64,000 bases of DNA from contig NZ_LT840185.1 of the NCBI RefSeq assembly GCF_900177405.1, forward strand, positions 62,001-126,000, written 5' to 3'. Positions 1-64,000 of this stretch are shown piece after piece (within the stretch, counting starts at the first letter, position 1; every line of letters begins with the position of its first letter). The translations under genes were made by a program, and so were the position numbers. Source of the DNA: Allosphingosinicella indica. GTDB lineage: Bacteria > Pseudomonadota > Alphaproteobacteria > Sphingomonadales > Sphingomonadaceae. The notes below the pieces were generated by a model. That model was given only the letters and a program-made list of their open reading frames with translations. It made no database searches and was not told the origin of the DNA.

Positions 1-396
1 CGAATTGAACGGCGCTTCGTAATTTTTGTAGCGGATGTCGTTGATGTCGGCTTCGACCATCGTCTCGAACACTGCGGCGTTGACCTGCTCCTCGGCGGAA
101 AGATCGGATTTCGGGATCGCGCGGACATCGGCCAACGCCTTCGTCCAGTAAGCAAGCCGCCGCTGCTGCGAAGCAGCATCGACGCGCGGCATGCGGTCGG
201 ACGCGATGTCGCGGCCTTCCTCATCCTCCTCGCGCGCCATCTCCTTCAGCCGCCAGTCCCACTCGGCATCGTAGATCGCTTTGAGGCGGGTGTCGGCCTT
301 GCCGGGCGCTGGCTGCGCCTGAGCGACAGGCTGTGCAGCGGCCATCGCCGGCGCGATCAGGATCGTCGCGGCGGCGAGGAGAAGGATCGTGCGCAT
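1..396 (-). CDS. DUF885 family exported protein, N-terminal part (runs off window start)
   Basis: The reading frame starts at the ATG complementary to 394-396, with a GGAG ribosome-binding site just upstream, and stays open to base 1, so only about 132 N-terminal residues are visible. Residues 1-21 form a signal peptide with an Ala-rich hydrophobic core ending around AMAAAQP, so the product is exported. The following segment (EWDWRLKEM near residue 45, then SAEEQVNAAVF and a sequence ending YEAPFN) resembles the N-terminus of DUF885 proteins, a family of putative exported, possibly peptidase-like enzymes of unproven function. The family call is from recognition of these motifs; the catalytic part lies outside the window. 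Confidence 0.65.
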   Translation of the reverse strand, partial: MRTILLLAAATILIAPAMAAAQPVAQAQPAPGKADTRLKAIYDAEWDWRLKEMAREEDEEGRDIASDRMPRVDAASQQRRLAYWTKALADVRAIPKSDLSAEEQVNAAVFETMVEADINDIRYKNYEAPFNS

Positions 397-493
397 AGCA
401 TCTCCGGTCGGTTCGCGCGCAGCGTATACGAAATACGTTGCCGCGGCCAACGGGTGCCCGTGACGCGCAAGACAGAAAACTCGAATGAGAAAA

Positions 494-570
<77 letters not shown>

Positions 571-652
571 GTAGGGTGAGCGGCGGACTAGTGGAGCCGC
601 CAAATGCTGTCAACAAGCCCGGGCGGCTTTTTATCGGGGCGGCCGAGCCTCG

Positions 653-1888
653 CTAATCATCGTCGTCGTGATGGTGGCCGGTGAGCGTCCCCTCCTCGAA
701 TAGGAACCCCGCGATATCCGGCCGCCCGGCGGCGTTGAGCACCGTCTTGAAGATGATGAGCAGCGGCACCGCGAGAAGCGCGCCGGTCGTCCCCCACACC
801 CATGTCCAGAAGCTGAGTGCCACCAGGATGAGCAGCGGATTGATCGTCAGCCGCCGCCCGACGAGCGCCGGCGTCAAGATGTTCGCCTCGATCATGTGGA
901 CGCCGACGAACGCGACGACCGGCAGCAGCGCATACCAGGGATCGGAGAACACCATCAGCCCGCCGAGCGCGAGCAGCGCCGAGGACGCGATCGGCCCGAG
1001 ATAGGGGATATAGTTCAGCACAGCGACGATGCCGCCCCACATCAGCGGCGTCGGCATCCCAATCGCCCAGAGCAGCAGCGCCATCAGCAGCCCGACCGAC
1101 ATATTCACCAGCGTGATCGTGCCGAGATAGGTGGAGGTCGAATCGACCACCTGCTGGATGACGCGCGCCGTCGTCATCGCACCGTCGAAGCTGGCGCGTG
1201 TCGTGATCGTGGCTTTGCGCATCCGCGTCCAGCCGGCGAGGAAGAAGAAGATGACGAGCAGGGCGAAGAAGGCGTGGATCAGCGCGTACGGCGCCGAGGT
1301 CGCGATGAGATCGAGCATCGAGTTGGGCGTCTCCACTGCCACTTTCTGAACCTCGCCGCCGCCCTTGCCGAATTGGAGCACGACATCGTCGATGAACTTC
1401 TCCAGGCTGGCATAGACGTCGAGGATCGGCGCCAGCGTATCGCGGACGCGACCGATCCGCTCGGGCAGCATCTGCACCCAGGCGGTCGCCGGCACCACGA
1501 TCGCCGCCACGGCGGCATTGGCGATGCCCAGGAAAAGCAGCACGCAACTGAAGGCGGCGAGACCCGAGGGTACGCGGCGCCGCTCGAACCATTCGAGCAG
1601 CGGCACCAAAGCGATCGCGATCACCAGCGCCGCGGTCACCGGCAGGAAAAATTCGGCGCCGGCCCGCAGCGCGAAGGGTAGTGCCACCGCGAGCCCGACG
1701 CCCGCGATCAGGGTTAAGGCAGCGAGCAGCCGATCGCGCCGGTAGGCGGCGGTCTGCGTATCGTCATGCTCTTCATGGTGATGGGCGTGAACAACTGGCG
1801 CATCCGCATCCGGCGCCGGCACCTGTGCGGAGGCCTGGCCCGTCGGCGGCGCGTCTGCCTCCCCCGTTCCACCGACCCCAGCCGTCAT
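653..1888 (-). CDS. AI-2E family transporter (PerM-like membrane exporter)
   Basis: Inner-membrane protein of about 411 residues with the family pattern: two hydrophobic segments near the N-terminus, a soluble central stretch, then a C-terminal block of helices containing the GGIVAVLNYIPYLGP motif and the PALVGRRLTINPLLILVAL stretch typical of AI-2E/PerM proteins. The substrate is not predictable; members have been linked to autoinducer-2 export or Na+/H+ antiport. I chose the ATG at 1888 because GGGGGG lies 8 nt upstream; in-frame ATG 1921 and TTG 1945 are alternatives. Both ends of the protein are His/Asp-rich (VHAHHHEEHDD near the N-terminus, GHHHDDDD at the C-terminus), which could bind metal; that is inference. 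Confidence 0.85.
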   Translation of the reverse strand: MTAGVGGTGEADAPPTGQASAQVPAPDADAPVVHAHHHEEHDDTQTAAYRRDRLLAALTLIAGVGLAVALPFALRAGAEFFLPVTAALVIAIALVPLLEWFERRRVPSGLAAFSCVLLFLGIANAAVAAIVVPATAWVQMLPERIGRVRDTLAPILDVYASLEKFIDDVVLQFGKGGGEVQKVAVETPNSMLDLIATSAPYALIHAFFALLVIFFFLAGWTRMRKATITTRASFDGAMTTARVIQQVVDSTSTYLGTITLVNMSVGLLMALLLWAIGMPTPLMWGGIVAVLNYIPYLGPIASSALLALGGLMVFSDPWYALLPVVAFVGVHMIEANILTPALVGRRLTINPLLILVALSFWTWVWGTTGALLAVPLLIIFKTVLNAAGRPDIAGFLFEEGTLTGHHHDDDD

Positions 1889-2067
1889 CCTGCACGCCCC
1901 CCAATCGCCATGACCGATCATCCCTCGCCGCGCGCCCGCGCGCAAGCCGCTTCCTGCAGGCCTGTCGCGCGCGGATACCGATCGCGCATGCGGGCTCGTT
2001 GAACATCGGCGCGTCGTGCTAAGCTGGCGGCCCGCGCGACATCGGCGGGCAGCTTCCGGGAGAGCTT

Positions 2068-3684
2068 ATGGAGACGATCGGCCGGGACCTTCGCGAAATG
2101 CAGCGCGTACCACTCGCACCATCGCATGTGGAAGCCATCCGCGCCGTCGGCAGCGCTGCCTTCTTTCCCGCCGGCACGATGCTGGTCCAGCCGGGAGAGC
2201 CAGCCGACCGGTTCGTCTATGTCGAGGAAGGCGAGATTGAGGTCGTAAACGCCTATACCGGCGAACGGCTCGTGCCCTCGACGCTCGGCCCGACGCAATT
2301 CATGGCGGAGATCGGGCTGCTCGGCGGAGGCAGCTGGACGATGCCGATGCGCGCCGCGCAGGATACGCGCGTCATCGAGGTTCCGCGCGACACCATATTG
2401 AAGCTGATGTCCGAGATCCCGGAGATGTCGGACATCATCATCACGGTGCTAGCCGCGCGCCGCCGCCGCCAGCTCGACGCACGGGACGCATCGCTGGTTC
2501 TTGTGGGCGAAGATCAGGATCGCGCGATCCGGCGCATTGCCGATTTCGCCAGCCGCAATCACCTGCCCTACCAGTCGCACGATCTGGGAAGCCCGGAGGC
2601 ACGCGCGGTCGCGGCGAGCTGCGCGATGGCACCCGACCGCCCCCTGGTCGTCTTCGGCCGCAACCAGGTGATCGACGATCCGAGCCCGGACCGGCTCGCG
2701 CAGCTCTTTGGCCTCAGCCGTCAGTTCGAGGACGAGGAATGTTTCGACCTTCTCGTCGTCGGCGGCGGTCCTGCGGGCGTCGCCGCCGGAGTCTATGCCG
2801 GGGCGGAGGGACTGTCAGCATTGGTCGTCGAGGATACCGCGATCGGGGGCCAGGCGGGAACATCGAGCCGTATCGAAAATTATATGGGCTTTCCGACCGG
2901 CATCTCGGGCGCCGACCTCGTCTGGCGCGGGGAGGTGCAGGCAATGAAGTTCGGCACCCGGTTCGCCATGCCCCGCCGCGTCGTCGACCTCGCGGAGCTT
3001 GATGACGGCAGTTTCTGCGCCACCTTTGACAACGGCCAGCGGGTCCGCGCCCGCGCCGTAGTCGTTGCGACAGGCGTGCAATATCGCCGCTTGCCGATCG
3101 ATCGTCTGGGTGAGTTCGAAGGTGCCGGCGTCTATTATGCCGCGACTGAAAACGAAGCGCGCTATTGCCGAGATGCGGAAGCGATTGTCATCGGCGGGGG
3201 CAATTCGGCGGGCCAGGTGGCAATGTATCTCTCGCGCTCGGCACGGCACGTGCGCCTTGTCGTGCGTGGTGACAGCCTCGCCCAGTCGATGTCGAGCTAT
3301 CTCACCAACCGCTTGGAGGCGGACCCTGCAATCACGATCGAATATGGTGCCGAGATCGTGGCAGTCGACGGTGGTGACGGGCTCGAGCAAGTGACGCTGC
3401 GCAACGCCCGAACCGGAGAAGCGCGCCCGATATCGACCTGCGCAATGTTCGTGATGGTCGGAGCCGCGCCCAATACCGGCTGGCTTTCTGGGCTTGTCGC
3501 CCTTGATGGCAAGGGCTTCGTGCTGACCGGGGACCAAGCTGGCGCGGACTCACCCTACGCCACATCGCGGGCGGGCATCTTCGCCGTCGGTGACGTGCGA
3601 GCGGCCTCCGTAAAACGGGTGGCGTCCGCGGTCGGCGAAGGCTCGGTCGTCATTTCGCGCGTTTGGGCGTACATAAACGCTTAA
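2068..3684 (+). CDS. cyclic nucleotide-binding domain / thioredoxin reductase-like FAD oxidoreductase
   Basis: A 538-residue fusion. Residues 1-140 form a cNMP-binding-type beta-barrel (VQPGEPADRFVYVEEGEIEV, GEIGLLGG-like turn). Residues 145-215 are a short thioredoxin-fold-like linker. Residues about 225-538 are a TrxB-like flavoprotein with the FAD Rossmann motif VVGGGPAGVAAG and the NAD(P)H motif VIGGGNSAGQVA, plus the late GDVRAASVKRV FAD signature. The redox CxxC of true thioredoxin reductases is absent: the corresponding segment reads YYAATENEARYC, so it should not reduce thioredoxin by the usual route. Start at 2068 follows a GGGAGAG site. It is divergent from the AI-2E gene and stands alone. 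Electron acceptor unknown. Confidence 0.88.
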   Translation: METIGRDLREMQRVPLAPSHVEAIRAVGSAAFFPAGTMLVQPGEPADRFVYVEEGEIEVVNAYTGERLVPSTLGPTQFMAEIGLLGGGSWTMPMRAAQDTRVIEVPRDTILKLMSEIPEMSDIIITVLAARRRRQLDARDASLVLVGEDQDRAIRRIADFASRNHLPYQSHDLGSPEARAVAASCAMAPDRPLVVFGRNQVIDDPSPDRLAQLFGLSRQFEDEECFDLLVVGGGPAGVAAGVYAGAEGLSALVVEDTAIGGQAGTSSRIENYMGFPTGISGADLVWRGEVQAMKFGTRFAMPRRVVDLAELDDGSFCATFDNGQRVRARAVVVATGVQYRRLPIDRLGEFEGAGVYYAATENEARYCRDAEAIVIGGGNSAGQVAMYLSRSARHVRLVVRGDSLAQSMSSYLTNRLEADPAITIEYGAEIVAVDGGDGLEQVTLRNARTGEARPISTCAMFVMVGAAPNTGWLSGLVALDGKGFVLTGDQAGADSPYATSRAGIFAVGDVRAASVKRVASAVGEGSVVISRVWAYINA

Positions 3685-3834
3685 GTGTGAATCTCGGCCG
3701 GCCCGGAGGCGCGCCTAGACACAAAACGGTAGACATTTATGCCGCAAGAGGCAGCTTGCACGAATTCATGCGCAGTAACTGGGCGCCTGGTGAGAACGCC
3801 GCCGACACGCCACGACTTCCCCGCCAATCATCCT

Positions 3835-3861
3835 CTTGAACACCGCGAAGGCGTTACCAAT
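3835..3861 (+). promoter_or_regulatory. candidate RpoH (heat-shock sigma) promoter, copy 1
   Basis: CTTG at 3835-3838 (within CTTGAA) and ACCAAT at 3856-3861 are separated by 17 nt, close to alphaproteobacterial sigma-32 promoter spacing. The same arrangement, CTTG-17-CCTAAT, occurs in the equivalent place before the second hsp20 copy although most of the intervening sequence differs, which supports function. Confidence 0.5.
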
Positions 3862-3906
3862 TTTCCGGTCGTCGGCTGCCTTCCGGGGCCCGGCTGGGAC
3901 AAGAGG

Positions 3907-3968
3907 GCGCCGGCTCTCATCCGGCGCGTCTCACGCCCAAATTGCTTCAACAGGAGAATTTGGAAATG
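3907..3968 (+). promoter_or_regulatory. ROSE-like RNA thermometer in the hsp20 leader, copy 1
   Basis: The leader contains a perfect 7-bp hairpin (GCGCCGG 3907-3913, loop CTCTCAT, CCGGCGC 3921-3927). A final hairpin follows in which CCAAATT (3937-3943) pairs with AATTTGG (3957-3963), enclosing TTGCT and the AGGAG ribosome-binding site, with the ATG two bases beyond. A TTGCT motif opposite the Shine-Dalgarno sequence in the last hairpin is the hallmark of ROSE thermosensors of alphaproteobacterial small heat-shock genes. The structure is conserved with a compensating wobble in copy 2. Start-codon access would be blocked at low temperature and opened by heat. Confidence 0.78.
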
Positions 3969-4433
3969 AGAAACGACTTCGACCTGACCGCCTATCGCCG
4001 CTCCACGATCGGCTTCGACCGGCTCTTCGACATGCTCGAGGGCCGGATGCGGGCCGAGGCGGGCGACAATTACCCGCCATTCGATCTCGAGAAGCTCAGC
4101 GACGATCGCTATCGCATCACCCTCGCGGTCGCCGGCTTCGGCCCGGATGACATCGAGATCGTCGCGAAACAGGGCGAACTCGTGGTCACCGGGCGCAGGA
4201 CCGAGGACCGTGACGACGGCGACTATTTGCACCGCGGGATCGCGGCGCGGCCGTTCGAGCGACGCTTCGAGCTAGCCGATTTCGTCGAGGTCCGCTCTGC
4301 GGAGTTCGCGAATGGCCTCCTCACCATCTCGCTGGAACGGGAAATTCCCGAGGCAATGAAGCCTCGCAAGATCCCGATCACCGGCACCAATCCGCCGCTG
4401 AGCGCCGTCGAGACCGAGCGCGAAGCCGCCTGA
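3966..4433 (+). CDS. small heat-shock protein Hsp20 (copy 1)
   Basis: ATP-independent holdase chaperone of 155 residues. The alpha-crystallin domain spans about residues 35-135 (YPPFDLEKLSDDRYRITLAV, then the ADFVEVRSAEFANGLLTISL strand region with the family GLL/NGLL motif), followed by a C-terminal IPI anchor motif in RKIPITG that docks into neighbouring subunits. The N-terminus MRNDFDLTAYRRSTIGFDRL is that of IbpA/HspA-type proteins. The start follows AGGAG within the thermosensor hairpin. The protein differs from the copy at 52494 at about 11 of 155 positions, and the leader and start region are also closely alike, so the two are recent duplicates. Confidence 0.95.
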   Translation: MRNDFDLTAYRRSTIGFDRLFDMLEGRMRAEAGDNYPPFDLEKLSDDRYRITLAVAGFGPDDIEIVAKQGELVVTGRRTEDRDDGDYLHRGIAARPFERRFELADFVEVRSAEFANGLLTISLEREIPEAMKPRKIPITGTNPPLSAVETEREAA

Positions 4434-4442
4434 CGACTGACC

Positions 4443-4470
4443 GGTCCGGGCGCGTCCCCGCGCCCGGACC
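4443..4470 (+). terminator. 12-bp perfect hairpin after hsp20 copy 1
   Basis: GGTCCGGGCGCG, a TCCC loop, then CGCGCCCGGACC begins 9 nt after the hsp20 stop. There is only TT-rich weak sequence after it and no strong T-run, so it may stabilise the mRNA end or act as an imperfect terminator. An equivalent hairpin of different sequence follows the second hsp20 copy. Confidence 0.6.
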
Positions 4471-4517
4471 TTCGTACCCTTGCACGGCCCGCCAAGCGAA
4501 TTTATATACCGATCATT

Positions 4518-5126
4518 ATGGAAAATGCGCTCAAAGTTCAGAAGGGCCGCCCTCGGGAATTTTGCGTGGATCAGGCGCTTGCCGCTGCGCTCGGCGTCTT
4601 CTGGTCAAAGGGCTATGAAGGCGCTTCGATGACCGATCTTACCGAGGCGATGGGCATCACCAAGCCGAGCCTCTATGCTGCTTTCGGCAACAAGGAGGCG
4701 CTGTTCCACAAGGCGCTGGACCTCTACGAGGCCGAAAAGCTCGAATATACGCGCGAGGCGCTGAAGCAGCCGACCGCCCGTGCCGTCGCCGAACATTTCA
4801 TGCGGGGCGCGATCGATGCGCAGACCAGCGCATGCGACCCCAAGGGTTGTCTCGGCGTCATCAGTGCAACGGCCTGCGGCGCCGAAGCCGAATCGATCAA
4901 AGCCGATGTGATCCAGCGGCGCGCGTCCTCACAGGCCGCGCTTGTAGGGAGGTTCGAACAGGCCAAGCGCGACGGCGATCTCCCCGACCATGTCGATGTC
5001 GCCGGCCTCACAGCTTATCTCTATGCAATCCTCCAAGGCATGGCGGTACAGGCCGGATCGGGCGCGTCGCGCGCCGATCTGGAGCGCGTGGTGGAGACCA
5101 GCCTCCTCATGTGGCCGGGCCGATAA
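4518..5126 (+). CDS. TetR/AcrR family transcriptional repressor
   Basis: A 202-residue TetR-type regulator. The DNA-binding helix-turn-helix is at residues about 15-60 (ALAAALGVFWSKGYEGASMT followed by DLTEAMGITKPSLYAAFGNK). The remainder is the ligand-sensing helical domain, containing CDPKGCLGVIS near residue 108 as in the TetR_C group of AcrR-like repressors. It sits directly upstream of, and in the same direction as, an RND efflux operon, and palindromic TATACC-N-GGTATA elements lie between them and overlap its own promoter (TATACCGATCAT at about 4506). It probably represses both itself and the pump until a toxic ligand binds. Confidence 0.88.
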   Translation: MENALKVQKGRPREFCVDQALAAALGVFWSKGYEGASMTDLTEAMGITKPSLYAAFGNKEALFHKALDLYEAEKLEYTREALKQPTARAVAEHFMRGAIDAQTSACDPKGCLGVISATACGAEAESIKADVIQRRASSQAALVGRFEQAKRDGDLPDHVDVAGLTAYLYAILQGMAVQAGSGASRADLERVVETSLLMWPGR

Positions 5127-5131
5127 AATAT

Positions 5132-5193
5132 TTTTACCGACCGGTATAAAAGACATTGACGACCGCTGAACCGCTTTCTATACCAATTGGTAT
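5132..5193 (+). promoter_or_regulatory. efflux operon promoter with two TetR-type palindromic operators
   Basis: Two related palindromes are present: TTTTACCGACCGGTATAAAA at 5132-5151 and ATACCAATTGGTAT at 5180-5193. Between them a promoter can be read as TTGACG (5156-5161), a 16-nt spacer and CTATAC (5178-5183). The second palindrome overlaps this -10 element, the expected position for a repressor. Direct reading of the sequence; repressor identity (the TetR protein at 4518) is inferred. Confidence 0.65.
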
Positions 5194-5434
5194 GGAAAGG
5201 CTGCGAAGGGCGGCGTGCCGGGAGGTACCGGAAAATGACAGAGCGAACAGTCCATCGATGTAGCGGGACCGCGGCGGTTTAGCGGGCGGACAAGACTAAC
5301 CCATCCAGCGCGAGCCTTACCCTGTCCCGCCACCGATGCGGGCGACGGCAGCTCGCGCTTTAGACAAACTGCATGCGCCGCTGCCGCAGCTCGAAGCTGC
5401 GGTGAGGCAGACGTGCGCCTTCAGGGAAACTTCC

Positions 5435-5827
5435 ATGGCATATGTCGATTTCGCCCAAACCCCTGCCCTTGCTGCCCTGGGTGGCGTCGTTCAGCCTGCG
5501 GCCGCGCTGCCCGCTGCCCGGCTGACGGCGCTCGAATGGTCGGTGGTGGCGCTTGCTCGTTTCGATCGCCTATCATCGCTCGCGACGCCGGGTCGGCTGG
5601 CGGTGGCGCTCGGCAAGGTCTTCCGTGCCGGGCTTCACAACCTGCAGCTGGCCGACCCCCGCCTGGAAGCGCTTCGCCGGATCGCCGTTCTCTATTGGCA
5701 TCATGGAAGCACCCTTCCGGCCGCCGAGCGTGAGGCCTTCCACGAAGTCGGCTTCACGCCAGGCCAGTTCGATCGGATGGCGGCCAGCATCGATGCGGCG
5801 CGAGCGCAGGAAAAGGCCGCGGCATGA
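5435..5827 (+). CDS. conserved hypothetical protein preceding an RND efflux operon
   Basis: A 130-residue protein without signal peptide or membrane segment, mostly helical by appearance (RLTALEWSVVALARFDRLSS, LEALRRIAVLYWHHG, ERE AFHEVGF). I do not recognise a characterised domain. The ATG at 5435 is preceded by CAGGGAAAC, and the last codon overlaps the start of the adaptor gene (ATGA at 5824-5827), so it is translationally coupled to the pump. An in-frame extension to 5336 is possible but has no clear ribosome-binding site. Its position suggests an accessory or regulatory role in the efflux operon; nothing in the sequence proves this. Confidence 0.6.
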   Translation: MAYVDFAQTPALAALGGVVQPAAALPAARLTALEWSVVALARFDRLSSLATPGRLAVALGKVFRAGLHNLQLADPRLEALRRIAVLYWHHGSTLPAAEREAFHEVGFTPGQFDRMAASIDAARAQEKAAA

Positions 5828-7065
5828 ACATGATCAGCAAGGTGCAAGCCGACGGCAGCGTCACGGATACGGTCCTGGGGAGACGTTGGCGCTGGGCCGG
5901 CCTCATCACGCTCGGCGTTGTCATAGCCGCCGCGGCTTGGGCGCTTCTGCATCGGGAAGCGCCCGCCGTCGCCGCAGCGCCGCCCCCCGTGGTCGAAGTG
6001 GTTAGCCCGCTCGTCCGCGCGGTGATCGAATGGGACGATTATGTCGGTCGGTTTGAGGCATCCCAGTCAGTCGAGGTGCGCCCGCGGGTGTCCGGAGCGG
6101 TCACCGCCGTGCACTTCACGGACGGAGCGATGGTCGGGAAGGGCCAGCTCCTCTTCACGATCGATCCCCGCCCCTATGCCGCGGCTCTCGCCGAGGCGCG
6201 TGCCAGCGTAGCGAGCGCGGCCAGCGACCTCGCGCTTGCCACGGCCAACCTCGACCGCGCCAACCGGCTGGTGACCGACGATGCAGTGTCGACCAGCGAT
6301 CTCGACCAGCTCCGCGCGCGCGTCCGGGCTGCGACGGCGGCGCTCGCGGCCAGCCGCGCGCGCGTCGAGGCCCGCGCGCTCGATCTTGAATTCACCCGCG
6401 TGCGGGCGCCGATCGCGGGCCGCATCTCGGACCGGCGCATTGATGCCGGAAATCTCGTGTCGGCGGGCGACACCGGCGGAACGCTGCTGACGACGATCAA
6501 CGCGCTTGATCCGATCCACTTCACCTTCGACGCGTCCGAAGCGCTGTTTCTCAAATCGAAGCGGTCGGGATCGGACGGCGCAAGCGTCGAGGTCAAGCTG
6601 CAAGACGAGACCGATTATGCTCGCACCGGCCGTCTCGACTTCACCGACAACGGTCTCAACCCACGCTCGGGGACAGTGCGCGCGCGCGCTGTCCTGTCGA
6701 ACGCAGATCTGTTCCTGACTCCCGGCATGTTCGGCAACATGCGGCTCGCCAACGGCGCAACCGCACAGGCATTGCTGGTGCCCGACACCGCAATCCAGAC
6801 CGATCAGGCGCGGAAGATCGTGCTGACAGTCGGCCGCGACGGAATTGTCTCAGCAAGGCCGGTCACGCTGGGCCCGGTCGTCGAGGGCTTGCGGATCGTG
6901 CGCACCGGCCTTTCGCTCGCGGATCGCGTCATCGTCAACGGCACCCAACTCGCCAGCCCAGGCAGCAAGGTTGCGGTGCGCGCCGGGCGGATCGCCACGG
7001 TCCGCGCCGGGACCACGCCGCCGCCAACGCCGCCCGCCGACGAAGCGAGTTTCGCCACCCGCTAG
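5824..7065 (+). CDS. RND efflux periplasmic adaptor (membrane fusion protein)
   Basis: A 413-residue adaptor that bridges the inner-membrane pump and the outer-membrane channel. A single N-terminal membrane anchor is at residues 20-44 (WAGLITLGVVIAAAAWALL). The two lipoyl half-motifs follow at about 80-120 and 195-225 (VRPRVSGAVTAVHFTDG and RAPIAGRISDRRID), separated by a coiled-coil hairpin rich in Ala, Arg and Asp, then the beta-barrel (DPIHFTFDASEALF) and membrane-proximal domain. Start overlaps the stop of the preceding gene by 4 nt. Pump and channel genes follow at 48 and 12 nt. Confidence 0.94.
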   Translation: MNMISKVQADGSVTDTVLGRRWRWAGLITLGVVIAAAAWALLHREAPAVAAAPPPVVEVVSPLVRAVIEWDDYVGRFEASQSVEVRPRVSGAVTAVHFTDGAMVGKGQLLFTIDPRPYAAALAEARASVASAASDLALATANLDRANRLVTDDAVSTSDLDQLRARVRAATAALAASRARVEARALDLEFTRVRAPIAGRISDRRIDAGNLVSAGDTGGTLLTTINALDPIHFTFDASEALFLKSKRSGSDGASVEVKLQDETDYARTGRLDFTDNGLNPRSGTVRARAVLSNADLFLTPGMFGNMRLANGATAQALLVPDTAIQTDQARKIVLTVGRDGIVSARPVTLGPVVEGLRIVRTGLSLADRVIVNGTQLASPGSKVAVRAGRIATVRAGTTPPPTPPADEASFATR

Positions 7066-7113
7066 GCCGCTTTTCCCGCGCCTTCTCTCGATCCTCCACA
7101 CGGGGAGCCTCCC

Positions 7114-10100
7114 ATGCGCCTTTCGCGCTTCTTCATCACCCGCCCGATCTTCGCCGCCGTCATTGCGATCGTCATCACGATCGTCGGCGCGCTCGCCTAT
7201 CTCGGGCTGCCGGTCTCCCAATATCCCAACATCGTGCCGCCGACGGTGACAGTCGCGGCGACCTATCCCGGCGCCTCGGCCGAGACGGTCGCGGAAACGG
7301 TCGCCGCGCCGATCGAGCAGGAGATCAACGGCGTCGACGGGATGCTGTACCAATCGTCGCAATCGACCGGCGACGGGCGGGTGACGATCACGGTTACCTT
7401 CAGGTCGGGCACGGATCTCGACGCCGCGCAGGTGCTCGTTCAGAACCGCGTCGCGATCGCGACGCCGCGCCTGCCCCAGGAAGTCCAGCGCCTCGGCATC
7501 GTCACCAAGAAGACGACGCCGGACTTCCTGATGGTCGTCAACCTCGTCTCGCCCGACCGCTCGCACGATACCCAATATCTGTCCAACTACGCGCTAACGC
7601 AGGTGAAAGACCGGCTGGCGCGGATCGAAGGCGTCGGCGATGTCCAGCTTTTCGGCGCGCGCGATTATGCGATGCGGGTATGGATCGATCCGGGCCGCGC
7701 CGGGGCGCTGGGCCTCACCGCGGGCGACATCGTCCAGGCTCTGCGCGCACAGAACGTCCAGGTTGCGGCCGGTACGCTCGGCCAGCCGCCCTACAATCAG
7801 AGCAATGCCTTCCAGCTCAATGTGGAGACGCAGGGCCGGCTGACCGAACCCGAGCAGTTCGCCAATGTCGTCATCCGCTCGGATCCCGACGGACGCCAAG
7901 TGCGCGTCTCCGATGTTGCACGGGTCGAGCTCGGCGCGGCCGATTATGCGACCAACACCTATCTCTCGGGCGAGCCGACCGTCCTGCTCGGCGTGTTCCA
8001 GCGCCCAGGTTCTAACGCGCTCGCGGCCGCCGAGGCGATCACCGCCGAGATGGAATCGCTCGAGAAGGGCTTCCCGCCGGGCCTTGCCTACAAGGTCATC
8101 TACAATCCGACCGAGTTCATCGCCCAGTCGATCGACGCGGTCATGACGACGCTCTTGGAGGCGGTGGTCCTCGTCGTCCTCGTCATTGTCGTCTTCCTCC
8201 AGCGTTGGCGCGCCGCGATTATTCCCGTCGTCGCGATACCAGTGTCGCTGATCGGCACTTTCGCGGTCCTGCTCGTTGCCGGCTATTCGCTCAACAATCT
8301 GTCGCTCTTCGGTCTGGTGCTGGCCATCGGCATCGTCGTCGACGATGCCATCGTGGTGGTCGAGAATGTCGAACGCAACCTCGCGCGCGGCATGTCGCCG
8401 CTGCAGGCGGCGTTCACCTCGATGGAGGAGGTTTCGGCGGCGTTGGTCGCCATCGTCGCGGTCCTCTGCGCGGTGTTCATCCCGACCCTGTTCATGACCG
8501 GCCTATCCGGCGCCTTCTACCAGCAGTTCGCGGCGACAATCTCGACCGCGACCATCATCTCGCTAATCGTGTCGCTGACGCTGTCCCCCGCCCTCGCGGC
8601 CCTCTTGCTCAAAGATCATGCCGAGGACGCGCCGGCGCACTCCCGGTTCATGCGCAGCGTCCGCCGCGCGGGTGACGCCTTCAACCGCGGATTCGATGCG
8701 ATGAGCGCGCGCTACGGCGCTATGACCCGCGTGCTGGTCACGCGTCCGAGGCGCGTGATGATCGCCTATGCCGGCTTCATCGCCGCCACCGGCGCGATGC
8801 TTTGGACGACCCCGACCGGTTTCATCCCCCAGCAGGACCAGGGCTATTTCCTGACCGTCATCCAGCTTCCGTCGGGATCTTCGGTCGAACGGACGGATGC
8901 CGTGATGCGCAAGGTCGCGGGCCGCATCCTGCCGCTCGAGGGCGTCAAGGGTGCGGTGATGCTCGCCGGGTTCGACGGGCCGTCGCAGACGCTCGCGCCC
9001 AATGCGGCGGCGGCCTACATCCCGCTCGAAGCGTTCAAGGACCGGCCGGGCCTGCACGTCGACCAGATCATGGCGGAGGCGCAGAAGGCGACCGCGGACA
9101 TCACCGAGGCGCGGCTGATGATCGTGCCGCCCCCCGTCATTCAGGGCATCGGCGCCGCCGGCGGCTTCCGGATGATGGTGCAGGACCGGGGCGGCCACGG
9201 CTACCAGGCGCTCGGCAATGAAGCCAACGCGCTGATCGCCAAGGCCAATCAGGCCGAGGGACTGGCCGGCGCCTACACCTTCTTCGACACGTCGACGCCG
9301 CGGATCTTCGTCGACATCGACCGGCGCAAGTCCGACATGCTGGGCGTGCCGCCCGAACGCGTCTTCGAGGCGCTCCACGTCTACCTCGGCTCGGTCTTCG
9401 TCAACGATTTCAACCTGCTCGGCCGCACCTACCGCGTCACCGCGCAGGCCGACGCGCCGTTCCGCCAGACCCCGGCGGATATCGCAAGCCTCAAGACGCG
9501 GTCCGATGCCGGCGGCATGGTCCCGATCGGATCGGTCGCGACCTTCGAGGACAAGACGGGCCCCTATCGTGTGGTGCGCTACAACATGTTCCCGGCGGTC
9601 GAAGTTGACGGCAACACCGCGCCCGGTTTCTCGTCGGGCCAATCGCTGGTGACGATGGAAAGGCTCGCCGCCGAGACGCTGCCCAACGGCTATGGCACCG
9701 AATGGACCGACATCGCCTTCCAGCAGCAACTGGCGGGCAACACGGCAGCGCTGGTGTTCGCGCTCGCGGTCTTGTTCGTCTTCCTCGTACTGGCGGCACA
9801 ATATGAAAGCCTGGTCCTCCCGCTCTCGATCATCATGATCGTGCCGATGTGCCTGCTCGCCGCGATGATCGGCGTGAATCTGCGCGGCATGGACAACAAT
9901 GTGCTGACGCAGATCGGGCTGGTCGTCTTGATCGCGCTCGCCGCCAAGAATGCGATCCTGGTGGTCGAGTTCGCGCGGCAGGCCGAAGCGGAGGACGGGC
10001 TGTCGCCGGTGGAGGCGGCGATCCGCGCGGCGGGCGATCGCCTCCGCCCGATCCTGATGACGAGCTTCGCCTTCATCCTCGGCGCCGTCCCGCTGATGAT

Positions 10101-10284
10101 CGCCAGCGGCGCCGGCGCGGAACTCCGCCAGGCGCTGGGCACCGCGGTCGTCTTCGGCATGTTCGGCGTCACCGGCTTCGGCCTCGTATTCACACCCACT
10201 TTCTATGTCGTCTGCCGCGCGCTCGGCGACCGATTGCGGCGCCGCCGCGCCGCACCGCCGGCGCTGCTGCAGCCCGCCGAATAA
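7114..10284 (+). CDS. RND efflux transporter permease, HAE1 family (AcrB/MexB-like)
   Basis: A 1056-residue proton-driven drug pump of the hydrophobic/amphiphilic efflux family. The first helix (MRLSRFFITRPIFAAVIAIV) starts directly at the N-terminus. The HAE1 signature GASAETVAETVAAPIEQEIN follows at about residue 55, and the proton-relay helix 4 contains the paired aspartates in GLVLAIGIVVDDAIVVVENV (about 400-420). The second half has GLVVLIALAAKNAILVVEFA with the relay lysine. The length matches AcrB (about 1049). Substrates cannot be predicted. RBS and start are clear (GGGGAGCCTCCC before ATG 7114). Confidence 0.96.
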   Translation: MRLSRFFITRPIFAAVIAIVITIVGALAYLGLPVSQYPNIVPPTVTVAATYPGASAETVAETVAAPIEQEINGVDGMLYQSSQSTGDGRVTITVTFRSGTDLDAAQVLVQNRVAIATPRLPQEVQRLGIVTKKTTPDFLMVVNLVSPDRSHDTQYLSNYALTQVKDRLARIEGVGDVQLFGARDYAMRVWIDPGRAGALGLTAGDIVQALRAQNVQVAAGTLGQPPYNQSNAFQLNVETQGRLTEPEQFANVVIRSDPDGRQVRVSDVARVELGAADYATNTYLSGEPTVLLGVFQRPGSNALAAAEAITAEMESLEKGFPPGLAYKVIYNPTEFIAQSIDAVMTTLLEAVVLVVLVIVVFLQRWRAAIIPVVAIPVSLIGTFAVLLVAGYSLNNLSLFGLVLAIGIVVDDAIVVVENVERNLARGMSPLQAAFTSMEEVSAALVAIVAVLCAVFIPTLFMTGLSGAFYQQFAATISTATIISLIVSLTLSPALAALLLKDHAEDAPAHSRFMRSVRRAGDAFNRGFDAMSARYGAMTRVLVTRPRRVMIAYAGFIAATGAMLWTTPTGFIPQQDQGYFLTVIQLPSGSSVERTDAVMRKVAGRILPLEGVKGAVMLAGFDGPSQTLAPNAAAAYIPLEAFKDRPGLHVDQIMAEAQKATADITEARLMIVPPPVIQGIGAAGGFRMMVQDRGGHGYQALGNEANALIAKANQAEGLAGAYTFFDTSTPRIFVDIDRRKSDMLGVPPERVFEALHVYLGSVFVNDFNLLGRTYRVTAQADAPFRQTPADIASLKTRSDAGGMVPIGSVATFEDKTGPYRVVRYNMFPAVEVDGNTAPGFSSGQSLVTMERLAAETLPNGYGTEWTDIAFQQQLAGNTAALVFALAVLFVFLVLAAQYESLVLPLSIIMIVPMCLLAAMIGVNLRGMDNNVLTQIGLVVLIALAAKNAILVVEFARQAEAEDGLSPVEAAIRAAGDRLRPILMTSFAFILGAVPLMIASGAGAELRQALGTAVVFGMFGVTGFGLVFTPTFYVVCRALGDRLRRRRAAPPALLQPAE

Positions 10285-10296
10285 GGAGATGTCTCC

Positions 10297-11694
10297 ATGA
10301 TCCGCACTCTATTGTCCTCCACCGCAGCGCTCGCGCTCGCGGCGTGTGCGACCGGCCCCGATTATGCGCCTCCGGCCGTCCCGACGGGCGCCGCCGGCCC
10401 GTTTGTGTCGGCCAGCGCCGCCGTCAGCCCATCCCCGACCGCCAACGACCGCTGGTGGCAGCTTTATCGTGATCCGGTGCTCGACGGACTGATCGCCGAC
10501 GCGCTTGCCGCCAATACCGACATCCGCGTCGCCGCCGCGCGCCTGATGAAGGCACGCGCAAGCCTGCGCGAAGTAAAGGGCGACCGGCTGCCGCAGGTCA
10601 CCGCCGGAGCCAGCGCGACATATGGCCGCGCATCGGCGATCCAGCGCCCGGCGGGCGCCGCGCGTGAGGACTGGACCGTCGATGCCGGGCTCGACGTCGC
10701 CTACGAAGTCGATCTGTTCGGCCGGGTCAGCCGCGGCGTGGAAGCCGCCCGCGGCGATGTCGCCGCAGCCGAGGCGGATGCGGATGCCGTGCGCGTTGCG
10801 ATCGTCGCGGACACGACGCGCGCCTATGCCGATGCCGCGTCGGCCGCCGAGAGGCTCGCCGTCGCCGAGCGGATCGTCGCGCTTCTCGATCGATCGCTGA
10901 AGGTGACGCAGCGCCGCGCCGAGGTCGGCATGACGACCGGCCTCGACACGGCGCGCGTTGCAGCGCTGCGCAATCAGCGCCAGGCGGAGGTGCCCGCCAT
11001 CGCCGCCGAGCGGCAGGCTGCGCTCTTTCGGCTTGCGACGCTGACCGGACGGACCCCGGCGGGGCTGCCGCCGGTCGCCGCCGCGCGCCAAGAGACGCTT
11101 CGCCTCGACGACCCGATCCCCGTCGGAGACGGCGCTGCCCTCCTCGCGCGCCGGCCGGACGTTCGCGCCGCCGAGCGCCGTCTCGCTGCGGCGACCGCCC
11201 GGATCGGGGTCGCTACCGCCGACCTCTATCCGCGGATCACCCTCGGCGGATCGGTCGGGTCGACCAGCTCTGGGCTCGGCAACCTGTTCGGCGCCGGGCC
11301 GCTGAACTGGCTGCTGGGCCCGTTGATCAGCTGGGCCGTCAATCCCACCCAGGCACGCGCAAGGATTGCTGGCGCCGAGGCGGATGCGCAAGAAGCGCTC
11401 GCCGCCTTCGACGGCATCGTGTTGACGGCGCTAGAGGAAACCGAGACCGGACTGTCGAACTACGCGAAAGCGATCGAGCGGTGGCAGGCGTTGCTGGCGG
11501 CGCGCGACGAGGCAGCGATAGCCGCCCGGATCACGCGCGCGCAGCGACGCGAAGGCCAGATCGACAGCCTCGCCCAAATTGATGCGGAACGGACCTTCGC
11601 GGACGCAGAAGCCGCACTTGCCCTCGCAGACGCCCAAATCAGCCGTTCTCAGATTGATCTGTTGAAGGCGCTGGGCGGGAGATGGACCGCCTGA
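10297..11694 (+). CDS. outer-membrane efflux lipoprotein, NodT/OprM family
   Basis: The 465-residue outer-membrane channel of the tripartite pump. Residues 1-18 form a lipoprotein signal ending in the lipobox ALAAC, so Cys18 should be lipidated. Two OEP repeats follow (about 60-250 and 265-460) with the usual SNYAKAIERWQALLAARDEA-type helices, and GNLFGAGPLNWLLGPLISW marks the second beta-hairpin region typical of NodT proteins. An AGGAG site precedes ATG 10297, 12 nt after the pump gene, completing the operon. Confidence 0.95.
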   Translation: MIRTLLSSTAALALAACATGPDYAPPAVPTGAAGPFVSASAAVSPSPTANDRWWQLYRDPVLDGLIADALAANTDIRVAAARLMKARASLREVKGDRLPQVTAGASATYGRASAIQRPAGAAREDWTVDAGLDVAYEVDLFGRVSRGVEAARGDVAAAEADADAVRVAIVADTTRAYADAASAAERLAVAERIVALLDRSLKVTQRRAEVGMTTGLDTARVAALRNQRQAEVPAIAAERQAALFRLATLTGRTPAGLPPVAAARQETLRLDDPIPVGDGAALLARRPDVRAAERRLAAATARIGVATADLYPRITLGGSVGSTSSGLGNLFGAGPLNWLLGPLISWAVNPTQARARIAGAEADAQEALAAFDGIVLTALEETETGLSNYAKAIERWQALLAARDEAAIAARITRAQRREGQIDSLAQIDAERTFADAEAALALADAQISRSQIDLLKALGGRWTA

Positions 11695-12010
11695 GTCGGC
11701 AGCAGGCGGGCAATGTAAAACAATCGCAATTGGCGCCGAAGCATCAAACGATGGCCCCGACCGCGTGGTGACGGCACCGGCCGTTTAGCCAAGGCGGAAC
11801 TTTATCGCGAGATGGCTCGGCGAATAACGCATCCGATGGAGCTCCACAGAACGCGTGAGCAAGCGCCTTTCCAGTTTTTAAATATAGATAACAAAGGCTT
11901 GTCACTTCGCGTCAAGGCCACTTGCTTCAAGCTTAAATCAACCATAAAGTATGAAAAAGAATATGAATGATTGAATGAGAAAATAACATTCTGAGAGGAA
12001 GGGATTCGAG
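11695..12010. other. intergenic region between efflux operon and TonB receptor
   Basis: About 316 bases without a supportable gene. The right half (11870-12000) is unusually AT-rich for this genome, with runs such as AAATATAGATAACAAAG and GAATATGAATGATTG, and ends in GAGAGGAAGGG before the receptor start. It presumably holds the receptor promoter, but I could not assign -35/-10 boxes with confidence. Confidence 0.5.
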
Positions 12011-14425
12011 ATGGGGCATCGCGCAACCGGACTTCTAACCGCGACATCGCTGATCGCATGCGTGGCCGCCGCCGCGCCTGCGCTCGCTCAGGAGGCCGCG
12101 CCAGCGCCCGCCCCGGACGCCGCGCCGCCGCGGCCGACAGCGTCGAACGCGGGGCTAAGCGGCGATATCGTCGTCACCGCCCGCAAGCGCGGCGAGGAGA
12201 TGTTGCAGGACATTCCAGCGTCGATCAGCGCCATCGGCGGCGAGGAGCTGGCGCGACGCGGTGTCTCGGGCTTCGAAGATTTCGCCTATCAAGTCCCTGG
12301 CCTTACTTTCACCAATCAGGGACCGGGTCTCAAGCGCTACACCTTGCGCGGCATCCAGTCGGCCGGGCAGGAACAGGTCGCGGTCTATTATGACGAGGTG
12401 CCCATTCCCGGCATCCAGAGCTCGACCGGAGACAGCGGCTCGCAGATCGGCGACCTCCAGCTTTACGACATGTCGCGCGTCGAGGTTTTGAAGGGGCCGC
12501 AGAGCACCACGTTTGGCGCCAATTCGCAGACGGGCGCGATCCGTTTCATCACCAACAAGCCGAACCTGTCCACCGTCGAAGGATCGGTGAAGGTCGAAGC
12601 CAATATCGTGTCCGGCGGCAACGAGGGCGGCGACATCTATGGCATGATCAACATGCCGATCGTGCAGGACACCTTGGGCCTGCGCGTCGTCGGCTATTAT
12701 GATCGCACCGCCGGCTATGTCGACAACGTCCGGCTGGGCAACAAGAACATCAATTCGGACAACACGGCCGGCTTCCGCGCGATCCTGCGGCTGGAGCCAT
12801 CGCCCGACTGGTCGATCGACGCCATGGCCTGGTATCAGCGGCGCGACACGAATGGCGCCAGCGAATACAGCCCGTACGACAGCTTCCGCGAGCGCGGCGA
12901 CAGCAGCGATCCGGGCTGGAACGACCGGGTGCCGCGCTTCGCTTATTTCGAAACGGGGAAATTCAATTCCGGCAGCTACGTCAAATCGCCGCGTCCGGAC
13001 CGGCAGGAGCTCTACTCGCTGACCGCCAATGGCGATCTGGGCTTCGCGGCGCTGACCGTCACGGGGTCGGTCTACAAGCGCAATCTGCAATTCTATCGCG
13101 ACAATTTCGTCTGGTCCCTTGGCGTTGGCCCAGCAGGCGAAATCTGCCCCAGCGGCAATCCCTGCGTCCGGCCCGATCTCGTGCCACAGCTCACCGATCA
13201 GACGCAGGATCTGAACCAGAAGACCTTCGAGGCGCGCCTCAACTCGACCGGCAGCGGGCCGTTCCAGTGGGTCACCGGCGTATTCTACCGCGATCGCGAT
13301 TCCGATTTTCGCAGCTTCTCGCCGTTGGTCGACGAGAATGGCGATGTGATCGTCGCGAGCACGCCGCCCACCGGCTTCTCCACCGCTCCCGGCGCCGGCA
13401 TCGAGGGATGCAACCCGTGTGCCTTCGCCCGCATCAACACGCGCCGGATCAAGGAAAAGGCGATCTTCGGCGAAGGCACGTTCGACATTACCGACAGCCT
13501 GGAGGTGATGGCCGGCCTGCGCTGGTTCGAAGCGAAGCAGCGCGACAATGGCGCCACCTTGTTCCAGTTCCCGACCTTCGGGAGCACATTGCCCGCTCCC
13601 TACAATCGCCGGGTGGACGAAAACCGCTTCATTCCGAAGGGCCAGATATCGTTCAAGCCCACCCAGGACCTCACCTTCTACGCGCTCGCGGCAAAGGGGT
13701 ATCGCCTCGGCGGCACCAACCAGTCCGCCGCAGTGGCGGTGCCGGATGGTTACGAATCGGATTCTCTGTGGAATTACGAGCTCGGCATGAAATCGACCTG
13801 GTTCGATCGCCGCCTGATCTTCAATGCGGCAATCTACCAGATCGACTGGGACAATATCCAGGTCACCGGCCGCGATCCGACCAATTCGTTCGGCTTCATC
13901 GGCAATGCCGGCGCTGCCCGCATCCAGGGCATGGAAGTGGAAGTGCAGGCGCGCCCGGCCGACGGGCTCGACATTTCGGCGGGCTTCAACTGGCTGCCGA
14001 AGCGCGAGCTGACCGAGGACCAGGTCAGCGCCGACATCGCGGCCCCCGGCAGGAAGGGCGACAAGATACCTCGCATCCCGGCCTTCACCGCCAACTTCTC
14101 AGCGCAGTACAGCGCCGAACTCGTCGAAGGATGGAACGGGTTCATCCGCGGCGATTACAGCTTCAAGGGCAAGTCCGGTACGGAGCTGCGTCCCGTCGTT
14201 CCTGCGGGCGCGCTCAACCTTTATCGCACGCAGCGCAGCTTCAGCCTCGTCAATGCCCGGATCGGCGCGAACAATGACGATAATGGCCTGGGCGTGGCGC
14301 TGTTCATGGACAATATCTTCGACGTGCAGGGCGACGTGTTCCTGGCGGCGGCAGCCAATGTGCCGACCACGAAGATCACCAACCGCCCCCGGACGGTCGG
14401 GATCGAACTGACCAAGCGCTTCTGA
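12011..14425 (+). CDS. TonB-dependent outer-membrane receptor
   Basis: An 804-residue receptor that imports a ligand across the outer membrane using TonB energy. The signal peptide is residues 1-26 (ending APALAQ). The plug domain at about 50-170 contains DIVVTARKRGEEMLQDIPAS and the conserved KGPQSTTFGANSQTGAIRFI motif, and the beta-barrel ends with the aromatic terminus LTKRF. There is no STN signalling extension. Placed before a CDGSH-cupin gene and near a transporter and exported amidohydrolases, it may take up the substrate of that block; ligand unknown. Start at 12011 follows AGAGGAAGGG. Confidence 0.93.
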   Translation: MGHRATGLLTATSLIACVAAAAPALAQEAAPAPAPDAAPPRPTASNAGLSGDIVVTARKRGEEMLQDIPASISAIGGEELARRGVSGFEDFAYQVPGLTFTNQGPGLKRYTLRGIQSAGQEQVAVYYDEVPIPGIQSSTGDSGSQIGDLQLYDMSRVEVLKGPQSTTFGANSQTGAIRFITNKPNLSTVEGSVKVEANIVSGGNEGGDIYGMINMPIVQDTLGLRVVGYYDRTAGYVDNVRLGNKNINSDNTAGFRAILRLEPSPDWSIDAMAWYQRRDTNGASEYSPYDSFRERGDSSDPGWNDRVPRFAYFETGKFNSGSYVKSPRPDRQELYSLTANGDLGFAALTVTGSVYKRNLQFYRDNFVWSLGVGPAGEICPSGNPCVRPDLVPQLTDQTQDLNQKTFEARLNSTGSGPFQWVTGVFYRDRDSDFRSFSPLVDENGDVIVASTPPTGFSTAPGAGIEGCNPCAFARINTRRIKEKAIFGEGTFDITDSLEVMAGLRWFEAKQRDNGATLFQFPTFGSTLPAPYNRRVDENRFIPKGQISFKPTQDLTFYALAAKGYRLGGTNQSAAVAVPDGYESDSLWNYELGMKSTWFDRRLIFNAAIYQIDWDNIQVTGRDPTNSFGFIGNAGAARIQGMEVEVQARPADGLDISAGFNWLPKRELTEDQVSADIAAPGRKGDKIPRIPAFTANFSAQYSAELVEGWNGFIRGDYSFKGKSGTELRPVVPAGALNLYRTQRSFSLVNARIGANNDDNGLGVALFMDNIFDVQGDVFLAAAANVPTTKITNRPRTVGIELTKRF

Positions 14426-14484
14426 GTTGACATGGAGGGGGGCGACGGCTCCCCTCCCCTTTTTCAGCATGTGGGACAGATGTC

Positions 14485-15546
14485 GTGACCGGCCATGACT
14501 GCTCGCTGGATTGCCCGCGCATCGCGAACCGCAAGCCTTATTATCGCGAGCTGAGGGCCGGACGCACCTATCCCTGGTGCGCTTGCGGCCGTTCGACCCG
14601 GCAGCCGTTCTGCGATGGCCGCTCGCATATCGGGACGGGCTTCGAACCCGTCCAATATGTTGCCAAGGCGGATGGCGAAGAGGTGCTGTTCTGCGATTGC
14701 AAGCACACCCAGACGCCGCCCTTCTGTGATGGAACGCATAGCAACCTGCCTGGCGGATATGAGGATGACGACACCGCCGCCGCCGGGCCGCAGCCGCCAA
14801 TCGTCGCGGCCGGGACCGACGGCTTCGCCCGCCTCGATGGCTGCTGCTTCGTCGTGTCGCCCCCTGACTCCGGTGATCGTTATCAACTGAGCACGCTGGT
14901 CGCGCCTTCGCTGGGAGCGCAGCATCAATCGCAATTCCACCTGCGGCTGACCAGTGGCGCTTCGCCGGTGCTATCGGCGCGTGGCGTAGATGCGATCCTG
15001 TGGGTGCGGAGCGGCAATGGCGAGATCGAGATCGGCGAGCGCCGCTTCGCGCTTTCCGCGCCCTGCGGTGTCTATGTCCGCGCCGGCGAGGCATTTCGCG
15101 TCCATGCCGCAACCGCGCTGACGGCCTATGTCTCCGCTTGCCCGGCGGTGGAAGCACTGGACGAGCAGGCCGATATGCCGCCCCATTTCGATCAGGCATG
15201 GCCGGAACGCGTGGTGCCGATCGACGAGGCTGGCCGCACCGCGATGGGGCCGCGCTGGTTCCAGATGCTGGTCGACAAACGCATCGGCTCGACCACAGCT
15301 GCGCAGTTCATCGGCCATATTCCGACCTCTCGCGCCGAGATGCACCGCCATCTCTACGAAGAGGCGCTGGTCATCCTTTCGGGCGAGGGGATCATCTGGA
15401 ACGAGGGCAGCGCGGCGCGGGTGCGCGCAGGCGACGTGATCTTCTTCCCGCGCAAGCATCTTCATGCGCTGGAGTGCACAGCGCCAGAGGGCATGGACGT
15501 CGTGGGCCTCATTCACCCCGGCGACAATCCCGGGATCAATTACTGA
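14485..15546 (+). CDS. twin CDGSH iron-sulfur domains fused to a double cupin
   Basis: A 353-residue cytosolic protein with an unusual arrangement. Residues 25-50 and 70-95 each carry a CDGSH-type [2Fe-2S] motif with C-x-C ... C-D-G ... H ligands (CACGRSTRQPFCDGRSH and CDCKHTQTPPFCDGTH). Residues about 110-225 look like a degenerate cupin. Residues 235-353 are a classical cupin with metal ligands in AEMHRHLYEEALVIL and the late FFPRKHLHAL histidine. GTG at 14485 is the best start I can see; the nearby ATGs are out of frame. It could be a dioxygenase with a built-in electron carrier; that is inference from domain pairing. Confidence 0.75.
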   Translation: MTGHDCSLDCPRIANRKPYYRELRAGRTYPWCACGRSTRQPFCDGRSHIGTGFEPVQYVAKADGEEVLFCDCKHTQTPPFCDGTHSNLPGGYEDDDTAAAGPQPPIVAAGTDGFARLDGCCFVVSPPDSGDRYQLSTLVAPSLGAQHQSQFHLRLTSGASPVLSARGVDAILWVRSGNGEIEIGERRFALSAPCGVYVRAGEAFRVHAATALTAYVSACPAVEALDEQADMPPHFDQAWPERVVPIDEAGRTAMGPRWFQMLVDKRIGSTTAAQFIGHIPTSRAEMHRHLYEEALVILSGEGIIWNEGSAARVRAGDVIFFPRKHLHALECTAPEGMDVVGLIHPGDNPGINY

Positions 15547-15612
15547 CTCGGCGGCGCGCTTCCTGAGGGCTCACGCCCTCCCCCGTCCTGCGCATGCAGC
15601 CCCGTGATGCCG

Positions 15613-16782
15613 TCAGCCAACTGGCCCCAGCAGATCGCGGTTCTTGATGAGGGCGGCAACCAGTCGCTCGACGTCCGCCTCGTCATTGTAGAAGTGGAAG
15701 CCGGCGCGGATCCTGCCGTCGCGGCTGGACGTGATCACCTTGTCGGCGGCCAGCGCATCGACCAGCTTCACCTCCTCGTGAGACGGCAAGGCGATCAGCG
15801 GGCCGCGCCGGGCGTCGTCATCGGGGGTGAAGACCCGGATGTCCTCGGCCTGGAAGCGATCGAGCGCGTAACGGGTGATCGTGCGCACATGATCGCCGAT
15901 GGCGTCGAGGCCGATGTCGAGGATCAGCGCGAGCCCCGCTCCCGCCGCGAACAGGCTCGGCACGGGCGGCGTTCCCGCCTCGAACCGCCGCGCCGTCGCG
16001 CTGGGCGCATTGGCGAAAATATCCATCGCGTTCGGATCGTCCTGCGCGAACCAGCCGGTGGCGCGCGGCGCGAGTTCCTGCGTCAGATCGGCGCGCACGT
16101 AGAGAAAGCCGATGCCCGCGGTGCCGAGCAGATATTTCAACATGCCGCCGACGCAGATGTCGACGCCAAGGTCGCGCGGGTCGATGCGCTCCGCACCGAC
16201 CGACTGGTAGCAATCCAGGATCACGATAGCGCCATGGGTATGCGCGATGCGGACGATCTCGCGGATGTCGGCATCCGGTATCTTGCCGCCGTGGCGATAG
16301 CAGACGTGCGAAATCGCCACGATGGCGGTGCGATCGTCGATGGCTTGGGCAAAATTCTCGAGCGCGATCGTGCCGTCCCCGGCTTCCTCGACATGCTCGA
16401 TCCGCGCGCCGGCCGGCTCCTGCGCGTGCCAGATCTGCCCGCTGGTCGGGAATTCGAAATTGGAGAGGACGATCTTGTTGCGCGGCCCGGTGAAGTCGAA
16501 CGCGCTGGCGATCGCGTTGATGCCCGCCGATGCCGAGCCGGTGATCGCGATTTCGTCCGTATCGACGCCGAACATCCGCGCGACCTGGCCGCGCACCGAT
16601 TCCAGCCGGCCGACCCAGCCGCCCCAATTCGCCCCATTGGCGATGCGATCGGCCATATAGTCTTCGAATGCGCCGCTAACGCTGTCGGCGATCAGGCCGT
16701 AGGACCCGCTGCTGAAATAGGCGAGGTCGGGCAGCGAGGCGAAACGCGCCCGGACTGCGTCGAGATCGGGGATCAGGGTCAC
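15613..16782 (-). CDS. PLP-dependent class V aminotransferase-fold enzyme
   Basis: A 389-residue fold-type I PLP enzyme resembling isopenicillin-N epimerase, cysteine desulfurase and kynureninase. ITGSASAGINAI (about 80-91) binds the cofactor phosphate. Asp190 in VILDCYQSVGA contacts the pyridine nitrogen, and Lys216 in VGGMLKYLLGT is the expected Schiff-base lysine. No desulfurase active-site cysteine loop is evident, so epimerase, lyase or transaminase activity is more likely. The gene is 42 nt downstream of the sodium symporter gene on the same strand, suggesting the symporter imports its amino-acid-like substrate. Confidence 0.85.
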   Translation of the reverse strand: MTLIPDLDAVRARFASLPDLAYFSSGSYGLIADSVSGAFEDYMADRIANGANWGGWVGRLESVRGQVARMFGVDTDEIAITGSASAGINAIASAFDFTGPRNKIVLSNFEFPTSGQIWHAQEPAGARIEHVEEAGDGTIALENFAQAIDDRTAIVAISHVCYRHGGKIPDADIREIVRIAHTHGAIVILDCYQSVGAERIDPRDLGVDICVGGMLKYLLGTAGIGFLYVRADLTQELAPRATGWFAQDDPNAMDIFANAPSATARRFEAGTPPVPSLFAAGAGLALILDIGLDAIGDHVRTITRYALDRFQAEDIRVFTPDDDARRGPLIALPSHEEVKLVDALAADKVITSSRDGRIRAGFHFYNDEADVERLVAALIKNRDLLGPVG

Positions 16783-16824
16783 GGCAGGGATACTCCGAAG
16801 GATGGCAGGATCGGCAGGTTCGAT

Positions 16825-18201
16825 TCAGGCCAGGATGTGAATCATCAGCCCGACGATGGCGACCGGCGCGACAATGGCGACGGTCAGGTGCCAGATACGG
16901 AAGGCGGACGGGCTGAGATCGGTTTCGACCGGGGTGATGGTCCGCCGGATCGCCCAGCCCGCGAACAGCGCGAGCAGCAGCGCATTCAGCGGCAGCAACA
17001 AGTCCGCGATGCCGAAATCGAGCACGTCGAAGAAGGTCTTGCCCGCGAAGGGCGGCAGGAAGCCGAGCGGATGGACGTCCTTCAGCAGGTTGAACGACAA
17101 GGTGGACGGCAGGCCGACGCCGAAGATGGCGAGCGCGGTGAGATAGGAGAGGCGCGCGCGCGGCAGGCCGGTGCGCTCCATCAGCCAGGCGACCACCGGT
17201 TCGAGCATGCCCACCGCCGTTGTGAACGCCCCCAATGCGATAAGGCTGAAGAACGCGATGCTCACGATCCGTCCGCCCGGCATGCCGCCGAACGCCACCG
17301 GAAGCGTCACGAAAATCAGGTTCGGCCCCTCGGTCGGCTCAAGCCCGTAGAACAGCACCGAAGGGAAGATCGCCAGCCCCGCCATCATTGCGATGAAGAT
17401 CACCGATCCCGACACGATCGCCGCGGACTGGGGCAATGAGACGCCTTTGGGCAGATAGGCACTGTAGGTCATCAGCACGCCGACGCCGATTGCGGTGGAG
17501 AACAGGGCCTGGCCGAGCGCGGTAAGCACACCGGCGCCCGTCAGCGCGCTGAAATCCGGATAGAAGAGGAAGGTGAGCGACGGGCCGAGGCCGACGGTGA
17601 CGGCATTGTAGAGGACCAGCCCGATCAGCACGACGAACAGCGCGACCATCTTGATCTTAGAGACGAACTCGATGCCGCGCCGCACGCCCAGCGCCACGAC
17701 GATGGCCACCCCGGCGATGAAGGCGAACTGGAAGGCCGCCTGCCGCCAGGGCGATCCGATCAGTTCCTCGAACACGCCGCGCGATCCGGTTGCGTCGATG
17801 CCCGCGAAGCCGCGCACGATCGCCAGCCGGGCATAATCCACGCCCCACCCCGCGACGACGCTGTAATAGCTGAGGCCGAAGAAGGGGATGGCGATGCTCA
17901 GCCAGCCGATCGCCCGCCAGCCGCTCCAGGCACCTTCGGCACGGATCAGCCGGTTCATGCTGCCGATCACGCTGCCGTGGCCACGCCGGCCCATCGCCAT
18001 TTCGCCAATCATGATCGGCACGCAGATGACCAGCACGAACAGAATGTAGAGGAGCACGAACGCGCCGCCGCCGTTGGCGCCCGCGACATAGGGGAAGCGC
18101 CAGAGGCTGCCGAGGCCGATCGCCGCCGCCGCGGTCGCGAAAAGGAAAGCGAGCTTCGACGTCCAGACTTCGCCGGCCACCTTGTCGGACGCTTTGTTCA
18201 T
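16825..18201 (-). CDS. sodium-dependent neurotransmitter:sodium symporter (NSS/SNF) family transporter
   Basis: A 458-residue inner-membrane symporter with about 11-12 helices, of the LeuT fold. The diagnostic helix-1 motif AAAAIGLGSLWRFPYVAGAN followed by GGGAF (residues 22-46) forms the Na+ and substrate site. Members move amino acids or amines with sodium. It is transcribed away from the MarR gene across a 66-bp divergent region containing a perfect inverted repeat. With the PLP enzyme downstream it likely forms a two-gene operon for import and conversion of an amino acid or amine. Confidence 0.92.
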   Translation of the reverse strand: MNKASDKVAGEVWTSKLAFLFATAAAAIGLGSLWRFPYVAGANGGGAFVLLYILFVLVICVPIMIGEMAMGRRGHGSVIGSMNRLIRAEGAWSGWRAIGWLSIAIPFFGLSYYSVVAGWGVDYARLAIVRGFAGIDATGSRGVFEELIGSPWRQAAFQFAFIAGVAIVVALGVRRGIEFVSKIKMVALFVVLIGLVLYNAVTVGLGPSLTFLFYPDFSALTGAGVLTALGQALFSTAIGVGVLMTYSAYLPKGVSLPQSAAIVSGSVIFIAMMAGLAIFPSVLFYGLEPTEGPNLIFVTLPVAFGGMPGGRIVSIAFFSLIALGAFTTAVGMLEPVVAWLMERTGLPRARLSYLTALAIFGVGLPSTLSFNLLKDVHPLGFLPPFAGKTFFDVLDFGIADLLLPLNALLLALFAGWAIRRTITPVETDLSPSAFRIWHLTVAIVAPVAIVGLMIHILA

Positions 18202-18231
18202 GCCACCCCCTCACTCGCAAGCCGCAATTTG

Positions 18232-18265
18232 TCTATATGCAAATATATATCCCTTTGCATATAGA
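18232..18265. promoter_or_regulatory. 12-bp perfect inverted-repeat operator in the symporter/marR divergent promoter
   Basis: TCTATATGCAAA (18232-18243), a 10-nt spacer TATATATCCC, then TTTGCATATAGA (18254-18265). The arms are perfectly complementary and lie midway between the two divergent start codons (18201 and 18307) in an AT-rich island. MarR proteins typically bind such palindromes in divergent promoters, so this is the probable site for the adjacent regulator. Confidence 0.78.
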
Positions 18266-18306
18266 TTTTGCGTCTTCCCTCAATAGCGTGCAATAGGAAC
18301 GAGCAC

Positions 18307-18813
18307 ATGACCGTGGGGGATGCGTTGGCCGGACCGACGAAAAGGGCGACGACTGCCGCCGAGGGCGCGTTCAAAAAGGGCGACCGGTGGATGGACGACT
18401 ACCTCCCCTATCAGCTCTATCGCGTCACCAACCGATTGAACGTCCGGTTGCAGGGCCGGCTGAAGGCGATCGGGATCAATCTGTCGCAATGGCGGGTGCT
18501 CAGCGTGCTGCGCTCCTACGGCACGCTCAGCATCAGCGGTATCGTCGATTATACCTTGATGGAACAGCCGACGGTGAGCCGCGTGGTCGTGCAACTGGAG
18601 CAGGACGGCATGGTGACCCGGCGGATTTCCGCCGACGATTCGCGAATGTCGGACATCACCCTGGTCGCAAAAGGCGCGGAGGCATTCGACGCAATCCGCG
18701 AATCCGCCTACCGGCATGAGAAGATGGCGCTGGAGGGGCTGGACGCGGAACTGTTGTCTTCGCTGCGCAAAACGTTGCAGCGCATCGAGCGCAATATCGA
18801 TCTCTATGAATGA
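18307..18813 (+). CDS. MarR family transcriptional regulator
   Basis: A 168-residue winged-helix regulator. After a roughly 25-residue N-terminal tail, YQLYRVTNRLNVRLQGRLKA begins the dimerisation helix. The recognition region includes INLSQWRVLSVLRSYGTLSI and DYTLMEQPTVSRVVVQLEQD, and the wing is VTRRISADDSRMSDITL, a MarR hallmark. ATG 18307 is preserved by AGGAACGAG; an ATG at 18391 is possible but lacks one. It is divergent from the symporter gene, overlaps the VOC gene by 4 nt, and a perfect palindrome lies just upstream. Confidence 0.9.
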   Translation: MTVGDALAGPTKRATTAAEGAFKKGDRWMDDYLPYQLYRVTNRLNVRLQGRLKAIGINLSQWRVLSVLRSYGTLSISGIVDYTLMEQPTVSRVVVQLEQDGMVTRRISADDSRMSDITLVAKGAEAFDAIRESAYRHEKMALEGLDAELLSSLRKTLQRIERNIDLYE

Positions 18814-19247
18814 CCGGCGTTTCGCGCCTAGATGATCCCATGCCCGACTCCCCGAGCCAGACCACGCCGATCCCGCCGGTCGATGGTGTGCTCACCATGT
18901 TCTACTACAACGATCTGCAGGCGGCGGCGGACTGGTATCATCGGGTCCTGGGCTTCGAGAAGATCCTGATCGCCGAAGGCCTCGTGCTGTTCCGCATCCA
19001 TGAGGGCAGCCAGCTCGCGTTGGTCGGGAAGGGATATGGCAGCCAGCAGCCCCTTGCCGGAACCAACAAGGGCGCGATCCTGTCGATTCAGACGCGCGCG
19101 CTGCAACAGTGGCACGAGCGGATCGCGAGCCACGAGGCCGAGGGGATCGGCCACGAGCTGCACCGCGGCGGCAACGGTCGCACCGTAGAGTTCAAGGTGC
19201 GCGATCCGGAAGGCTATACGATCGAATTTTTCGAATGGGTCGAGTGA
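18810..19247 (+). CDS. VOC (glyoxalase/dioxygenase-fold) family protein
   Basis: A 145-residue vicinal-oxygen-chelate protein with one pair of beta-alpha-beta-beta-beta modules: VLTMFYYNDLQAAADWYHRV LGFEK at the N-terminus and VEFKVRDPEGYTIEFFEW at the C-terminus, the latter including the metal-ligand glutamate usually found in DPEGYxIEF. Such proteins act as lyases, dioxygenases or resistance proteins; the substrate is unknown. ATG 18810 overlaps the marR stop (ATGA), so it is coupled to the regulator; ATG 18840 is an alternative start that would better fit the conserved domain. Confidence 0.8.
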   Translation: MTGVSRLDDPMPDSPSQTTPIPPVDGVLTMFYYNDLQAAADWYHRVLGFEKILIAEGLVLFRIHEGSQLALVGKGYGSQQPLAGTNKGAILSIQTRALQQWHERIASHEAEGIGHELHRGGNGRTVEFKVRDPEGYTIEFFEWVE

Positions 19248-19355
19248 GTGTCTCGCTCGCCGCCGCTTCTACATATTCATATCCATTTTCATATTCCCTT
19301 TTATCGGCCATGCGATTAGCCTGCGATCCGCTGTGACGGTAGACGGGGGTGCGAG

Positions 19356-20738
19356 ATGAAGATGCGATGGGTGTGCGCCGCGGCGCTGACCATGGTCCTG
19401 GGTAACGCGGCGAACGCCGAAACGACGCCGGTGCCGGGCACGCCGCCCCACCCCGCCGCATTCGCCGCAACGCCCAGCATCCTCCATGCCGGCAAGCTGC
19501 TGGCGGTGCCGGGCGAGCGGCCGATGGAGCAGGCGACGATCATCGTCGGCGGCGACGGCCGGATCAATTCCGTCCGGCAAGGCTATTTCGATGCGGCCGG
19601 GCTCGGTCTGCCTGCGAACACCGCCGTGATCGACCTCAAGACCAAGTTCGTACTCCCGGGCTTCATGGACATGCACGTCCACCTATCGTCCGGCGGAGCC
19701 GCGCGAAGCCCGATGACGCGGCTGCGGCAAGGCCCGGAATATTATGCCGTCAACGCCTATGCCAACGGCTACCGTACACTGATGGCGGGCTTCACCACCG
19801 TCCGCGACCTCGGATCGCCGGGCGACTCGATGTTCGGCCTACGCGATGCGATCCGCGACGGGATCGTTGCCGGTCCCAAGATCATCGCGGCAGGCGAAGG
19901 GATCAGCCCGACCAACGGCCATGCCGATGCCCACGGCCTGCGCCGCGACCTGATGGAAGCGCAGATCCGCCCGGGCGTCTGCGATGGTGCCGACGATTGC
20001 CGGCGCGCGGTCCGCAACGCGATCAAATATGGCGCCAACGTCATCAAGGTACATGTCACCGGCGGGGTCCTCGATGAATCGGACGCCGGCACCGGGCAGC
20101 AATTCACCCAGGAAGAGCTGGAGGCCATCGTCGAGGCCGGCCACGCCATGGGCCGCAAGGTCACCACCCACGCGCACGGCAAAGCGGGCATCGATGCCGC
20201 AGTGCGCGCCGGCTATGATTCGATCGAACATGCAATGTGGGCGGACGAGGAAAGCCTGAAGCTGATGAAGCAGCGCGGCACCTGGCTCGTCCCGACGGTG
20301 TGGCCGATCACCTGGGTCGGCGACACGCCGGAAAAGGTGCGGCAGGGGCCGTTCAAGGACTTGGCGCCCAATTCGCTGGCGAAGCTCTACCAGCTCGGCG
20401 ACCAGCCGAAGAAGCTGGTGCGGATGGCGATCAGGCTGGGCGTCAACATCGCGCTGGGCACCGACAACGGTATCGCCCCGCACGGCACAAACGGCTACGA
20501 AATGCTGGAATATGTCGAGGCCGGCATGACGCCGATGGAGGCGCTCAAGACCGGCACGGTGAACGCGGCGATGGCCGGCGGCGTGCCGGATCGCGGCAAG
20601 ATCGCGCCGGGGCTCGCCGCCGATATCATCGCGCTCGACGCCGATCCGCTGCAGGACATCCGCGCCGTGCTCGACGTCGATTTCGTGATGCGAGACGGCA
20701 TCGTGTTCAAGCAGGCTGGCAAGGGGGTGAGCGAATGA
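19356..20738 (+). CDS. exported metal-dependent amidohydrolase (imidazolonepropionase/prolidase-like)
   Basis: A 460-residue amidohydrolase-superfamily enzyme with a signal peptide (residues 1-22, ending NAANAET). Metal and catalytic motifs appear in order: MDMHVHLSSG (HxH), VIKVHVTGG (a lysine that is often carboxylated), TTHAHGKAG (His), SIEHAMW (His) and ALGTDNG (Asp). These predict a binuclear hydrolase acting on amide or cyclic amide bonds in the periplasm, similar to proteins that cleave Xaa-Pro or N-acyl amino acids. ATG 19356 follows GGGTGCGAG. The next amidohydrolase gene overlaps its stop. Confidence 0.87.
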   Translation: MKMRWVCAAALTMVLGNAANAETTPVPGTPPHPAAFAATPSILHAGKLLAVPGERPMEQATIIVGGDGRINSVRQGYFDAAGLGLPANTAVIDLKTKFVLPGFMDMHVHLSSGGAARSPMTRLRQGPEYYAVNAYANGYRTLMAGFTTVRDLGSPGDSMFGLRDAIRDGIVAGPKIIAAGEGISPTNGHADAHGLRRDLMEAQIRPGVCDGADDCRRAVRNAIKYGANVIKVHVTGGVLDESDAGTGQQFTQEELEAIVEAGHAMGRKVTTHAHGKAGIDAAVRAGYDSIEHAMWADEESLKLMKQRGTWLVPTVWPITWVGDTPEKVRQGPFKDLAPNSLAKLYQLGDQPKKLVRMAIRLGVNIALGTDNGIAPHGTNGYEMLEYVEAGMTPMEALKTGTVNAAMAGGVPDRGKIAPGLAADIIALDADPLQDIRAVLDVDFVMRDGIVFKQAGKGVSE

Positions 20739-22165
20739 AGCGGCACGCAATAAAGTTCGTCGGAGGCATCGCCGCCAGCGCGATCGCGATCGTTCTCGCC
20801 GCTCCGGCGGCTGCCGAGGACTACATCGTCGACAATGTGACGCTGATCGACGGAACCGGCCAGCCCAATCAGCAAGCGATGTCGATCGGCATCGACAAGG
20901 GGAAGATCACCTTCGTCACGCCCACCGCCGTGGCGCCGAAGGTGTCCGGCCAGCGTATCGACGGGACCGGCAGGTACCTCATCCCTGGGTTGATGGACGT
21001 CCACATCCATCTCCAGGGCGCCCGCGGCGGCGACGGCCGCCGCATGGTAGGCAAGGATCCGAAAAATCCGTCGGCGCCCATCCCCGCGACCGCACAGGCC
21101 GACGCCAAAGCGGCCCGTGTCGCCGGCCTCCAGGCGCTCGCGAGCTATCTCTATTCCGGCGTCACCACGGTCTATGACGCGGGTAACGTGCCCGAGCATA
21201 TATTGGGCCTGCGCGCCGACGAGCGCGCTGGCAAGATCCAGTCGCCGCGCATCTTCGCGACCGGCAATCTCGTCACCTATCCCGGCAGCCACGGCGACAG
21301 CATGGCGATCACCATCGACAATTGGAGCGAGGACAAGCCCAAGCTCCTCAAATATCTGGAAGAGCAGAAGCCCGATATCGTCAAGCTCACGCTCGACGAG
21401 CATGGCTGGGGGACCCGCCCGCTGATCACGCTGCTGCCGCTCGATCTGATGCAGGAGATCATCCTGGAGGTGAACCGCCACGGCATCCGCACTACGGCGC
21501 ACACGTCCAGCGAGCTGCGCGCCACCGAAGCGATCTTCGCCGGCATCGACAGCCTCGCCCATCCCGTCATCCAGGGCCCGATCAGCGAGGAATTCGCCAA
21601 GCTGATGGGCGCCAAGAAGGTTGCCATGGCGACCACGCTGACGATCGGCGAGGGCTATAGCCGCCTCGTCGAGCACCCCGAATATCTCGACCAGCCGCTC
21701 TACCGCGCCGCCTACAACGCGGCCGAGATCGGGGAGATGCGTAGCAAGACGCTGCCGGCGTGGAAGGAGCGCGGCTGGACCTGGTGGATGAAGCTGATGA
21801 CGCCCATCGCGCAGGAAAATATGCGCATGATCGACGCGGCGGGCGGGGTGATCGCCATAGCCACCGATCAGACGCTGGGGCCGGCGGTGCATCGCGAGAT
21901 GGAATTGCTCCAGGCAGCCGGCGTGCCCGCAGCACGGATCGTTACCATCGCCACGCTCAACGGCGCCAAGCACCTCGGCAAGGACGACATCCTCGGATCG
22001 ATCGAGCCCGGCAAGCTCGCCGACATGGTGCTGCTCAGCGCCGATCCGACGGTCGATATCGACAATGCCAAGAAGATCGTCTGGGTGATGAAGGGCGGCC
22101 AGTTGATCGACGAGGAGCGATTGCCGCTCGCCGGTGGCACGCAGAACCGCCGCCGCGACTTCTGA
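20735..22165 (+). CDS. second exported metal-dependent amidohydrolase
   Basis: A 476-residue paralogue of the preceding enzyme. Signal peptide at residues 1-27 (IVLAAPAAAED). Ligand motifs: LMDVHIHLQGA (HxH), DIVKLTLDEHG (Lys), RTTAHTSSE (His), DSLAHPVIQ (His) and AIATDQTLG (Asp). ATGA overlap with the upstream stop shows translational coupling, so the two enzymes probably work together on related substrates or as a heteromer. With the MarR regulator, symporter and PLP enzyme next door, a pathway that hydrolyses an N-substituted amino acid outside the cytoplasm and imports the product is plausible; this is inference. Confidence 0.87.
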   Translation: MKRHAIKFVGGIAASAIAIVLAAPAAAEDYIVDNVTLIDGTGQPNQQAMSIGIDKGKITFVTPTAVAPKVSGQRIDGTGRYLIPGLMDVHIHLQGARGGDGRRMVGKDPKNPSAPIPATAQADAKAARVAGLQALASYLYSGVTTVYDAGNVPEHILGLRADERAGKIQSPRIFATGNLVTYPGSHGDSMAITIDNWSEDKPKLLKYLEEQKPDIVKLTLDEHGWGTRPLITLLPLDLMQEIILEVNRHGIRTTAHTSSELRATEAIFAGIDSLAHPVIQGPISEEFAKLMGAKKVAMATTLTIGEGYSRLVEHPEYLDQPLYRAAYNAAEIGEMRSKTLPAWKERGWTWWMKLMTPIAQENMRMIDAAGGVIAIATDQTLGPAVHREMELLQAAGVPAARIVTIATLNGAKHLGKDDILGSIEPGKLADMVLLSADPTVDIDNAKKIVWVMKGGQLIDEERLPLAGGTQNRRRDF

Positions 22166-22919
22166 ACCGATCTCACAATCGACGCCGCGATGTGAGCCGG
22201 GTGGCCGGCGGCCCCGGGGGACCCACAATGTTCCAGGGCGCCTCGTCGTTGAGGGATCGCGCCTCCCCCGCCGGATTCCCGGTGCTGCCGAAACAAATGG
22301 TGCCCCCGGTCGGACTCGAAACAGCTTTGTATCTCGTTGTTTTTGCTGGTTTTTTTGATCTAAATATGCGCCGTGGCCCCATCGATGGCCCCTTATTTTC
22401 TAGGCAGCTGCGAGCTCATCAAACGAGCGACAGACGGACTCACTCCTCTCCTCACTCGGGCAAACCACTTCGAGCTACGCGGGAGATGTCGCGTGTCGGT
22501 CCGACGTGAAGCCGTTCCCGGCTCGGCGGCTCCACATTTTGGACTGTCGTTGGGTATCAGTCCAATAACGATATCGCGCTTTATAATAAGTGGCCGCAAC
22601 AGAGGGATAATTTGGCAATACTCTCTCTGTCTTTATCTCACCCCGGACAGTGAACTAGTAGAAGCATTGCGCGGGCCATTCACTCTGCTAGAGTGCTGAA
22701 GCGCCCGATGCGGCGTCGAGGCGTGAGAACCTCGCTTGTTTAGCCGAGATTCGGCCGGGTGGCCGCCGTGAATGTCCAGATCGCTTGCGATTAAAGACGG
22801 CGGCGCGCGTCCAAGCGCGTTCTCAACACCCGGCTCTTTGCCGGTTCGCCTCGAGGGAAAGAGGCGATGCAACAAGATTTCTATTTCTCGCGAGTCATGC
22901 CGTGAAGGTCACGGGAGCC
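22166..22919. other. gene-poor junction left of the lasso locus
   Basis: About 750 bases with no convincing gene. It contains a tRNA 3'-end remnant (22298-22320), T-runs just to its right (TTTTTGCTGGTTTTTTT near 22340), scattered AT-rich sequence around 22560-22620, and a weak 5-bp hairpin near 22718-22735. The composition change and the tRNA fragment suggest an old insertion boundary. Confidence 0.5.
22298..22320 (-). other. tRNA 3'-end remnant, possible attachment site of an integrated element
   Basis: The complement reads as a T-loop (TTCGAGT), T-stem strand CCGAC, acceptor strand CGGGGGC, discriminator A and CCA. Homology to a tRNA stops exactly at the T-loop: the opposite T-stem strand (complement of 22321-22325, GCTGT) does not pair. 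Tyrosine recombinases commonly duplicate just this part of a tRNA gene. No integrase gene is visible nearby. Confidence 0.6.
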
Positions 22920-23477
22920 ATGGCGCATGACGACGAGGAGATCGCTTTCTGGCTTGCTCTCGAGGGCGATGACGAGATGGGCGGCGCGGACCATACGCTC
23001 CCGATCGCCAACCTCTACCGGGCCCATGCTGCAAGGATGCTCGCATTCTTCGGACGTCGTGCCTCTCGGCATGAGGCCGGTGATTTGCTGCACGACCTGT
23101 TTGCGCGTCTTGCCGGCCGTCGCCAGTCAAGCGAAGTCGAAAATCCACCCGCCTATATGTCTCGCGCAGCCGCCAATCTGCTTCGCGAACGGGCGCGAGC
23201 GGCAACTGCACGAGCGAGCAAGGCTCATCTTCTGGTCGAAGAGCAGGCGACCACGCACGATTATCACCAGCAGCTCGAGCAGCGCGATCGCCTTCGCCGT
23301 GTCGAGAAGGCGCTGCTCGCGCTGAAACCCCGTTCCCGGCACATCTTTCTCGCCCACCGCGTCCATGGTCTAAGCTATGCCGAGATCGCGGAACGCGCCG
23401 GGGTATCGGAGCGGAGGGTTGAGAAGATCATGGGAAAGGCGATTGCCGATCTCGATCGGTTGATGGAACGGGACTGA
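22920..23477 (+). CDS. ECF RNA polymerase sigma factor, FecI-like
   Basis: A 185-residue extracytoplasmic-function sigma factor. Region 2 at residues about 20-85 (LYRAHAARMLAFFGRRASRH then LLHDLFARLAG). Region 4 at about 120-180 (LRRVEKALLALKPRSRHIFL, HRVHGLSYAEIAERAGVSER, RVEKIMGKAIADL), with the helix-turn-helix in the YAEIAERAGVSERRVEK segment. ATG 22920 follows ACGGGAG. It is followed immediately by a FecR gene and an STN-containing TonB receptor, the classical cell-surface signalling trio, here leading into the lasso isopeptidase gene. Confidence 0.92.
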   Translation: MAHDDEEIAFWLALEGDDEMGGADHTLPIANLYRAHAARMLAFFGRRASRHEAGDLLHDLFARLAGRRQSSEVENPPAYMSRAAANLLRERARAATARASKAHLLVEEQATTHDYHQQLEQRDRLRRVEKALLALKPRSRHIFLAHRVHGLSYAEIAERAGVSERRVEKIMGKAIADLDRLMERD

Positions 23478-23478
23478 A

Positions 23479-24402
23479 TTGAGGATAGGCCGGTTCGGAA
23501 AGCGGGAACGCCTGCGCCGCGAAGCCGGCGCCTGGCTTGCGCGACTTCGAAACAGGCCCAGCCCCCAAGACCGGGCAGCATTCGAGCACTGGTATGCCGC
23601 GCACCCGCTTCACGCCGACGCGTTCGACGCCGTGTCGCGCACGTTCGAATCTGCCGACCGCGCGCCGCGGTCCGCGCCGACAGTCGAAACCGGGCGCCGG
23701 CTTGCACCGCGACTCGCGGTCGCTGCTTCGGCCTTGTTCGCCATATTTGCCGTGATGCTCTTGGCCGGGCGTATCACTGGGGACCGGCAAGCCATTGCCG
23801 CGACCCTCGAGACGGCGGTCGGCGAAATCCGGAGCGCTGCGTTGCCGGATGGTGGCACAATGTCGCTCGACACTGCGACTTCGGTCACCATGCTCGATTC
23901 CGAGCAGAACATTGTCCGGCTCGATGCAGGCCGCATTCGCATCTCATCGGATGAGCATGTCCAAACGGTACGGGCCGCGCAGTTCACGATATCCGGGAGC
24001 GGCCTATTCGACATCATGGCGACCGAGCAAGGCGTGGATGTCCGTCTGCTGCGAGGACGCCTCACCGTGAAATCCCCCACGGGCGCCTTGGGTCTTTCGC
24101 CGCCCCAGGGGGCCTCCGGAAGGGCGGACGGACGGCTCGCCCGCGTGACTGCATCACGGCCCCGCAACTGGCCTTCGGGGCTGATCGAACTCGACGGAAT
24201 GACTTTGGCCGAAGTCGTTGCGGAGGCCAATCGCTACAGCAAAGTCAAGATAAGGCTGAGCGCCGCGTCCGCCGGCGCACGCCGCCTGACCGGCACGGTC
24301 CGAGCCGGCGACACCGACGGTCTCGCTCGCGCCGCTGCCGCCGCGCTCGATCTGACGATCCGGCGGACACCGGACGAGATCGTCCTCCGGGCCAGAGAAT
24401 AA
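23479..24402 (+). CDS. FecR-type anti-sigma factor / signal transducer
   Basis: A 307-residue single-pass inner-membrane protein. Residues 1-70 are the cytoplasmic sigma-binding part with the DUF4880-like signature AFEHWYAAHPLHADAFDAVS. Residues 76-96 are the membrane segment (RLAVAASALFAIFAVMLLAG). Residues about 105-215 are the periplasmic FecR domain (TAVGEIRSAALPDGGTMSLD). The last 60 residues (LIELDGMTLAEVVAEANRYS onward) are an STN-like domain that would contact the receptor. The start is probably TTG 23479, one base after the sigma-factor stop, so the pair is co-translated. Confidence 0.9.
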   Translation: MRIGRFGKRERLRREAGAWLARLRNRPSPQDRAAFEHWYAAHPLHADAFDAVSRTFESADRAPRSAPTVETGRRLAPRLAVAASALFAIFAVMLLAGRITGDRQAIAATLETAVGEIRSAALPDGGTMSLDTATSVTMLDSEQNIVRLDAGRIRISSDEHVQTVRAAQFTISGSGLFDIMATEQGVDVRLLRGRLTVKSPTGALGLSPPQGASGRADGRLARVTASRPRNWPSGLIELDGMTLAEVVAEANRYSKVKIRLSAASAGARRLTGTVRAGDTDGLARAAAAALDLTIRRTPDEIVLRARE

Positions 24403-24488
24403 TTTTCGGCCAAAGGGGGGGGTAAGCATCCCCATCCGCATCAATCCCCACAGACGCGCCTGCCCAAGGGCGCGCAGCGAGGGGGAAG

Positions 24489-27059
24489 ATGCCGATGACC
24501 AAGACCTTTCTTTTGAGAGCCAGCGCCGCGCTCGCATTTGTAGCTGCGGCGCCGGGCGGTGCGGCATCGGGAGCGCAGCCCGATGCCGCGCCGCTCGAAT
24601 ATGCACTCGGCGCACAGCCCCTCGGAGCCGCGCTCCGCGCGATCGGAAGCCAAGCGGGAGTCACGATCATCGCGCCGGACGAGCTGGTCGCCGGTCGAAA
24701 AGCCCAGACCGTTCGTGGCCGGCTGACGCCGCTCGAGGCGGTGCGCGCAGCGCTCGGCGGAAGCGGGCTGGAGGCGCGCCTGGCTGGCGACGCGATCGCG
24801 ATCGTGGAGATGGCCGGCGCCTCGGACGGCGATCCGATCGTCGTCACCGGCACGAATATCCGCGGCGGCGCGCCGACGTCGCCGATCGTCACCGTGACGC
24901 GCGAGGAGATCGAACGGTCGGGCGCCACGTCGACCGAACAGCTGATGCGGCAGGTGCCGCAGAATTTTGGCGGCGGAGTGAACCAGGAGAATTTCAACGG
25001 CCCCGGAATCGTTGACATCACCTCGCACGGCGCTGGCGTCAACCTGCGCGGTCTCGGACAGCGCGCCACGCTGGTGCTGGTCAATGGCCGCCGTCTCGCG
25101 CCCAGCGGCACGGGCTCGTTCGTCGATATCTCGCTCGTTCCGGTTTCGGCGATTGAGCGCGTCGAAATCCTCACCGACGGCGCATCGGCCATCTACGGCT
25201 CGGACGCGGTCGGCGGGGTAGTGAATTTCATCCTCAAGAGCCGCTTCACCGGAGTGGAAACGCTGGCGCAGATCGGGACGACGACCCAGGGCGGCGGCAA
25301 TCAGCTCCTGCTCGGCGCCAATGCCGGGACCGACTGGTCCGGCGGCCGGGCGCTCCTCTCCTACGAATATCGCGACGACGGGGAAATCCGCGCAGGCGAC
25401 CGCGACTTTCCAATCGGGCAGAATGAGGATCTCTTCCTCTTTCCCAAGGAGCGGCGGCACAGCGTCTACGGCGTGGTCGCGCAGGATCTGAGCGACGCGA
25501 TCTCGCTGGAAGTGACGGGTACGCACTCCGACCGGCGGACCGACCGCGACTATTATACCGGCGGCGGCCTCATCGTCACCAATGTCCAGGCGCGCTCGCG
25601 GGCAACCGGGCTTGCCGGAACGATGACCGCCGACCTCGGGGGCGACTGGCGGCTTCGCGCCGAAGGCAATTATTTCGTCAATGCCACGCGCCAGCGCCAG
25701 GACGAGTCGGCCGGTCAGGGCCTCGTCAACATCTTCGACACGCGAAACGCCATGCTCGAATTCGCGGCGAAGCTCGATGGCTCGCTGCTCGAATTGCCGG
25801 CCGGGCCGCTGCGGGTCGCGCTCGGTGCGCAGCACCGCCGCGAAGAGTATCGCGACTATTTCGAGACCCAGGTGAACGCCCCGACGATCCGCACCGGCGA
25901 CCGGGTCATTCGCGCGCTGTTCGGCGAGCTCAACATCCCGCTGGTGTCGGCGGCAAACCGGATGCCGCTGGTCGAGCGGCTCGTGGTGACGGCAGCGGGC
26001 AGGCTCGAGGATTATGACAGCTACAAGGCAACCTTCGATCCCAAGGTCGGGATCCTGTGGTCGCCGTTGGAGGGACTCGCGTTCCGAAGCTCCTACGACA
26101 CTTCGTTCCGCGCGCCGCTGCTTCCCGAAACCACCGGCTACTACAATGCCTTCCTCTATCCGTCCGGACTGCTGTTCATAAATCCCGCAGAAGCGCCACC
26201 CGGTGTCTCGATGGCCCTCGTCGGCAGCAATCCGGCCATCCAGCCCGAACGATCGCGCAGCTGGACGATCGGCGGCGATTTCAGGCCCCCGGCCGTGCCG
26301 GGTCTGGAACTGACCGCCAATTATTATGCCATCCGCTTCACCAATCGCATCGCCATTCCCGTCCAGTCGGTGGTGGTGATCGGCGATCCCGCCTACGAGC
26401 CGGTGGTGACGCGGTCGCCCGCCGAGGCGCTGGTTCGCGATCTTCTGGCCGGGGCCGGCCAGGTGCTCGACTTCTCGGGACCGAATTTCACGCCGGGCGG
26501 AGCAACCGCAGACCAGGTCATCGCGATCGTCGATGCGCGGTTCAACAATACCGCCGTGTCCAAGACGCGCGGCTTCGACGTCGGCCTGCGCTACGGCTTC
26601 GCGCTCGGGACCGGGCGCATGAGCGTCGATCTCAACGCCAGCCACATCCTCAGCTTCAAGGATCAGCTCACCGCCGCCGCACCCGCGGTCGAAACCGTCG
26701 ACACCCCCTATCGCCCGCTCGACTGGCGGCTGCGTGGCGGGCTGACCTGGGAGGGCGGTCCGTGGACGGCAAGCGCGATCGTCAACTACAGCGGCGCTTA
26801 TAATGACAACCGCCGGGCGGAGCGCGTTCCGGTATCCAGCTACGCCACCGTCGACCTCTTCCTCGGCTACAGCGCTGGGACCGGGGATCCGGAATGGCTG
26901 CGCGGCACGCGCCTGGGGCTCAGCGTGCTCAACGCCTTCGACCGCGACCCGCCGTTCCTCGCGCCCGATCCGGGATCGGTTCGCGGTATCGGCTACGACC
27001 CGGTGAATGCGAGCGCGCGCGGCCGCTCGGTGTCGCTCCAGGTGCGGCGAACATGGTGA
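24489..27059 (+). CDS. TonB-dependent receptor with STN signalling domain, linked to lasso-peptide locus
   Basis: An 856-residue outer-membrane transducer. Signal peptide at 1-28. STN domain at about 33-105 (LEYALGAQPLGAALRAIGSQ ... LTPLEAVRAALGGSGLEARL). Plug at 115-230 with DPIVVTGTNIRGG, LRGLGQRATLVLVNGRRLAP and the IYGSDAVGGVVNFI motif, then the barrel ending VSLQVRRTW. The STN domain pairs with the FecR C-terminus upstream. Its stop overlaps the isopeptidase start by 7 nt. In isopeptidase-type lasso clusters such receptors are thought to import the matured peptide, so that the FecI/FecR relay senses it. Confidence 0.93.
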   Translation: MPMTKTFLLRASAALAFVAAAPGGAASGAQPDAAPLEYALGAQPLGAALRAIGSQAGVTIIAPDELVAGRKAQTVRGRLTPLEAVRAALGGSGLEARLAGDAIAIVEMAGASDGDPIVVTGTNIRGGAPTSPIVTVTREEIERSGATSTEQLMRQVPQNFGGGVNQENFNGPGIVDITSHGAGVNLRGLGQRATLVLVNGRRLAPSGTGSFVDISLVPVSAIERVEILTDGASAIYGSDAVGGVVNFILKSRFTGVETLAQIGTTTQGGGNQLLLGANAGTDWSGGRALLSYEYRDDGEIRAGDRDFPIGQNEDLFLFPKERRHSVYGVVAQDLSDAISLEVTGTHSDRRTDRDYYTGGGLIVTNVQARSRATGLAGTMTADLGGDWRLRAEGNYFVNATRQRQDESAGQGLVNIFDTRNAMLEFAAKLDGSLLELPAGPLRVALGAQHRREEYRDYFETQVNAPTIRTGDRVIRALFGELNIPLVSAANRMPLVERLVVTAAGRLEDYDSYKATFDPKVGILWSPLEGLAFRSSYDTSFRAPLLPETTGYYNAFLYPSGLLFINPAEAPPGVSMALVGSNPAIQPERSRSWTIGGDFRPPAVPGLELTANYYAIRFTNRIAIPVQSVVVIGDPAYEPVVTRSPAEALVRDLLAGAGQVLDFSGPNFTPGGATADQVIAIVDARFNNTAVSKTRGFDVGLRYGFALGTGRMSVDLNASHILSFKDQLTAAAPAVETVDTPYRPLDWRLRGGLTWEGGPWTASAIVNYSGAYNDNRRAERVPVSSYATVDLFLGYSAGTGDPEWLRGTRLGLSVLNAFDRDPPFLAPDPGSVRGIGYDPVNASARGRSVSLQVRRTW

Positions 27060-29068
27060 CGCGGCATCGCTTGCTCGCACTCGCTTTCGCGGCGGCAGCA
27101 AGCGCCGCCCCCGCGGCAGCGCCGACCATTGCCGAGATCGTCGAGGTGGCCGACATCACGGGGCTGGCAGTGTCGCCCGACGGACTGCGCGTCGCCTATC
27201 GCGTGCACCGCGCCGATCTGGCGCGCAACGACTACGCCCTCGAATGGCGGGTTGCCGAAGTGGATGGCGGCGCCGACCGCCGGGTCGGCGGCGGTGGAGC
27301 GCCGGTCTATGTCGATCCCGGCGCGATCGATGCAGCGGCGCCGGTCTGGTCTGCCGATGGCTCCGCACTTTTTCACCGAGTGCTGGCCGATGGTGCCATC
27401 GGTCTGTGGCGCACCGCGGCGGACGGCAGCGCGAGCGCGCCGGTTGCCGTCCACGACGGGAATATCCGGGCTGTCGTCGCAGAGTCCGGCGGCCGAACGC
27501 TGCGATATGCGACGGGTGCGAGCCGCGCCGCCGTGCAGCGCGCCGAGCGGGCCGAATATGACTCCGGCATCCGGATCGACCCTTCCGTCGATCTCATGCA
27601 GGCGCTGACCGGCGGCGGGATGATCGACGGCAGAAAGGCGACCCAGCGGCTGACCGGTGTCTGGTTCGCGCGTAAGGGGCTCCTCGCCGATACGCCGCTC
27701 ACCTGGCGGAGCCTAAATCTCCAGACGCTGGCGGACGCGTCCTCCGAGGCCCCTCCCCTGCCGCCGGTCGTGTCGCCGATCCAGTTCACGCCGCCTCCGC
27801 TCGAGACGCGTAGCACGACCGGGAATTTCGCGCGGGCGATCTGGGACGACGGACGCATGCGGCTGGAAGTCGAGACCGTCGCCGGTGTGCGCCACGAATG
27901 TCCGCAAACGCTTTGCGCCGCCGGCCGGTTCAGTTGGATGGCGTGGCAACCGGGCCGAGACGTGCTGCTCGTCGCGATGCGCGATGGCTTCCGGGACCAG
28001 ACACTCTTTCGCTGGAGTGTCGCCGACGGTGACGTTCGCAGGCTTGCCGGCGGCGACGGTCTGCTCGCCGGCGATCGGGACGGTCAGACGCCGTGCGCCG
28101 CGGCGCCATCGGCGCTGATCTGCGTGGCGAGCAGCCCCATCGCCCCGCCGCGTATCGTCGCGATCGACATCGCCACCGGATCGACGCGCCTCCTCCATGA
28201 TCCCAATGCAGCGCTGCGTGCACGCGATCTCCCGCAGGTCGAACGTCTTGCATGGGCGTCGGCGGGCGGCACTGCCTATGGGCTAATGCTCACGCCGCGC
28301 GGGCCGCCGGTTCCTCGTCCCCTCTTCATCAGCTATTATCGCTGCCAGGGCTATCTGCGGGGCGGCGAAGGCGACGAGTGGCCGTTCGCCGCGCTGATCG
28401 ACGCCGGCTTTGCCGTCGTCTGCATCAACGCGGTCGACCGGCCCGGCAACTCCGATGGCGTCACCAGTTACCGCGACGCGCTCGATGCAATCGAGAAGTT
28501 GGTGGTGCGCGAATCCAAAGCCGGGCGTGTGGATCGCGACCGCGTCGGGATGGGCGGCTTCAGCTTCGGCAGCGAGGTCACCATGTGGGTGGCGCGCAAC
28601 AGCAGTCTGCTCAAGGCACTGTCGCTCGCTTCGACCCAGCCAGAGCCACATTATTATTGGGCGAACGCCATGCGCGGCCGCATGCATCCGGGCGTCCTGC
28701 GCGACTATTGGGGACTGGGCGCTCCCGAGGCGACCCCCGAGCACTGGCGCCTGCTGTCGCCCGCATTAGACGCGGCGCGCATCCGCGCGCCGTTGCTGCT
28801 CCAGCTCCCCGAGCACGAGTTGCGCGGCGCGACCGAGCTGCACGCGCGGCTTTCGAACTTGCCGACACCGGTCGAGATGTACGGCTTTCCCGACGAGGCG
28901 CATTACAAACTGCAGCCACGCCACAAGGCGGCCGCCTATGCCCGCAACCTCGACTGGTTCCGCTTCTGGCTGCAGGGCGTGCGCGACCCCGACCCGCTCA
29001 AGGCAGAGCAATTTGCGCGCTGGGAAGCACTCGCCTCACGCTGGCGCGGCGAGCGCGGCGAGCCATAG
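27053..29068 (+). CDS. lasso peptide isopeptidase (AtxE2-like S9 family)
   Basis: A 671-residue periplasmic serine hydrolase that opens the macrolactam of a lasso peptide. Signal peptide at 1-23. Residues about 30-400 are a beta-propeller (DITGLAVSPDGLRVAYRV at the start). Residues 410-671 are the alpha/beta-hydrolase domain with nucleophile Ser504 in GMGGFSFGSEV and catalytic His617 in GFPDEAHYKL. The expected acid lies around residues 584-591 (QLPEHELR), where I see Glu587 and Glu589 but no Asp. ATG 27053 overlaps the receptor stop; the 3' end overlaps the convergent cyclase gene by 33 bp. General S9 peptidase is the fallback call, but context makes the lasso role strong. Confidence 0.87.
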   Translation: MVTRHRLLALAFAAAASAAPAAAPTIAEIVEVADITGLAVSPDGLRVAYRVHRADLARNDYALEWRVAEVDGGADRRVGGGGAPVYVDPGAIDAAAPVWSADGSALFHRVLADGAIGLWRTAADGSASAPVAVHDGNIRAVVAESGGRTLRYATGASRAAVQRAERAEYDSGIRIDPSVDLMQALTGGGMIDGRKATQRLTGVWFARKGLLADTPLTWRSLNLQTLADASSEAPPLPPVVSPIQFTPPPLETRSTTGNFARAIWDDGRMRLEVETVAGVRHECPQTLCAAGRFSWMAWQPGRDVLLVAMRDGFRDQTLFRWSVADGDVRRLAGGDGLLAGDRDGQTPCAAAPSALICVASSPIAPPRIVAIDIATGSTRLLHDPNAALRARDLPQVERLAWASAGGTAYGLMLTPRGPPVPRPLFISYYRCQGYLRGGEGDEWPFAALIDAGFAVVCINAVDRPGNSDGVTSYRDALDAIEKLVVRESKAGRVDRDRVGMGGFSFGSEVTMWVARNSSLLKALSLASTQPEPHYYWANAMRGRMHPGVLRDYWGLGAPEATPEHWRLLSPALDAARIRAPLLLQLPEHELRGATELHARLSNLPTPVEMYGFPDEAHYKLQPRHKAAAYARNLDWFRFWLQGVRDPDPLKAEQFARWEALASRWRGERGEP

Positions 29069-30751
29069 TTCGAGCGCGGCGATGTGGAGGATCCGCACGT
29101 AAAGCACGTCGCCAGGTTCGCCCTCACGTGCGAGATAGGTCTCGAGCGCGGCCCGGTCGATCAGTCCGCGCTGCGCCAGTTCCCCATCCAGCAAAATCGT
29201 GCGCAGCGCAGGGCGGTCGCGGACGTAGGTCTTGAGGAAGAGGCTTTCGAGCCGCCCCTTGCCGCGCCGATCGCGCACGGCGGGCGGCAGCAGGTCGGCG
29301 AAGGCGTCGCGGGCGACGCTCCGGTCGCGGCCGCCCGCGACCCACATTTCCGCGGGAATGGCTACGCACGTCTCCATGAGCGGCTGGGCGAGCAGGGGAT
29401 GGACTAGGTGCGGGCCTACTTCCTCGAGGCCGCGCTCGAGAAAATGGCGGATGCTGACCAGCGCGGCGACATGCTCGCGCTTGCCCGCCCAGGCATTTCC
29501 GGGCGCGTCTAGCCATGGGTGGGCTTCAGGACGGTCGCCGGCAAACGCGCGCGACAGGAAGGTGCGGTCCTGCTTCCAGGCTCGCCGGCGGCGGAGACCG
29601 CGACGCAGCGCCATCGTCATGACCCGTCCGATAGGACTGCCGGTGATGCGCGACAGGTCGCCGGCGCACCGTGCTGCGGCCGCAAGCCCGCCCGCGCGCC
29701 AGGCGTCGGCGAGCGGCGCGACCGTGGTCGAATGGCAGAAGATATTATCGCCCCCGGCGCCGTCGATCAGCCAGCGCGCACCCCGGGCGACCGCATGATC
29801 CCGGATCGCCGCCTGGAGGGCAAGGATCGCATGATTGGGTGGTGGCCGGAATCCGGCAGGCCCGATATCCGGCAGTCCTGGGGCGGGATCCGGCGCAAGC
29901 AGCTCGTCCAGCGCAAGTCCGAACCGCTGCGCGACGGCGCGCGCATATTCGCGCTCGTCCCCATCGCGCGTGCTGGTGCGATAGTTGAGCGCATGCGGTG
30001 CGGCTCCTGCTGCGCCGAGCGCCGCCGCGACGATCGAGGAATCGAGCCCGCCGGACAATTGCACCCACAGATCCCGCTCGTCGCGAAAGGGAGCGGCGAT
30101 CGCCATCCGGAGCGCGCGGCCGAGCCGCTCGATCGCTTGTTCCCGATCATCGATACGGGCTTCGGGAGCCGCGAAGGTCCACGGGTTCCAGATCATTACG
30201 GGTGGCGCTGCGCCGCGCACCATGGTCCCCGGCACGAGTTCGGACACGCCCGCGCAGCCGGTACGGGCACCGCGAAGATAAGGATGGAGCAGCCAGCTGC
30301 CGATGAAATCGGGATCAGGATGGAGCGCGACCTCCAGCGCCCGCGCCACCGCTATGTCCGAACACCACACTGTCACGTCGCCAAGGCCGAAGCCATAGAC
30401 CGGAACGCCGCCCGACGGATCGCGCAGCACGGCATGCCCTCCGCCATCGGGCATGAAGGCGACATAAGATCCCCAGAAGCGGCGAGTCAGCCGTTCGGCG
30501 GCATTGGCTGCCGCACCCCATTCCGCATCGCCCGGATCGCACGGTCGGCCATCGGTACGGCGCAGCAGCCTCCCGACGACGAGCACACCGTCCCTGCTCG
30601 AAAGCCACGGGCAGTCGCGCGATACGAACAAGGATATTCCAGGCAGCCGTGCTGCCGGCACGAGGCCGCAATCGCGCAGGCGGCGATCGGCGGCGCGTTC
30701 GGCCACGGCATCCTGCGGCCCGAGCATTGCGGCGTAGCGCCAGCCCGTCAT
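29036..30751 (-). CDS. lasso peptide macrolactam synthetase (asparagine-synthetase-like cyclase, C protein)
   Basis: A 571-residue asparagine-synthetase homologue that adenylates the ring Glu side chain of the precursor and closes it onto the core N-terminus. The N-terminal Ntn-like half begins MTGWRYAAM and lacks the Cys2 nucleophile of glutamine-dependent synthetases, consistent with no ammonia transfer. The ATP pyrophosphatase motif SGGLDSS is at residues 233-239, and LIDGAGGDNIFCHS follows at about 350. The start ATG (30751) overlaps the stop of the B gene as ATGA. The long upstream open extension is ignored because it only shadows the B gene. Confidence 0.93.
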   Translation of the reverse strand: MTGWRYAAMLGPQDAVAERAADRRLRDCGLVPAARLPGISLFVSRDCPWLSSRDGVLVVGRLLRRTDGRPCDPGDAEWGAAANAAERLTRRFWGSYVAFMPDGGGHAVLRDPSGGVPVYGFGLGDVTVWCSDIAVARALEVALHPDPDFIGSWLLHPYLRGARTGCAGVSELVPGTMVRGAAPPVMIWNPWTFAAPEARIDDREQAIERLGRALRMAIAAPFRDERDLWVQLSGGLDSSIVAAALGAAGAAPHALNYRTSTRDGDEREYARAVAQRFGLALDELLAPDPAPGLPDIGPAGFRPPPNHAILALQAAIRDHAVARGARWLIDGAGGDNIFCHSTTVAPLADAWRAGGLAAAARCAGDLSRITGSPIGRVMTMALRRGLRRRRAWKQDRTFLSRAFAGDRPEAHPWLDAPGNAWAGKREHVAALVSIRHFLERGLEEVGPHLVHPLLAQPLMETCVAIPAEMWVAGGRDRSVARDAFADLLPPAVRDRRGKGRLESLFLKTYVRDRPALRTILLDGELAQRGLIDRAALETYLAREGEPGDVLYVRILHIAALELWLAALAAPA

Positions 30752-31338
30752 GTCGCGAGTATCGGCGTGAACGGCCGCACATTGTCGAGACTGTCGTTGA
30801 CGACGCGGCTCCCCGCCTGGAGCCAGCAATGCGCGGCGAACGGCGACAGCTTCACGCCGAACACGAGCGCCACGGCGATGCCGCGCCGGGCGAGCCAGCG
30901 CCGCATCGCCAGGGAATCGGCCAGGCAGATCGGCGGGAGCGGGATCAGGCGCCGCACGTCGCGATAGGCTGCGGCCTCGGCTTCCAAACTGCCTCGCTCG
31001 GCGCACACGGCAATCGCGGGTGGCGCGGCCAGCCGCGCGATCGCTCCGAGCCGCAACGCCGTGCGTATTGCGAGCTGGTCGAGAAGCAGCTCGAACATGC
31101 GAGCGCGGCACTGTGCGCCAGCGCCCTCGCCGATTTCGGCTTCGGGCGGCACAATGTCCGGCTGGAGGGACGCGAGCGGTTCGCCGTTGCGTAGATGGCC
31201 TTGATCGCGCAGCGCCCGCGTTAGCGCTTCTTCGCTCATGCCGGGCTCACCGATCGCGACATAGCGATCGGCGGCAAGGTCGAGGACCACTGCCTGCCCA
31301 TCGACGATGGCGAGACCCGTAGGGTGAGGGTATGGCAT
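30748..31338 (-). CDS. lasso peptide leader-binding and maturation protease (fused B1-B2)
   Basis: A 196-residue protein combining both halves of the lasso B function. Residues 1-65 look like a PqqD/RRE leader-recognition domain (GLAIVDGQAVVLDLAADRYV). Residues about 80-196 are the transglutaminase-like B2 protease that removes the leader, with the expected Cys138 (PPICLADSLAMRRWLARRGI), His170 (SPFAAHCWLQAG) and Asp182 (SRVVNDS). Gene order precursor-precursor-B-C on this strand, ATGA coupling to the cyclase and the nearby isopeptidase all support the assignment. Confidence 0.93.
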   Translation of the reverse strand: MPYPHPTGLAIVDGQAVVLDLAADRYVAIGEPGMSEEALTRALRDQGHLRNGEPLASLQPDIVPPEAEIGEGAGAQCRARMFELLLDQLAIRTALRLGAIARLAAPPAIAVCAERGSLEAEAAAYRDVRRLIPLPPICLADSLAMRRWLARRGIAVALVFGVKLSPFAAHCWLQAGSRVVNDSLDNVRPFTPILAT

Positions 31339-31356
31339 GACGGTCAGCGATGGCGT

Positions 31357-31388
31357 GGCGCGCGGGGCGGCGCATCGCCCCGCGCGCC
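31357..31388 (-). terminator. 13-bp perfect hairpin between precursor A1 and the B gene
   Basis: Arms GGCGCGCGGGGCG (31357-31369) and CGCCCCGCGCGCC (31376-31388) with a 6-nt loop start only 6 bases after the precursor stop. There is no T-run. Such stem-loops between lasso precursor and processing genes are known to favour precursor over enzyme expression by protecting the 3' end or attenuating read-through. Confidence 0.75.
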
Positions 31389-31394
31389 GGCTGC

Positions 31395-31520
31395 TCAGTC
31401 GGCCGAAATGCCGCTCTGCGCCTTGAGCCCGGTTTCCTCGAACACGCCGATGGGGCCACCACGCGTGTCGGTGGTGACGACGCCGAGCGGCACGGCGCGG
31501 GCGTTGCTGTTCTTTTTCAT
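31395..31520 (-). CDS. lasso peptide precursor 1
   Basis: A 41-residue precursor starting at ATG 31520 behind AAGGAGA. The leader is residues 1-20 (MKKNSNARAV followed by PLGVVTTDTR) with Thr at position -2, which lasso maturation enzymes require. The 21-residue core is residues 21-41 (bases 31398-31460), beginning GGPIGVFEE and ending SGISAD. Gly1 would be joined to Glu8 (8-residue ring), matching Glu8 of the second precursor; Glu9 would give a 9-residue ring instead. Candidate plugs in the tail are Lys13 and Gln15. A strong hairpin follows the stop. No homologue is known to me. Confidence 0.9.
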   Translation of the reverse strand: MKKNSNARAVPLGVVTTDTRGGPIGVFEETGLKAQSGISAD

Positions 31521-31630
31521 CGCATCTTCTCCTTGCTTGGCACGCCGCATCGATGCGGCGGCTCGAAGAAGGCTAGGTGCGGCATCCGGAAGCACGAAAC
31601 TTATACGGATGATATTTGGCGATTGTTGGA

Positions 31631-31663
31631 GCAGGCGGGACGCGCGCCGCGCGCCCCGCCTGC
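31631..31663 (-). terminator. hairpin after precursor A2
   Basis: GCAGGCGGG (31631-31639) pairs with CCCGCCTGC (31655-31663), extended by a GC-rich inner stem (31641-31644 with 31650-31653). It begins 7 bases after the stop of the upstream precursor and separates it from precursor 1, mirroring the hairpin that separates precursor 1 from the B gene. Confidence 0.7.
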
Positions 31664-31670
31664 CCGTCGC

Positions 31671-31799
31671 TCAGTCGGCGGTCACCCCGGCGCGATACCA
31701 GAGCCCGCTCGCCTCCGGCATCATGCCGCCAGACCCCTTGGTCGCACGGCTGACGGAACCGAGGGCACGGGATGGCGCCGGCCTATACATGATCTTCAT
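31671..31799 (-). CDS. lasso peptide precursor 2
   Basis: A 42-residue precursor starting at ATG 31799 behind AAAGGAGA; ATG 31790 is a second in-frame possibility. The leader is residues 1-21, ending SVSRATK, again with Thr at -2. The core is residues 22-42 (bases 31674-31736), beginning GSGGMMPEASG and ending RAGVTAD. The only acidic residue in the ring window is Glu8, so an 8-residue Gly1-Glu8 macrolactam is predicted. Trp13, Tyr14 and Arg15 just after the ring are likely steric plugs. Both cores are 21 residues and share Gly1, Glu8, Gly11-Leu12, Gly17 and the terminal Ala-Asp, yet differ elsewhere, so they are diverged paralogues. Confidence 0.9.
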   Translation of the reverse strand: MKIMYRPAPSRALGSVSRATKGSGGMMPEASGLWYRAGVTAD

Positions 31800-32058
31800 C
31801 GCATTCTCTCCTTTCGCTGCTTTGGGCAGCAAAACCAGGATGCAAACAAAGATTCGATATACCGAAATAATTTTGCATCGATATGCAGATAATATGACTG
31901 CCAGCCTACACACCGGTTCATATGTCGAGTGCCGCGAACTGGACCACTTCACAATCTAGTTTAAATATCGACCGTGCAAGGCAATTAAGGCGAGAGGTCC
32001 TTTGCCCAAACGCTCTCGCCGGACCTTGAGACATCGCGTGAGGGGAGATTAAGCAAAC
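31800..32058. other. divergent control region of the lasso operon and a nuclease-like gene
   Basis: This 259-bp stretch should hold the promoter of the leftward lasso precursor operon and that of the rightward gene at 32059. The part at 31830-31970 is AT-rich. On the right, GGCGAGAG (31989-31996) pairs perfectly with CTCTCGCC (32013-32020), while AGGTCC (31995-32000) can instead pair with GGACCT (32021-32026); the two pairings compete or form a pseudoknot. I could not assign clear -35/-10 boxes. Confidence 0.5.
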
Positions 32059-32472
32059 ATGTTCGCCGAAGTAATCGCCGCCGGGCTCGCCTTTGCTTGC
32101 ACGCCGACGCATGTGTGGGACGGCGACGGTCCGATATGGTGCGCGGAAGGTCCGAAGATCCGACTGTCGGGCATCGCCGCGCGCGAAATGGACGGCAGCT
32201 GCAAGAAAGGACATCCCTGCCCTGCCGCCGACCCGATCCGCGCGCGCGACTATCTCGTCCGCCTCATCGGAAAGCCGGTCGGCCGCGCGCCGACGGGCCA
32301 TATTCTCGTCTCCGGCGAGACGCTCGTCTGCCGCTCGGCAGGATCGGGCAAGGGCGATAGAACGGCCGCATGGTGCTCCAATTCCACGGCCGGCGACCTC
32401 AGCACGGCGATGGCACGCTCAGGGTTCGCGGCTCGGTGGGATCGGTACTGGACTGGGCGAGGGTCGCAATGA
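32059..32472 (+). CDS. thermonuclease (SNase-fold)-like exported or soluble protein
   Basis: A 137-residue protein whose first half reads like a staphylococcal-nuclease OB-fold (THVWDGDGPIWC, then KIRLSGIAAREM). Active-site residues of true SNases are only partly recognisable: the Asp in DGDG and the Arg of KIRLSGI are present, but I cannot place the second catalytic Arg with confidence. The N-terminus is weakly hydrophobic (MFAEVIAAGLAFAC) and could be a short signal. Cysteines are frequent (C14, C28, and others). ATG 32059 follows GAGGGGAG. Probable small sphingomonad nuclease-like protein; activity uncertain. Confidence 0.6.
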   Translation: MFAEVIAAGLAFACTPTHVWDGDGPIWCAEGPKIRLSGIAAREMDGSCKKGHPCPAADPIRARDYLVRLIGKPVGRAPTGHILVSGETLVCRSAGSGKGDRTAAWCSNSTAGDLSTAMARSGFAARWDRYWTGRGSQ

Positions 32473-32554
32473 TCGGCGGTCGAGCTGCCCGGCGGGCATT
32501 TTCGTCTGCCGCCCGGTGTTGCGACGCTGCCTGGCCGCATAGTGTGGTTCGACG

Positions 32555-33133
32555 ATGCCGATAAAACTCCTCGCCACCGGACCGCGGGCCTGCTTCGCGC
32601 GCCCTGAATTCCGAACCGCACGTGTCACCTATGATGTGATGACAGCCAGCGCGGCGCGAGGCCTGCTCGAAGCGGTTCACTGGAAACCCGGCATCCACTG
32701 GCGCGTGTCGAGCATCGCCGTGCGCCGGCCGATCGCGGTGCGGGGTCGCGAAATGTTTGAACGCGGTAGCGCTGCCGTGTGGCTCGAAGATGTGGAGTAT
32801 CTCATCGAGGCGCATCTCGACATCGGCGAGGACGAAGAACCGACCGCTGCCGCCGGCAAGCACATCGACATGTTTCACCGGAGGCTGCGCCAGCAACGCT
32901 TCTTTCGCCCTCCACATCTCGGTGCGATGGAATTTCCCGCTACCCTTGTGGATGCAACAGGCTTGGACATAACGCCAACCGTGCCGCCGGGCCTCGCTAA
33001 CCGCGACCTTGGATGGATGCTCCTCGATTATCGATACGAGAAGGGCCGGAAGGTGCCCTGCTTTTTCCACGCCGCCCTGGAACAGGCTGTGTTGACGATC
33101 CCGGATATGAATGGACCGGGCGTGCTTTCTTGA
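32555..33133 (+). CDS. orphan Cas5d-like (type I-C) CRISPR-associated protein
   Basis: A 192-residue protein with a clear Cas5d N-terminus: ATGPRACFARPEFRTARVTY, then DVMTASAARGLLEAVHWKPG, closely matching the Cas5d pattern in which the Cas5 RAMP fold begins. GKHIDMFHRRL carries Lys102-His103, equivalent to the catalytic Lys-His pair of pre-crRNA-processing Cas5d enzymes, followed by FFRPPHLGAMEF. The catalytic Tyr normally found in the YWKP motif is His42 here (VHWKP). It is shorter than usual Cas5d (about 220-240). No cas3, cas7, cas8c, cas1/2 or repeat array is in the window. It could be a remnant or a domesticated RNA-binding protein. Confidence 0.82.
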   Translation: MPIKLLATGPRACFARPEFRTARVTYDVMTASAARGLLEAVHWKPGIHWRVSSIAVRRPIAVRGREMFERGSAAVWLEDVEYLIEAHLDIGEDEEPTAAAGKHIDMFHRRLRQQRFFRPPHLGAMEFPATLVDATGLDITPTVPPGLANRDLGWMLLDYRYEKGRKVPCFFHAALEQAVLTIPDMNGPGVLS

Positions 33134-33233
33134 CGCAGTCCCGCCAAGCGATGGTTCTTCTTTCGGTATTCACCCAAACCTGCCGAGCGTAAATCTGAAC
33201 GGTGGGCCGTCCCATCCGCAAAACTGGGCTTCG

Positions 33234-33836
33234 TCAGGGCGGGTCGCTCGCCAGCGCGTGCAGCGCCGCGACAACAAGGTGCGCCGCGCGGCGGCGCCTT
33301 CGGAAATGTTCCGCGATCGCCCGCCTGAGCGGCACGGGCGATACCGCGACCGCCGCGTCCCGCCACGTCTGCGCCTCTGCTTCGTCGGCCGTCCCGAGGA
33401 CGTTTCGTTCCGCCGGCGCATAGGGTGCAAGTCGATCGAGCAGCTGCTCGATCGCGGCACGCTGCTCGGGATTGGCGGCGACGGCAGCTATGGCGCGCAG
33501 CCAGTCTGCCGGCGTTTCAGGTCCGCCGGCGCCTGGATCATCCGCCGTCAGACCACCGTGCGGTATCGCCGACCTCAGGAGCGCGGCGATCCAGTCATAA
33601 AGGTGGCGCAGTCCCATTTCGGTGATCATCGGCGTTCGAAAGCCGTCACCGCGCGGCGCTTCGACGAGACGCTCACCCACCAGGCGATGCAGCGCGTCGC
33701 GCACCGGCGTGATACTGGCATTGAGCGCATCTGCCAGCGCTGCCGGTTCGAGATGCGCGCCGGGCGGGTGCCGGCCCGAGCGGAGCTCGTCGCGAAGCGC
33801 GAGATATACCCGCTCGAAGATTGCCCCGGGACTCAT
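33234..33836 (-). CDS. GntR family transcriptional regulator
   Basis: A 200-residue regulator with an N-terminal winged helix of the FadR subgroup (IFERVYLALRDELRSGRHPP, then LADALNASITPVRDALHRLV, and GERLVEAPRGDGF as the wing). The C-terminal helical domain (about 75-200) resembles a divergent FCD ligand domain; its metal-binding histidines are not obvious. ATG 33836 overlaps the stop of the PhyH gene by 4 nt, making it the last gene of the luxR-luxI-phyH-gntR operon. Ligand unknown; it might sense a product of the dioxygenase. Confidence 0.85.
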   Translation of the reverse strand: MSPGAIFERVYLALRDELRSGRHPPGAHLEPAALADALNASITPVRDALHRLVGERLVEAPRGDGFRTPMITEMGLRHLYDWIAALLRSAIPHGGLTADDPGAGGPETPADWLRAIAAVAANPEQRAAIEQLLDRLAPYAPAERNVLGTADEAEAQTWRDAAVAVSPVPLRRAIAEHFRRRRRAAHLVVAALHALASDPP

Positions 33837-34705
33837 CTCTGTGCCGCGCGCTGCTCGGCCGCATGCGCCGCCACCATCTCCGCCTGATCCGGTCGCAACG
33901 CGTCCTCGGCGCCCGCCCATTCCATTCTTTCCTGGAGAAGGAGCGACGGACAGCGGCCTTCGACATTGCCGAGATTGGGCCGGTGCTGGCGATAGCCGAC
34001 CAGCGCGGCGAGCTCCGGCGAGAAATCGCGCGCGACGTCGGGCGGATAGACCAGCCACTGATTTTCGTAGGGTTTCAGCCAGCCGAGACAATAAGAGATG
34101 ATCGCGCCGCGGCGGACCGCATCGCTGCGATTGGCGCCACCGCCATGCAGCGCAGATCCCAGGAAAACCAACGCATCGCCAGGCTCCATCGTCGCCACCA
34201 GCGGATCGCCGGCAGGCTCGGCCGCAAGGGCTGCGGCGCCATGACTTTCCGGCCAGACCAAAGTCGCGCCGTTGTCGGCGTCGTAGCGAGTGAACGGCCA
34301 CATGACGTTGACCAGATATTCGACCTCGCCGATCGTACCGCGCCACATGTCTTGGTCGCGATGCGGAGCCTGTGCCAGCGCGCCCGGGTGAAGCGCCACC
34401 GCCTGCGTCAGGTTGAGCTGCACGCTATCGCACCAGGGCAAGAGCAGTTCCTCGACCGCCGCCAGGATCACATCCTGGAGGACAAGGCGAGCGCAGTGGC
34501 GCGAGCGGGCGAGCAGACCGCCAAAGCGCTTCGTCCGCTCGCCGTAGAACGGGCCGCGCGAAAAGGCCGTCGCCTCGAAGTCTCGAGCCAGCGCGCGATC
34601 GACTTTCGCGACCAGGGCCGGGCTCACTGCGCGCCGGACGATGCAGAAGCCGTCGCGGCGCAACGCGGCGGCGATTGCCGAGCTGTTGCGAGGGGCGGTC
34701 GTCAT
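33833..34705 (-). CDS. phytanoyl-CoA dioxygenase (PhyH) family Fe(II)/2-oxoglutarate enzyme
   Basis: A 290-residue PhyH-family hydroxylase. The iron ligands are visible as the HxD pair in QAPHRDQDMW and the distal His in FLGSALHGGGANRSD, with the 2-oxoglutarate-binding Arg likely in VRRGAIISY. The start ATG 34705 is 7 nt beyond the luxI stop, and the stop overlaps gntR, so it is tightly co-expressed with the autoinducer synthase. It may tailor the acyl-homoserine lactone or make a co-regulated metabolite; the substrate cannot be read from sequence. Confidence 0.88.
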   Translation of the reverse strand: MTTAPRNSSAIAAALRRDGFCIVRRAVSPALVAKVDRALARDFEATAFSRGPFYGERTKRFGGLLARSRHCARLVLQDVILAAVEELLLPWCDSVQLNLTQAVALHPGALAQAPHRDQDMWRGTIGEVEYLVNVMWPFTRYDADNGATLVWPESHGAAALAAEPAGDPLVATMEPGDALVFLGSALHGGGANRSDAVRRGAIISYCLGWLKPYENQWLVYPPDVARDFSPELAALVGYRQHRPNLGNVEGRCPSLLLQERMEWAGAEDALRPDQAEMVAAHAAEQRAAQR

Positions 34706-34712
34706 GTCCGCG

Positions 34713-35321
34713 TCACGCCGCAAGCGCGTCGGGGGCATCGTCCGACGCGATGCCGTTGGCGGCGAGCAACGCCGGGGTCTCGGCGCAGATCTCGATCTCG
34801 ACCGCCGCCAGGATATGCGATCCGCACTTGGCAGGAAAGCCGAGCGGCCGGCACTGCCAGCCGAACGCGACGATCTGCTCCAGCCACCCGATCTCGGCGA
34901 CACCGACATAATAGCGAATGCCGAGCTCGAGTGCGTGGTTCGCAAGCCCCGCCACCAGACAATTGCGCGCGGCGCGGCGTTGTGACGCCACCAGCGAGCG
35001 ATCGAGGCAGAAACGCGTGATCTCGACGATATCCTCGCCGCGGGGCGGATCGCCGATGCAAAGCTGGGGAAACAAGCTGCCAAGGATGTGCGGCCGCGTA
35101 GTCGGCAGCAGCCGCGCTGAGGCGCGATGCCGGCCATCGTCATCGCCGACAATGACATAAGTCGCATGATCGTCGTCGAACTGATCGATCTCGTAGCGGC
35201 CGGCGATCACCGGCACGTCCCAGCCGAGCAGGTCGACGAAGACGCGCTTTCGTGCCTCGAACATGGTGTGGAGAAGAAGCCCGCCGATCGGTGCGTGCCC
35301 CCTGAGCGTCGACATGGTCAT
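34713..35321 (-). CDS. luxI: acyl-homoserine-lactone synthase (LuxI family)
   Basis: A 202-residue LuxI-type enzyme that makes an N-acyl homoserine lactone from S-adenosylmethionine and an acyl donor. Conserved features appear in order: MFEARKRVFVDLLGWDVP (the RxxVF..W signature), YEIDQFDDDHATYVIV, RLLPTTRPHILG, and EITRFCLD with the catalytic Glu/Arg. The start ATG 35321 has a strong AGGAGG 7 nt upstream. It lies between a luxR and a PhyH dioxygenase gene on one strand. Acyl chain length not predictable. Confidence 0.93.
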   Translation of the reverse strand: MTMSTLRGHAPIGGLLLHTMFEARKRVFVDLLGWDVPVIAGRYEIDQFDDDHATYVIVGDDDGRHRASARLLPTTRPHILGSLFPQLCIGDPPRGEDIVEITRFCLDRSLVASQRRAARNCLVAGLANHALELGIRYYVGVAEIGWLEQIVAFGWQCRPLGFPAKCGSHILAAVEIEICAETPALLAANGIASDDAPDALAA

Positions 35322-35353
35322 CGGCAACCTCCTTGCGGGAAGGCCGTGAGCGT

Positions 35354-35374
35354 CGCGCCGTCCGGGACGGCGCG
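35354..35374 (-). other. 9-bp perfect hairpin between luxR and luxI
   Basis: CGCGCCGTC (35354-35362), loop CGG, GACGGCGCG (35366-35374) in the 76-bp gap before luxI. It may attenuate or stabilise the transcript so that luxI is expressed differently from luxR, or be part of the luxI promoter region. No T-run follows in the leftward direction. Confidence 0.5.
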
Positions 35375-35397
35375 CTATTCCCAGAAATGGGCATTGA

Positions 35398-36186
35398 TTA
35401 CCGGTCGAAAATGTCAGCGAACCCGATCGCGCCGTCATATAGCGCATGCGCCATCAGCTGCGATCGGCGCGACACGTCGTAGCGCTCGCGGGCGAGCTTG
35501 AGATGCCGGATGACGGTCTCGTGACTGACCCCGAGGATCTGAGCGATCTCCCAATCGGATTTGCCGCGCGCCGCCCAGAGCACGCAATCGCGTTGCCGGT
35601 CGGTCAGCATCGGGCGCTCGGCGAGGGGCCGCCGCATACAGGCGATCCGCCGCGCCGCTTCGAACGCGAAGGCCCCGACGAGTTGCGCCGCCGCAAACTG
35701 ACCTGCGTCGAGCGCCTGGCCGTGCGCCGTGGCGAAGGAACAGGAACCATGCGCTTCGCCCGGCACGTGCACCGGCACCGTGAAGCCCTCGCCCACACCT
35801 CTCGCCGCGGCACGCTCGAGTATGTCCTCGTCGCGAGCGGAGAGCGGGATGAGGCGGGAGAGCTCGGACCAGGGGAAACCGACGCTCGTCATATGGGTCG
35901 CGCGATGGACCGGATCGGAAGGGCCGAGCGCATTGTCGTCGAAATAGCGCACCCAGTCAGGCGGGTAATTGTGCAACCGAACGTTTGGCGAAGCGGCGAC
36001 TTTCACGTCAAGATGGTGCGTCAAGGCAAAATAGCGAAACCCCATGTCCCTCGCGATTTCCGTAAGTGCGTGGGCAAGGTCCTCATCCTTTCGCAAGGCG
36101 GCGATTTCACGCGTGAAGACGTCGATCCTGTCGAATTCCCTGAACAGCGCTCCCGTCGCCCGCGGAAAATGCGATCCAAGCCGCAA
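35398..36186 (-). CDS. LuxR family quorum-sensing transcription factor (upstream of luxI)
   Basis: A 262-residue LuxR protein. Residues about 30-175 are the autoinducer-binding domain with the conserved set YPPDWVRYF, SDPVH, GFPWSEL and GEGFTVPVH, retaining the Trp, Asp-Pro, Trp and Gly that contact the lactone. Residues about 193-255 are the LuxR-type helix-turn-helix (LTDRQRDCVLWAARGKSDWE, then IAQILGVSHETVIRHLKLAR). The only visible start is TTG 36186, so the N-terminus is uncertain. It is the natural partner of the luxI gene 77 bp downstream. Confidence 0.9.
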   Translation of the reverse strand: MRLGSHFPRATGALFREFDRIDVFTREIAALRKDEDLAHALTEIARDMGFRYFALTHHLDVKVAASPNVRLHNYPPDWVRYFDDNALGPSDPVHRATHMTSVGFPWSELSRLIPLSARDEDILERAAARGVGEGFTVPVHVPGEAHGSCSFATAHGQALDAGQFAAAQLVGAFAFEAARRIACMRRPLAERPMLTDRQRDCVLWAARGKSDWEIAQILGVSHETVIRHLKLARERYDVSRRSQLMAHALYDGAIGFADIFDR

Positions 36187-36420
36187 ATTCCCGCAGTCGC
36201 CTTTCCATTCTGCCGCGCTTCGCCGTGTCTCAAACGGCCCCGTCGACGCCTGAAAAGGCTAACCTACCAGAAAAATTAAATATTTATAGCGAGTATCACG
36301 TTTATAGCGTTCGCGTTACTTTGGAGAGCATAGTTCGATCTACCCAAAGCATCGCCTTTCATAGGGAATATTTATGAATCCGTATCGGACATATATCGAT
36401 TACTATACTGCAAGGCACAA

Positions 36421-37203
36421 ATGGCATGCCGCCGGGCACGCAACTGTTCCGCGCGAATGTCCACTCGAAACGCCCGCCTGACCGATCGCTTTGCGGCCCG
36501 CGCCGGGCGCTGCGACAGTTTTCGAAGTCTTGGCCGGCTGCTGGGCGCGGCTACGTCCAAACTCGGTTTCCGATACTTTGCGCTCCTCCATCATGCTGCC
36601 AGCCGCGAGGACCGTCCGGGACTGATACGATTGCACACCTACCCCGAAGACTGGCTTCAGGAGCTCGAGCGGCTCGCCGTCCGTGGCGACCCGATCCACC
36701 GCGCCTGTGCGCGGACGCCCTGTGCTTTCTCATGGGGAAGCGTCGCGCGCCTAGTGGCGATGACCGATGCGGACCGCCGCCTGCTCGCCCGAGGGCGCGC
36801 GTTCGGGATGCAGAATGGCATCACCGTTCCACTTCACGCGGCTGGTGAGCCGGTCGCCTCATGCAGTTTCGTCGGCGCGCGCGGTGTGATGCTCGAAGCC
36901 CATCATCGGCATGCGGCGCAAAGTATCGCGGTCCACGCCTTCGGCGCAGCGCTCCGGCTGCTCGACCGGACTGCCCCGCCGCGGCTTTCGCGCCGCGAAC
37001 GGCAATGCGTGCGGCTGATTGCGGAGGGTAAATCGGACTGGGAGATCGGCGTGATCCTCGGGCTGAGCGCCGAGACCGTGCATGGCTATGTGAAGCGCGC
37101 GCGCGCAGCCTACGACGTCGCGACCAGGGCGCAGCTTGTCGTCTGCGCGCTGCGCGACCATGTCATTCCCTTCCCGCAGCAATCCCCCCGAATGGGCGGA
37201 TAG
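36421..37203 (+). CDS. second LuxR family regulator, divergent from the first
   Basis: A 260-residue LuxR protein related to the first one. Autoinducer-binding motifs: YPEDWLQELERL, GDPIH, AFSWGSV and QNGITVPLH. Compared with its neighbour the aromatic pair after DW (YF) is replaced by LQEL, so ligand choice may differ. The C-terminal helix-turn-helix is RLSRRERQCVRLIAEGKSDW, EIGVILGLSAETVHGYVKRA. ATG 36421 has AAGG upstream; ATG 36457 is an alternative. It has no luxI of its own and may respond to the same or a foreign signal. Confidence 0.88.
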   Translation: MACRRARNCSARMSTRNARLTDRFAARAGRCDSFRSLGRLLGAATSKLGFRYFALLHHAASREDRPGLIRLHTYPEDWLQELERLAVRGDPIHRACARTPCAFSWGSVARLVAMTDADRRLLARGRAFGMQNGITVPLHAAGEPVASCSFVGARGVMLEAHHRHAAQSIAVHAFGAALRLLDRTAPPRLSRRERQCVRLIAEGKSDWEIGVILGLSAETVHGYVKRARAAYDVATRAQLVVCALRDHVIPFPQQSPRMGG

Positions 37204-37302
37204 TCCCATAGTGCCAGCCGCCGCCATCCTTCGTCACGGAAGGAGCGGGATGCGATGGCGAATATGGTGGATCCCGCGTCCCGCTAGGCCGGGCGGTCGG
37301 CG

Positions 37303-38037
37303 ATGCCGCCCACTGCGCCTTGCTGGCAGGATGCGGACGCCTATGCCCATCTCCTCGGAGCCGGCCGCTCCGTCTTCGCCTGGGAGGGTCTCCGCCGCAA
37401 CGCCGCCTATCGCGCTGAGTTCGAAGCCGGGGCGAGCGGCATGGCAGAACGATGGGGGCTGGTTTGCCCGGCGCCGCCATCGCTCGCCTTTCAAGCCGCG
37501 GCGCCGCTCTGGAGGCGCGAGGCCCATCCGCACGTTCTCGAAGCAACCGTCCTCCCCGCTTGCGATGATCCCAGCGATCATATCGCGCCAGCACTCTGGT
37601 CGGGCGCTGCCGCGGTTCATGCCAGCCACGGCGTTCGCCATATTCTTTTCACCGACGGCCTCCACGCGCTTCGGCTCGACCTCAGCGCGTCCCGCGCCGG
37701 ACCATGGCCCGTCAGGATCGGCTATCGCATCGCCGGGCTCACGAGCGCGAAAGCGCCGCTTGCGACGCTCCAGCGCTGGCTTCGCTTCGCCAGCACCGGC
37801 ACATTCACCGGCGCGTTATTTCCGGCGGAAGCCCGCGCCAGAAGATGGGTACTCCTGCTCAGGGCTCATGACGCGCTCGCTTTCGGTGCCACCCAGCGCC
37901 AGATCGCCCAGCATCTGATCGCGCGCGTGGCGCCTTCGAACTGGCGCACTGAGGATCCTGCCCTGCGCCTCCGCGCCCAGCGGCTGGCGCGCGATGCACG
38001 CGACTTCGTGCGGACGGGATGGCGCCGGCTTCTGTGA
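37303..38037 (+). CDS. DUF6499 / DUF2285 domain protein (integrative-element type regulator)
   Basis: A 244-residue protein. The N-terminus (WQDADAYAHLLGAGRSVFAW followed by EGLRRNAAYRAEFEAG) matches the DUF6499 'transcriptional regulator-like' domain, and the C-terminal part (about 150-244, with LRAHDALAFGATQRQIAQHL) matches DUF2285, a predicted DNA-binding domain. Proteins of this composition are frequent in conjugative and integrative elements of rhizobia and sphingomonads. Here no conjugation genes are visible, so this may be a residue of an element. ATG 37303 is the assumed start; no strong ribosome-binding site is evident. Confidence 0.7.
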   Translation: MPPTAPCWQDADAYAHLLGAGRSVFAWEGLRRNAAYRAEFEAGASGMAERWGLVCPAPPSLAFQAAAPLWRREAHPHVLEATVLPACDDPSDHIAPALWSGAAAVHASHGVRHILFTDGLHALRLDLSASRAGPWPVRIGYRIAGLTSAKAPLATLQRWLRFASTGTFTGALFPAEARARRWVLLLRAHDALAFGATQRQIAQHLIARVAPSNWRTEDPALRLRAQRLARDARDFVRTGWRRLL

Positions 38038-38147
38038 GCTAGCCTTGGGCGCCCGCGCAGCGCATGATTGCCCCGCATGACTCGGAGGCTCATCGCACGT
38101 CGGCATCTGTGCACGGAGGCCCACGTCGGACCGCCGAGACCGATGCC

Positions 38148-38681
38148 ATGACATCGGACGTGGATCGCATCCGCCGCCTCACCGACGCGCAGCGCGAGGT
38201 GCTGCGCCGCTTCCGCACCCGCAAGTCCGCCAAGGAAATCGCGCGCGAGATCGGCATCAGCCATTTCGCGGTCAACGAACGCCTGCGCGCCGCGCGCCGC
38301 GTGCTCGGCGTTGCGACCAGCATCGAAGCAGCGCGGCTGCTCGAAGAGCTGGAAGACTATGCCGACTACAAGCGCGTTGTATGCGACCCGCCGCCGCTTG
38401 CCCCGGACGGCGCGCCTCCCGCATTCCCAAGGCGGGAGGAACGGGTCGGCGCGCCATGGGAGGTGAGAGAAGAAAGGGCGCCGTATCGACTTGCGCGAGG
38501 CGACAGGCAACGCTGGCCGCTGCCGAGCTGGCCAGGCGAGCCGAACCGGTTGAGCGCAAGGGCGAGGCTGATGTGGATCGGCGCGATCGCGGTCGGACTG
38601 GCAGCGGCACTTGGCGCCCTGGTGTCCATCGCGTGGGGGATCGTGCGCATCGTCGGTCATCTTCTGCGCGCCGCCGGCTGA
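38148..38681 (+). CDS. membrane-anchored helix-turn-helix regulator
   Basis: A 177-residue protein with a LuxR/sigma-region-4-like helix-turn-helix at residues 5-65 (LTDAQREVLRRFRTRKSAKE, then IAREIGISHFAVNERLRAAR), a charged and Pro-rich linker, and a C-terminal hydrophobic helix at about 145-172 (LMWIGAIAVGLAAALGALVS). It lacks a sensor domain. The topology implies DNA binding from the membrane. ATG 38148 matches the domain start; ATG 38064 in frame would add 28 residues. Function of the family is not known to me. Confidence 0.65.
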   Translation: MTSDVDRIRRLTDAQREVLRRFRTRKSAKEIAREIGISHFAVNERLRAARRVLGVATSIEAARLLEELEDYADYKRVVCDPPPLAPDGAPPAFPRREERVGAPWEVREERAPYRLARGDRQRWPLPSWPGEPNRLSARARLMWIGAIAVGLAAALGALVSIAWGIVRIVGHLLRAAG

Positions 38682-38736
38682 GCTTCCCGCAACACCATCA
38701 ACAAGGCGTCGGCGCGCCGGCGCAAGGGAGAAACGC

Positions 38737-39078
38737 ATGTCCAATGCCATCATAGCTTCCGCGCGGCGGATCGCCGAGGAAATCAAATCGACCGAAGGCC
38801 TCTCCGACGCGGCGCTCGCCGCAAAGGCGCGGCTGACGGCCGAATTGCTCGAAAGCCGCGTCGCGGCCGGCGTGCCGGCACGCACCGGCCGGGACGCGGT
38901 CGGCAAGCTCATCGAAGCTATCGCCTGCTCCGCTCGAGCGCGCGAACTGGTCATCGATGCCCATGAGGGTCTGGCCGGGCTCGATCTGCGCGAACTTGCT
39001 GCCGGCGACCTTTCCGAATGCCCCGATTCCTGGAAGATCCTCGGGCCAAGATTGGCCAGCGACAGCGAGGCCGCTTGA
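38737..39078 (+). CDS. small hypothetical protein
   Basis: A 113-residue, mostly helical, soluble protein (MSNAIIASARRIAEEIKSTE, then ARLTAELLESRVAAG). ATG 38737 has AAGGGAG upstream. I recognise no domain. It follows the membrane HTH gene by 55 bp and precedes a small membrane protein on the same strand; codon use resembles its neighbours, supporting a real gene. Confidence 0.6.
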   Translation: MSNAIIASARRIAEEIKSTEGLSDAALAAKARLTAELLESRVAAGVPARTGRDAVGKLIEAIACSARARELVIDAHEGLAGLDLRELAAGDLSECPDSWKILGPRLASDSEAA

Positions 39079-39126
39079 GCGGTATTGACGGGATGAGACC
39101 GGCAATGCTTGCCTCGCTTGGTGCGG

Positions 39127-39531
39127 ATGGTGATCTTTCTCGTGCTGCTCCTCGCCTGCTGCGGTTATGCGCTGGCGCGCGGCGCCCGCGAAGAACGCGC
39201 CGCGGCGCTGATCATGTTCACCGGTTGCGTCGCGACCTGGGCGGTCAATTCGCCGCTGGCCACGCGCTATGCCGCGGTCGAGCCGGCGATCCTCGCCGTC
39301 GATCTCGCCATGTTCGCGCTGTTCGTTGCGGTCGCCCTGCGCAGTGAACGCTACTGGCCGCTATGGCTGAGCGCCCTGCAATTGCTCGCCGTCCTCGCGC
39401 ACGGCGCGCGCTTCGCGGACCCCGATATGATGCGCAACGGTTATGGCTTCGTCATGGCAGTCTGGAGCTATCCGCAGCTTGTCCTGATTGCGATCGTGAC
39501 GCGGATCGGGCGGAAGCGGCCCGTCTTCTGA
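39127..39531 (+). CDS. small four-helix membrane protein
   Basis: A 134-residue protein that is nearly all membrane helix: MVIFLVLLLACCGYALARG, ALIMFTGCVATWAVNS, ILAVDLAMFALFVAVALR and WLSALQLLAVLAHGARF, ending in a basic tail RIGRKRPVF. Similar proteins of unknown role are common in sphingomonads. ATG 39127 is taken as start; GTG 39121 and TTG 39109 are in frame. Its 3' end overlaps the open frame of the RadC gene. Confidence 0.65.
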   Translation: MVIFLVLLLACCGYALARGAREERAAALIMFTGCVATWAVNSPLATRYAAVEPAILAVDLAMFALFVAVALRSERYWPLWLSALQLLAVLAHGARFADPDMMRNGYGFVMAVWSYPQLVLIAIVTRIGRKRPVF

Positions 39532-40109
39532 CCTGCCTGCTGGCGCCTGCAGCCCGATCCGAAGCGTCGAAGCTTGCGCATGATCTCCTCCGCCGCTTCG
39601 GATCGCTGGGAGCAACGCTCGCCGCCTCGGCTCATGCGCGCGCAGCGGTCGTGACCGAAGGCCGTGCGCAGGACGTTCTCGACCTCTGCGCCACGATCCA
39701 TCGCCATGCCCTCCGGCATGAGGCACTCTCCCGCCCGATCATCGGCAGCAGCGAGGCGCTCGCCCAATATCTGAAGCTCGAAGCCGGCTTTCGAACGGTC
39801 GAGACGCTTTGCGTCCTATTTCTCGCGGCCGACAACCGGCTGATCGACGAGGGCGTCATTGCGTGGGGCGCGGTAGATAGCGCCCACCTTCCGATCCGTG
39901 CGATCCTGCAGCGCGCCCTCGACTGCGCTGCCACCGGATTGATCCTCGTTCACAATCATCCGAGTGGCGATCCGGAGCCCAGCCGCGCCGACATCGAAGC
40001 GACCTGCGCACTCGTGGAGGCGGCGCGAACGTTCGACCTGCGCCTCGTCGATCACGTCATCGTCGCGCGCGCGGGCTGGACGAGTCTGAGAGCGCGGGGA
40101 CTGTGCTGA
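39363..40109 (+). CDS. RadC-family JAB/MPN domain protein, start uncertain
   Basis: The C-terminal 120 residues are a RadC JAB domain with the complete JAMM zinc motif HNHPSGDPEPSRAD and the ending VDHVIVARAGWTSLRARGLC. An N-terminal helix-hairpin-like part (AARLLTCLLAPAARSEASKL) precedes it. Domain homology begins near base 39500, but there is no ATG, GTG or TTG there in frame; the only in-frame ATG is 39363, which would overlap the membrane-protein gene by 169 bp. Either a CTG start near 39525, a long overlap, or a lost start must be assumed. RadC proteins are often carried by mobile elements; biochemical role is unsettled. Confidence 0.7.
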   Translation: MAERPAIARRPRARRALRGPRYDAQRLWLRHGSLELSAACPDCDRDADRAEAARLLTCLLAPAARSEASKLAHDLLRRFGSLGATLAASAHARAAVVTEGRAQDVLDLCATIHRHALRHEALSRPIIGSSEALAQYLKLEAGFRTVETLCVLFLAADNRLIDEGVIAWGAVDSAHLPIRAILQRALDCAATGLILVHNHPSGDPEPSRADIEATCALVEAARTFDLRLVDHVIVARAGWTSLRARGLC

Positions 40110-40305
40110 CGCGGCGACAGGTTCGAAGCCGTGCGCGGATATCCGAATCCACGATGTCTACGTCGCTCTGATCGCAAAGCGATCGAGCCGACCCGTACCG
40201 CGGTCTATCACCGCGACGGAGTCTTCGCGACATCCTAGATCGCTGATTGCAGCATAGCGCGCATTCGCGGCTTTGAATTTCGGAACCCGCGATTAAGCTT
40301 GCGCC

Positions 40306-40932
40306 ATGTGCAATCTCTACACTGTCCGGAAAAGCGCCGCTGAAATCGCCCTTCATTTCGGCGTTCCCGATCCGGTCGCAAGCAACGCGGGACCGGACGT
40401 ATATCCGGGCCAGCCTGGACTCGTCGTGCGCGGCGAAGGCGACAGTCGTCGCCTTCAATCGATGATCTGGGGCTTTCCGCTCCGGCTCAAGACGATGAAG
40501 CCCGGTTCACAGCCAAAGCCGGTCAACAATATTGCCGACCTCAACAAGGCGATGTGGATCGGCTTCGCGCGTAAGCCGCAATGGCGCTGTATCATTCCCG
40601 TCACTGAATTCGCCGAGGCGGAAGGCGTGAAGGGGAGCAAGACGAGGACGTGGTTCAGCGTGCAGGATGAGCCCCTGTTCGGCTGGGCGGGCCTGTGGCG
40701 CGACAGTGCCGAGTGGGGCTCGGTTTATTCCGGTGTCATGACCGACTGCAACGACGCCATCCGCCCCGTGCATGACCGCATGCCGGTCCTGTTGCGCCGG
40801 GACGAATATGATGCCTGGCTTCGCGGCAGCTTCCAGGACGTGCTCGCCTTCCAGGCGCGTTGCTTCCCGGCTGAAAGCATCATCATGCGCCGAACGAGCG
40901 ATCCATGGGTCACACGGCGCGCAACCGCGTGA
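40306..40932 (+). CDS. SOS response-associated peptidase (SRAP/HMCES family)
   Basis: A 208-residue SRAP protein that shields abasic sites in single-stranded DNA by crosslinking through Cys2. The mature N-terminus MCNLYTVRKS carries that Cys. Other conserved positions are visible: the Asn in KPVNNIADL, Glu in IPVTEFAEAEG, and the His in RPVHDRMPVLL. The RASP-like ESIIMRRTSDPW segment closes the domain. ATG 40306 directly gives the catalytic Cys2, fixing the start. No LexA box was seen just upstream. Confidence 0.92.
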   Translation: MCNLYTVRKSAAEIALHFGVPDPVASNAGPDVYPGQPGLVVRGEGDSRRLQSMIWGFPLRLKTMKPGSQPKPVNNIADLNKAMWIGFARKPQWRCIIPVTEFAEAEGVKGSKTRTWFSVQDEPLFGWAGLWRDSAEWGSVYSGVMTDCNDAIRPVHDRMPVLLRRDEYDAWLRGSFQDVLAFQARCFPAESIIMRRTSDPWVTRRATA

Positions 40933-41126
40933 GCCGTCTTTCGGACTGGGAGCTCTGGGCGTGTGCGCATCACATGGTGGAGCGGCACGGCGAGGATGCC
41001 CTCTGTCAGGCGGCACAAAGGGCCGACGCGCTTTTGAACCGCGGCGACACCGGCGGTTACCGGACCTGGTGCAACATCATGGCCAAGGCGGAAGAGCTGC
41101 TGGCGCCCCCCGGACCGGCGCATTGA
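40905..41126 (+). CDS. DUF6961 family small protein
   Basis: A 73-residue soluble protein with the family pattern LSDWELWACAHHMVERHGED, then ADALLNRGDTGGYRTWCNIM. It overlaps the 3' end of the SRAP gene by 28 bp and the next gene's likely TTG start by 4 bp, forming a tight operon. DUF6961 proteins are small sphingomonad proteins of unknown function. Confidence 0.7.
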   Translation: MGHTARNRVSRLSDWELWACAHHMVERHGEDALCQAAQRADALLNRGDTGGYRTWCNIMAKAEELLAPPGPAH

Positions 41127-41485
41127 GCGACCACAAGTCGGGAGCGGTGACACGCGTTGGACACGAAGGTCATCCCGTCACGCCCGATGGCCGTTACTTC
41201 GTCGTGCGCGGCCGGCTCTGGCGGATGTCCGACCCGTCGCTTACCGAAGACCGTCGCGCGACACTCGTGGCGAAACTCATGGAGGCCCGACGCGCAGTCG
41301 GCGCCGCACGGCGCAACGGCGATCCGGAGCAGGAGCGCACGGCGCGCGCGGCGGTCGACGAGGCCAAGATTTCATTGGGAGAGCGCGGTCCTGTCTGGTG
41401 GAGCGACGGCGCTCCCGACCTCAATCGAAGGCTGATCGGGGGCACGCCTTATGCGGACTGGTACGCCGGCCATCGCGACGGCTAG
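41123..41485 (+). CDS. hypothetical protein, likely TTG start
   Basis: A 120-residue protein (starting MSDHKSGAV if TTG 41123 is used; GTG 41147 is the alternative). It contains GRYFVVRGRLWRMSDPSLTE, a helical AKLMEARRAVGAARRNGD segment and a C-terminal GGTPYADWYAGH. Homologues in sphingomonads are annotated only as hypothetical as far as I know. Overlap with the DUF6961 stop indicates coupling. The larger open frame starting at 40772 shadows the SRAP gene and is not used. Confidence 0.55.
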   Translation: MSDHKSGAVTRVGHEGHPVTPDGRYFVVRGRLWRMSDPSLTEDRRATLVAKLMEARRAVGAARRNGDPEQERTARAAVDEAKISLGERGPVWWSDGAPDLNRRLIGGTPYADWYAGHRDG

Positions 41486-41650
41486 CGCCGTTGGTCGCTG
41501 GCGGCAGGCAACGAGCCACGCAGGCGGCTCGAGCACACCGACCCCTCTATCTGCGGCTGACCGGAAGTCGCCCCACTGCCGCAATTCTGGCTCCGGCCGC
41601 TTCCATTCTTGAGGCTTGCACGAACCGTGGTTCGCGCAGATCATCGAAAA

Positions 41651-41785
41651 ATGCCCTTCCGCGATCCCGAGCCTGAACGCTCTTCCCTCGGCATCCGGGT
41701 CGAAGCAGCCCTCCTGTCGCTGGCAGTCGTCGGCTCGATCGTCTCCGGGATCGTAATGCTGATCATGCGCCTGATCGGGCGCTGA
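41651..41785 (+). CDS. 44-residue single-helix membrane protein
   Basis: ATG 41651 opens a short frame encoding a charged start (MPFRDPEPERSS) and one strong membrane helix (VEAALLSLAVVGSIVSGIVM) ending RLIGR. The pattern of a polar N-terminus and a clean hydrophobic segment is protein-like, but there is no strong ribosome-binding site and the end overlaps the convergent protease gene by 23 bp. Moderate to low confidence. Confidence 0.4.
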   Translation: MPFRDPEPERSSLGIRVEAALLSLAVVGSIVSGIVMLIMRLIGR

Positions 41786-42416
41786 AAGGCACGGCGTTGC
41801 TATCGGCCGTCCCGTTCGAGCCCGTCAGGATCAGCACCGAATTTTCGACCCGCCAGCCGGCAAGACGCGACAGGAAATTCATGCCGAGGACGTCGAAGTC
41901 ACCGAGCGCCGGGCTGATGACGACCTTGAGGTTGCGCGCTTCGATCGGGCCGAGCTGCATCCGCGACAGGGTTGCGGTCCGAACCGTGACGAGGCCTCCT
42001 GCGGTTTGCATCACCACAGGCAGCAGCCCGGCATCGGGCTCAAGTGCCATGGCGCGTGCGGTCGCTTCCGAAAGCGCGGTTACGGTGGCACCGCTGTCGA
42101 TCAGCATGCGCCGCTCGACGCCGTCGAGCGACACGTTCGCCCAATAGTGGCCGTCCCCGGACAAGGGGATCCGAACCTCTCCGCCCTCGACTTGCTGCCG
42201 GTCGAGGCCGAACGGCGCCGTCAGCCTGGAGAGATTGGCATCGAAGGGCGCCTGTTGGAGCAGGAGAAACAGGCATAGACCGAGCAGCGCCAGCGAAAAC
42301 AGCGATCGCAGCAAGCCTCCGATGAAGGGAAGCCGGAACAGGAGGGCCAGCAACAATGCGCCGACCACCGCATAAAGAGCCAGCGGCTGCCATTCCGCGC
42401 TCACGTCCCATGTCAT
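41763..42416 (-). CDS. retropepsin-like aspartic protease, membrane-anchored (clan AA, TIGR02281-type)
   Basis: A 217-residue protein with two N-terminal membrane helices (LALYAVVGALLLALLFRLPF and SLFSLALLGLCLFLLL) and a periplasmic retropepsin-fold domain at about 80-200. The catalytic motif is MLIDSGATVTALS with Asp in DSG, followed by the ILE/LGMNFLSRL flap-side pattern. Single-domain proteins like this work as homodimers. Substrate unknown. ATG 42416 is the start; the 3' end overlaps a tiny convergent frame. Confidence 0.82.
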   Translation of the reverse strand: MTWDVSAEWQPLALYAVVGALLLALLFRLPFIGGLLRSLFSLALLGLCLFLLLQQAPFDANLSRLTAPFGLDRQQVEGGEVRIPLSGDGHYWANVSLDGVERRMLIDSGATVTALSEATARAMALEPDAGLLPVVMQTAGGLVTVRTATLSRMQLGPIEARNLKVVISPALGDFDVLGMNFLSRLAGWRVENSVLILTGSNGTADSNAVPFSARSGA

Positions 42417-42515
42417 GCCGCTTCAACGTCCCGTCGCGGCGATCCGATGCACGCGTCCCTATCGGTTCGAGGCCGCCTGGCTTGGACTTTGGAGAGACCG
42501 CACCATCTCGGCAAC

Positions 42516-43097
42516 ATGTCCGCGCAACAGTCCGACCTTTTCGGGAGCACCTTCCCCAACGGCTTCCAGCTGTGGGAAGGCTTGATCCAGGAAGGCGAAG
42601 AAGAGGCGCTCAAGCGCGAGATCGACGCGAGCGGCTTGGCACCGTTTCGCTTCCAGCAATGGCTCGGCAAGCGGCTTACCGCGTCTTACGGCTGGCACTA
42701 TGACTTCGAGCGCCAGCGCCTCGCTCCAGCAAATCCCCTCCCGGACTGGCTGACGGCGCTCAGAATTCGCATCGCCGCTCGCGCGAAGCGGGATGCCGAC
42801 GCCTTGGCGCAGGTCCTCCTCACGCGCTACGATCCGGGCGCGGGTATCGGGTGGCACCGCGACCGCCCCGACTTCGACGAGATATTCGGTGTGTCGCTCG
42901 GCGCCGAAGCGGCGCTCCGCTTCCGCCGTCGCAGCGTCCGCGGCTTCGAGCGCGCGACCGTGCCGATTCCGCCTCGCTCGCTATACTGCCTGTCCGGCCC
43001 TGTGCGAACGGAGTGGGAGCATAGCATCGCCCCGATCGCAGCCTGCCGATGGTCGATCACGTTCAGGACGCTCGCGCGCAGCCATCCTGAGACCTGA
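42516..43097 (+). CDS. AlkB-like 2-oxoglutarate-dependent dioxygenase
   Basis: A 193-residue AlkB-family oxygenase that can remove alkyl groups from nucleic-acid bases. Iron ligands are in GWHRDRPDF (HxD) and EWEHSIAPI (His), and the 2-oxoglutarate Arg pair is in CRWSITFRTL. The substrate-recognition lid region (GLAPFRFQQWLGKRLTASYG) is present. ATG 42516 begins MSAQQSDLFG, the usual beginning of this subgroup; upstream in-frame codons are not protein-like. Confidence 0.88.
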   Translation: MSAQQSDLFGSTFPNGFQLWEGLIQEGEEEALKREIDASGLAPFRFQQWLGKRLTASYGWHYDFERQRLAPANPLPDWLTALRIRIAARAKRDADALAQVLLTRYDPGAGIGWHRDRPDFDEIFGVSLGAEAALRFRRRSVRGFERATVPIPPRSLYCLSGPVRTEWEHSIAPIAACRWSITFRTLARSHPET

Positions 43098-43186
43098 CGT
43101 CGTTCGCGTCAGCCATGCCGCCGTCCGACGTGTGCCACTCCCACCTGGCTTCGCCGACGGGGCTTGCATGTGCGAAAACTCGCCTG

Positions 43187-43207
43187 TAACACCGTGACAC
43201 CGTGTTA
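43187..43207 (+). promoter_or_regulatory. inverted repeat upstream of the histidine operon
   Basis: TAACAC (43187-43192) and GTGTTA (43202-43207) are an inverted repeat with a 9-nt spacer. ACACCGTG-like words recur at 43189, 43197 and, as ATCGTGATGTAAC, downstream. It sits 27 bases before the yerC start and could be an operator for that TrpR-like regulator, or overlap the operon promoter. No histidine-rich leader peptide was found. Confidence 0.45.
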
Positions 43208-43233
43208 TCGTGATGTAACAAACGAGACTGCTC

Positions 43234-43542
43234 GTGTCCTCTGTCAAGTCTTCGCAGGATCTTACCGACGATCTGTGCGACGCCCTGCTCACCCCGGCGG
43301 ACCGGGAAGCGATGCTGCGGCTGCTGCGCGACCTTTGTACGCCAGCGGAGGTGCACAGCCTGGCCGAGCGTTGGCATGTCGCGCGACTGCTCACCACAGG
43401 CATGTCCTACCGGGAAATCCATGAGGCTACTGGTGTCAGCACAACCACGGTCGTTCGCGTGGCCCGGTTCCTCAACCAGGAGCCCCACCAGGGCTATCGC
43501 GATGCCATCGCCGCGCTGGAGGCCCGCGATGCGGACCGATGA
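43234..43542 (+). CDS. YerC/YecD family TrpR-related regulator
   Basis: A 102-residue TrpR-superfamily protein (LTPADREAMLRLLRDLCTPA, EVHSLAERWHVARLLTTGMS, YREIHEATGVSTTTVVRVAR). The last segment is the helix-turn-helix. The family is typically found beside histidine biosynthesis genes, and here it overlaps hisG by 14 bp as the first gene of the operon. GTG 43234 is the start. Probably a histidine- or phosphoribosyl-metabolite-responsive repressor; the effector is not established from sequence. Confidence 0.88.
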   Translation: MSSVKSSQDLTDDLCDALLTPADREAMLRLLRDLCTPAEVHSLAERWHVARLLTTGMSYREIHEATGVSTTTVVRVARFLNQEPHQGYRDAIAALEARDADR

Positions 43543-44419
43543 CAGTCGCCTGCACATCGCGATCCAGAAATCGGGCCGGCTCGCCGAGCAGAGTCGCCGG
43601 CTGCTGCGCGACGCGGGGCTCCGCCTGCAGGAGGGTAAGAACGCCCTCACCGCGCGGATCGAGAATTTTCCGGCCGACCTTATGTATGTCCGAGACGATG
43701 ACATCCCGACCTTCGTCGCCGACGGGGTTTGCGAGCTCGGGATCGTGGGCAGCAATGTTTTGCGCGAGTTCGAGCTCGCCGAGCGCGACAGCCGGTACGA
43801 GATCCTCTCGCCGCTGGGCTTCGGACGCTGCGCGCTCAAGCTTGCGGCCGCGGCTACAAGCGACTGGCACGGCCTCGCCGACCTAGGCGAAGCCCGCATC
43901 GCCACGTCCTATCCCCACATCGTGCGCGATTTCCTCGAGCAGCGGCAGATCGCCGCCACCGTGGTCACCATGAACGGCGCGGTCGAACTCGCACCGCGTC
44001 TCGGCATCGCGCCGTTCATCTGCGATCTCGTCTCGACCGGCGCGACGCTCGAGGCGAACGGGCTTCGGCCGCTCGAGACATTGTTCGAAAGCGAAGCGGT
44101 ACTGGTCCGCACCCGCGGCGCGCTCGATGAAGCGCGGCAAGAGACCATGAACGGCCTCGTCCGCCGCATCGGCGGCGTCCTCGCCACCAAGGAGTCCAAA
44201 TATATCATGCTCAACGCGCCGGAAGCGGCGCTGCCGGCGATCAGCGCGCTGCTTCCCGGCGCCGAGGCACCCACCATCCTTCCGCTTCATGCGCGGCCGG
44301 GCCAATTCGCGGTGCATGCGGTCTGCCAGGAGTCGGTCTTCTGGGAGACGCTCCACAAGCTGAAGGCCAATGGCGCATCGGCCATTCTCGTCCTTCCCAT
44401 CGAGAAGATGATGCTGTGA
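43529..44419 (+). CDS. hisG: ATP phosphoribosyltransferase, long form
   Basis: First enzyme of histidine synthesis: joins ATP and PRPP. The 296-residue length and the C-terminal regulatory domain (LATKESKYIMLNAPEAALPA onward) show the long, hexameric, histidine-inhibited form that does not need HisZ. Catalytic part: IAIQKSGRLAEQS at the N-terminus, PRLGIAPFICDLVSTGATLE as the PRPP-binding loop. ATG 43529 lies inside the yerC tail; the stop overlaps hisD (ATGCTGTGA region) by 4 bp. Confidence 0.96.
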   Translation: MRTDDSRLHIAIQKSGRLAEQSRRLLRDAGLRLQEGKNALTARIENFPADLMYVRDDDIPTFVADGVCELGIVGSNVLREFELAERDSRYEILSPLGFGRCALKLAAAATSDWHGLADLGEARIATSYPHIVRDFLEQRQIAATVVTMNGAVELAPRLGIAPFICDLVSTGATLEANGLRPLETLFESEAVLVRTRGALDEARQETMNGLVRRIGGVLATKESKYIMLNAPEAALPAISALLPGAEAPTILPLHARPGQFAVHAVCQESVFWETLHKLKANGASAILVLPIEKMML

Positions 44420-45711
44420 AGATCCTGGACTGGGAGAGGTTGGACGCGGCGGACCGCGCCGCCGCGCTGGTGCGGCCGGCCCAGCGCAGCAAGGCTGGAC
44501 TGCGTGACGCCGTGCGATCGATCGTCGAGGATGTCCGCGACGGAGGATGGGACGCGCTGGCCGAGATCGCCATCCGCATCGACGAGACGCCTCCGCAGCG
44601 GCTTGCCGTCGGACCCGCGGCGGAAGCCGCCCGCCGCGAGCTGGCCGACAAGGATCAAGCCGCGATCGCGCTCGCCGCTCGCAACATCGCCGCCTTTCAT
44701 GATGCCTGCCGGCCGCGCGACGTGACCGTCGAAACGATGCCCGGCCTCAATGTCGCCAAGGTCTGGCGCCCGATCGAGCGCATCGGTCTCTACATCCCGG
44801 GCGGAGCGACACCGCTCTTCTCGACACTGCTCATGCTGGCGCTTCCAGCGCGCGCGGCAGGCGTGCCCGAGCTCGTCGTCGTGGCGCCGCCGGCTACAGG
44901 CGGCCTCGATCCCGCGATCGCCCTTGCCGCAGAGTATTGCGGCATCGACGCGATCTGGACGGTGGGCGGCGCTCAGGCGATCGCAGCGCTCGCCTTCGGC
45001 GCTGGCGACATCCCGCGGGTCGACAAGATCTGTGGCCCCGGAAACGCATGGGTCGCCGCGGCGAAGGCGCTGGTGGCGAGCATGGCCGGAGGCCCGGCGA
45101 TCGACCTTCCGGCAGGCCCGAGCGAATTGCTGGTCATCGCCGATGCCGGCGCCGACCCCGCGACGATCGCCGCCGACCTACTGAGCCAGGCCGAGCATGA
45201 TGCCGCGGCGCAAGTGCTCCTGGCCACCGATAGCGCGGATGTCGCGGCGCGCGTCGCAGCCGAACTGGAGCGCCAGCTGCCCTTGCTGCCGCGCGTGGAG
45301 ACGGCCCGAAGCGCCCTTCGCAACGGGCGCATCCTCCTGACGCGCGATCTCGACGAGGCCGTCACTATCGCCAATCTCTATGCGCCCGAGCATCTCGCGC
45401 TTGCCGTGGCCGATCCCGCGCCGTTGCTCGAACGGGTGCGCAACGCCGGAGCGGTCTTCGTCGGGCGCCATGCCGCCGAGACGTTCGGCGACTATCTCGC
45501 CGGCTCGAGCCATGTCCTTCCGACCGACGGCGCCGCGCGCGCCTGGAGCGGCATATCGGTGCACAGCTTCCTGAAGGCGATTACGGTCCAGTCGATCGAT
45601 GCCGCCGCCGCCGCCGCGATCGCCGCGCCTGCCGCGGCGCTGGCCCGGCTGGAAGGTCTCGAAGCCCATGCGCGCGCCGCCGAGGCGCGCGCCGAACAGG
45701 TGGCGGCATGA
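44416..45711 (+). CDS. hisD: histidinol dehydrogenase
   Basis: Last two oxidations of the pathway (L-histidinol to L-histidine, NAD+ and Zn2+). 431 residues, usual length. Motifs: WRPIERIGLYIPGG ATPLFS near residue 115, GGAQAIAALAFGAG and KICGPGNAWVAAAK at 185-215, and the zinc site region DLLSQAEHDAAAQ and YAPEHLALA. GTG 44416 overlaps the hisG stop, and its own stop overlaps hisC-B by 4 bp. Confidence 0.96.
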   Translation: MKILDWERLDAADRAAALVRPAQRSKAGLRDAVRSIVEDVRDGGWDALAEIAIRIDETPPQRLAVGPAAEAARRELADKDQAAIALAARNIAAFHDACRPRDVTVETMPGLNVAKVWRPIERIGLYIPGGATPLFSTLLMLALPARAAGVPELVVVAPPATGGLDPAIALAAEYCGIDAIWTVGGAQAIAALAFGAGDIPRVDKICGPGNAWVAAAKALVASMAGGPAIDLPAGPSELLVIADAGADPATIAADLLSQAEHDAAAQVLLATDSADVAARVAAELERQLPLLPRVETARSALRNGRILLTRDLDEAVTIANLYAPEHLALAVADPAPLLERVRNAGAVFVGRHAAETFGDYLAGSSHVLPTDGAARAWSGISVHSFLKAITVQSIDAAAAAAIAAPAAALARLEGLEAHARAAEARAEQVAA

Positions 45712-47357
45712 CCTGCCTCGCCGAACGGCTCGCGCGGCCAGAAATCGTTGCGCTGGGGGATTTCGACATCCCGCCGCGCGCAGTGCCGGGCGACACGATC
45801 AAGCTCGATGCTAATGAAAATCCCTTCGAGCCGCTGGGACCCGCTGCGCTCGCCGCCAGCGTCAACCGCTATCCCGAGCCGCAGCCCGCCCGGCTGAAGG
45901 CCATGCTGGCGAGCCTCTATGGCGTCGATCCCGACGCGCTCGTCGTCACGCGCGGCGCTGACGATGCGATCGACATGCTGATCCGCGCCTTCTGCCGTCC
46001 GGGAGATGATGCGATCCTGATCGCGCCGCCGACCTTCACGGCCTATGCGCATTTCGCCCGGCTCCAGGGCGCCCGCGTCGTCGAGCATTACCTTGGCCCC
46101 GACTTCGCGCTGGATGCGCAAGGCTTCGTCGCTGCCGCACGCGCGACGCCTAGCCTCAAACTCGCCTTCCTCTGCTCGCCCGACAATCCGACCGGCGGAA
46201 TCGTCGCTGCCGACACCCTGTGCGCGATCGCGGACGCGCTCCCCGAGACGATTCTCGTCGTCGACGAGGCCTATATCGAATTCTCCTGTGCCGAGAGCGT
46301 CGCGCGCGAGGCTGTCCGCCGGCCCAATCTCGTTGTGCTACGGACCCTGTCCAAGGCCTTTGGCCTCGCCGGGGCACGGATCGGAGCTGCGATCGGAAGC
46401 CGGGCGTTGATCGCGCTCGCCGCACGCGCCTTGCCGCCCTATCCGCTGTCGAGCCTTTCCATCGCCGCTGCGCTCGACGCGCTCGCGCCGGAACGGCGCA
46501 GACTCCATGCCGATCGCATCGCGCGCATCATCGCAGAACGCGCGCGCATGGCTGAGCGGCTGCGTCGCGCCTCCGGCCTCGACCGGGTTCGCGACGGCGG
46601 CGGCAATTTCCTGTTTCTCGAGGCGAAGGATCCCGCGAAGCTCAGGGAAAGTTTCGCTGCTGCCGGCATCCTTGCCCGCTTCCGCGAAACGGCGGCACCC
46701 GGCGGTGTCCGCCTGACGATCGGCACGCGCGCGGAGAATGACGCGGTGCTCGCCGCGCTGGGCATCGGCGACAGTCCGGTCGGATCGCGGCGCGCCGACA
46801 TCGCGCGCGACACCAACGAAACCCGCATTGCCGTCGCAATCGACCTGGATGCTGCCGCGCCGCGCCGCATCGACACCGGCGTCCCCTTCTTCGACCATAT
46901 GCTCGACCAGGTCGCAGCCCATGGCGGCTTCTCGCTGCTGCTGACCTGCACGGGCGATCTTCACGTCGATGCGCATCACTGCATCGAGGATTGCGCGATC
47001 GCATTCGGATCGGCGCTGTCCAAGGCGCTGGGCGACCGGAGCGGTATCGGCCGCTACGGCTTCTCGTTGCCGATGGACGAAGCGCGCGCCGAAATTCTGC
47101 TCGACCTGTCCGGCCGGCCGTACAGCCTGTTCGAGGGCAGCTTCGCCGCGACGCATATCGGCGCCTATCCGACGATGATGACCGCGCATGTCTTTCGCTC
47201 GTTCGCCGATGCGCTCCGCGCGACGGTCCATGTGCGCGTCGCGGGAGAGGACGACCATCACAAGACCGAAGCCTGTTTCAAGGCGCTCGGCCGGGCGCTG
47301 CGCCAGGCGATCCGCCGCGAGGCGGGAGGCGTCCCCAGCACCAAGGGCCTCCTGTGA
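45708..47357 (+). CDS. HisC-HisB fusion: histidinol-phosphate aminotransferase + imidazoleglycerol-phosphate dehydratase
   Basis: One uninterrupted 549-residue frame joins two pathway enzymes. Residues 1-355 are HisC: KLDANENPFEPLGP near the N-terminus, YIEF after VVDEA, and the PLP lysine in RTLSKAFGLAGARIG. Residues about 362-549 are the HisB dehydratase: RDTNETRIAVAIDLD, GVPFFDHMLDQVAAHG, HHCIEDCAIAFG and EDDHHKTEACFKA, with the manganese-binding histidine clusters. The junction (GIGDSPVGSRRADIARD) has no start codon or ribosome-binding site. No phosphatase domain is present, unlike enterobacterial HisB. A HisC-dehydratase fusion is not one I know as common. Confidence 0.95.
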   Translation: MTCLAERLARPEIVALGDFDIPPRAVPGDTIKLDANENPFEPLGPAALAASVNRYPEPQPARLKAMLASLYGVDPDALVVTRGADDAIDMLIRAFCRPGDDAILIAPPTFTAYAHFARLQGARVVEHYLGPDFALDAQGFVAAARATPSLKLAFLCSPDNPTGGIVAADTLCAIADALPETILVVDEAYIEFSCAESVAREAVRRPNLVVLRTLSKAFGLAGARIGAAIGSRALIALAARALPPYPLSSLSIAAALDALAPERRRLHADRIARIIAERARMAERLRRASGLDRVRDGGGNFLFLEAKDPAKLRESFAAAGILARFRETAAPGGVRLTIGTRAENDAVLAALGIGDSPVGSRRADIARDTNETRIAVAIDLDAAAPRRIDTGVPFFDHMLDQVAAHGGFSLLLTCTGDLHVDAHHCIEDCAIAFGSALSKALGDRSGIGRYGFSLPMDEARAEILLDLSGRPYSLFEGSFAATHIGAYPTMMTAHVFRSFADALRATVHVRVAGEDDHHKTEACFKALGRALRQAIRREAGGVPSTKGLL

Positions 47358-47935
47358 TGCTTGCGATCGTCGATCTCGGCTGCGGCAACCTCGGGTCCGT
47401 CCGCGCCGGCTTCGAGCGTCTCGGCCTGGCGCCGGTTACGACCTGCGATCCGGGCGCGATCGCGGCCGCCGACCGCATCGTGTTGCCCGGGGTGGGCGCC
47501 GCCGGCTACGCCATGGCACGCATCCATGCGCTGGGACTGGCGGAAGTGATCCAACAGTTACGCCAGCCACTGCTCGGCATCTGCCTCGGCATGCAATTGC
47601 TCTTCGAGCGAAGCGAGGAAGGCGGCACCGCCTGTCTCGGCATCCTGCCCGGCACCGTGCGCGCATTGAAGAGCGCGCGCGGCCTGCCGGTCCCGCACAT
47701 GGGTTGGAACAGCCTTGCGCGCGCCGAGTCCGGCTTCGGCCTCGATGCAGGCGACCATCTCTATTTCGCGCACAGTTTCGCCTGCGACGCCAGCGCCGCG
47801 ACGACGGCAGAGGTCGTTTATGGCCGGACGATCGCCGCGCTCGTCGCCAGCAACAATGTCTGGGGCGCGCAATTCCATCCCGAGCGTTCGGCGGAGCCGG
47901 GCGCCCGCTTCCTCAAGGCCTGGTTGTCGCAATGA
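47357..47935 (+). CDS. hisH: imidazole glycerol phosphate synthase, glutaminase subunit
   Basis: Glutamine amidotransferase half of the HisH-HisF complex, 192 residues. The nucleophile Cys is in LLGICLGMQLLFERS, and the His-Glu pair is in WGAQFHPERSAEP. VDLGCGNLGSVRAGFERLG is the usual start. ATG 47357 shares one base with the hisC-B stop (TGATG), and the stop overlaps hisA by 4 bp. Confidence 0.96.
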   Translation: MLAIVDLGCGNLGSVRAGFERLGLAPVTTCDPGAIAAADRIVLPGVGAAGYAMARIHALGLAEVIQQLRQPLLGICLGMQLLFERSEEGGTACLGILPGTVRALKSARGLPVPHMGWNSLARAESGFGLDAGDHLYFAHSFACDASAATTAEVVYGRTIAALVASNNVWGAQFHPERSAEPGARFLKAWLSQ

Positions 47936-48651
47936 TCCTCTATCCTGCGATGGACCTGATGCGCGGCGAAGTGGTGCGCCTGAAGCAGGGCCGCTTCGAC
48001 GATGCGACATCCTATTCGGCCGATCCGGCCGCAGCGCTCGCGGCCTTCGCGGCGGCGGGCGCCACATGGGCGCACGTCGTCGATCTCGACGGCGCCCATG
48101 CCGGCACGACGGTCCAGCATCAGGCAATCATGCGCCTGGTCCGGTCCGGCGCGTCGCTCGCTCTTCAGGTCGGCGGCGGCATCCGCCGCCGCGACGAGGT
48201 CGCACGCCTGCTCGATGCCGGAGTGGCACGGGTGGTCGTCGGAAGCCTGGCGGCAGACGATCCGCGCCGCGTACGCGGCTGGCTCGAGGAATTCGGCACC
48301 GAGCAGCTGGCGCTCGCGCTCGACGTCTCGCTTGTCCGCGGCAATCCCGTCGTGATGACCGCTGGCTGGACGAAAAGTGCCGCCCGTTCGCTTTGGGAGG
48401 TCGCCGCGGAATTTCCGCCCGACGTGCATCTTCTCGTCACCGACATCGGCCGGGACGGCATGCTTGAGGGCCCCAATCTCACATTGCTCGACGACGTCGC
48501 AGAGCGGTTACCGGAAGCGCGGGTGCAGGCGTCCGGCGGCGTCTCTTCGCTCGACGATCTGCGACGTCTGTCGAGCGCCGGGGTGATCGTAGGCCGCGCC
48601 CTTTGGGAAGGACGCTTCTCGCTCGAAGAGGCGCTCGATGCTGTCGCATAG
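47932..48651 (+). CDS. hisA: ProFAR isomerase
   Basis: 1-(5-phosphoribosyl)-5-[(5-phosphoribosylamino)methylideneamino]imidazole-4-carboxamide isomerase, 239-residue beta/alpha barrel. The first catalytic Asp is in YPAMDLMRGEVVRLKQG, the second in LLVTDIGRDGMLEGPN, with phosphate-binding GGGIRR and SGGVSS loops. It overlaps hisH by 4 bp and hisF by 14 bp. Confidence 0.96.
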   Translation: MILYPAMDLMRGEVVRLKQGRFDDATSYSADPAAALAAFAAAGATWAHVVDLDGAHAGTTVQHQAIMRLVRSGASLALQVGGGIRRRDEVARLLDAGVARVVVGSLAADDPRRVRGWLEEFGTEQLALALDVSLVRGNPVVMTAGWTKSAARSLWEVAAEFPPDVHLLVTDIGRDGMLEGPNLTLLDDVAERLPEARVQASGGVSSLDDLRRLSSAGVIVGRALWEGRFSLEEALDAVA

Positions 48652-49402
48652 GATCATTCCCTGTCTAGACGTGCGCAACGGCCGGGTCGTCAAAGGCGTC
48701 CGCTTCCGCGATCACCGGGATGCTGGCGATATCCTCACGCTTGCAGCGCGCTATCGCGACGCGGGCGCGGACGAGCTGGTCTTCTACGACATCACCGCGA
48801 GCCCAGATGGACGCAAGCTGGACGCGGGATGGATCCGCGCCATCGCGCGCATGCTCGACATACCCTTTGCCGTCGCCGGCGGAATACGCACCCGCGACGA
48901 TGCCGCAGCCTGTCTCGATGCCGGCGCGGACAAAGTGTCGATCAATTCTCCGGCGCTGGAGCGGCCCTCGCTGATCGACGAACTAGCCCGCGATTTCGGG
49001 CGTCAGTGCGTGGTGGTCGGCATTGACAGTTTGGCGACACCGGATGGGCGGCGCGTTCGACAGTATAGCGGCTCCGAGACGCGTGAGCGCGACGGCGGCC
49101 GGGAGACGCTCGACTGGGCGAGAGAGGCAAGTACGCGCGGTGCGGGGGAAATCGTGCTCAACTGCATGCAGCGCGACGGCGTCCGCCAAGGCTATGATAT
49201 CGACCATAGCCGCGAGGTGGTCGAGGCGGTCGATATCCCGGTCATCGCCTCTGGCGGCGCGGGACGTCCCGATCACTTCCGCGACGTACTCATGGCCGGC
49301 GCCAGCGGCGCGCTTGCCGCGAGCGTCTTTCATGACGGGTCGATCATGATCCCAAATCTCAAGGAGTATCTCGCGTCATGCGGTCTCCCGATGCGCCGCT
49401 AG
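48638..49402 (+). CDS. hisF: imidazole glycerol phosphate synthase, cyclase subunit
   Basis: Cyclase half of the HisH-HisF complex, 254-residue beta/alpha barrel. Catalytic Asp in IIPCLDVRNGRVVKG and Asp in LNCMQRDGVRQGYD, the phosphate loops VAGGIRTRDD and IASGGAGRPDH, as expected. The start ATG lies inside the hisA tail; its end overlaps hisI-E by 25 bp. Confidence 0.96.
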   Translation: MLSHRIIPCLDVRNGRVVKGVRFRDHRDAGDILTLAARYRDAGADELVFYDITASPDGRKLDAGWIRAIARMLDIPFAVAGGIRTRDDAAACLDAGADKVSINSPALERPSLIDELARDFGRQCVVVGIDSLATPDGRRVRQYSGSETRERDGGRETLDWAREASTRGAGEIVLNCMQRDGVRQGYDIDHSREVVEAVDIPVIASGGAGRPDHFRDVLMAGASGALAASVFHDGSIMIPNLKEYLASCGLPMRR

Positions 49403-50028
49403 ACCGGGGCGCGGTCGCCGCGCTCGACTGGAAAAAGATGGACGGGCTATTGCCGGCGACAGTCCAGGATCGCGGCTCGCGCCGCGTGCTGATGACGGGC
49501 TATATGAACCGCGCAGCCCTCGAGGCGACGATCGCCACTCGTGAGGTCACCTTCTGGAGCCGCTCCAAGGCTCGACTTTGGAAGAAGGGTGAGACTAGCG
49601 GCAATATCCTCTCCGGGGCCGACGTCTATTGCGATTGCGACGGCGATGCCTTGCTGGTGTTGGCGACGCCGGCCGGGCCGGTCTGCCACGAAGGCACGGC
49701 GAGCTGTTTCGCAGCGGCTCCCCATGCCGGTCCGGGCTGGCTCGCTGATCTGGCCCGCATCATTGCTGCGCGAGGACGCGTCGCCGGGTCGGAGAGTTAC
49801 ACGGCGCGGTTGCTCGCCGCCGGCCCGCAACGCATTGCCCAGAAGGTCGGCGAGGAGGGTGTCGAGCTCGCGCTCGCGGGTGCAGCGGGCACGGCCGCGG
49901 AGTGTGTGAGCGAAGCGGCAGACCTTCTATATCATGTCGCCGTCCTTCTCGAAGCACGCAACATTGGCTGGGACGATGTGGTGCACGAACTGCAGATCCG
50001 CCATGCTAAGAAAAGCCAATCGAAGTGA
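49378..50028 (+). CDS. hisI: bifunctional phosphoribosyl-AMP cyclohydrolase / phosphoribosyl-ATP pyrophosphatase
   Basis: A 216-residue HisI-HisE fusion doing steps 2 and 3. HisI part (1-110): LMTGYMNRAALEATIATREV, TFWSRSKARLWKKGETSGN, the metal site DVYCDCDGDALL and CHEGTASCF. HisE part (about 120-216): GPQRIAQKVGEEGVELALAG and EAADLLYHVAVLLEAR, the MazG-like helices. ATG 49378 lies in the hisF tail, and the stop overlaps hisN by 4 bp. Confidence 0.95.
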   Translation: MRSPDAPLDRGAVAALDWKKMDGLLPATVQDRGSRRVLMTGYMNRAALEATIATREVTFWSRSKARLWKKGETSGNILSGADVYCDCDGDALLVLATPAGPVCHEGTASCFAAAPHAGPGWLADLARIIAARGRVAGSESYTARLLAAGPQRIAQKVGEEGVELALAGAAGTAAECVSEAADLLYHVAVLLEARNIGWDDVVHELQIRHAKKSQSK

Positions 50029-50813
50029 CCGACCTTCGTGAGTTCGCCGCTTTTGCGGAGCGGCTGGCGGACGTCGGGCGGCGCAGCGCGCTCCACTGGC
50101 GCGAGCAGGCTTTGGAGACGCGCGACAAGCGGGCCGACGGCGCCTTCGATCCTGTCACCCGCGCCGACCGGGAAACGGAGGCCGCGATGCGCGCCTATAT
50201 AGAGCGGCATTATCCCGACCATGGAATTAACGGGGAGGAAATGGGCGCCGTGGCCGGAAGCAGCCCCTACGGCTGGAGCCTCGACCCGATCGACGGTACA
50301 CGATCGTTTCTCTGCAATCTCCCCTCCTGGAGCATTCTCGTCGCTCTGCTCGAGCAGGAACAGCCGGTCCTTGGCGTCATCGACATTCCGATGCTTGGCG
50401 AGCGGCTCATCGGCTGGGCCAGCCATTGCTGGCGACAGAAGGGCGAACAGCGCGCGATCGCGAAGGCCAGTGGTTGCCGCACCCTCGAGCAGGCGCGCAT
50501 TTCAACCACGGATCCCTATCTTTTCTCGGATCAAGAACGAAATGCGTTCGATCGCGTGCGCAGGGCAGCGCTGTTGACCCGCTTCGGACACGACGGCTTC
50601 GCCTACGCTCGCCTTGCGACCGGCGACATCGATCTCGTCCTCGAATCTGGTCTCGAACCACATGACCGAAACGCTCTAATCCCCGTCGTACGCGCGGCTG
50701 GGGGAGCGGTCAGCAACTGGCGGGGCGAGCATGATTTTGCTGATGGCTGCTTGGTGGCCGCGGCATCCGGTGAGCTTCTGCGAGCTACCGTGAAGCTCTT
50801 GCAGGAGGCCTGA
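50025..50813 (+). CDS. hisN: histidinol-phosphatase, inositol monophosphatase family
   Basis: Removes phosphate from histidinol phosphate. 262 residues of the IMPase fold with metal-binding motifs GINGEEMGAV, the signature SLDPIDGTRSFLCNLPSWS, and the distal GLEPHDRNALIPVVRAAGG. GTG 50025 overlaps the hisI-E stop by 4 bp and closes the operon, giving all activities needed from PRPP to histidine. A general inositol-phosphatase is possible from sequence alone; operon position decides for HisN. Confidence 0.92.
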   Translation: MTDLREFAAFAERLADVGRRSALHWREQALETRDKRADGAFDPVTRADRETEAAMRAYIERHYPDHGINGEEMGAVAGSSPYGWSLDPIDGTRSFLCNLPSWSILVALLEQEQPVLGVIDIPMLGERLIGWASHCWRQKGEQRAIAKASGCRTLEQARISTTDPYLFSDQERNAFDRVRRAALLTRFGHDGFAYARLATGDIDLVLESGLEPHDRNALIPVVRAAGGAVSNWRGEHDFADGCLVAAASGELLRATVKLLQEA

Positions 50814-50916
50814 AACATTCTGCGATCTTGCTGGATAGAGCTGGAGCCCGTGTGTTTCCAGCTCCCGCCGGCCATGGCAATGTCGGTGCAGAGGCCCGGC
50901 GTAGATCGCACTTAGG

Positions 50917-52155
50917 TCATGCCGATTGCAGCGCAGCCCTACCAACGTTCGCCAGGACGGAAGGGTCGATGTCCGGCTGAACGTAGCGATGGCCTTTGCC
51001 ATGCGCCGCAGACGCACGCATGTATCGTTCCATTGCGAATAGAGCCTGGGGCTGTGGGTCTCGCCCGAGCATGTGATAGACACGCTTAATTTGTTGCCTC
51101 CAGTCGTTCGCGACTTCCTCGAAGCCAATCTCGAGCGCCGGGCGGAGCAAGGCTTTGGACGCGGATAGCCGCTCACTCCTGAGCATCACCTTTCGAAACC
51201 ATTCCCGGGCGACCCAGCGCGGATCGACCTCGTTCGACTGAATCATCATCTGGTTGCACACCAGGGACGCCGACGAGGCGATGACTTGAGCCGGGTCGCG
51301 AGCGAGATAGAGGAAGCGTGCGTCAGGAAATGCTTCGGCGAGCGAGCTGACATCCTGCGCAAATTGCGGCACCTTCAACACCCAGGGCCGGTCGCGTCGG
51401 TCGCGACGCGACCATCGGATGATCTGCAGGAAGCGGCGGAACTCCTTATAGACGCCCCTGCTGTCGCCCTCCTCTACTTTGGCCGCATAATTGGGCACGC
51501 GCCACTGCGCCTCGAAGGCCGTACCGAAGATCGACAGGTTGTGCAGTCCGATCTCCTCGTCCGGCACATTCCAGCCGGTCGGATGAATGGTATCGAATTC
51601 GGGATTGAGCAGCCGGGCGCTGGCCATCCCCGCCCACCCGCGCAACTTGCGATCGTCCATCCCGAGCAGGGGCCAACCGGCTGAAACCGGGTTCCAGCTT
51701 TCGTAAAAGCGGGTGGAATCCAGAGAAGGGTCGCATGCAAGCAACCGTTGCATGCGCGTCGAGCCGGACCGCATTTGTCCCAGAAGGATGATCGGAGCGG
51801 TGATTGGAACTTCATCTATCTCGGCGTAGCGGCGTCGTAATGCGTGGGCCCGGAAACGGCTGACTAGCGTGCCGACCAATTGTCCGTGCGCTATCGTCCG
51901 TCCGAGCGGAGAGAGCCGCGCATGTTCATGGAGATCGCTGCACAGGATCGTAAGCCGGTCGCGCCATCCGACCATATCGATGTCGGCCGCGACTCCCGCG
52001 CGAGACACCGCCTTCCGCACAAGAGCTTCCGGCTCCAGGCTGGGCACCTTGCTCCAGCCCTGGCTCCAGCTGCATTCAAGCAGTCGATTCAACAGCGCGA
52101 TGCGTCTTCGGGAGGGCCGAGCCGTTAATCGTCGCACTTCGCCAGGACCCCGCAT
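50917..52155 (-). CDS. sulfotransferase family protein
   Basis: A 412-residue protein with the PAPS 5'-phosphosulfate loop IILLGQMRSGSTRMQRLLAC (about residues 122-141) and the 3'-phosphate region FPDARFLYLARDPAQVIASS. Substrate could be a lipid, peptide or polysaccharide. There is no signal peptide. ATG 52155 has no clear ribosome-binding site, so the true start may be further in. The gene is convergent with hisN and has no partner genes. Confidence 0.8.
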   Translation of the reverse strand: MRGPGEVRRLTARPSRRRIALLNRLLECSWSQGWSKVPSLEPEALVRKAVSRAGVAADIDMVGWRDRLTILCSDLHEHARLSPLGRTIAHGQLVGTLVSRFRAHALRRRYAEIDEVPITAPIILLGQMRSGSTRMQRLLACDPSLDSTRFYESWNPVSAGWPLLGMDDRKLRGWAGMASARLLNPEFDTIHPTGWNVPDEEIGLHNLSIFGTAFEAQWRVPNYAAKVEEGDSRGVYKEFRRFLQIIRWSRRDRRDRPWVLKVPQFAQDVSSLAEAFPDARFLYLARDPAQVIASSASLVCNQMMIQSNEVDPRWVAREWFRKVMLRSERLSASKALLRPALEIGFEEVANDWRQQIKRVYHMLGRDPQPQALFAMERYMRASAAHGKGHRYVQPDIDPSVLANVGRAALQSA

Positions 52156-52362
52156 TGCCGTCGAACGACCAAATGCCCGGCAAGTGCCACCGACGATAAA
52201 ATTCTTTGCGGAAAATGCCTTAGGAGGCGTGATGAGAGCTGATATGGATTAATAGGATTGCTCATCCGGCCGACGGATCCCCAACACAACCGTCTGGTAC
52301 GCCGTTCGCCTGGCGGATTGTTTCAGCGAGAATATTTTCGACCAAAGGTTCATTTTGTCCCC

Positions 52363-52389
52363 CTTGAACAAGGAAATCTCCTTCCTAAT
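52363..52389 (+). promoter_or_regulatory. candidate RpoH promoter, copy 2
   Basis: CTTG (52363-52366, in CTTGAA), 17 nt, CCTAAT (52384-52389), upstream of the second hsp20 thermosensor. Equivalent position and spacing to the promoter candidate before copy 1. Confidence 0.55.
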
Positions 52390-52435
52390 TTTTCGACCGC
52401 CGGGTGCCCCTCGGGGGCCTGGCTGGGACAGGAGG

Positions 52436-52493
52436 GCGCCGGCTCTCACCGGCGCATCTCACGCCCAAATTGCTTCAACAGGAGGATTTGGAA
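52436..52493 (+). promoter_or_regulatory. ROSE-like RNA thermometer in the hsp20 leader, copy 2
   Basis: Hairpin GCGCCGG (52436-52442), loop CTCTCA, CCGGCGC (52449-52455). The final hairpin pairs CCAAATT (52465-52471) with GATTTGG (52485-52491), enclosing TTGCT and AGGAGG. Relative to copy 1 the A-to-G change at 52485 turns an A-T pair into a G-T pair, and an upstream small stem changes from GCCT/GGGC to GCCC/GGGC, so pairing is kept while bases change. Confidence 0.78.
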
Positions 52494-52961
52494 ATGAGAA
52501 ACGACTTCGACCTGACCGCATATCGCCGCTCCACCATCGGCTTCGACCGTCTCTTCGACATTCTTGAAGGTCGCATGCGCGCCGAAGCGGGCGACAACTA
52601 CCCGCCCTTCGATCTGGAGAAGCTCAGCGACGACCGCTATCGCATCACGCTCGCGGTCGCAGGCTTCGGTCCGGACGATATCGAGATCGTCGCGAAGCAG
52701 GGTGAACTCCTCGTCACGGGCCGCAAGACCGAAGACCGCGGCAACGGCGACTATCTCCATCGCGGGATCGCGGCCCGGCCGTTCGAGCGCCGCTTCGAGC
52801 TGGCCGACTTCGTCGAGGTTCGCTCGGCGGAGTTCGCAAACGGCCTCCTCACGATCTTGCTGGAACGCGAGATCCCCGAGGCCATGAAGCCGCGCAAGAT
52901 TCCGATCGCAGGTGCCAATCCGCAGCTGAGCACCGTAGAGCCGGAACGCGAAGCCGCCTGA
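52494..52961 (+). CDS. small heat-shock protein Hsp20 (copy 2)
   Basis: A 155-residue alpha-crystallin-domain chaperone almost identical to copy 1. Substitutions cluster in the middle (LLVTGRKTEDRGNGDY) and the C-terminal tail (IPIAGANPQLSTVEPEREAA); the IPI docking motif and the N-terminus are unchanged. ATG 52494 sits 8 bases after AGGAGG within a thermosensor hairpin. It is followed by a strong hairpin and then a LOV histidine kinase, whereas copy 1 is followed by a TetR gene, so only the hsp20 unit was duplicated. Confidence 0.95.
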   Translation: MRNDFDLTAYRRSTIGFDRLFDILEGRMRAEAGDNYPPFDLEKLSDDRYRITLAVAGFGPDDIEIVAKQGELLVTGRKTEDRGNGDYLHRGIAARPFERRFELADFVEVRSAEFANGLLTILLEREIPEAMKPRKIPIAGANPQLSTVEPEREAA

Positions 52962-52970
52962 TGATGCCCC

Positions 52971-52996
52971 GGCCCGGGCGCTCCGGCGCCCGGGCC
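52971..52996 (+). terminator. 11-bp perfect hairpin after hsp20 copy 2
   Basis: GGCCCGGGCGC, loop TCCG, GCGCCCGGGCC, beginning 9 bases after the stop. No T-run follows, as for the hairpin after copy 1. Function as terminator or transcript stabiliser is inferred. Confidence 0.6.
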
Positions 52997-53096
52997 ATAA
53001 TGCCAGAGGCGGCCGCTTAGCCAGGGGCTGGAACGCGCCCGCGCAAAAGATGTTTTGGGCAGGGACGCGCTGGAATTGCGCCTCCGAGGAAAACAG

Positions 53097-54194
53097 ATGG
53101 ACGATCGCGACGACTGGCACCTGACGGACGATATCAAGCATGAAGCCGGCTCGGGCGATCCATTCGCAGCAGCGGTTCGTGCGACGCGGATGCCGATGGT
53201 GATCACCGATCCGGCGAAGCCCGACAATCCCATCATCTTCTGCAACGCCGCCTTCCAGTCGCTGACCGGCTATTCGCGGCCGGAGATCATCGGCCGCAAC
53301 TGCCGCTTCCTCCAGGGCCCCGACACCGATCCGGCGGCGGTCCGCCGCATCCACGAGGCCATCGCCGCCGGCGAGGATGTCGCTATCGAACTGCTCAACT
53401 ATAGGAAGGACGGGTCGACTTTCTGGAACGCGCTTTATCTAAGCCCGGTCAGGGGAGAAAGCGGCGCCATCCAATTCTTCTTCGCCTCCCAGCTCGACAT
53501 CACCGACCGCATTCTCGAGCAATCGAAGATCGCGGAGCAAAAGGCGGCGGTCGAACGCGAGGTGGAGCGCCGGACCATCGCCCTCCAGCAGGCGCTCGAG
53601 GCCAAGACGCTCCTGCTTCACGAGGTCGATCACCGCGTGAAAAACAATCTTACGATGATCGGTTCTCTGCTCCGGCTCCAGGCGCGGACGATCGGCGATC
53701 CTGCCGTTACGGGTAAACTCGAAGCGATGCTCGAGCGCGTCGATGCGCTCGCGACGGTGCACAGGCGGCTGTATCAATCCGATGACGTCCTGCATTTCGA
53801 CGTCGGCGCCTTCGCGCAGAATCTCGTTCTCGACGTCGTCGGTGCCAGCGGGCGGTCGGACATAGCAATCGGGACGGATATCGAGCCTATCGAGATACGG
53901 TCCGCAAATGCCGCAGCCCTCGGCCTCATTCTCAACGAAATTCTTACCAATGCGATCAAGCACGGTTTTGCCAACGGGCGGCCGGGAAAGATCAGCATCG
54001 CAGCGCGCAGCGAGGGTTCGACGGCTCGCGTGACGATATGCGACGATGGTCCGGGTCTTGATGGAGCGCCGCCCGCGGGCGGCTTGGGTGCAATGCTCAT
54101 CAAAAGGCTTTCAAAACAGATCGGGGCAAGCGTCGAATGGGACTGTCTCGCGCCCGGCACCTGCGTAACCTTGCGCTTTCCGGTCCAATCGTGA
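53097..54194 (+). CDS. LOV-domain (blue-light) sensor histidine kinase, HisKA_2 type
   Basis: A 365-residue cytosolic photoreceptor kinase. The LOV/PAS domain at about 20-130 has the canonical flavin-binding motif GRNCRFLQGPDTD, where the Cys forms the light-driven adduct, and NPIIFCNAAFQSLTGYS before it. A coiled-coil linker (AEQKAAVEREVERRT) leads to the HisKA_2 phosphoacceptor HEVDHRVKNNLTMIGSLLRL (His at about 180). The ATPase domain follows with LILNEILTNAIKHGF and CDDGPGL. The stop overlaps the response regulator start. Such kinases act in stress and light responses. Confidence 0.93.
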   Translation: MDDRDDWHLTDDIKHEAGSGDPFAAAVRATRMPMVITDPAKPDNPIIFCNAAFQSLTGYSRPEIIGRNCRFLQGPDTDPAAVRRIHEAIAAGEDVAIELLNYRKDGSTFWNALYLSPVRGESGAIQFFFASQLDITDRILEQSKIAEQKAAVEREVERRTIALQQALEAKTLLLHEVDHRVKNNLTMIGSLLRLQARTIGDPAVTGKLEAMLERVDALATVHRRLYQSDDVLHFDVGAFAQNLVLDVVGASGRSDIAIGTDIEPIEIRSANAAALGLILNEILTNAIKHGFANGRPGKISIAARSEGSTARVTICDDGPGLDGAPPAGGLGAMLIKRLSKQIGASVEWDCLAPGTCVTLRFPVQS

Positions 54195-54640
54195 TGGAAC
54201 GTCCATCGCCGCCTCTCGACATCCTCGTGGTCGAGGACGAAGCCCTTCTTGCGATGGATATCGAAGCCATGCTCGAGGACGCCGGGCATCGCGTCGTGGC
54301 GGAAGCTGCGTCGCTGTACGACGTCGAGCAGCTAGGGCGAGATTTGAAGCTCGACCTTGCGCTTGTCGATATTCAGCTTGCCGAAGGCACAAGCGGCCTC
54401 GACGTCTGCCGGCTGATCCGCGAGCGATGGAGTGACGCCTTCATCGTCTTTGTGACGGCCAATCCCAAGAAGATACCCGACGATTTCTGCGAAGCGCATG
54501 GTGTCATACCCAAGCCCTTTTCGCGCAGCGGGCTGATGGCCGCGATGAATTATATCGTCGAAGGGGTCTGCGACCCACCGCCCACCTCGCCGCAGCCCGC
54601 AAGCTTCATCGCCGCTCCTGCCTTCGCGGCGAGTTGGTAA
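54194..54640 (+). CDS. single-domain response regulator
   Basis: A 148-residue receiver-only protein: DILVVEDEALLAMDIEAMLE with the acidic pair, phosphoacceptor Asp in LALVDIQLAEGTSGLD, Thr in IVFVTANPKK and Lys in GVIPKPFSRSGL. There is no output domain; the tail is Pro-rich. ATG 54194 overlaps the kinase stop by one base, so it is the cognate partner of the LOV kinase and may pass phosphate on or act as a sink. Confidence 0.9.
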   Translation: MERPSPPLDILVVEDEALLAMDIEAMLEDAGHRVVAEAASLYDVEQLGRDLKLDLALVDIQLAEGTSGLDVCRLIRERWSDAFIVFVTANPKKIPDDFCEAHGVIPKPFSRSGLMAAMNYIVEGVCDPPPTSPQPASFIAAPAFAASW

Positions 54641-54720
54641 GGGCTGCGCGGCAAGAGGATTCTCGCCCATCGACATGGTCCACCGAGATTCGCGATCTTG
54701 ACGCGACGCGCATGAATAAG

Positions 54721-54735
54721 GAACATAAAGGGAAC
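54721..54735 (+). promoter_or_regulatory. LexA (SOS) box upstream of imuA
   Basis: GAACATAAAGGGAAC reads as GAAC-N7-GAAC, the alphaproteobacterial LexA operator in its direct-repeat form, 19 bases upstream of the imuA start. This predicts that the imuA-imuB-dnaE2 operon is induced by DNA damage. Confidence 0.88.
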
Positions 54736-54753
54736 GTGTGAGTCTTGTTCCCG

Positions 54754-55527
54754 ATGTCCGTAGCCCAAAATTCCTCGCCCCAGCCCGTCGCCGATAGGCT
54801 CGAGGCTTTGCGCTCCGAAATCACCGGCGCGCATTGCAGGCCAACTGACGTTCTTTCGTTCGGCCTCGCGTCCCTCGATGACCGACTCGCCGGAGGCGGG
54901 TTGGCGCGTGGCGGTCTGCATGAATTCGCGGCGGCGAGTGCGGAACTTTGGGACGACGCCGCGGCCACCCTTTTCCTCGCGGGGGTTGCCAGCCGGTTCG
55001 GCGGACGGGACCGTCAGGTGCTGTGGGCGGTCACCGCGTTCGACCTGTATGCACCGGGTGTCGAACAGGCGGGGCTGTCGCCTACGAAGGTATTTTTCGC
55101 GCAGGGTCGCAGGAATGTCGACATTCTTGCGATTGCAGAGGACGCATTGCGTGATGGCGCACTCGGCTGTGTGGTCGCCGAAGTCAGCTCGGCCGATATG
55201 ACCGCGACCCGACGGCTGCAGCTTGCCGCCGCGGACAGCGAAACGCCACTTTTGCTGTTTCGCCGGCACAGGTCGCGCGGTCGCTGCCCGCTGGAGACGC
55301 CGTCTGCCGCGATGACGCGCTGGCGTATCGGTTCGACAGCCTCGGCGCCGCTCCCCTGGTCGGGTGTCGGCCGTCCGCGCTGGCGGGTCGAACTGGTTCG
55401 CCAGCGGAACGGCGCGCCCTTCTCTCTCGAACTGGAGGCGTGCGATGCCGAGGGTCGCCTCGCTCTTCCTGCCGCAGCTGCCGATCGAGCGACTGCGGCG
55501 GAACGAGCAGTTCGTCGCGCCGCCTGA
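54754..55527 (+). CDS. imuA: ImuA, SOS mutasome accessory protein
   Basis: A 257-residue RecA/SulA-like protein of the ImuA-ImuB-DnaE2 translesion system, where it helps recruit the mutasome. Recognisable segments: CRPTDVLSFGLASLDDRLAG, GLARGGLHEFAAASAELWDD and VLWAVTAFDLYAPGVEQAGL. ATG 54754 follows the LexA box; TTG 54745 in frame is less likely. Its end overlaps imuB by 83 bp, longer than usual. Confidence 0.9.
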   Translation: MSVAQNSSPQPVADRLEALRSEITGAHCRPTDVLSFGLASLDDRLAGGGLARGGLHEFAAASAELWDDAAATLFLAGVASRFGGRDRQVLWAVTAFDLYAPGVEQAGLSPTKVFFAQGRRNVDILAIAEDALRDGALGCVVAEVSSADMTATRRLQLAAADSETPLLLFRRHRSRGRCPLETPSAAMTRWRIGSTASAPLPWSGVGRPRWRVELVRQRNGAPFSLELEACDAEGRLALPAAAADRATAAERAVRRAA

Positions 55528-57247
55528 ACCGGCGTTTCCGCCGGGGCCGCGATTTGCAGCTTCACCCCACGACCATCCGGGCGCCTGCTCGGTTCCGCGC
55601 GGCGGAGGCTGGCGACCCGGCGCGCGCTGGGCGCAGGACCCTGGGCGTCACGCCCCGCAGCAGCCGCATATGGATGCCCTGCCAGCGCACCGGCGCCCGA
55701 CGATGCGGGAAATGGGGCGGCGCAGCGAGCATGCCGGACATCCGTTCCGGACGAGTCCGTCCAGCAAGGGCGGCGGCCGCTTTCCGATCCCGGTCACAGC
55801 GGCCGGCTGCGGCCGTCCGACTATCATCGTTCGGCGGTCGGGCCAGCGCGACATCATCACAGCGGCCTGCCCGGCGGCGCTCGCGCTCGGCATCGCGCCG
55901 GGAATGGCCGCCGCGCACGCCCGTGCATTGGTGAGCGGGCTCGACGTCCGGGAGGCCGCGCCCGAAGCTGACAAGAAGCTGCTCGATCGTCTCGCGCTTC
56001 ACGCCGCGCAGCATTGGACACCGATTGCCAGCGTATCGGGCATGGATGGCCTTTGGCTCGACCTTGCCGGCACGACGCATCTCTTCGGCGGCGAGGCGCG
56101 CTTTTGCAGAAGGGTAATCGCCTTCCTGGCGCGCCTCGGCTTCACCGCGCGCATCGCCATTGCCGGGACGCCGGGGGCCGCTCACGCGCTTGCCCGACAT
56201 GGCGAGGCCGACGTCATTCGGATCGCGCCGGGCGCGGAAGGCCGCGCGATCTTCGATCTGCCGCTCGCAGCCCTTCGGCTCACGCCCGATGCTTTGGACG
56301 CAGCCGCGCGTTTCGGGATCGATCGTATCGGCGACCTCTACGCCATGCCGCGCGGCCCGCTTGCACGGCGGCTTGGGCTGGCCGCCATCGAGCGGCTCGA
56401 CCAGGCGCGCGGCGATGTCGCCGAGCCGATCACACCCCTCGTCCCGCCGGACACACCGCAGGTCCGCCGGCGCCTCGTCGAGCCCATCGGGACTGCGGAA
56501 TCAATTGCCAAAGTCGTGGAGGATCTGGCCGCCGATCTCGTTGCATTGATGCGCGAACGCGGCCGCGGCGTACGGCTCGTCGTCCTTGCAGCCAACCGGG
56601 TCGATGGCGAACGCCTGCATCTTGCCATCGGAGCGTCGCGGCCAACCCGCGACGCCCGGCACCTTGTCCGCATGTTCACCTTGAAGCTGCCGGAGCTCGA
56701 CCCTGGCCTCGGCATCGAGGCTGTAACGCTCACCGTGATCCGCGATGAACCGCTTGCCGCCGAAGCGGCTGGCACGCTGATCGCTGGCGGCTCGAGGCGC
56801 GCGGATCTTGCACCCCTGGTCGACCGGTTAGCCACGCGTGCCGGACCGGAGTCGCTCTTCCGGGTCACGTCGGTCGAAAGCGACGTGCCCGAGCGCGCTG
56901 TGCAATGCACGCCTCCGCTCGTCGCCCCGCACGGCTGGCCGCAGTGGAAGCGGCCTGTGCGAATGCTGCGACGACCCGAGCCGCTCTTCAACGTCGTTGC
57001 CTTGATGCCCGATCATCCACCCCGTCGTTTCACCTGGCGGGCGCGGAGCTTCCGCGTGATCGCGGGGGATGGTCCGGAGCGGGTTCATGGCGAATGGTGG
57101 CGCAATGATCGCGAGATGTGGGCGGTGCGCGATTATTTCCGCGTGGAGTCGGAACAGGGCGCTCGCTTCTGGTTGTTCCGGCGCGGCGATGGCGTCACTG
57201 CGGCCAGCGGCGATCTCAGCTGGTATCTGCACGGGCTGTTCGGCTGA
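55445..57247 (+). CDS. imuB: ImuB, Y-family DNA polymerase-like protein
   Basis: A 600-residue Y-family homologue lacking polymerase activity that links DnaE2 to the clamp. It begins [19 protein letters not shown]. An insert of about 90 residues (Pro/Arg-rich, with [16 protein letters not shown]) precedes the palm segment [20 protein letters not shown]; similar inserts seem usual in sphingomonad proteins, so I do not read this as a frameshift. Later parts: [20 protein letters not shown] (palm) and [20 protein letters not shown] (C-terminal). ATG 55445 lies inside imuA; the stop overlaps dnaE2 by one base. Confidence 0.9.
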
Positions 57248-60200
57248 TGCCGACCTATGTCGAACTGCAGGTTACCAGCCACTTCTCCTTCCTGCGCGGT
57301 GCGTCGTCTCCAGAGGAACTGTTCGCGGCCGCAGCGCTGCAGGGCGCGACTGCGCTCGGGCTCGCCGACCGGAACACCGTCGCCGGCGTCGTCCGCGGCT
57401 GGGATGGCCAGAAGACGACGGGCGTCCGGATGATTGCCGGCAGCCGCGTCGATCTTGCCGATGGTCGCGCGCTGCTTCTCTATCCCCAGGCCCGCGCCGG
57501 CTGGTCGCAACTCACCCGGCTCCTGTCGATCGGGAAAGCGCGCGGCGGCAAGGGCTGCTGCATCCTCGAGTGGCGGGACGTCTTGCAGCATTGCGCGAAT
57601 ATGATCGCGATCCTGATTGCCGACATGCCTGGCGAATGCCATGCGGCCCGCCTGCGCGACCTGGCCGATGCGTTCGGTGACAGGGGATATTGCGCGCTCT
57701 CGTTCAGGCGGCGCCCGGACGATGCCGAGCGTCTCCACCGGCTCGACGCCGAGGCGCGCGCGGCGGGCGTCCGCAGCGTCGCAACCGGCGACGTCCTCTA
57801 TCACAGTCATGACCGCCGGCCGCTCCAGGACCTGGTAAGCGCGATCCGCGAGAAATGCTCGATCGACCAGCTTGGCTTCCGGCGCGAGCGTCATCTCGAT
57901 CGCGATTTGAAGGCGCCGGCCGAGATGGAGCGCCGCTTCGCTGATTTCCCCGATGCCATCCAGGCGAGCGCCGACATCGCGGAGGCATGCCGGTTCGATC
58001 TGGGCGAGATCCGCTACCAATATCCCTATGAGGAAGTGATGGCCGGCCGGACCGCGCAACAGGCGCTGGCATCACTTACCGAGGAGGCCGCCCGCAGCCG
58101 TTTCCCGAATGGCGTGCCCCGCCGCTACCGGAACCAGATCGATCATGAGCTCAAGCTCATCGGTGCGTTGGGTTACGCTCCCTATTTCCTAACCGTTAAC
58201 GCCATTGTCGCGGAGAGCCGGCGACGCGGTATTCTGTGCCAGGGCCGCGGTTCGGCGGCGAACAGCTGCGTCTGCTTCCTGCTCGGCGTCACGTCGATCG
58301 ATCCCATCCAGCATGAGCTCTTGTTCGAGCGTTTCGTTTCCGGCGAGCGCCGCGAGCCGCCTGACATCGACGTCGACTTCGAACACGAGCGGCGCGAGGA
58401 AATCATCCAGTGGATCTACGAGACCTACGGGCGCGACCGCTCGGCGCTGACTGCGGTTGTGACGCGCTACCGGACGCGCGGCGCTGTCGCCGAGGTGGGG
58501 AAGGCACTGGGCCTGCCACGCGACCTCACCAAGATGCTGACCGGTCTTGTCTGGGGCTGGTCGATGGACGGCATACCTGCCGAGCAGGTCGAAAGTCTCA
58601 ACCTCAATGCCCAGGATCACCGGCTCCGCCTGACCCTCGACCTTGCCCGGCAATTGATCGGGACGCCGCGTCATCTCTCGCAGCATCCGGGAGGGTTCGT
58701 GCTGACCCAGGAAAGGCTCGACGATCTCGTGCCGATCGAGCCGGCGCGGATGGAGGACCGCCAGATCATCGAATGGGACAAGGACGACATCGACGCGCTC
58801 AAATTCATGAAAGTCGATGTGCTGGGCCTGGGCATGCTGGGCTGCATGAATCGAGCCTTCAATCTGCTCGAGGACAAGAAGGGCATCCGCGTGACCATGG
58901 CCGATCTCCAGGACGACGATCCGGAGGTCTATGGCATGATCCAGAAGGCCGACACGCTCGGCACATTCCAGATCGAGAGCCGAGCGCAGATGTCGATGCT
59001 GCCCCGCATGAAGCCCCGGGAATTCTACGATCTGGTCATCGAGGTCGCGATCGTCCGGCCCGGGCCGATCCAGGGCGACATGGTCCACCCTTATCTGAGG
59101 CGCCGCGAGGGGCGCGAGACGCCGGAATATCCCAAGCCCGAGCTTCGCGCCGTTCTCGAGAAGACGCTCGGCGTGCCGCTGTTCCAGGAGCAGGCGATGA
59201 AGGTCGCCATCGTCGGTGCCGGCTTCACCCCGGTCGAGGCCGACCAGCTGCGCCGGGCGATGGCGACCTTCAAGCTGACCGGCGGGGTCAGCCATTTCTA
59301 CGACAAGCTCGTCGGCGGCATGGTCGCCCGCGGCTACCCGCAGGACTTCGCCGAGCGCACCTTCAAGCAGATCGAAGGCTTCGGCTCCTATGGCTTTCCG
59401 GAGAGCCACGCGGCCTCCTTCGCAAAGATCGCTTACGCGTCCTGCTGGATGAAGTTCCATCATCCCGACGTCTTCTGTGCGGCGTTGCTCAACGCGCAGC
59501 CGATGGGCTTCTACGCACCCGCCCAGATCGTCCGCGACGCGCGCGACCATGGCGTCGAAGTGCGCCCGGTGTCGATCAACGATAGTCACTGGGACTGCAC
59601 GCTCGAACCGGCCGGTGGCCGCCGCATGGCGGTCCGGCTCGGTTTCCGCCAGGCCCGCGGCCTCGCCAACCGTCACGGCGCCGCGATTGTCGGTGCCCGG
59701 GCAGGCACGCCCTATGACAGCGTTGAAGATGTCTGGCGCCGCGCCGGCGTTCCCCGCGCGGCGATCGAGCGGCTCGCCGAAGCGGACGCTTTCCATTGTC
59801 TCGCCGAAAGCCGGCGCCAGGGTCTGTGGAAGGCGCAGGGCCTAGGCGAAGCGCCGCTTCCTCTTTTCGCAGCGGCGGACGAGCGCGAACGGGCATTTTC
59901 ACCCGAGGGCCGCGAGCCGGACGTGGTGCTTCGTCCGATGAGCGAAGGTCGGGAGGTGGTCGAGGATTACCGCGCGCTGCAGCTCTCGCTGCGCGGTCAT
60001 CCGCTCCAGTTCCTGCGTGCCGCGCTCGAGCGGCGCAACATCGTCCGGTGCGCCGATCTGCGATCGATCCGAGACGGCCGCAATGTCGAAGTCGCCGGCG
60101 TCATTCTCGTTCGGCAGCGCCCCGGCTCGGCAAAGGGCGTACTGTTCGTGACGATCGAGGACGAGACCGGCGTTGCGCAGGGCATTTTGTGGCCCGACAC

Positions 60201-60504
60201 GTTCGAGACCTACCGCCGGCAGATCATGTCCGCCTCGATGATCGCGATGCGGGGCCGTCTTCAGAAGGAAGGCGAGGTCGTACACATCATCTGCGACCGT
60301 ATCGTCGATCATGACGCGATGCTGCGCTCGATCGGCAACATGGATTTCGCGCTGACCCAGGGGCGCGGCGACGGCGCCGCGCACGGGGGCGGTCCGGATC
60401 CGCGCGACCCCGCCTTCCCGAATGGCCGCACTCTCGCCTCCGCGCCTTATCGGACAGGCATGCCGGACGCGATCGTGCCGATCCGCAGCCATGACTTCCA
60501 TTAG
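57247..60504 (+). CDS. dnaE2: error-prone DNA polymerase DnaE2
   Basis: A 1085-residue C-family polymerase catalytic subunit used for damage-induced mutagenesis. N-terminal PHP domain ([20 protein letters not shown]). Polymerase core with [20 protein letters not shown] and the catalytic aspartates in [16 protein letters not shown], and [15 protein letters not shown] further on. The OB-fold is in [20 protein letters not shown]. Its length and the operon with imuA/imuB and a LexA box separate it from replicative DnaE. ATG 57247 overlaps the imuB stop. Confidence 0.96.
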
Positions 60505-60829
60505 GGCAGCAACGCGCGACGCCGGCACCACCGAGCGTGCGCTCAACGTACTTCGCGAAGCCACCGCCGCAAAGGACCGCACGCAGACACGCGGCGTTGC
60601 CCTCGCCTTATGGGTGTTGCGCGGCCGATGCCCGGACGAGTGGCTCTGCGCTTTCTGGGACGCGGCCGGCTCCGGCCACGACATCGGCCGCAGCCAAGGT
60701 CTGCATGCCGCCTATAATGGCATCGTAAGACAGCTCCGGACGGGCGGACGCCTGCTGGAGACCCGACCCGCTGGCGAGACAGCGGACTGTCGCTCGTCGT
60801 CATCGAAGCCGCAGCGATCGACGCCGTAG
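60491..60829 (+). CDS. small hypothetical protein after dnaE2
   Basis: A 112-residue frame starting at ATG 60491, overlapping the dnaE2 end. The middle ([20 protein letters not shown], then [24 protein letters not shown]) looks protein-like, with conserved-looking Trp and Gly residues; the last 30 residues are Ser/Arg-rich and less convincing. I recognise no domain. It may be a short sphingomonad protein co-transcribed with the mutasome. Confidence 0.45.
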
Positions 60830-61079
60830 TTGGGGATGAAATGTAGCTCAATTGACTGGATTGCGAGCAAGGCGTCTCTTTGGCCATAAACCGCAGCGAC
60901 GGCGGACGACTGCGCCCGAAAGTCACGGCGAGGAGGATCAACGAACATCACCTCCGGCTCTCGACAGTCGAGCAGGAAAATACTCGCTAGCATGACAAGA
61001 CGCGAATTTCCTCTTTTCTACAAACGACTTGCCGCTAGCTTTCTTGTTCGCCGAATCAGGCGAAACGGGGAGAATATAG

Positions 61080-61652
61080 ATGCCTATTATGGGGGCGGTC
61101 GCGCTTGCGGCCTCGATGGCGCGCGCTGCGCACGCCCAGGACAATCTCACGAGCAGCGCAGCGCCGGCACCGGCACCGCCTGCCATAGTCGATGCGAACA
61201 CGGTGCCAGCCGTTCCGACGGCGAGCGATTGCAGCCAGCCGGGAAGCTGCGGCGCGATCATGCTGCCGAAGGACACGATCGTCCAGGTTGCCGCAGTCAA
61301 CGAGATCACGTCAATCGACATGAAGGAGGGCGATCAGCACATGCTCCAGATCGCTACTGACGTTGCCCAAAACGGCAAGGTCATCATACCGCGTGGTGCG
61401 CCGGTGAAAGGCAAGATCATCTGGCGCACCGGCAAAGGCATCGTCGGCAAGTCGGCAAAATTCGAGATCGAGTTCGAGGAAGTGACCGTTGGCGGCAAAG
61501 CCTATCTGCTCAAGGGCAAGCATCGGCAGGAAGGCCGCGGCAATACAGCGGCCGCTTTGCTGGCTTCATGGGTCGTCACGGGCCGGTCGGCAGTGATCCC
61601 CTCGGGCGCAGTCATGAACGCTTTCACCGAAGAGGATATTCCTTCGACTTAA
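61080..61652 (+). CDS. exported hypothetical protein with beta-rich domain
   Basis: A 190-residue protein with a signal peptide (MPIMGAVALAASMARAAHAQ, cleavage after AHAQ) and an Ala/Pro-rich spacer. The remainder is beta-rich (LPKDTIVQVAAVNEITSIDM, VIIPRGAPVKGKIIWRTGKG). IPRGAPVKGKI resembles the SLT/TrbI-like 'durable surface' pattern, but I cannot name the family. It stands alone and is followed by a strong inverted repeat. Confidence 0.65.
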   Translation: MPIMGAVALAASMARAAHAQDNLTSSAAPAPAPPAIVDANTVPAVPTASDCSQPGSCGAIMLPKDTIVQVAAVNEITSIDMKEGDQHMLQIATDVAQNGKVIIPRGAPVKGKIIWRTGKGIVGKSAKFEIEFEEVTVGGKAYLLKGKHRQEGRGNTAAALLASWVVTGRSAVIPSGAVMNAFTEEDIPST

Positions 61653-61669
61653 GTGCAGGATTACGTGGC

Positions 61670-61712
61670 CTGGCCACGCCGTGCGCAGCGTGCGCGAAGA
61701 CGGCGTGGCCAG
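61670..61712. terminator. 13-bp perfect inverted repeat with nested hairpin
   Basis: CTGGCCACGCCGT (61670-61682) and ACGGCGTGGCCAG (61700-61712) are perfectly complementary. Inside, GCGCA (61683-61687) pairs with TGCGC (61691-61695), so the whole forms one long cruciform or hairpin. It begins 17 bases after a stop codon. There is no T-run; it could be a terminator, a protein-binding site or a small repeated element. Confidence 0.65.
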
Positions 61713-61791
61713 CAAGTTTGCCCGGACTTAACGTGAGCCGGCAAACAGGCCATGATCGGGGCAGACGACCAGCATCATCGAGCAAGATCGC

Positions 61792-62346
61792 ATGCCGCCT
61801 CCCAAGAAGTTGAAGGTCTTCCGCACGCCTATCGGCTTTCATGACGCCTTCGTCGCCGCGCCAAGCCAAAAGGCCGCGCTCGAGGCGTGGGGCGCGGACA
61901 GCAATCTTTTCACAGCCGGCATCGCGGATCGGGTGGACGATCCAGCACTCATGGCGGAACCGCTCGCCAATCCCGGGAAGGTGATACGGCGCGTCCGCGG
62001 CACTTTGGCAGAGCATGTCGCGGCCCTTCCCGAGGCGAGTCGATCGCCCGAGCGCTCGCCACGAACAAAGAAGGCCAACAGCAAAACAGAGGCGTCGCCC
62101 AAGCCAGCCAAGCCAAAGCCTCGCCCCAGCCGCGCAGCGCTCGACAGAGCCGAAGCGGCGCTGGCCGTTGCCGGGACATCGCACCAGGCGGACCTTTCCA
62201 GGCTCCGAAGAAAGCGAGCCGAGATCGATCGCGAGATACGTGCGCTCGAGGCACGACAGGAACGAGAAAAAGCAAAACTTGAGCGCGCAATCGATCGAGC
62301 GCGAACGACTTTTGAACGAGCCATGGAGGCGTGGCGGGCGCAGTGA
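61792..62346 (+). CDS. coiled-coil, Lys/Ala/Pro-rich hypothetical protein
   Basis: A 184-residue cytosolic protein. Residues 1-70 form an ordered domain (KVFRTPIGFHDAFVAAPSQK, then AALEAWGADSNLF). Residues 75-115 are a Lys/Pro/Ser-rich linker, and 120-184 a highly charged coiled coil (RLRRKRAEIDREIRALEARQ). Similar sphingomonad proteins are labelled TolA-like for composition only. ATG 61792 start; no clear ribosome-binding site. Confidence 0.6.
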   Translation: MPPPKKLKVFRTPIGFHDAFVAAPSQKAALEAWGADSNLFTAGIADRVDDPALMAEPLANPGKVIRRVRGTLAEHVAALPEASRSPERSPRTKKANSKTEASPKPAKPKPRPSRAALDRAEAALAVAGTSHQADLSRLRRKRAEIDREIRALEARQEREKAKLERAIDRARTTFERAMEAWRAQ

Positions 62347-62450
62347 CGTGCGTACGTTGCGCCACGGCGAAGCGACGCGCATTCCCGCAAATTCGACATA
62401 ACCTGCATCACGGACACGAAACCCCGCGTGCAGACCCGGCTTTATCCAGC

Positions 62451-62738
62451 ATGCCTCGTTTCTACCTCCACCTTTGCGACAGCGGCGATTTCCTGAAGGA
62501 CGACGAGGGTAGTGAGCTCACCGACGCCGCGGTGGCGCGCCAGACCGCCATCAGCGAAGCGCGAAGCATCATGGCGAGCGACCTGAGAACCGGCACGCTC
62601 GACCTGTCCGCTTTCATCGAAGTGGACGATGAGAACCGAAAATATCTCTTCACCGTGCATTTTGCCGACGCGATTAAGGTGAAGGGGGGAGACTTGCGCG
62701 CGACCGGCGGCGGTCGCGAAGGACAGACACTGCAGTAG
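62451..62738 (+). CDS. DUF6894 family small protein
   Basis: A 95-residue protein that begins MPRFYLHLCDSGDFLKDDEG and continues TAISEARSIMASDLRTGTLD and VDDENRKYLFTVHFADAIKV, the complete pattern of DUF6894 (MPRYFFH...D..G.EL.D...A...A). Family members are common in alphaproteobacteria, function unknown. In-frame upstream codons are not protein-like, so ATG 62451 is the start. Confidence 0.8.
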   Translation: MPRFYLHLCDSGDFLKDDEGSELTDAAVARQTAISEARSIMASDLRTGTLDLSAFIEVDDENRKYLFTVHFADAIKVKGGDLRATGGGREGQTLQ

Positions 62739-62927
62739 CCGTAGGCAAGGGCTTTCGCTGCAAGGACCCGCAAGAGGGAAAGGATAGTGGAATCGCGAAG
62801 CAAGCAGCGGCCGGCCGCAGCCACCGTCAAATGCAGGAATTCTTCCGTCGGGGCATAGTGCCGGCGTCGCCGCGCCGCGGAAGCTTTCCCGCGTGCTACC
62901 CTGGACAAACGATCGGTACCGCGTCTG

Positions 62928-63224
62928 CTAGCCAGTGCCCTCCGGACTGCCGGCCGAGTTGTCGTCGCCCTCCTTATCGTTCTTCCGGGCCCAGCGATCG
63001 CCGCGCGTCTGCGCCACGCCGGTTACATTGCGAGAATCCTCCGGCTCATATTCACCGCCATGCGGTCCCTGGGCGTCGCCGCTCCAACGGCCATCCTTGG
63101 TGTGTGCCATTCCCGTCACATTACGGGAATCATTGGGCTCATACTCATTGGGACGGTCGGTTTCCGATTGGCGATCCTCGCGACGATGCATGTCGCGATG
63201 ATCGCTACGATTACTGTCGGACAT
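62928..63224 (-). CDS. hydrophilic protein with tandem YEPxDSRNVTG repeat
   Basis: A 98-residue, very charged protein from ATG 63224 behind GGAGAG. It contains two copies of a roughly 25-residue unit: EYEPNDSRNVTGMAHTKDGR and EYEPEDSRNVTGVAQTRGDR, each followed by W. The first 25 residues are Arg/Asp/His-rich. No signal peptide or membrane segment; likely intrinsically disordered. Composition recalls small stress-induced proteins, but I do not recognise the family. Confidence 0.6.
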   Translation of the reverse strand: MSDSNRSDHRDMHRREDRQSETDRPNEYEPNDSRNVTGMAHTKDGRWSGDAQGPHGGEYEPEDSRNVTGVAQTRGDRWARKNDKEGDDNSAGSPEGTG

Positions 63225-63934
63225 TTCACTCTCCACTTGCCAATGCCGAAGTGACGGCATTTCCTTCACCCCGGACAACGCATCGCCCGCCGATAGGTGG
63301 CAGCTCGCCCCCCGCCGAGAAATGCGAAGCCGGAACGAATTCAGCCCAGCATTGCCAGGAGAGGTACGGCGCAAGTCTCCACACCGTGGCGGAGCCCGGA
63401 TGGCTCTTAGCGGCACAGGCAAATTCCAATATTGATCTATCGAGCAACTTACGCTGAACTCATACTGTCGGCGCTCCACTGCTCGGAAGCACCGGCGGAG
63501 CGCGCGGGTCGGTTCGGATGGCCCGCGTGCTCCAACCTCAGCCGAAGACCTATCTAATTGTGGTCACGTCCCGATAGGTGTCCGGCCGGCGTCCTCCCCC
63601 GCCCTGAAGGGGCCGCGCTGTCACTCGATGATGAAACTCACCGCCAGCAAATTCGCGAAGTTCAGCGCCGTCATGCGTCTGAAGTCATGCCGGACCCCGC
63701 ATAAGACCGCGACCAATGTAAATTAGCCCGACCGGTAACGGATGTTTGATCTTCCACCGAGGATAAGCCGACGATCCACCAGGCATCGTGACCAGCGTAT
63801 CCCGCCAGAACGGACTCGGCCGGTAGAATGTCCAATACGCGCCAGCATGCGCTCATTTCACGAGTTCATGGGGTATATCGCGTAGGTGGGGGCAAGAGCG
63901 TCTCACGGCCGTTCTCGCCTCTTGACGTCTCCTG
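63225..63934. other. gene-poor stretch near the right end
   Basis: About 700 bases in which I can support no gene. Short open frames exist on both strands but look like chance. The only structure noted is the hairpin at 63497-63533. Confidence 0.4.
63497..63533. terminator. 12-bp hairpin in the right intergenic region
   Basis: GGAGCGCGCGGG (63497-63508) pairs along its full length with CCCGCGTGCTCC (63522-63533), counting one G-T wobble, around a 13-nt loop. No adjacent gene explains it. Confidence 0.4.
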
Positions 63935-64000
63935 CTATTTTGCGCCGGGCTCATAAATTTCGATAGCACCACCAATCCTGCCGTGGAAGAAATGCGGCAG
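63935..64000 (-). CDS. possible C-terminal end of a leftward gene cut by the window end
   Basis: The frame read leftward from 64000 is open for 21 codons (ending GRIGGAIEIYEPGAK) before TAG at 63935-63937. The stretch looks protein-like, but it is too short to name. It could be chance. Confidence 0.3.
   Translation of the reverse strand: MPHFFHGRIGGAIEIYEPGAK

Follow-up and report, generated by a model that had tools for sequence, protein, structure and literature searches.

The lasso-peptide locus of the sphingomonad studied here raises the question of how the production, the sensing and the opening of such a peptide might be controlled from one cluster; the role of isopeptidase-class lasso peptides was termed enigmatic in the parts of a 2022 review considered here (PMC9266682). 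In the window (the whole 64-kb stretch of DNA that was analysed), the locus is, as judged by its sequence, an isopeptidase-type (astexin/benenodin-class) lasso-peptide set of known type. An earlier note on this DNA had listed its genes, and every one of them was found at the position and on the strand that it had been assigned:

22920..29068, + strand: rightward arm of the lasso locus (ECF sigma, FecR, STN-TonB receptor, Atxe2-type isopeptidase)
22920..23477 (ATG start), + strand: ECF sigma factor, FecI-like (TIGR02937, 72.7 bits; Sigma70_r4_2)
23479..24402, + strand: FecR-type anti-sigma/transducer (PF16220 (DUF4880), PF04773)
24489..27059, + strand: TonB-dependent receptor with STN-like signalling domain (PF00593, PF07715)
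27053..29068, + strand: Atxe2-type lasso peptide isopeptidase (NF033523, 568 bits, cut-off 400)
31799..29036, - strand: leftward arm of the lasso locus (precursor 2, precursor 1, B, C)
29036..30751, - strand: cyclase C, AsnB-like (PF00733 Asn_synthase, 88.6 bits, cut-off 21)
30748..31338, - strand: B protein (NF033537 lasso B2, 71 bits, cut-off 33; PF13471, 76 bits)
31357..31388, - strand: strong hairpin in the gap separating precursor 1 from B (predicted fold)
31395..31520, - strand: precursor 1, predicted core GGPIGVFEETGLKAQSGISAD, ring G1-E8 or E9
31629..31665, - strand: strong hairpin 3' of precursor 2 (predicted fold)
31671..31799, - strand: precursor 2, predicted core GSGGMMPEASGLWYRAGVTAD, ring G1-E8

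The isopeptidase could be aligned to the AtxE2 structure 5txc (E 1.6e-45), and its residues S504, E589 and H617 (own numbering, checked) fall on S527, E610 and H638 of AtxE2, which we take to be the catalytic residues, Ser527 being deduced from its loss in 5txe. The Ser-Glu/Asp-His triad and the AsnB-like cyclase of isopeptidase-type clusters are both present, and the isopeptidase is at most 49% identical (in L149) to those of 72 other loci. The cyclase reached 120.2 bits with NF033561 (cut-off 300) and stayed below the cut-offs of the NCBIfam lasso cyclase models; the 3' end of its gene overlaps the isopeptidase gene. B consists of about 90 N-terminal residues, by position a putative recognition domain, and a B2 Cys-protease domain. 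The earlier description of B as a fused B1-B2 protein is supported by profile for B2, while its B1 part rests on architecture because the N-terminal 89 amino acids gave no Pfam match; an RRE match was not found in B either.

Both precursors carry Thr at position -2, Gly1 and the acidic residue E8, within the positions 7-9 where isopeptidase-type precursors have Asp or Glu. Their sequences are related (E 4e-5), they lie in similar ribosome-binding contexts, and a tblastn search with precursor 2 matched one precursor from L044 (E 4e-5). Precursor 1 scored 21.1 bits with lasso_benenodin (cut-off 33), and the two precursors scored 18.9 and 14.5 bits with the Subterisin profile (cut-off 27). A precursor pattern that required an acid at positions 7-9 and D, E or N as the last residue matched in 59 of the 66 related loci. 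When no demand was made on the ring acid or the C-terminus, 56 of the 66 loci yielded 63 precursors, 58 of them with an acid at position 8 and all 63 ending in D or E. The precursors had been announced as new, which holds to the extent that each window core was seen once among the 60 distinct cores of these 66 loci. As for the two hairpins, the fold of 31339-31400 amounts to -38.1 kcal/mol (z -2.77; 2 of 200 shuffles equally stable) and that of 31600-31672 to -40.7 kcal/mol (z -4.62; 0 of 200).

Of 397 Sphingomonadaceae genomes sampled, 60 encode an Atxe2-type isopeptidase. From 71 isopeptidase places 60 stretches were added to an earlier set, five others being part of it already and six left out; the earlier set held 12 of the 13 genomes above the cut-off, extended (G021, on a short contig, was omitted), plus the broken locus of G032, and these 13, the 60 additions and L093-L096 make up the 77 stretches compared. 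In most related loci the order sigma>FecR>TonB>IsoP> <C<B<A was conserved. L108 departs from it, with sigma/FecR on the opposite strand, and a match to C or B was not found in the compared stretches of L104, L108, L144 and L148. The annotated plasmid NZ_CP032828.1 shows the same order, continuing through GntR, PhyH, AHL synthase and LuxR. Together with the 568-bit isopeptidase, this conserved synteny rules out chance or artefact as the source of the locus. Its assignment to the astexin/sphingopyxin class is borne out by the profile matches, the AtxE2 alignment, the precursor pattern and NZ_CP032828.1; gene set, gene order and AtxE2 active-site residues are common to the window locus and the astexin/AtxE2, benenodin and subterisin clusters, from which the window locus differs by its new cores. 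According to the parts considered of PMC9266682, isopeptidase lasso clusters have GntR before the precursors and TonB plus sigma/anti-sigma genes beside the isopeptidase. The window has receptor and sigma/FecR genes beside the isopeptidase and GntR before the precursors, and, as the earlier note had said of an export ABC gene, none was seen: a regex search of the 64-kb window for ABC signature plus Walker A returned no ORF of at least 150 codons. Amidohydrolases at 19.4-22.2 kb, considered as peptide-catabolic partners, had no matches in the 12 related stretches examined.

Upstream of the precursors, at 33.2-37.2 kb, lies a LuxR-LuxI-PhyH-GntR module that recurs in many relatives:

33234..33836, - strand: GntR-family regulator (PF00392, 53.8 bits, cut-off 27)
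33833..34705, - strand: PhyH-type dioxygenase (PF05721, 82.9 bits)
34713..35321, - strand: LuxI-type acyl-homoserine-lactone synthase (PF00765, 86.4 bits)
35398..36186, - strand: LuxR-type regulator (PF03472, 99.3 bits, plus GerE)
36421..37203, + strand: second LuxR-type regulator (PF03472, 90.5 bits, plus GerE)

An autoinducer synthase and an autoinducer-binding LuxR, as in LuxI/LuxR quorum sensing, are thus both encoded. Of the 77 stretches, 48 gave a tblastn match for GntR (the window's own included), 40 for PhyH, 38 for LuxI and 43 for LuxR. For LuxI, 26 of 73 loci have a codirectional gene on the side of the precursors, and 35 of the 73 gave no match in the compared stretch; some stretches end early, among them the window's own, where LuxI is present. 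Sphingomonad luxR-luxI-phyH loci of the same synteny, one with GntR after phyH, are described in the parts considered of PMC5012321, PMC3704786 and PMC4288048; the terms 'lasso' and 'asparagine synth' do not occur in the main text of these three papers. The passages covered of the lasso literature mention neither a LuxI/LuxR/PhyH linkage nor an RNA leader.

On the sensing arm, ECF sigma, FecR and STN receptor, the parts of FecI/FecR signalling, are all present, the STN domain marginally so, with 27.5 bits against a Pfam cut-off of 28.4. A candidate promoter was read by eye upstream of the receptor gene:

24420..24444, + strand: ECF-like promoter candidate GGGTAA...ATCAA, 5' of the receptor gene

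The arm resembles FecI-FecR-FecA in its ECF sigma, its FecR, the N-terminal STN-like domain of its receptor and the ECF-like pattern at the receptor gene, and differs in that the receptor operon carries a lasso isopeptidase. Of 56 loci, 27 (48%; shuffled sequences 8%) have the pattern between the FecR and TonB genes, an enrichment that is partly post hoc because the regex was composed after viewing the sequences; 5' of sigma it occurred in 15 of 65 loci (23%) vs 24% in shuffles, showing no enrichment. Since the motif is enriched before the receptor and not before sigma, the sigma factor probably drives receptor and isopeptidase rather than peptide production. A de novo motif search before TonB apparently locked on the coding end of FecR and was discarded.

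Upstream of the sigma gene we found a structured element:

22667..22694, + strand: sigma70-like promoter TTGCGC-N16-TAGAGT, immediately preceding the RNA (pattern match)
22700..22839, + strand: structured RNA leader of about 140 nt (CM R1 match; covariation)

It consists of a hairpin P0 (seen by eye only), a hairpin P1, two covarying pseudoknots and a three-way junction P4-P6. CM R1 matched the window copy with 136.7 bits (E 2.5e-29; 22709-22839), this copy being one of the 39 rows of alignment A1 on which the model was trained (36 rows came from isopeptidase loci, the other three being L093, L094 and L096; L121 and short-form elements omitted). In this alignment 97.4% of cells were paired (88.0% when shuffled), 31 of 40 pairs were altered on both sides (12.3 in shuffles), and covariation amounted to 0.317 vs 0.134 in shuffles (reached in 0 of 500) and to 0.043-0.072 when the structure was slid. 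When the window copy is folded singly by MFE, P1 does not form. Of the 39 full-length copies, 32 are preceded by the pattern TTGnnn-N16-18-TAnnnT, where mononucleotide shuffles predict 1.08. Of 73 loci, 37 carry the RNA 5' of sigma, 20 have it on the side of the precursors and 16 in neither place; in the 37 it is in sense to sigma, 85-247 nt before the point where the sigma tblastn alignment begins. As a structured 5' leader with a promoter-like pattern upstream, it would compare with riboswitches. Complementarity of P1 to the downstream region was reached by 0 of 300 permutations in 60 non-lasso copies and by 10 of 300 in the 39-copy lasso set, which weakly supports an alternative pairing of P1 in the latter.

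The first impression, gained from the genus, of an RNA dedicated to lasso loci was given up. CM R1 matched in 164 of 397 Sphingomonadaceae and in 27 of 289 sampled Alphaproteobacteria genomes (the window's genome is in both samples), with up to six copies per genome. By a hand count, 54 of 60 genomes with an isopeptidase and 110 of 337 without one had R1 matches, figures to be read with a model trained mostly on lasso copies and with matches that may fall outside the lasso locus. Because the RNA is common in genomes lacking an isopeptidase and stands before unrelated genes, the idea of a dedicated lasso sensor does not hold. The first downstream ORFs of 57 non-lasso copies (SHOCT 6, GGDEF 4, FecR 4, Mrr_cat 2, and others) were too diverse to give a clue to a ligand; of the 60 non-lasso copies, one had no ORF, the short ORFs of L195 and L225 were omitted, and gene starts were heuristic. 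None of the copies tested reached the threshold of any Rfam 15 family, and the leader is apparently unrecognised so far.

With modest confidence we favour a picture in which a lasso locus has production controlled by LuxRI/GntR, receptor-FecR-sigma feedback on the isopeptidase and an RNA-gated supply of sigma. B and C would convert the two precursors to 21-residue lassos closed between G1 and E8, their production probably being governed by the LuxRI/GntR module next to them. After secretion the lasso would be recaptured by the STN-TonB receptor, which would pass the signal via FecR to the ECF sigma; the activated sigma would raise receptor and isopeptidase, and the isopeptidase would open the recaptured lasso; a vegetative promoter would set the supply of sigma and FecR, gated by the double-pseudoknot leader. 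Recapture, signalling and linearisation had been proposed in the earlier note and are in keeping with the FecA-like STN receptor, with FecR and with the conservation of the isopeptidase residues; its regulatory part was incomplete because the quorum-sensing module and the structured RNA had been overlooked. Quorum-sensing genes next to the precursors, together with a structured RNA at the sensing arm, offer a testable picture of lasso cluster control. Under an alternative that we consider unlikely, the sigma/FecR arm would control precursor production itself, as lasso autoinduction, which is one way to understand the circuit of the earlier note. The ECF-like pattern does occur in the 1-kb precursor region of 42 of 63 loci (67%; shuffled sequences 48%), but this enrichment is far below that before TonB, and the precursor arm has GntR/LuxRI neighbours of its own. 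That the peptide is a narrow-spectrum antibiotic, with isopeptidase and receptor for self-protection, we regard as very unlikely: astexin-1 is the only isopeptidase-class peptide noted for such activity, whereas the remaining known members are without antimicrobial activity (both from the parts considered of PMC9266682), the regex search of the window revealed no ABC exporter, and receptor and FecR/sigma genes stand alongside most loci.

The leader may be one of a broadly distributed and so far hardly characterised class of double-pseudoknot regulatory RNAs, of which sRNA-Xcc1 would be a truncated view, and may act as a cis switch on the supply of the lasso sigma/FecR, so that quorum sensing would set production and a signal sensed by the RNA would set response and opening; we put this forward as a possibility rather than a probability. 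It is likewise possible, if doubtful, that the RNA is generic or hitch-hiking, either a mobile RNA like sRNA-Xcc1 or an independent trans-acting sRNA, and that it regulates no sigma, the lasso locus being otherwise the same. Its occurrence before very diverse genes, its multiple copies per genome and its two placements in lasso loci (sigma and precursor side) agree with this, but its sense orientation, its close spacing 5' of sigma and the promoter-like pattern directly upstream argue against it. Trans targeting within the locus was rejected: no covarying complementarity of P6/joiner to the TonB, IsoP or precursor start regions was detected, the observed values being reached by 336, 424 and 187 of 500 permutations, respectively.

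The RNA looks like a distant relative of sRNA-Xcc1 (RF02221), with which it shares the three-way P4-P6 core and a pairing of the P1 loop with the P6-P4 joiner. Rfam scores alone were insufficient to establish kinship. The window copy had no RF02221 match, and distant alphaproteobacterial copies reached 24.6-32.2 bits (gathering cut-off 53 bits); of nine distant alphaproteobacterial and four sphingomonad stretches, RF02221 matched five of the former in register (L249, L252-L255) and none of the latter, with weak E values of 0.07 to 4.3, and the unrelated family WsnRNA46 scored better (E 2.4e-4) elsewhere in L247. The case therefore rests on R1 matches to RF02221 stretches (best 31.8 bits, E 1.5e-5; 20 of the 30 stretches matched in register, mostly weakly) and on the shared P1-loop/joiner pseudoknot, for which 0 of 2000 permutations reached the observed value in the sphingomonad group and in the RF02221 group alike, all 30 RF02221 copies being counted, among them three in which P1 was not found and about ten with a doubtful automatic choice of P1 (e.g., L268, L284). 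These results suggest that sRNA-Xcc1 has an unmodelled 5' half, which, with its broad occurrence and with no Rfam 15 threshold reached, makes the RNA of wider interest. Shine-Dalgarno mimicry, suspected in RF02221-type loci, was not detected among sphingomonads, where 172 of 300 and 219 of 300 permutations reached the observed values. In RF02221-type loci, unlike in sphingomonads, P6/joiner complements the 50 nt downstream (0 of 500 permutations; 29 copies, the mis-registered L263 being dropped).

The isopeptidase-type lasso-peptide locus proposed in the earlier note is real and its named genes were confirmed. NCBIfam cut-offs were exceeded by the isopeptidase (568 bits; cut-off 400) and by the B2 domain of B (71 bits; cut-off 33). 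A rightward arm is convergent with a leftward arm that contains C, B and two precursor genes:

22920-23477, + strand, sigma
23479-24402, + strand, FecR
24489-27059, + strand, TonB receptor
27053-29068, + strand, isopeptidase
30751-29036, - strand, C
31338-30748, - strand, B
31520-31395, - strand, precursor 1
31799-31671, - strand, precursor 2

The isopeptidase matches AtxE2 (E 1.6e-45; phmmer against PDB), and its residues S504, E589 and H617 align with S527, E610 and H638 of AtxE2, which we take to be the catalytic residues, Ser527 being the one replaced in 5txe. The STN domain of the receptor scored slightly under its cut-off (27.5 bits), lasso cyclase models for C and precursor-family models for both precursors also remained under their cut-offs, and the N-terminal 89 residues of B gave no family match. 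The export ABC gene, said in the earlier note to be missing, was indeed not detected, as a regular-expression search of the whole window found no ABC signature plus Walker A in any open stretch of at least 150 codons.

The predicted cores, GGPIGVFEETGLKAQSGISAD and GSGGMMPEASGLWYRAGVTAD, have Thr at position -2, Gly1 and Glu8 in common, the two precursors are mutually related (34% identity, E 4e-5), and both genes have a strong hairpin on their 3' side (-40.7 kcal/mol for precursor 2, -38.1 kcal/mol for precursor 1). A first pattern, requiring an acid at positions 7-9 and D, E or N as last residue, detected precursors in 59 of 66 related loci with 60 distinct cores, among which each window core occurs once. 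Without demands on the acid or the final residue, 63 precursors were obtained from 56 of the 66 loci, 58 of them with an acid at position 8 and all 63 ending in D or E.

The genome, a single contig of 2.81 Mb, contains one PF13471 match. Isopeptidases at E <= 1e-110 are encoded by 60 genomes, the one studied here included, out of 397 from Sphingomonadaceae; among 73 loci compared, the closest (L149, L155 and L044) are 47-49% identical, and that of a Caulobacter contig is 42% identical. Of these 73 loci, 69 gave a match for C and 63 one for B, and gene order is common to most loci, L108 being an exception with sigma/FecR on the opposite strand. Plasmid NZ_CP032828.1 of Sphingomonas paeninsulae is annotated with sigma, FecR, TonB receptor, Atxe2 isopeptidase, AsnB, B2 and a benenodin-family peptide, followed by GntR, PhyH, AHL synthase and LuxR. 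Because most relatives and this plasmid share gene set and order, the lasso part adds a new member to a known kind; the locus as first noted is correct, yet largely known in kind, and what is added here are an RNA leader and a quorum-sensing flank. A 2022 review has already described GntR, TonB and sigma/anti-sigma genes in clusters of this class, whose function it calls enigmatic (PMC9266682), and a 2024 study connects loss of phenanthrene use in a Sphingomonas strain with mutation of lasso B (PMC11006600).

The flank lies upstream of the precursors and, except for a second LuxR, on their strand:

33836-33234, - strand, GntR
34705-33833, - strand, PhyH
35321-34713, - strand, LuxI
36186-35398, - strand, LuxR
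36421-37203, + strand, second LuxR

In 77 stretches, tblastn matches were obtained for GntR (48), LuxR (43), PhyH (40) and LuxI (38). LuxI is present anywhere in 38 of 73 isopeptidase stretches and, in 26, lies codirectionally beside the precursors, a count in which the window's own stretch ended short of its LuxI. A luxR-luxI-phyH synteny is known in sphingomonads, in one case with GntR (PMC3704786, PMC4288048, PMC5012321); 'lasso' and 'asparagine synth' are absent from the main text of these three papers. Neither a LuxI-lasso linkage nor the present RNA leader in lasso loci is described in titles or abstracts of the open-licence literature searched. Two ORFs between GntR and the precursors (32059-32472 and 32555-33133, + strand) occur in 1 of 77 stretches, this locus only; one is without Pfam match and the other is a lone Cas5d-like protein (PF09704, 79.7 bits).

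On comparing upstream regions, a conserved noncoding block was seen 5' of sigma, representing a predicted structured RNA:

22667-22694, sigma70-like promoter pattern of the window copy
22700-22839, + strand, RNA leader

Iterated nhmmer located this RNA in 62 of 77 stretches, counting L093, L094 and L096, which had been chosen because they bear it. Of 73 isopeptidase loci, 37 have it in sense orientation 5' of sigma, 85-247 nt before the point where the sigma tblastn alignment begins; 20 have it beside the precursors instead, and 16 have it at neither position. Around the RNAs of L094 and L096 (19.5 and 16 kb), no lasso, sigma/FecR/TonB or isopeptidase match was found. L045 (genome G032) carries a decayed lasso locus, its isopeptidase match interrupted by stops and its precursor-side RNA still recognisable.

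The proposed structure comprises P1, P4, P5, P5a, P6 and two pseudoknots, one between the P1 loop and the P6-P4 joiner and another between the P1 3' flank and the P6 loop. In 39 full-length copies, of which 36 belong to isopeptidase loci and the others are L093, L094 and L096, 97.4% of cells were paired versus 88.0% when shuffled, two-sided changes affected 31 of 40 pairs versus 12.3, and covariation was 0.317 versus 0.134 (reached by 0/500 shuffles; slid controls 0.043-0.072), the test being biased in favour of the structure since it was derived from the same sequences. The first pseudoknot was also supported in 60 non-lasso copies outside the derivation set (0/2000 permutations), selected by the covariance model R1, in which pseudoknots are not modelled as pairs. 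RNAalifold independently recovered P1 and P4-P6; when the window copy is folded by itself, the MFE structure contains P4-P6 and lacks P1. Directly 5' of the RNA, a sigma70-like pattern occurs in 32 of the 39 copies (1.08 expected from mononucleotide shuffles) and in 16 of the 60 non-lasso copies (1.04 expected likewise). Alignment columns 88/109 beside P5a hold G-U (24 rows), A-C (10 rows) or A-U (5 rows), which would fit conservation of a wobble-shaped pair. Two adjacent amidohydrolases (19356-22165, + strand) adjoin the RNA and have no counterpart in 12 related stretches.

At threshold, Rfam 15 detected nothing in the window except a tRNA and a distant ROSE element, and permissive settings gave sub-threshold matches only. 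Nine distant alphaproteobacterial stretches gave five in-register matches to sRNA-Xcc1 (RF02221), in L249 and L252-L255, with scores of 24.6 to 32.2 bits against a cut-off of 53 (E 4.3 to 0.07), and four sphingomonad stretches gave none; these scores alone prove no kinship because an unrelated family scored higher elsewhere in the same comparison. When 30 RF02221 stretches were searched with R1, 24 matches reached E <= 1, most of them weak (best 31.8 bits, E 1.5e-5); 20 were in register with the RF02221 match, and 19 of these span R1 from end to end, its 5' half included, which the Rfam model lacks. In the RF02221 group, upstream-hairpin loops complement the joiner (27 copies with hairpin; 0/2000 permutations), and the P6/joiner region covaries with the 50 nt downstream (0/500), where by eye the following gene has its start region. 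In contrast, no such downstream signal was seen in the sphingomonad copies. From these comparisons, we read the leader and sRNA-Xcc1 as probable members of a single RNA superfamily whose output arms differ between lineages. sRNA-Xcc1 is an 88-nt RNA in Xanthomonas, mapped by Northern and RACE (PMC2996969); in integron cassettes it precedes symE (PMC12444791). R1 detects members of its class in 164 of the 397 Sphingomonadaceae genomes and in 27 of 289 genomes from Alphaproteobacteria, with one match at E <= 1e-4 in the genome studied here. Non-lasso copies (L187-L246) precede diverse genes, including SHOCT/DUF805, GGDEF and restriction genes; many seem by eye to end in an additional hairpin, and their P1 5' strand complements the downstream region (reached by 0/300 permutations).

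The sigma-FecR genes stand 3' of the RNA and of a promoter pattern of vegetative type. An ECF-like pattern, composed after the sequences had been viewed, was enriched 5' of the receptor gene (27/56, 48% versus 8% in shuffles) and unenriched 5' of sigma (15/65, 23% versus 24%); in the precursor region it showed no clear enrichment (42/63, 67% versus 48%). The single receptor-FecR-sigma loop of the earlier note may split into a production arm, in which LuxRI/GntR would control the precursors, and a sense-and-open arm, in which sigma would control receptor and isopeptidase and the RNA might gate the supply of sigma. By folding, the receptor leader (24440-24490, + strand) can pair a run of C with the run of G in its ribosome-binding site (z -1.65; 15/200 shuffles as stable, not significant here), and a similar CCCC...GGGG layout is seen by eye in many relatives.

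Elsewhere in the window, a ROSE RNA thermometer (52400-52500, + strand; 45.9 bits, cut-off 45) is located at the start of an Hsp20 ORF, and a similar protein is encoded at 3942-4433.
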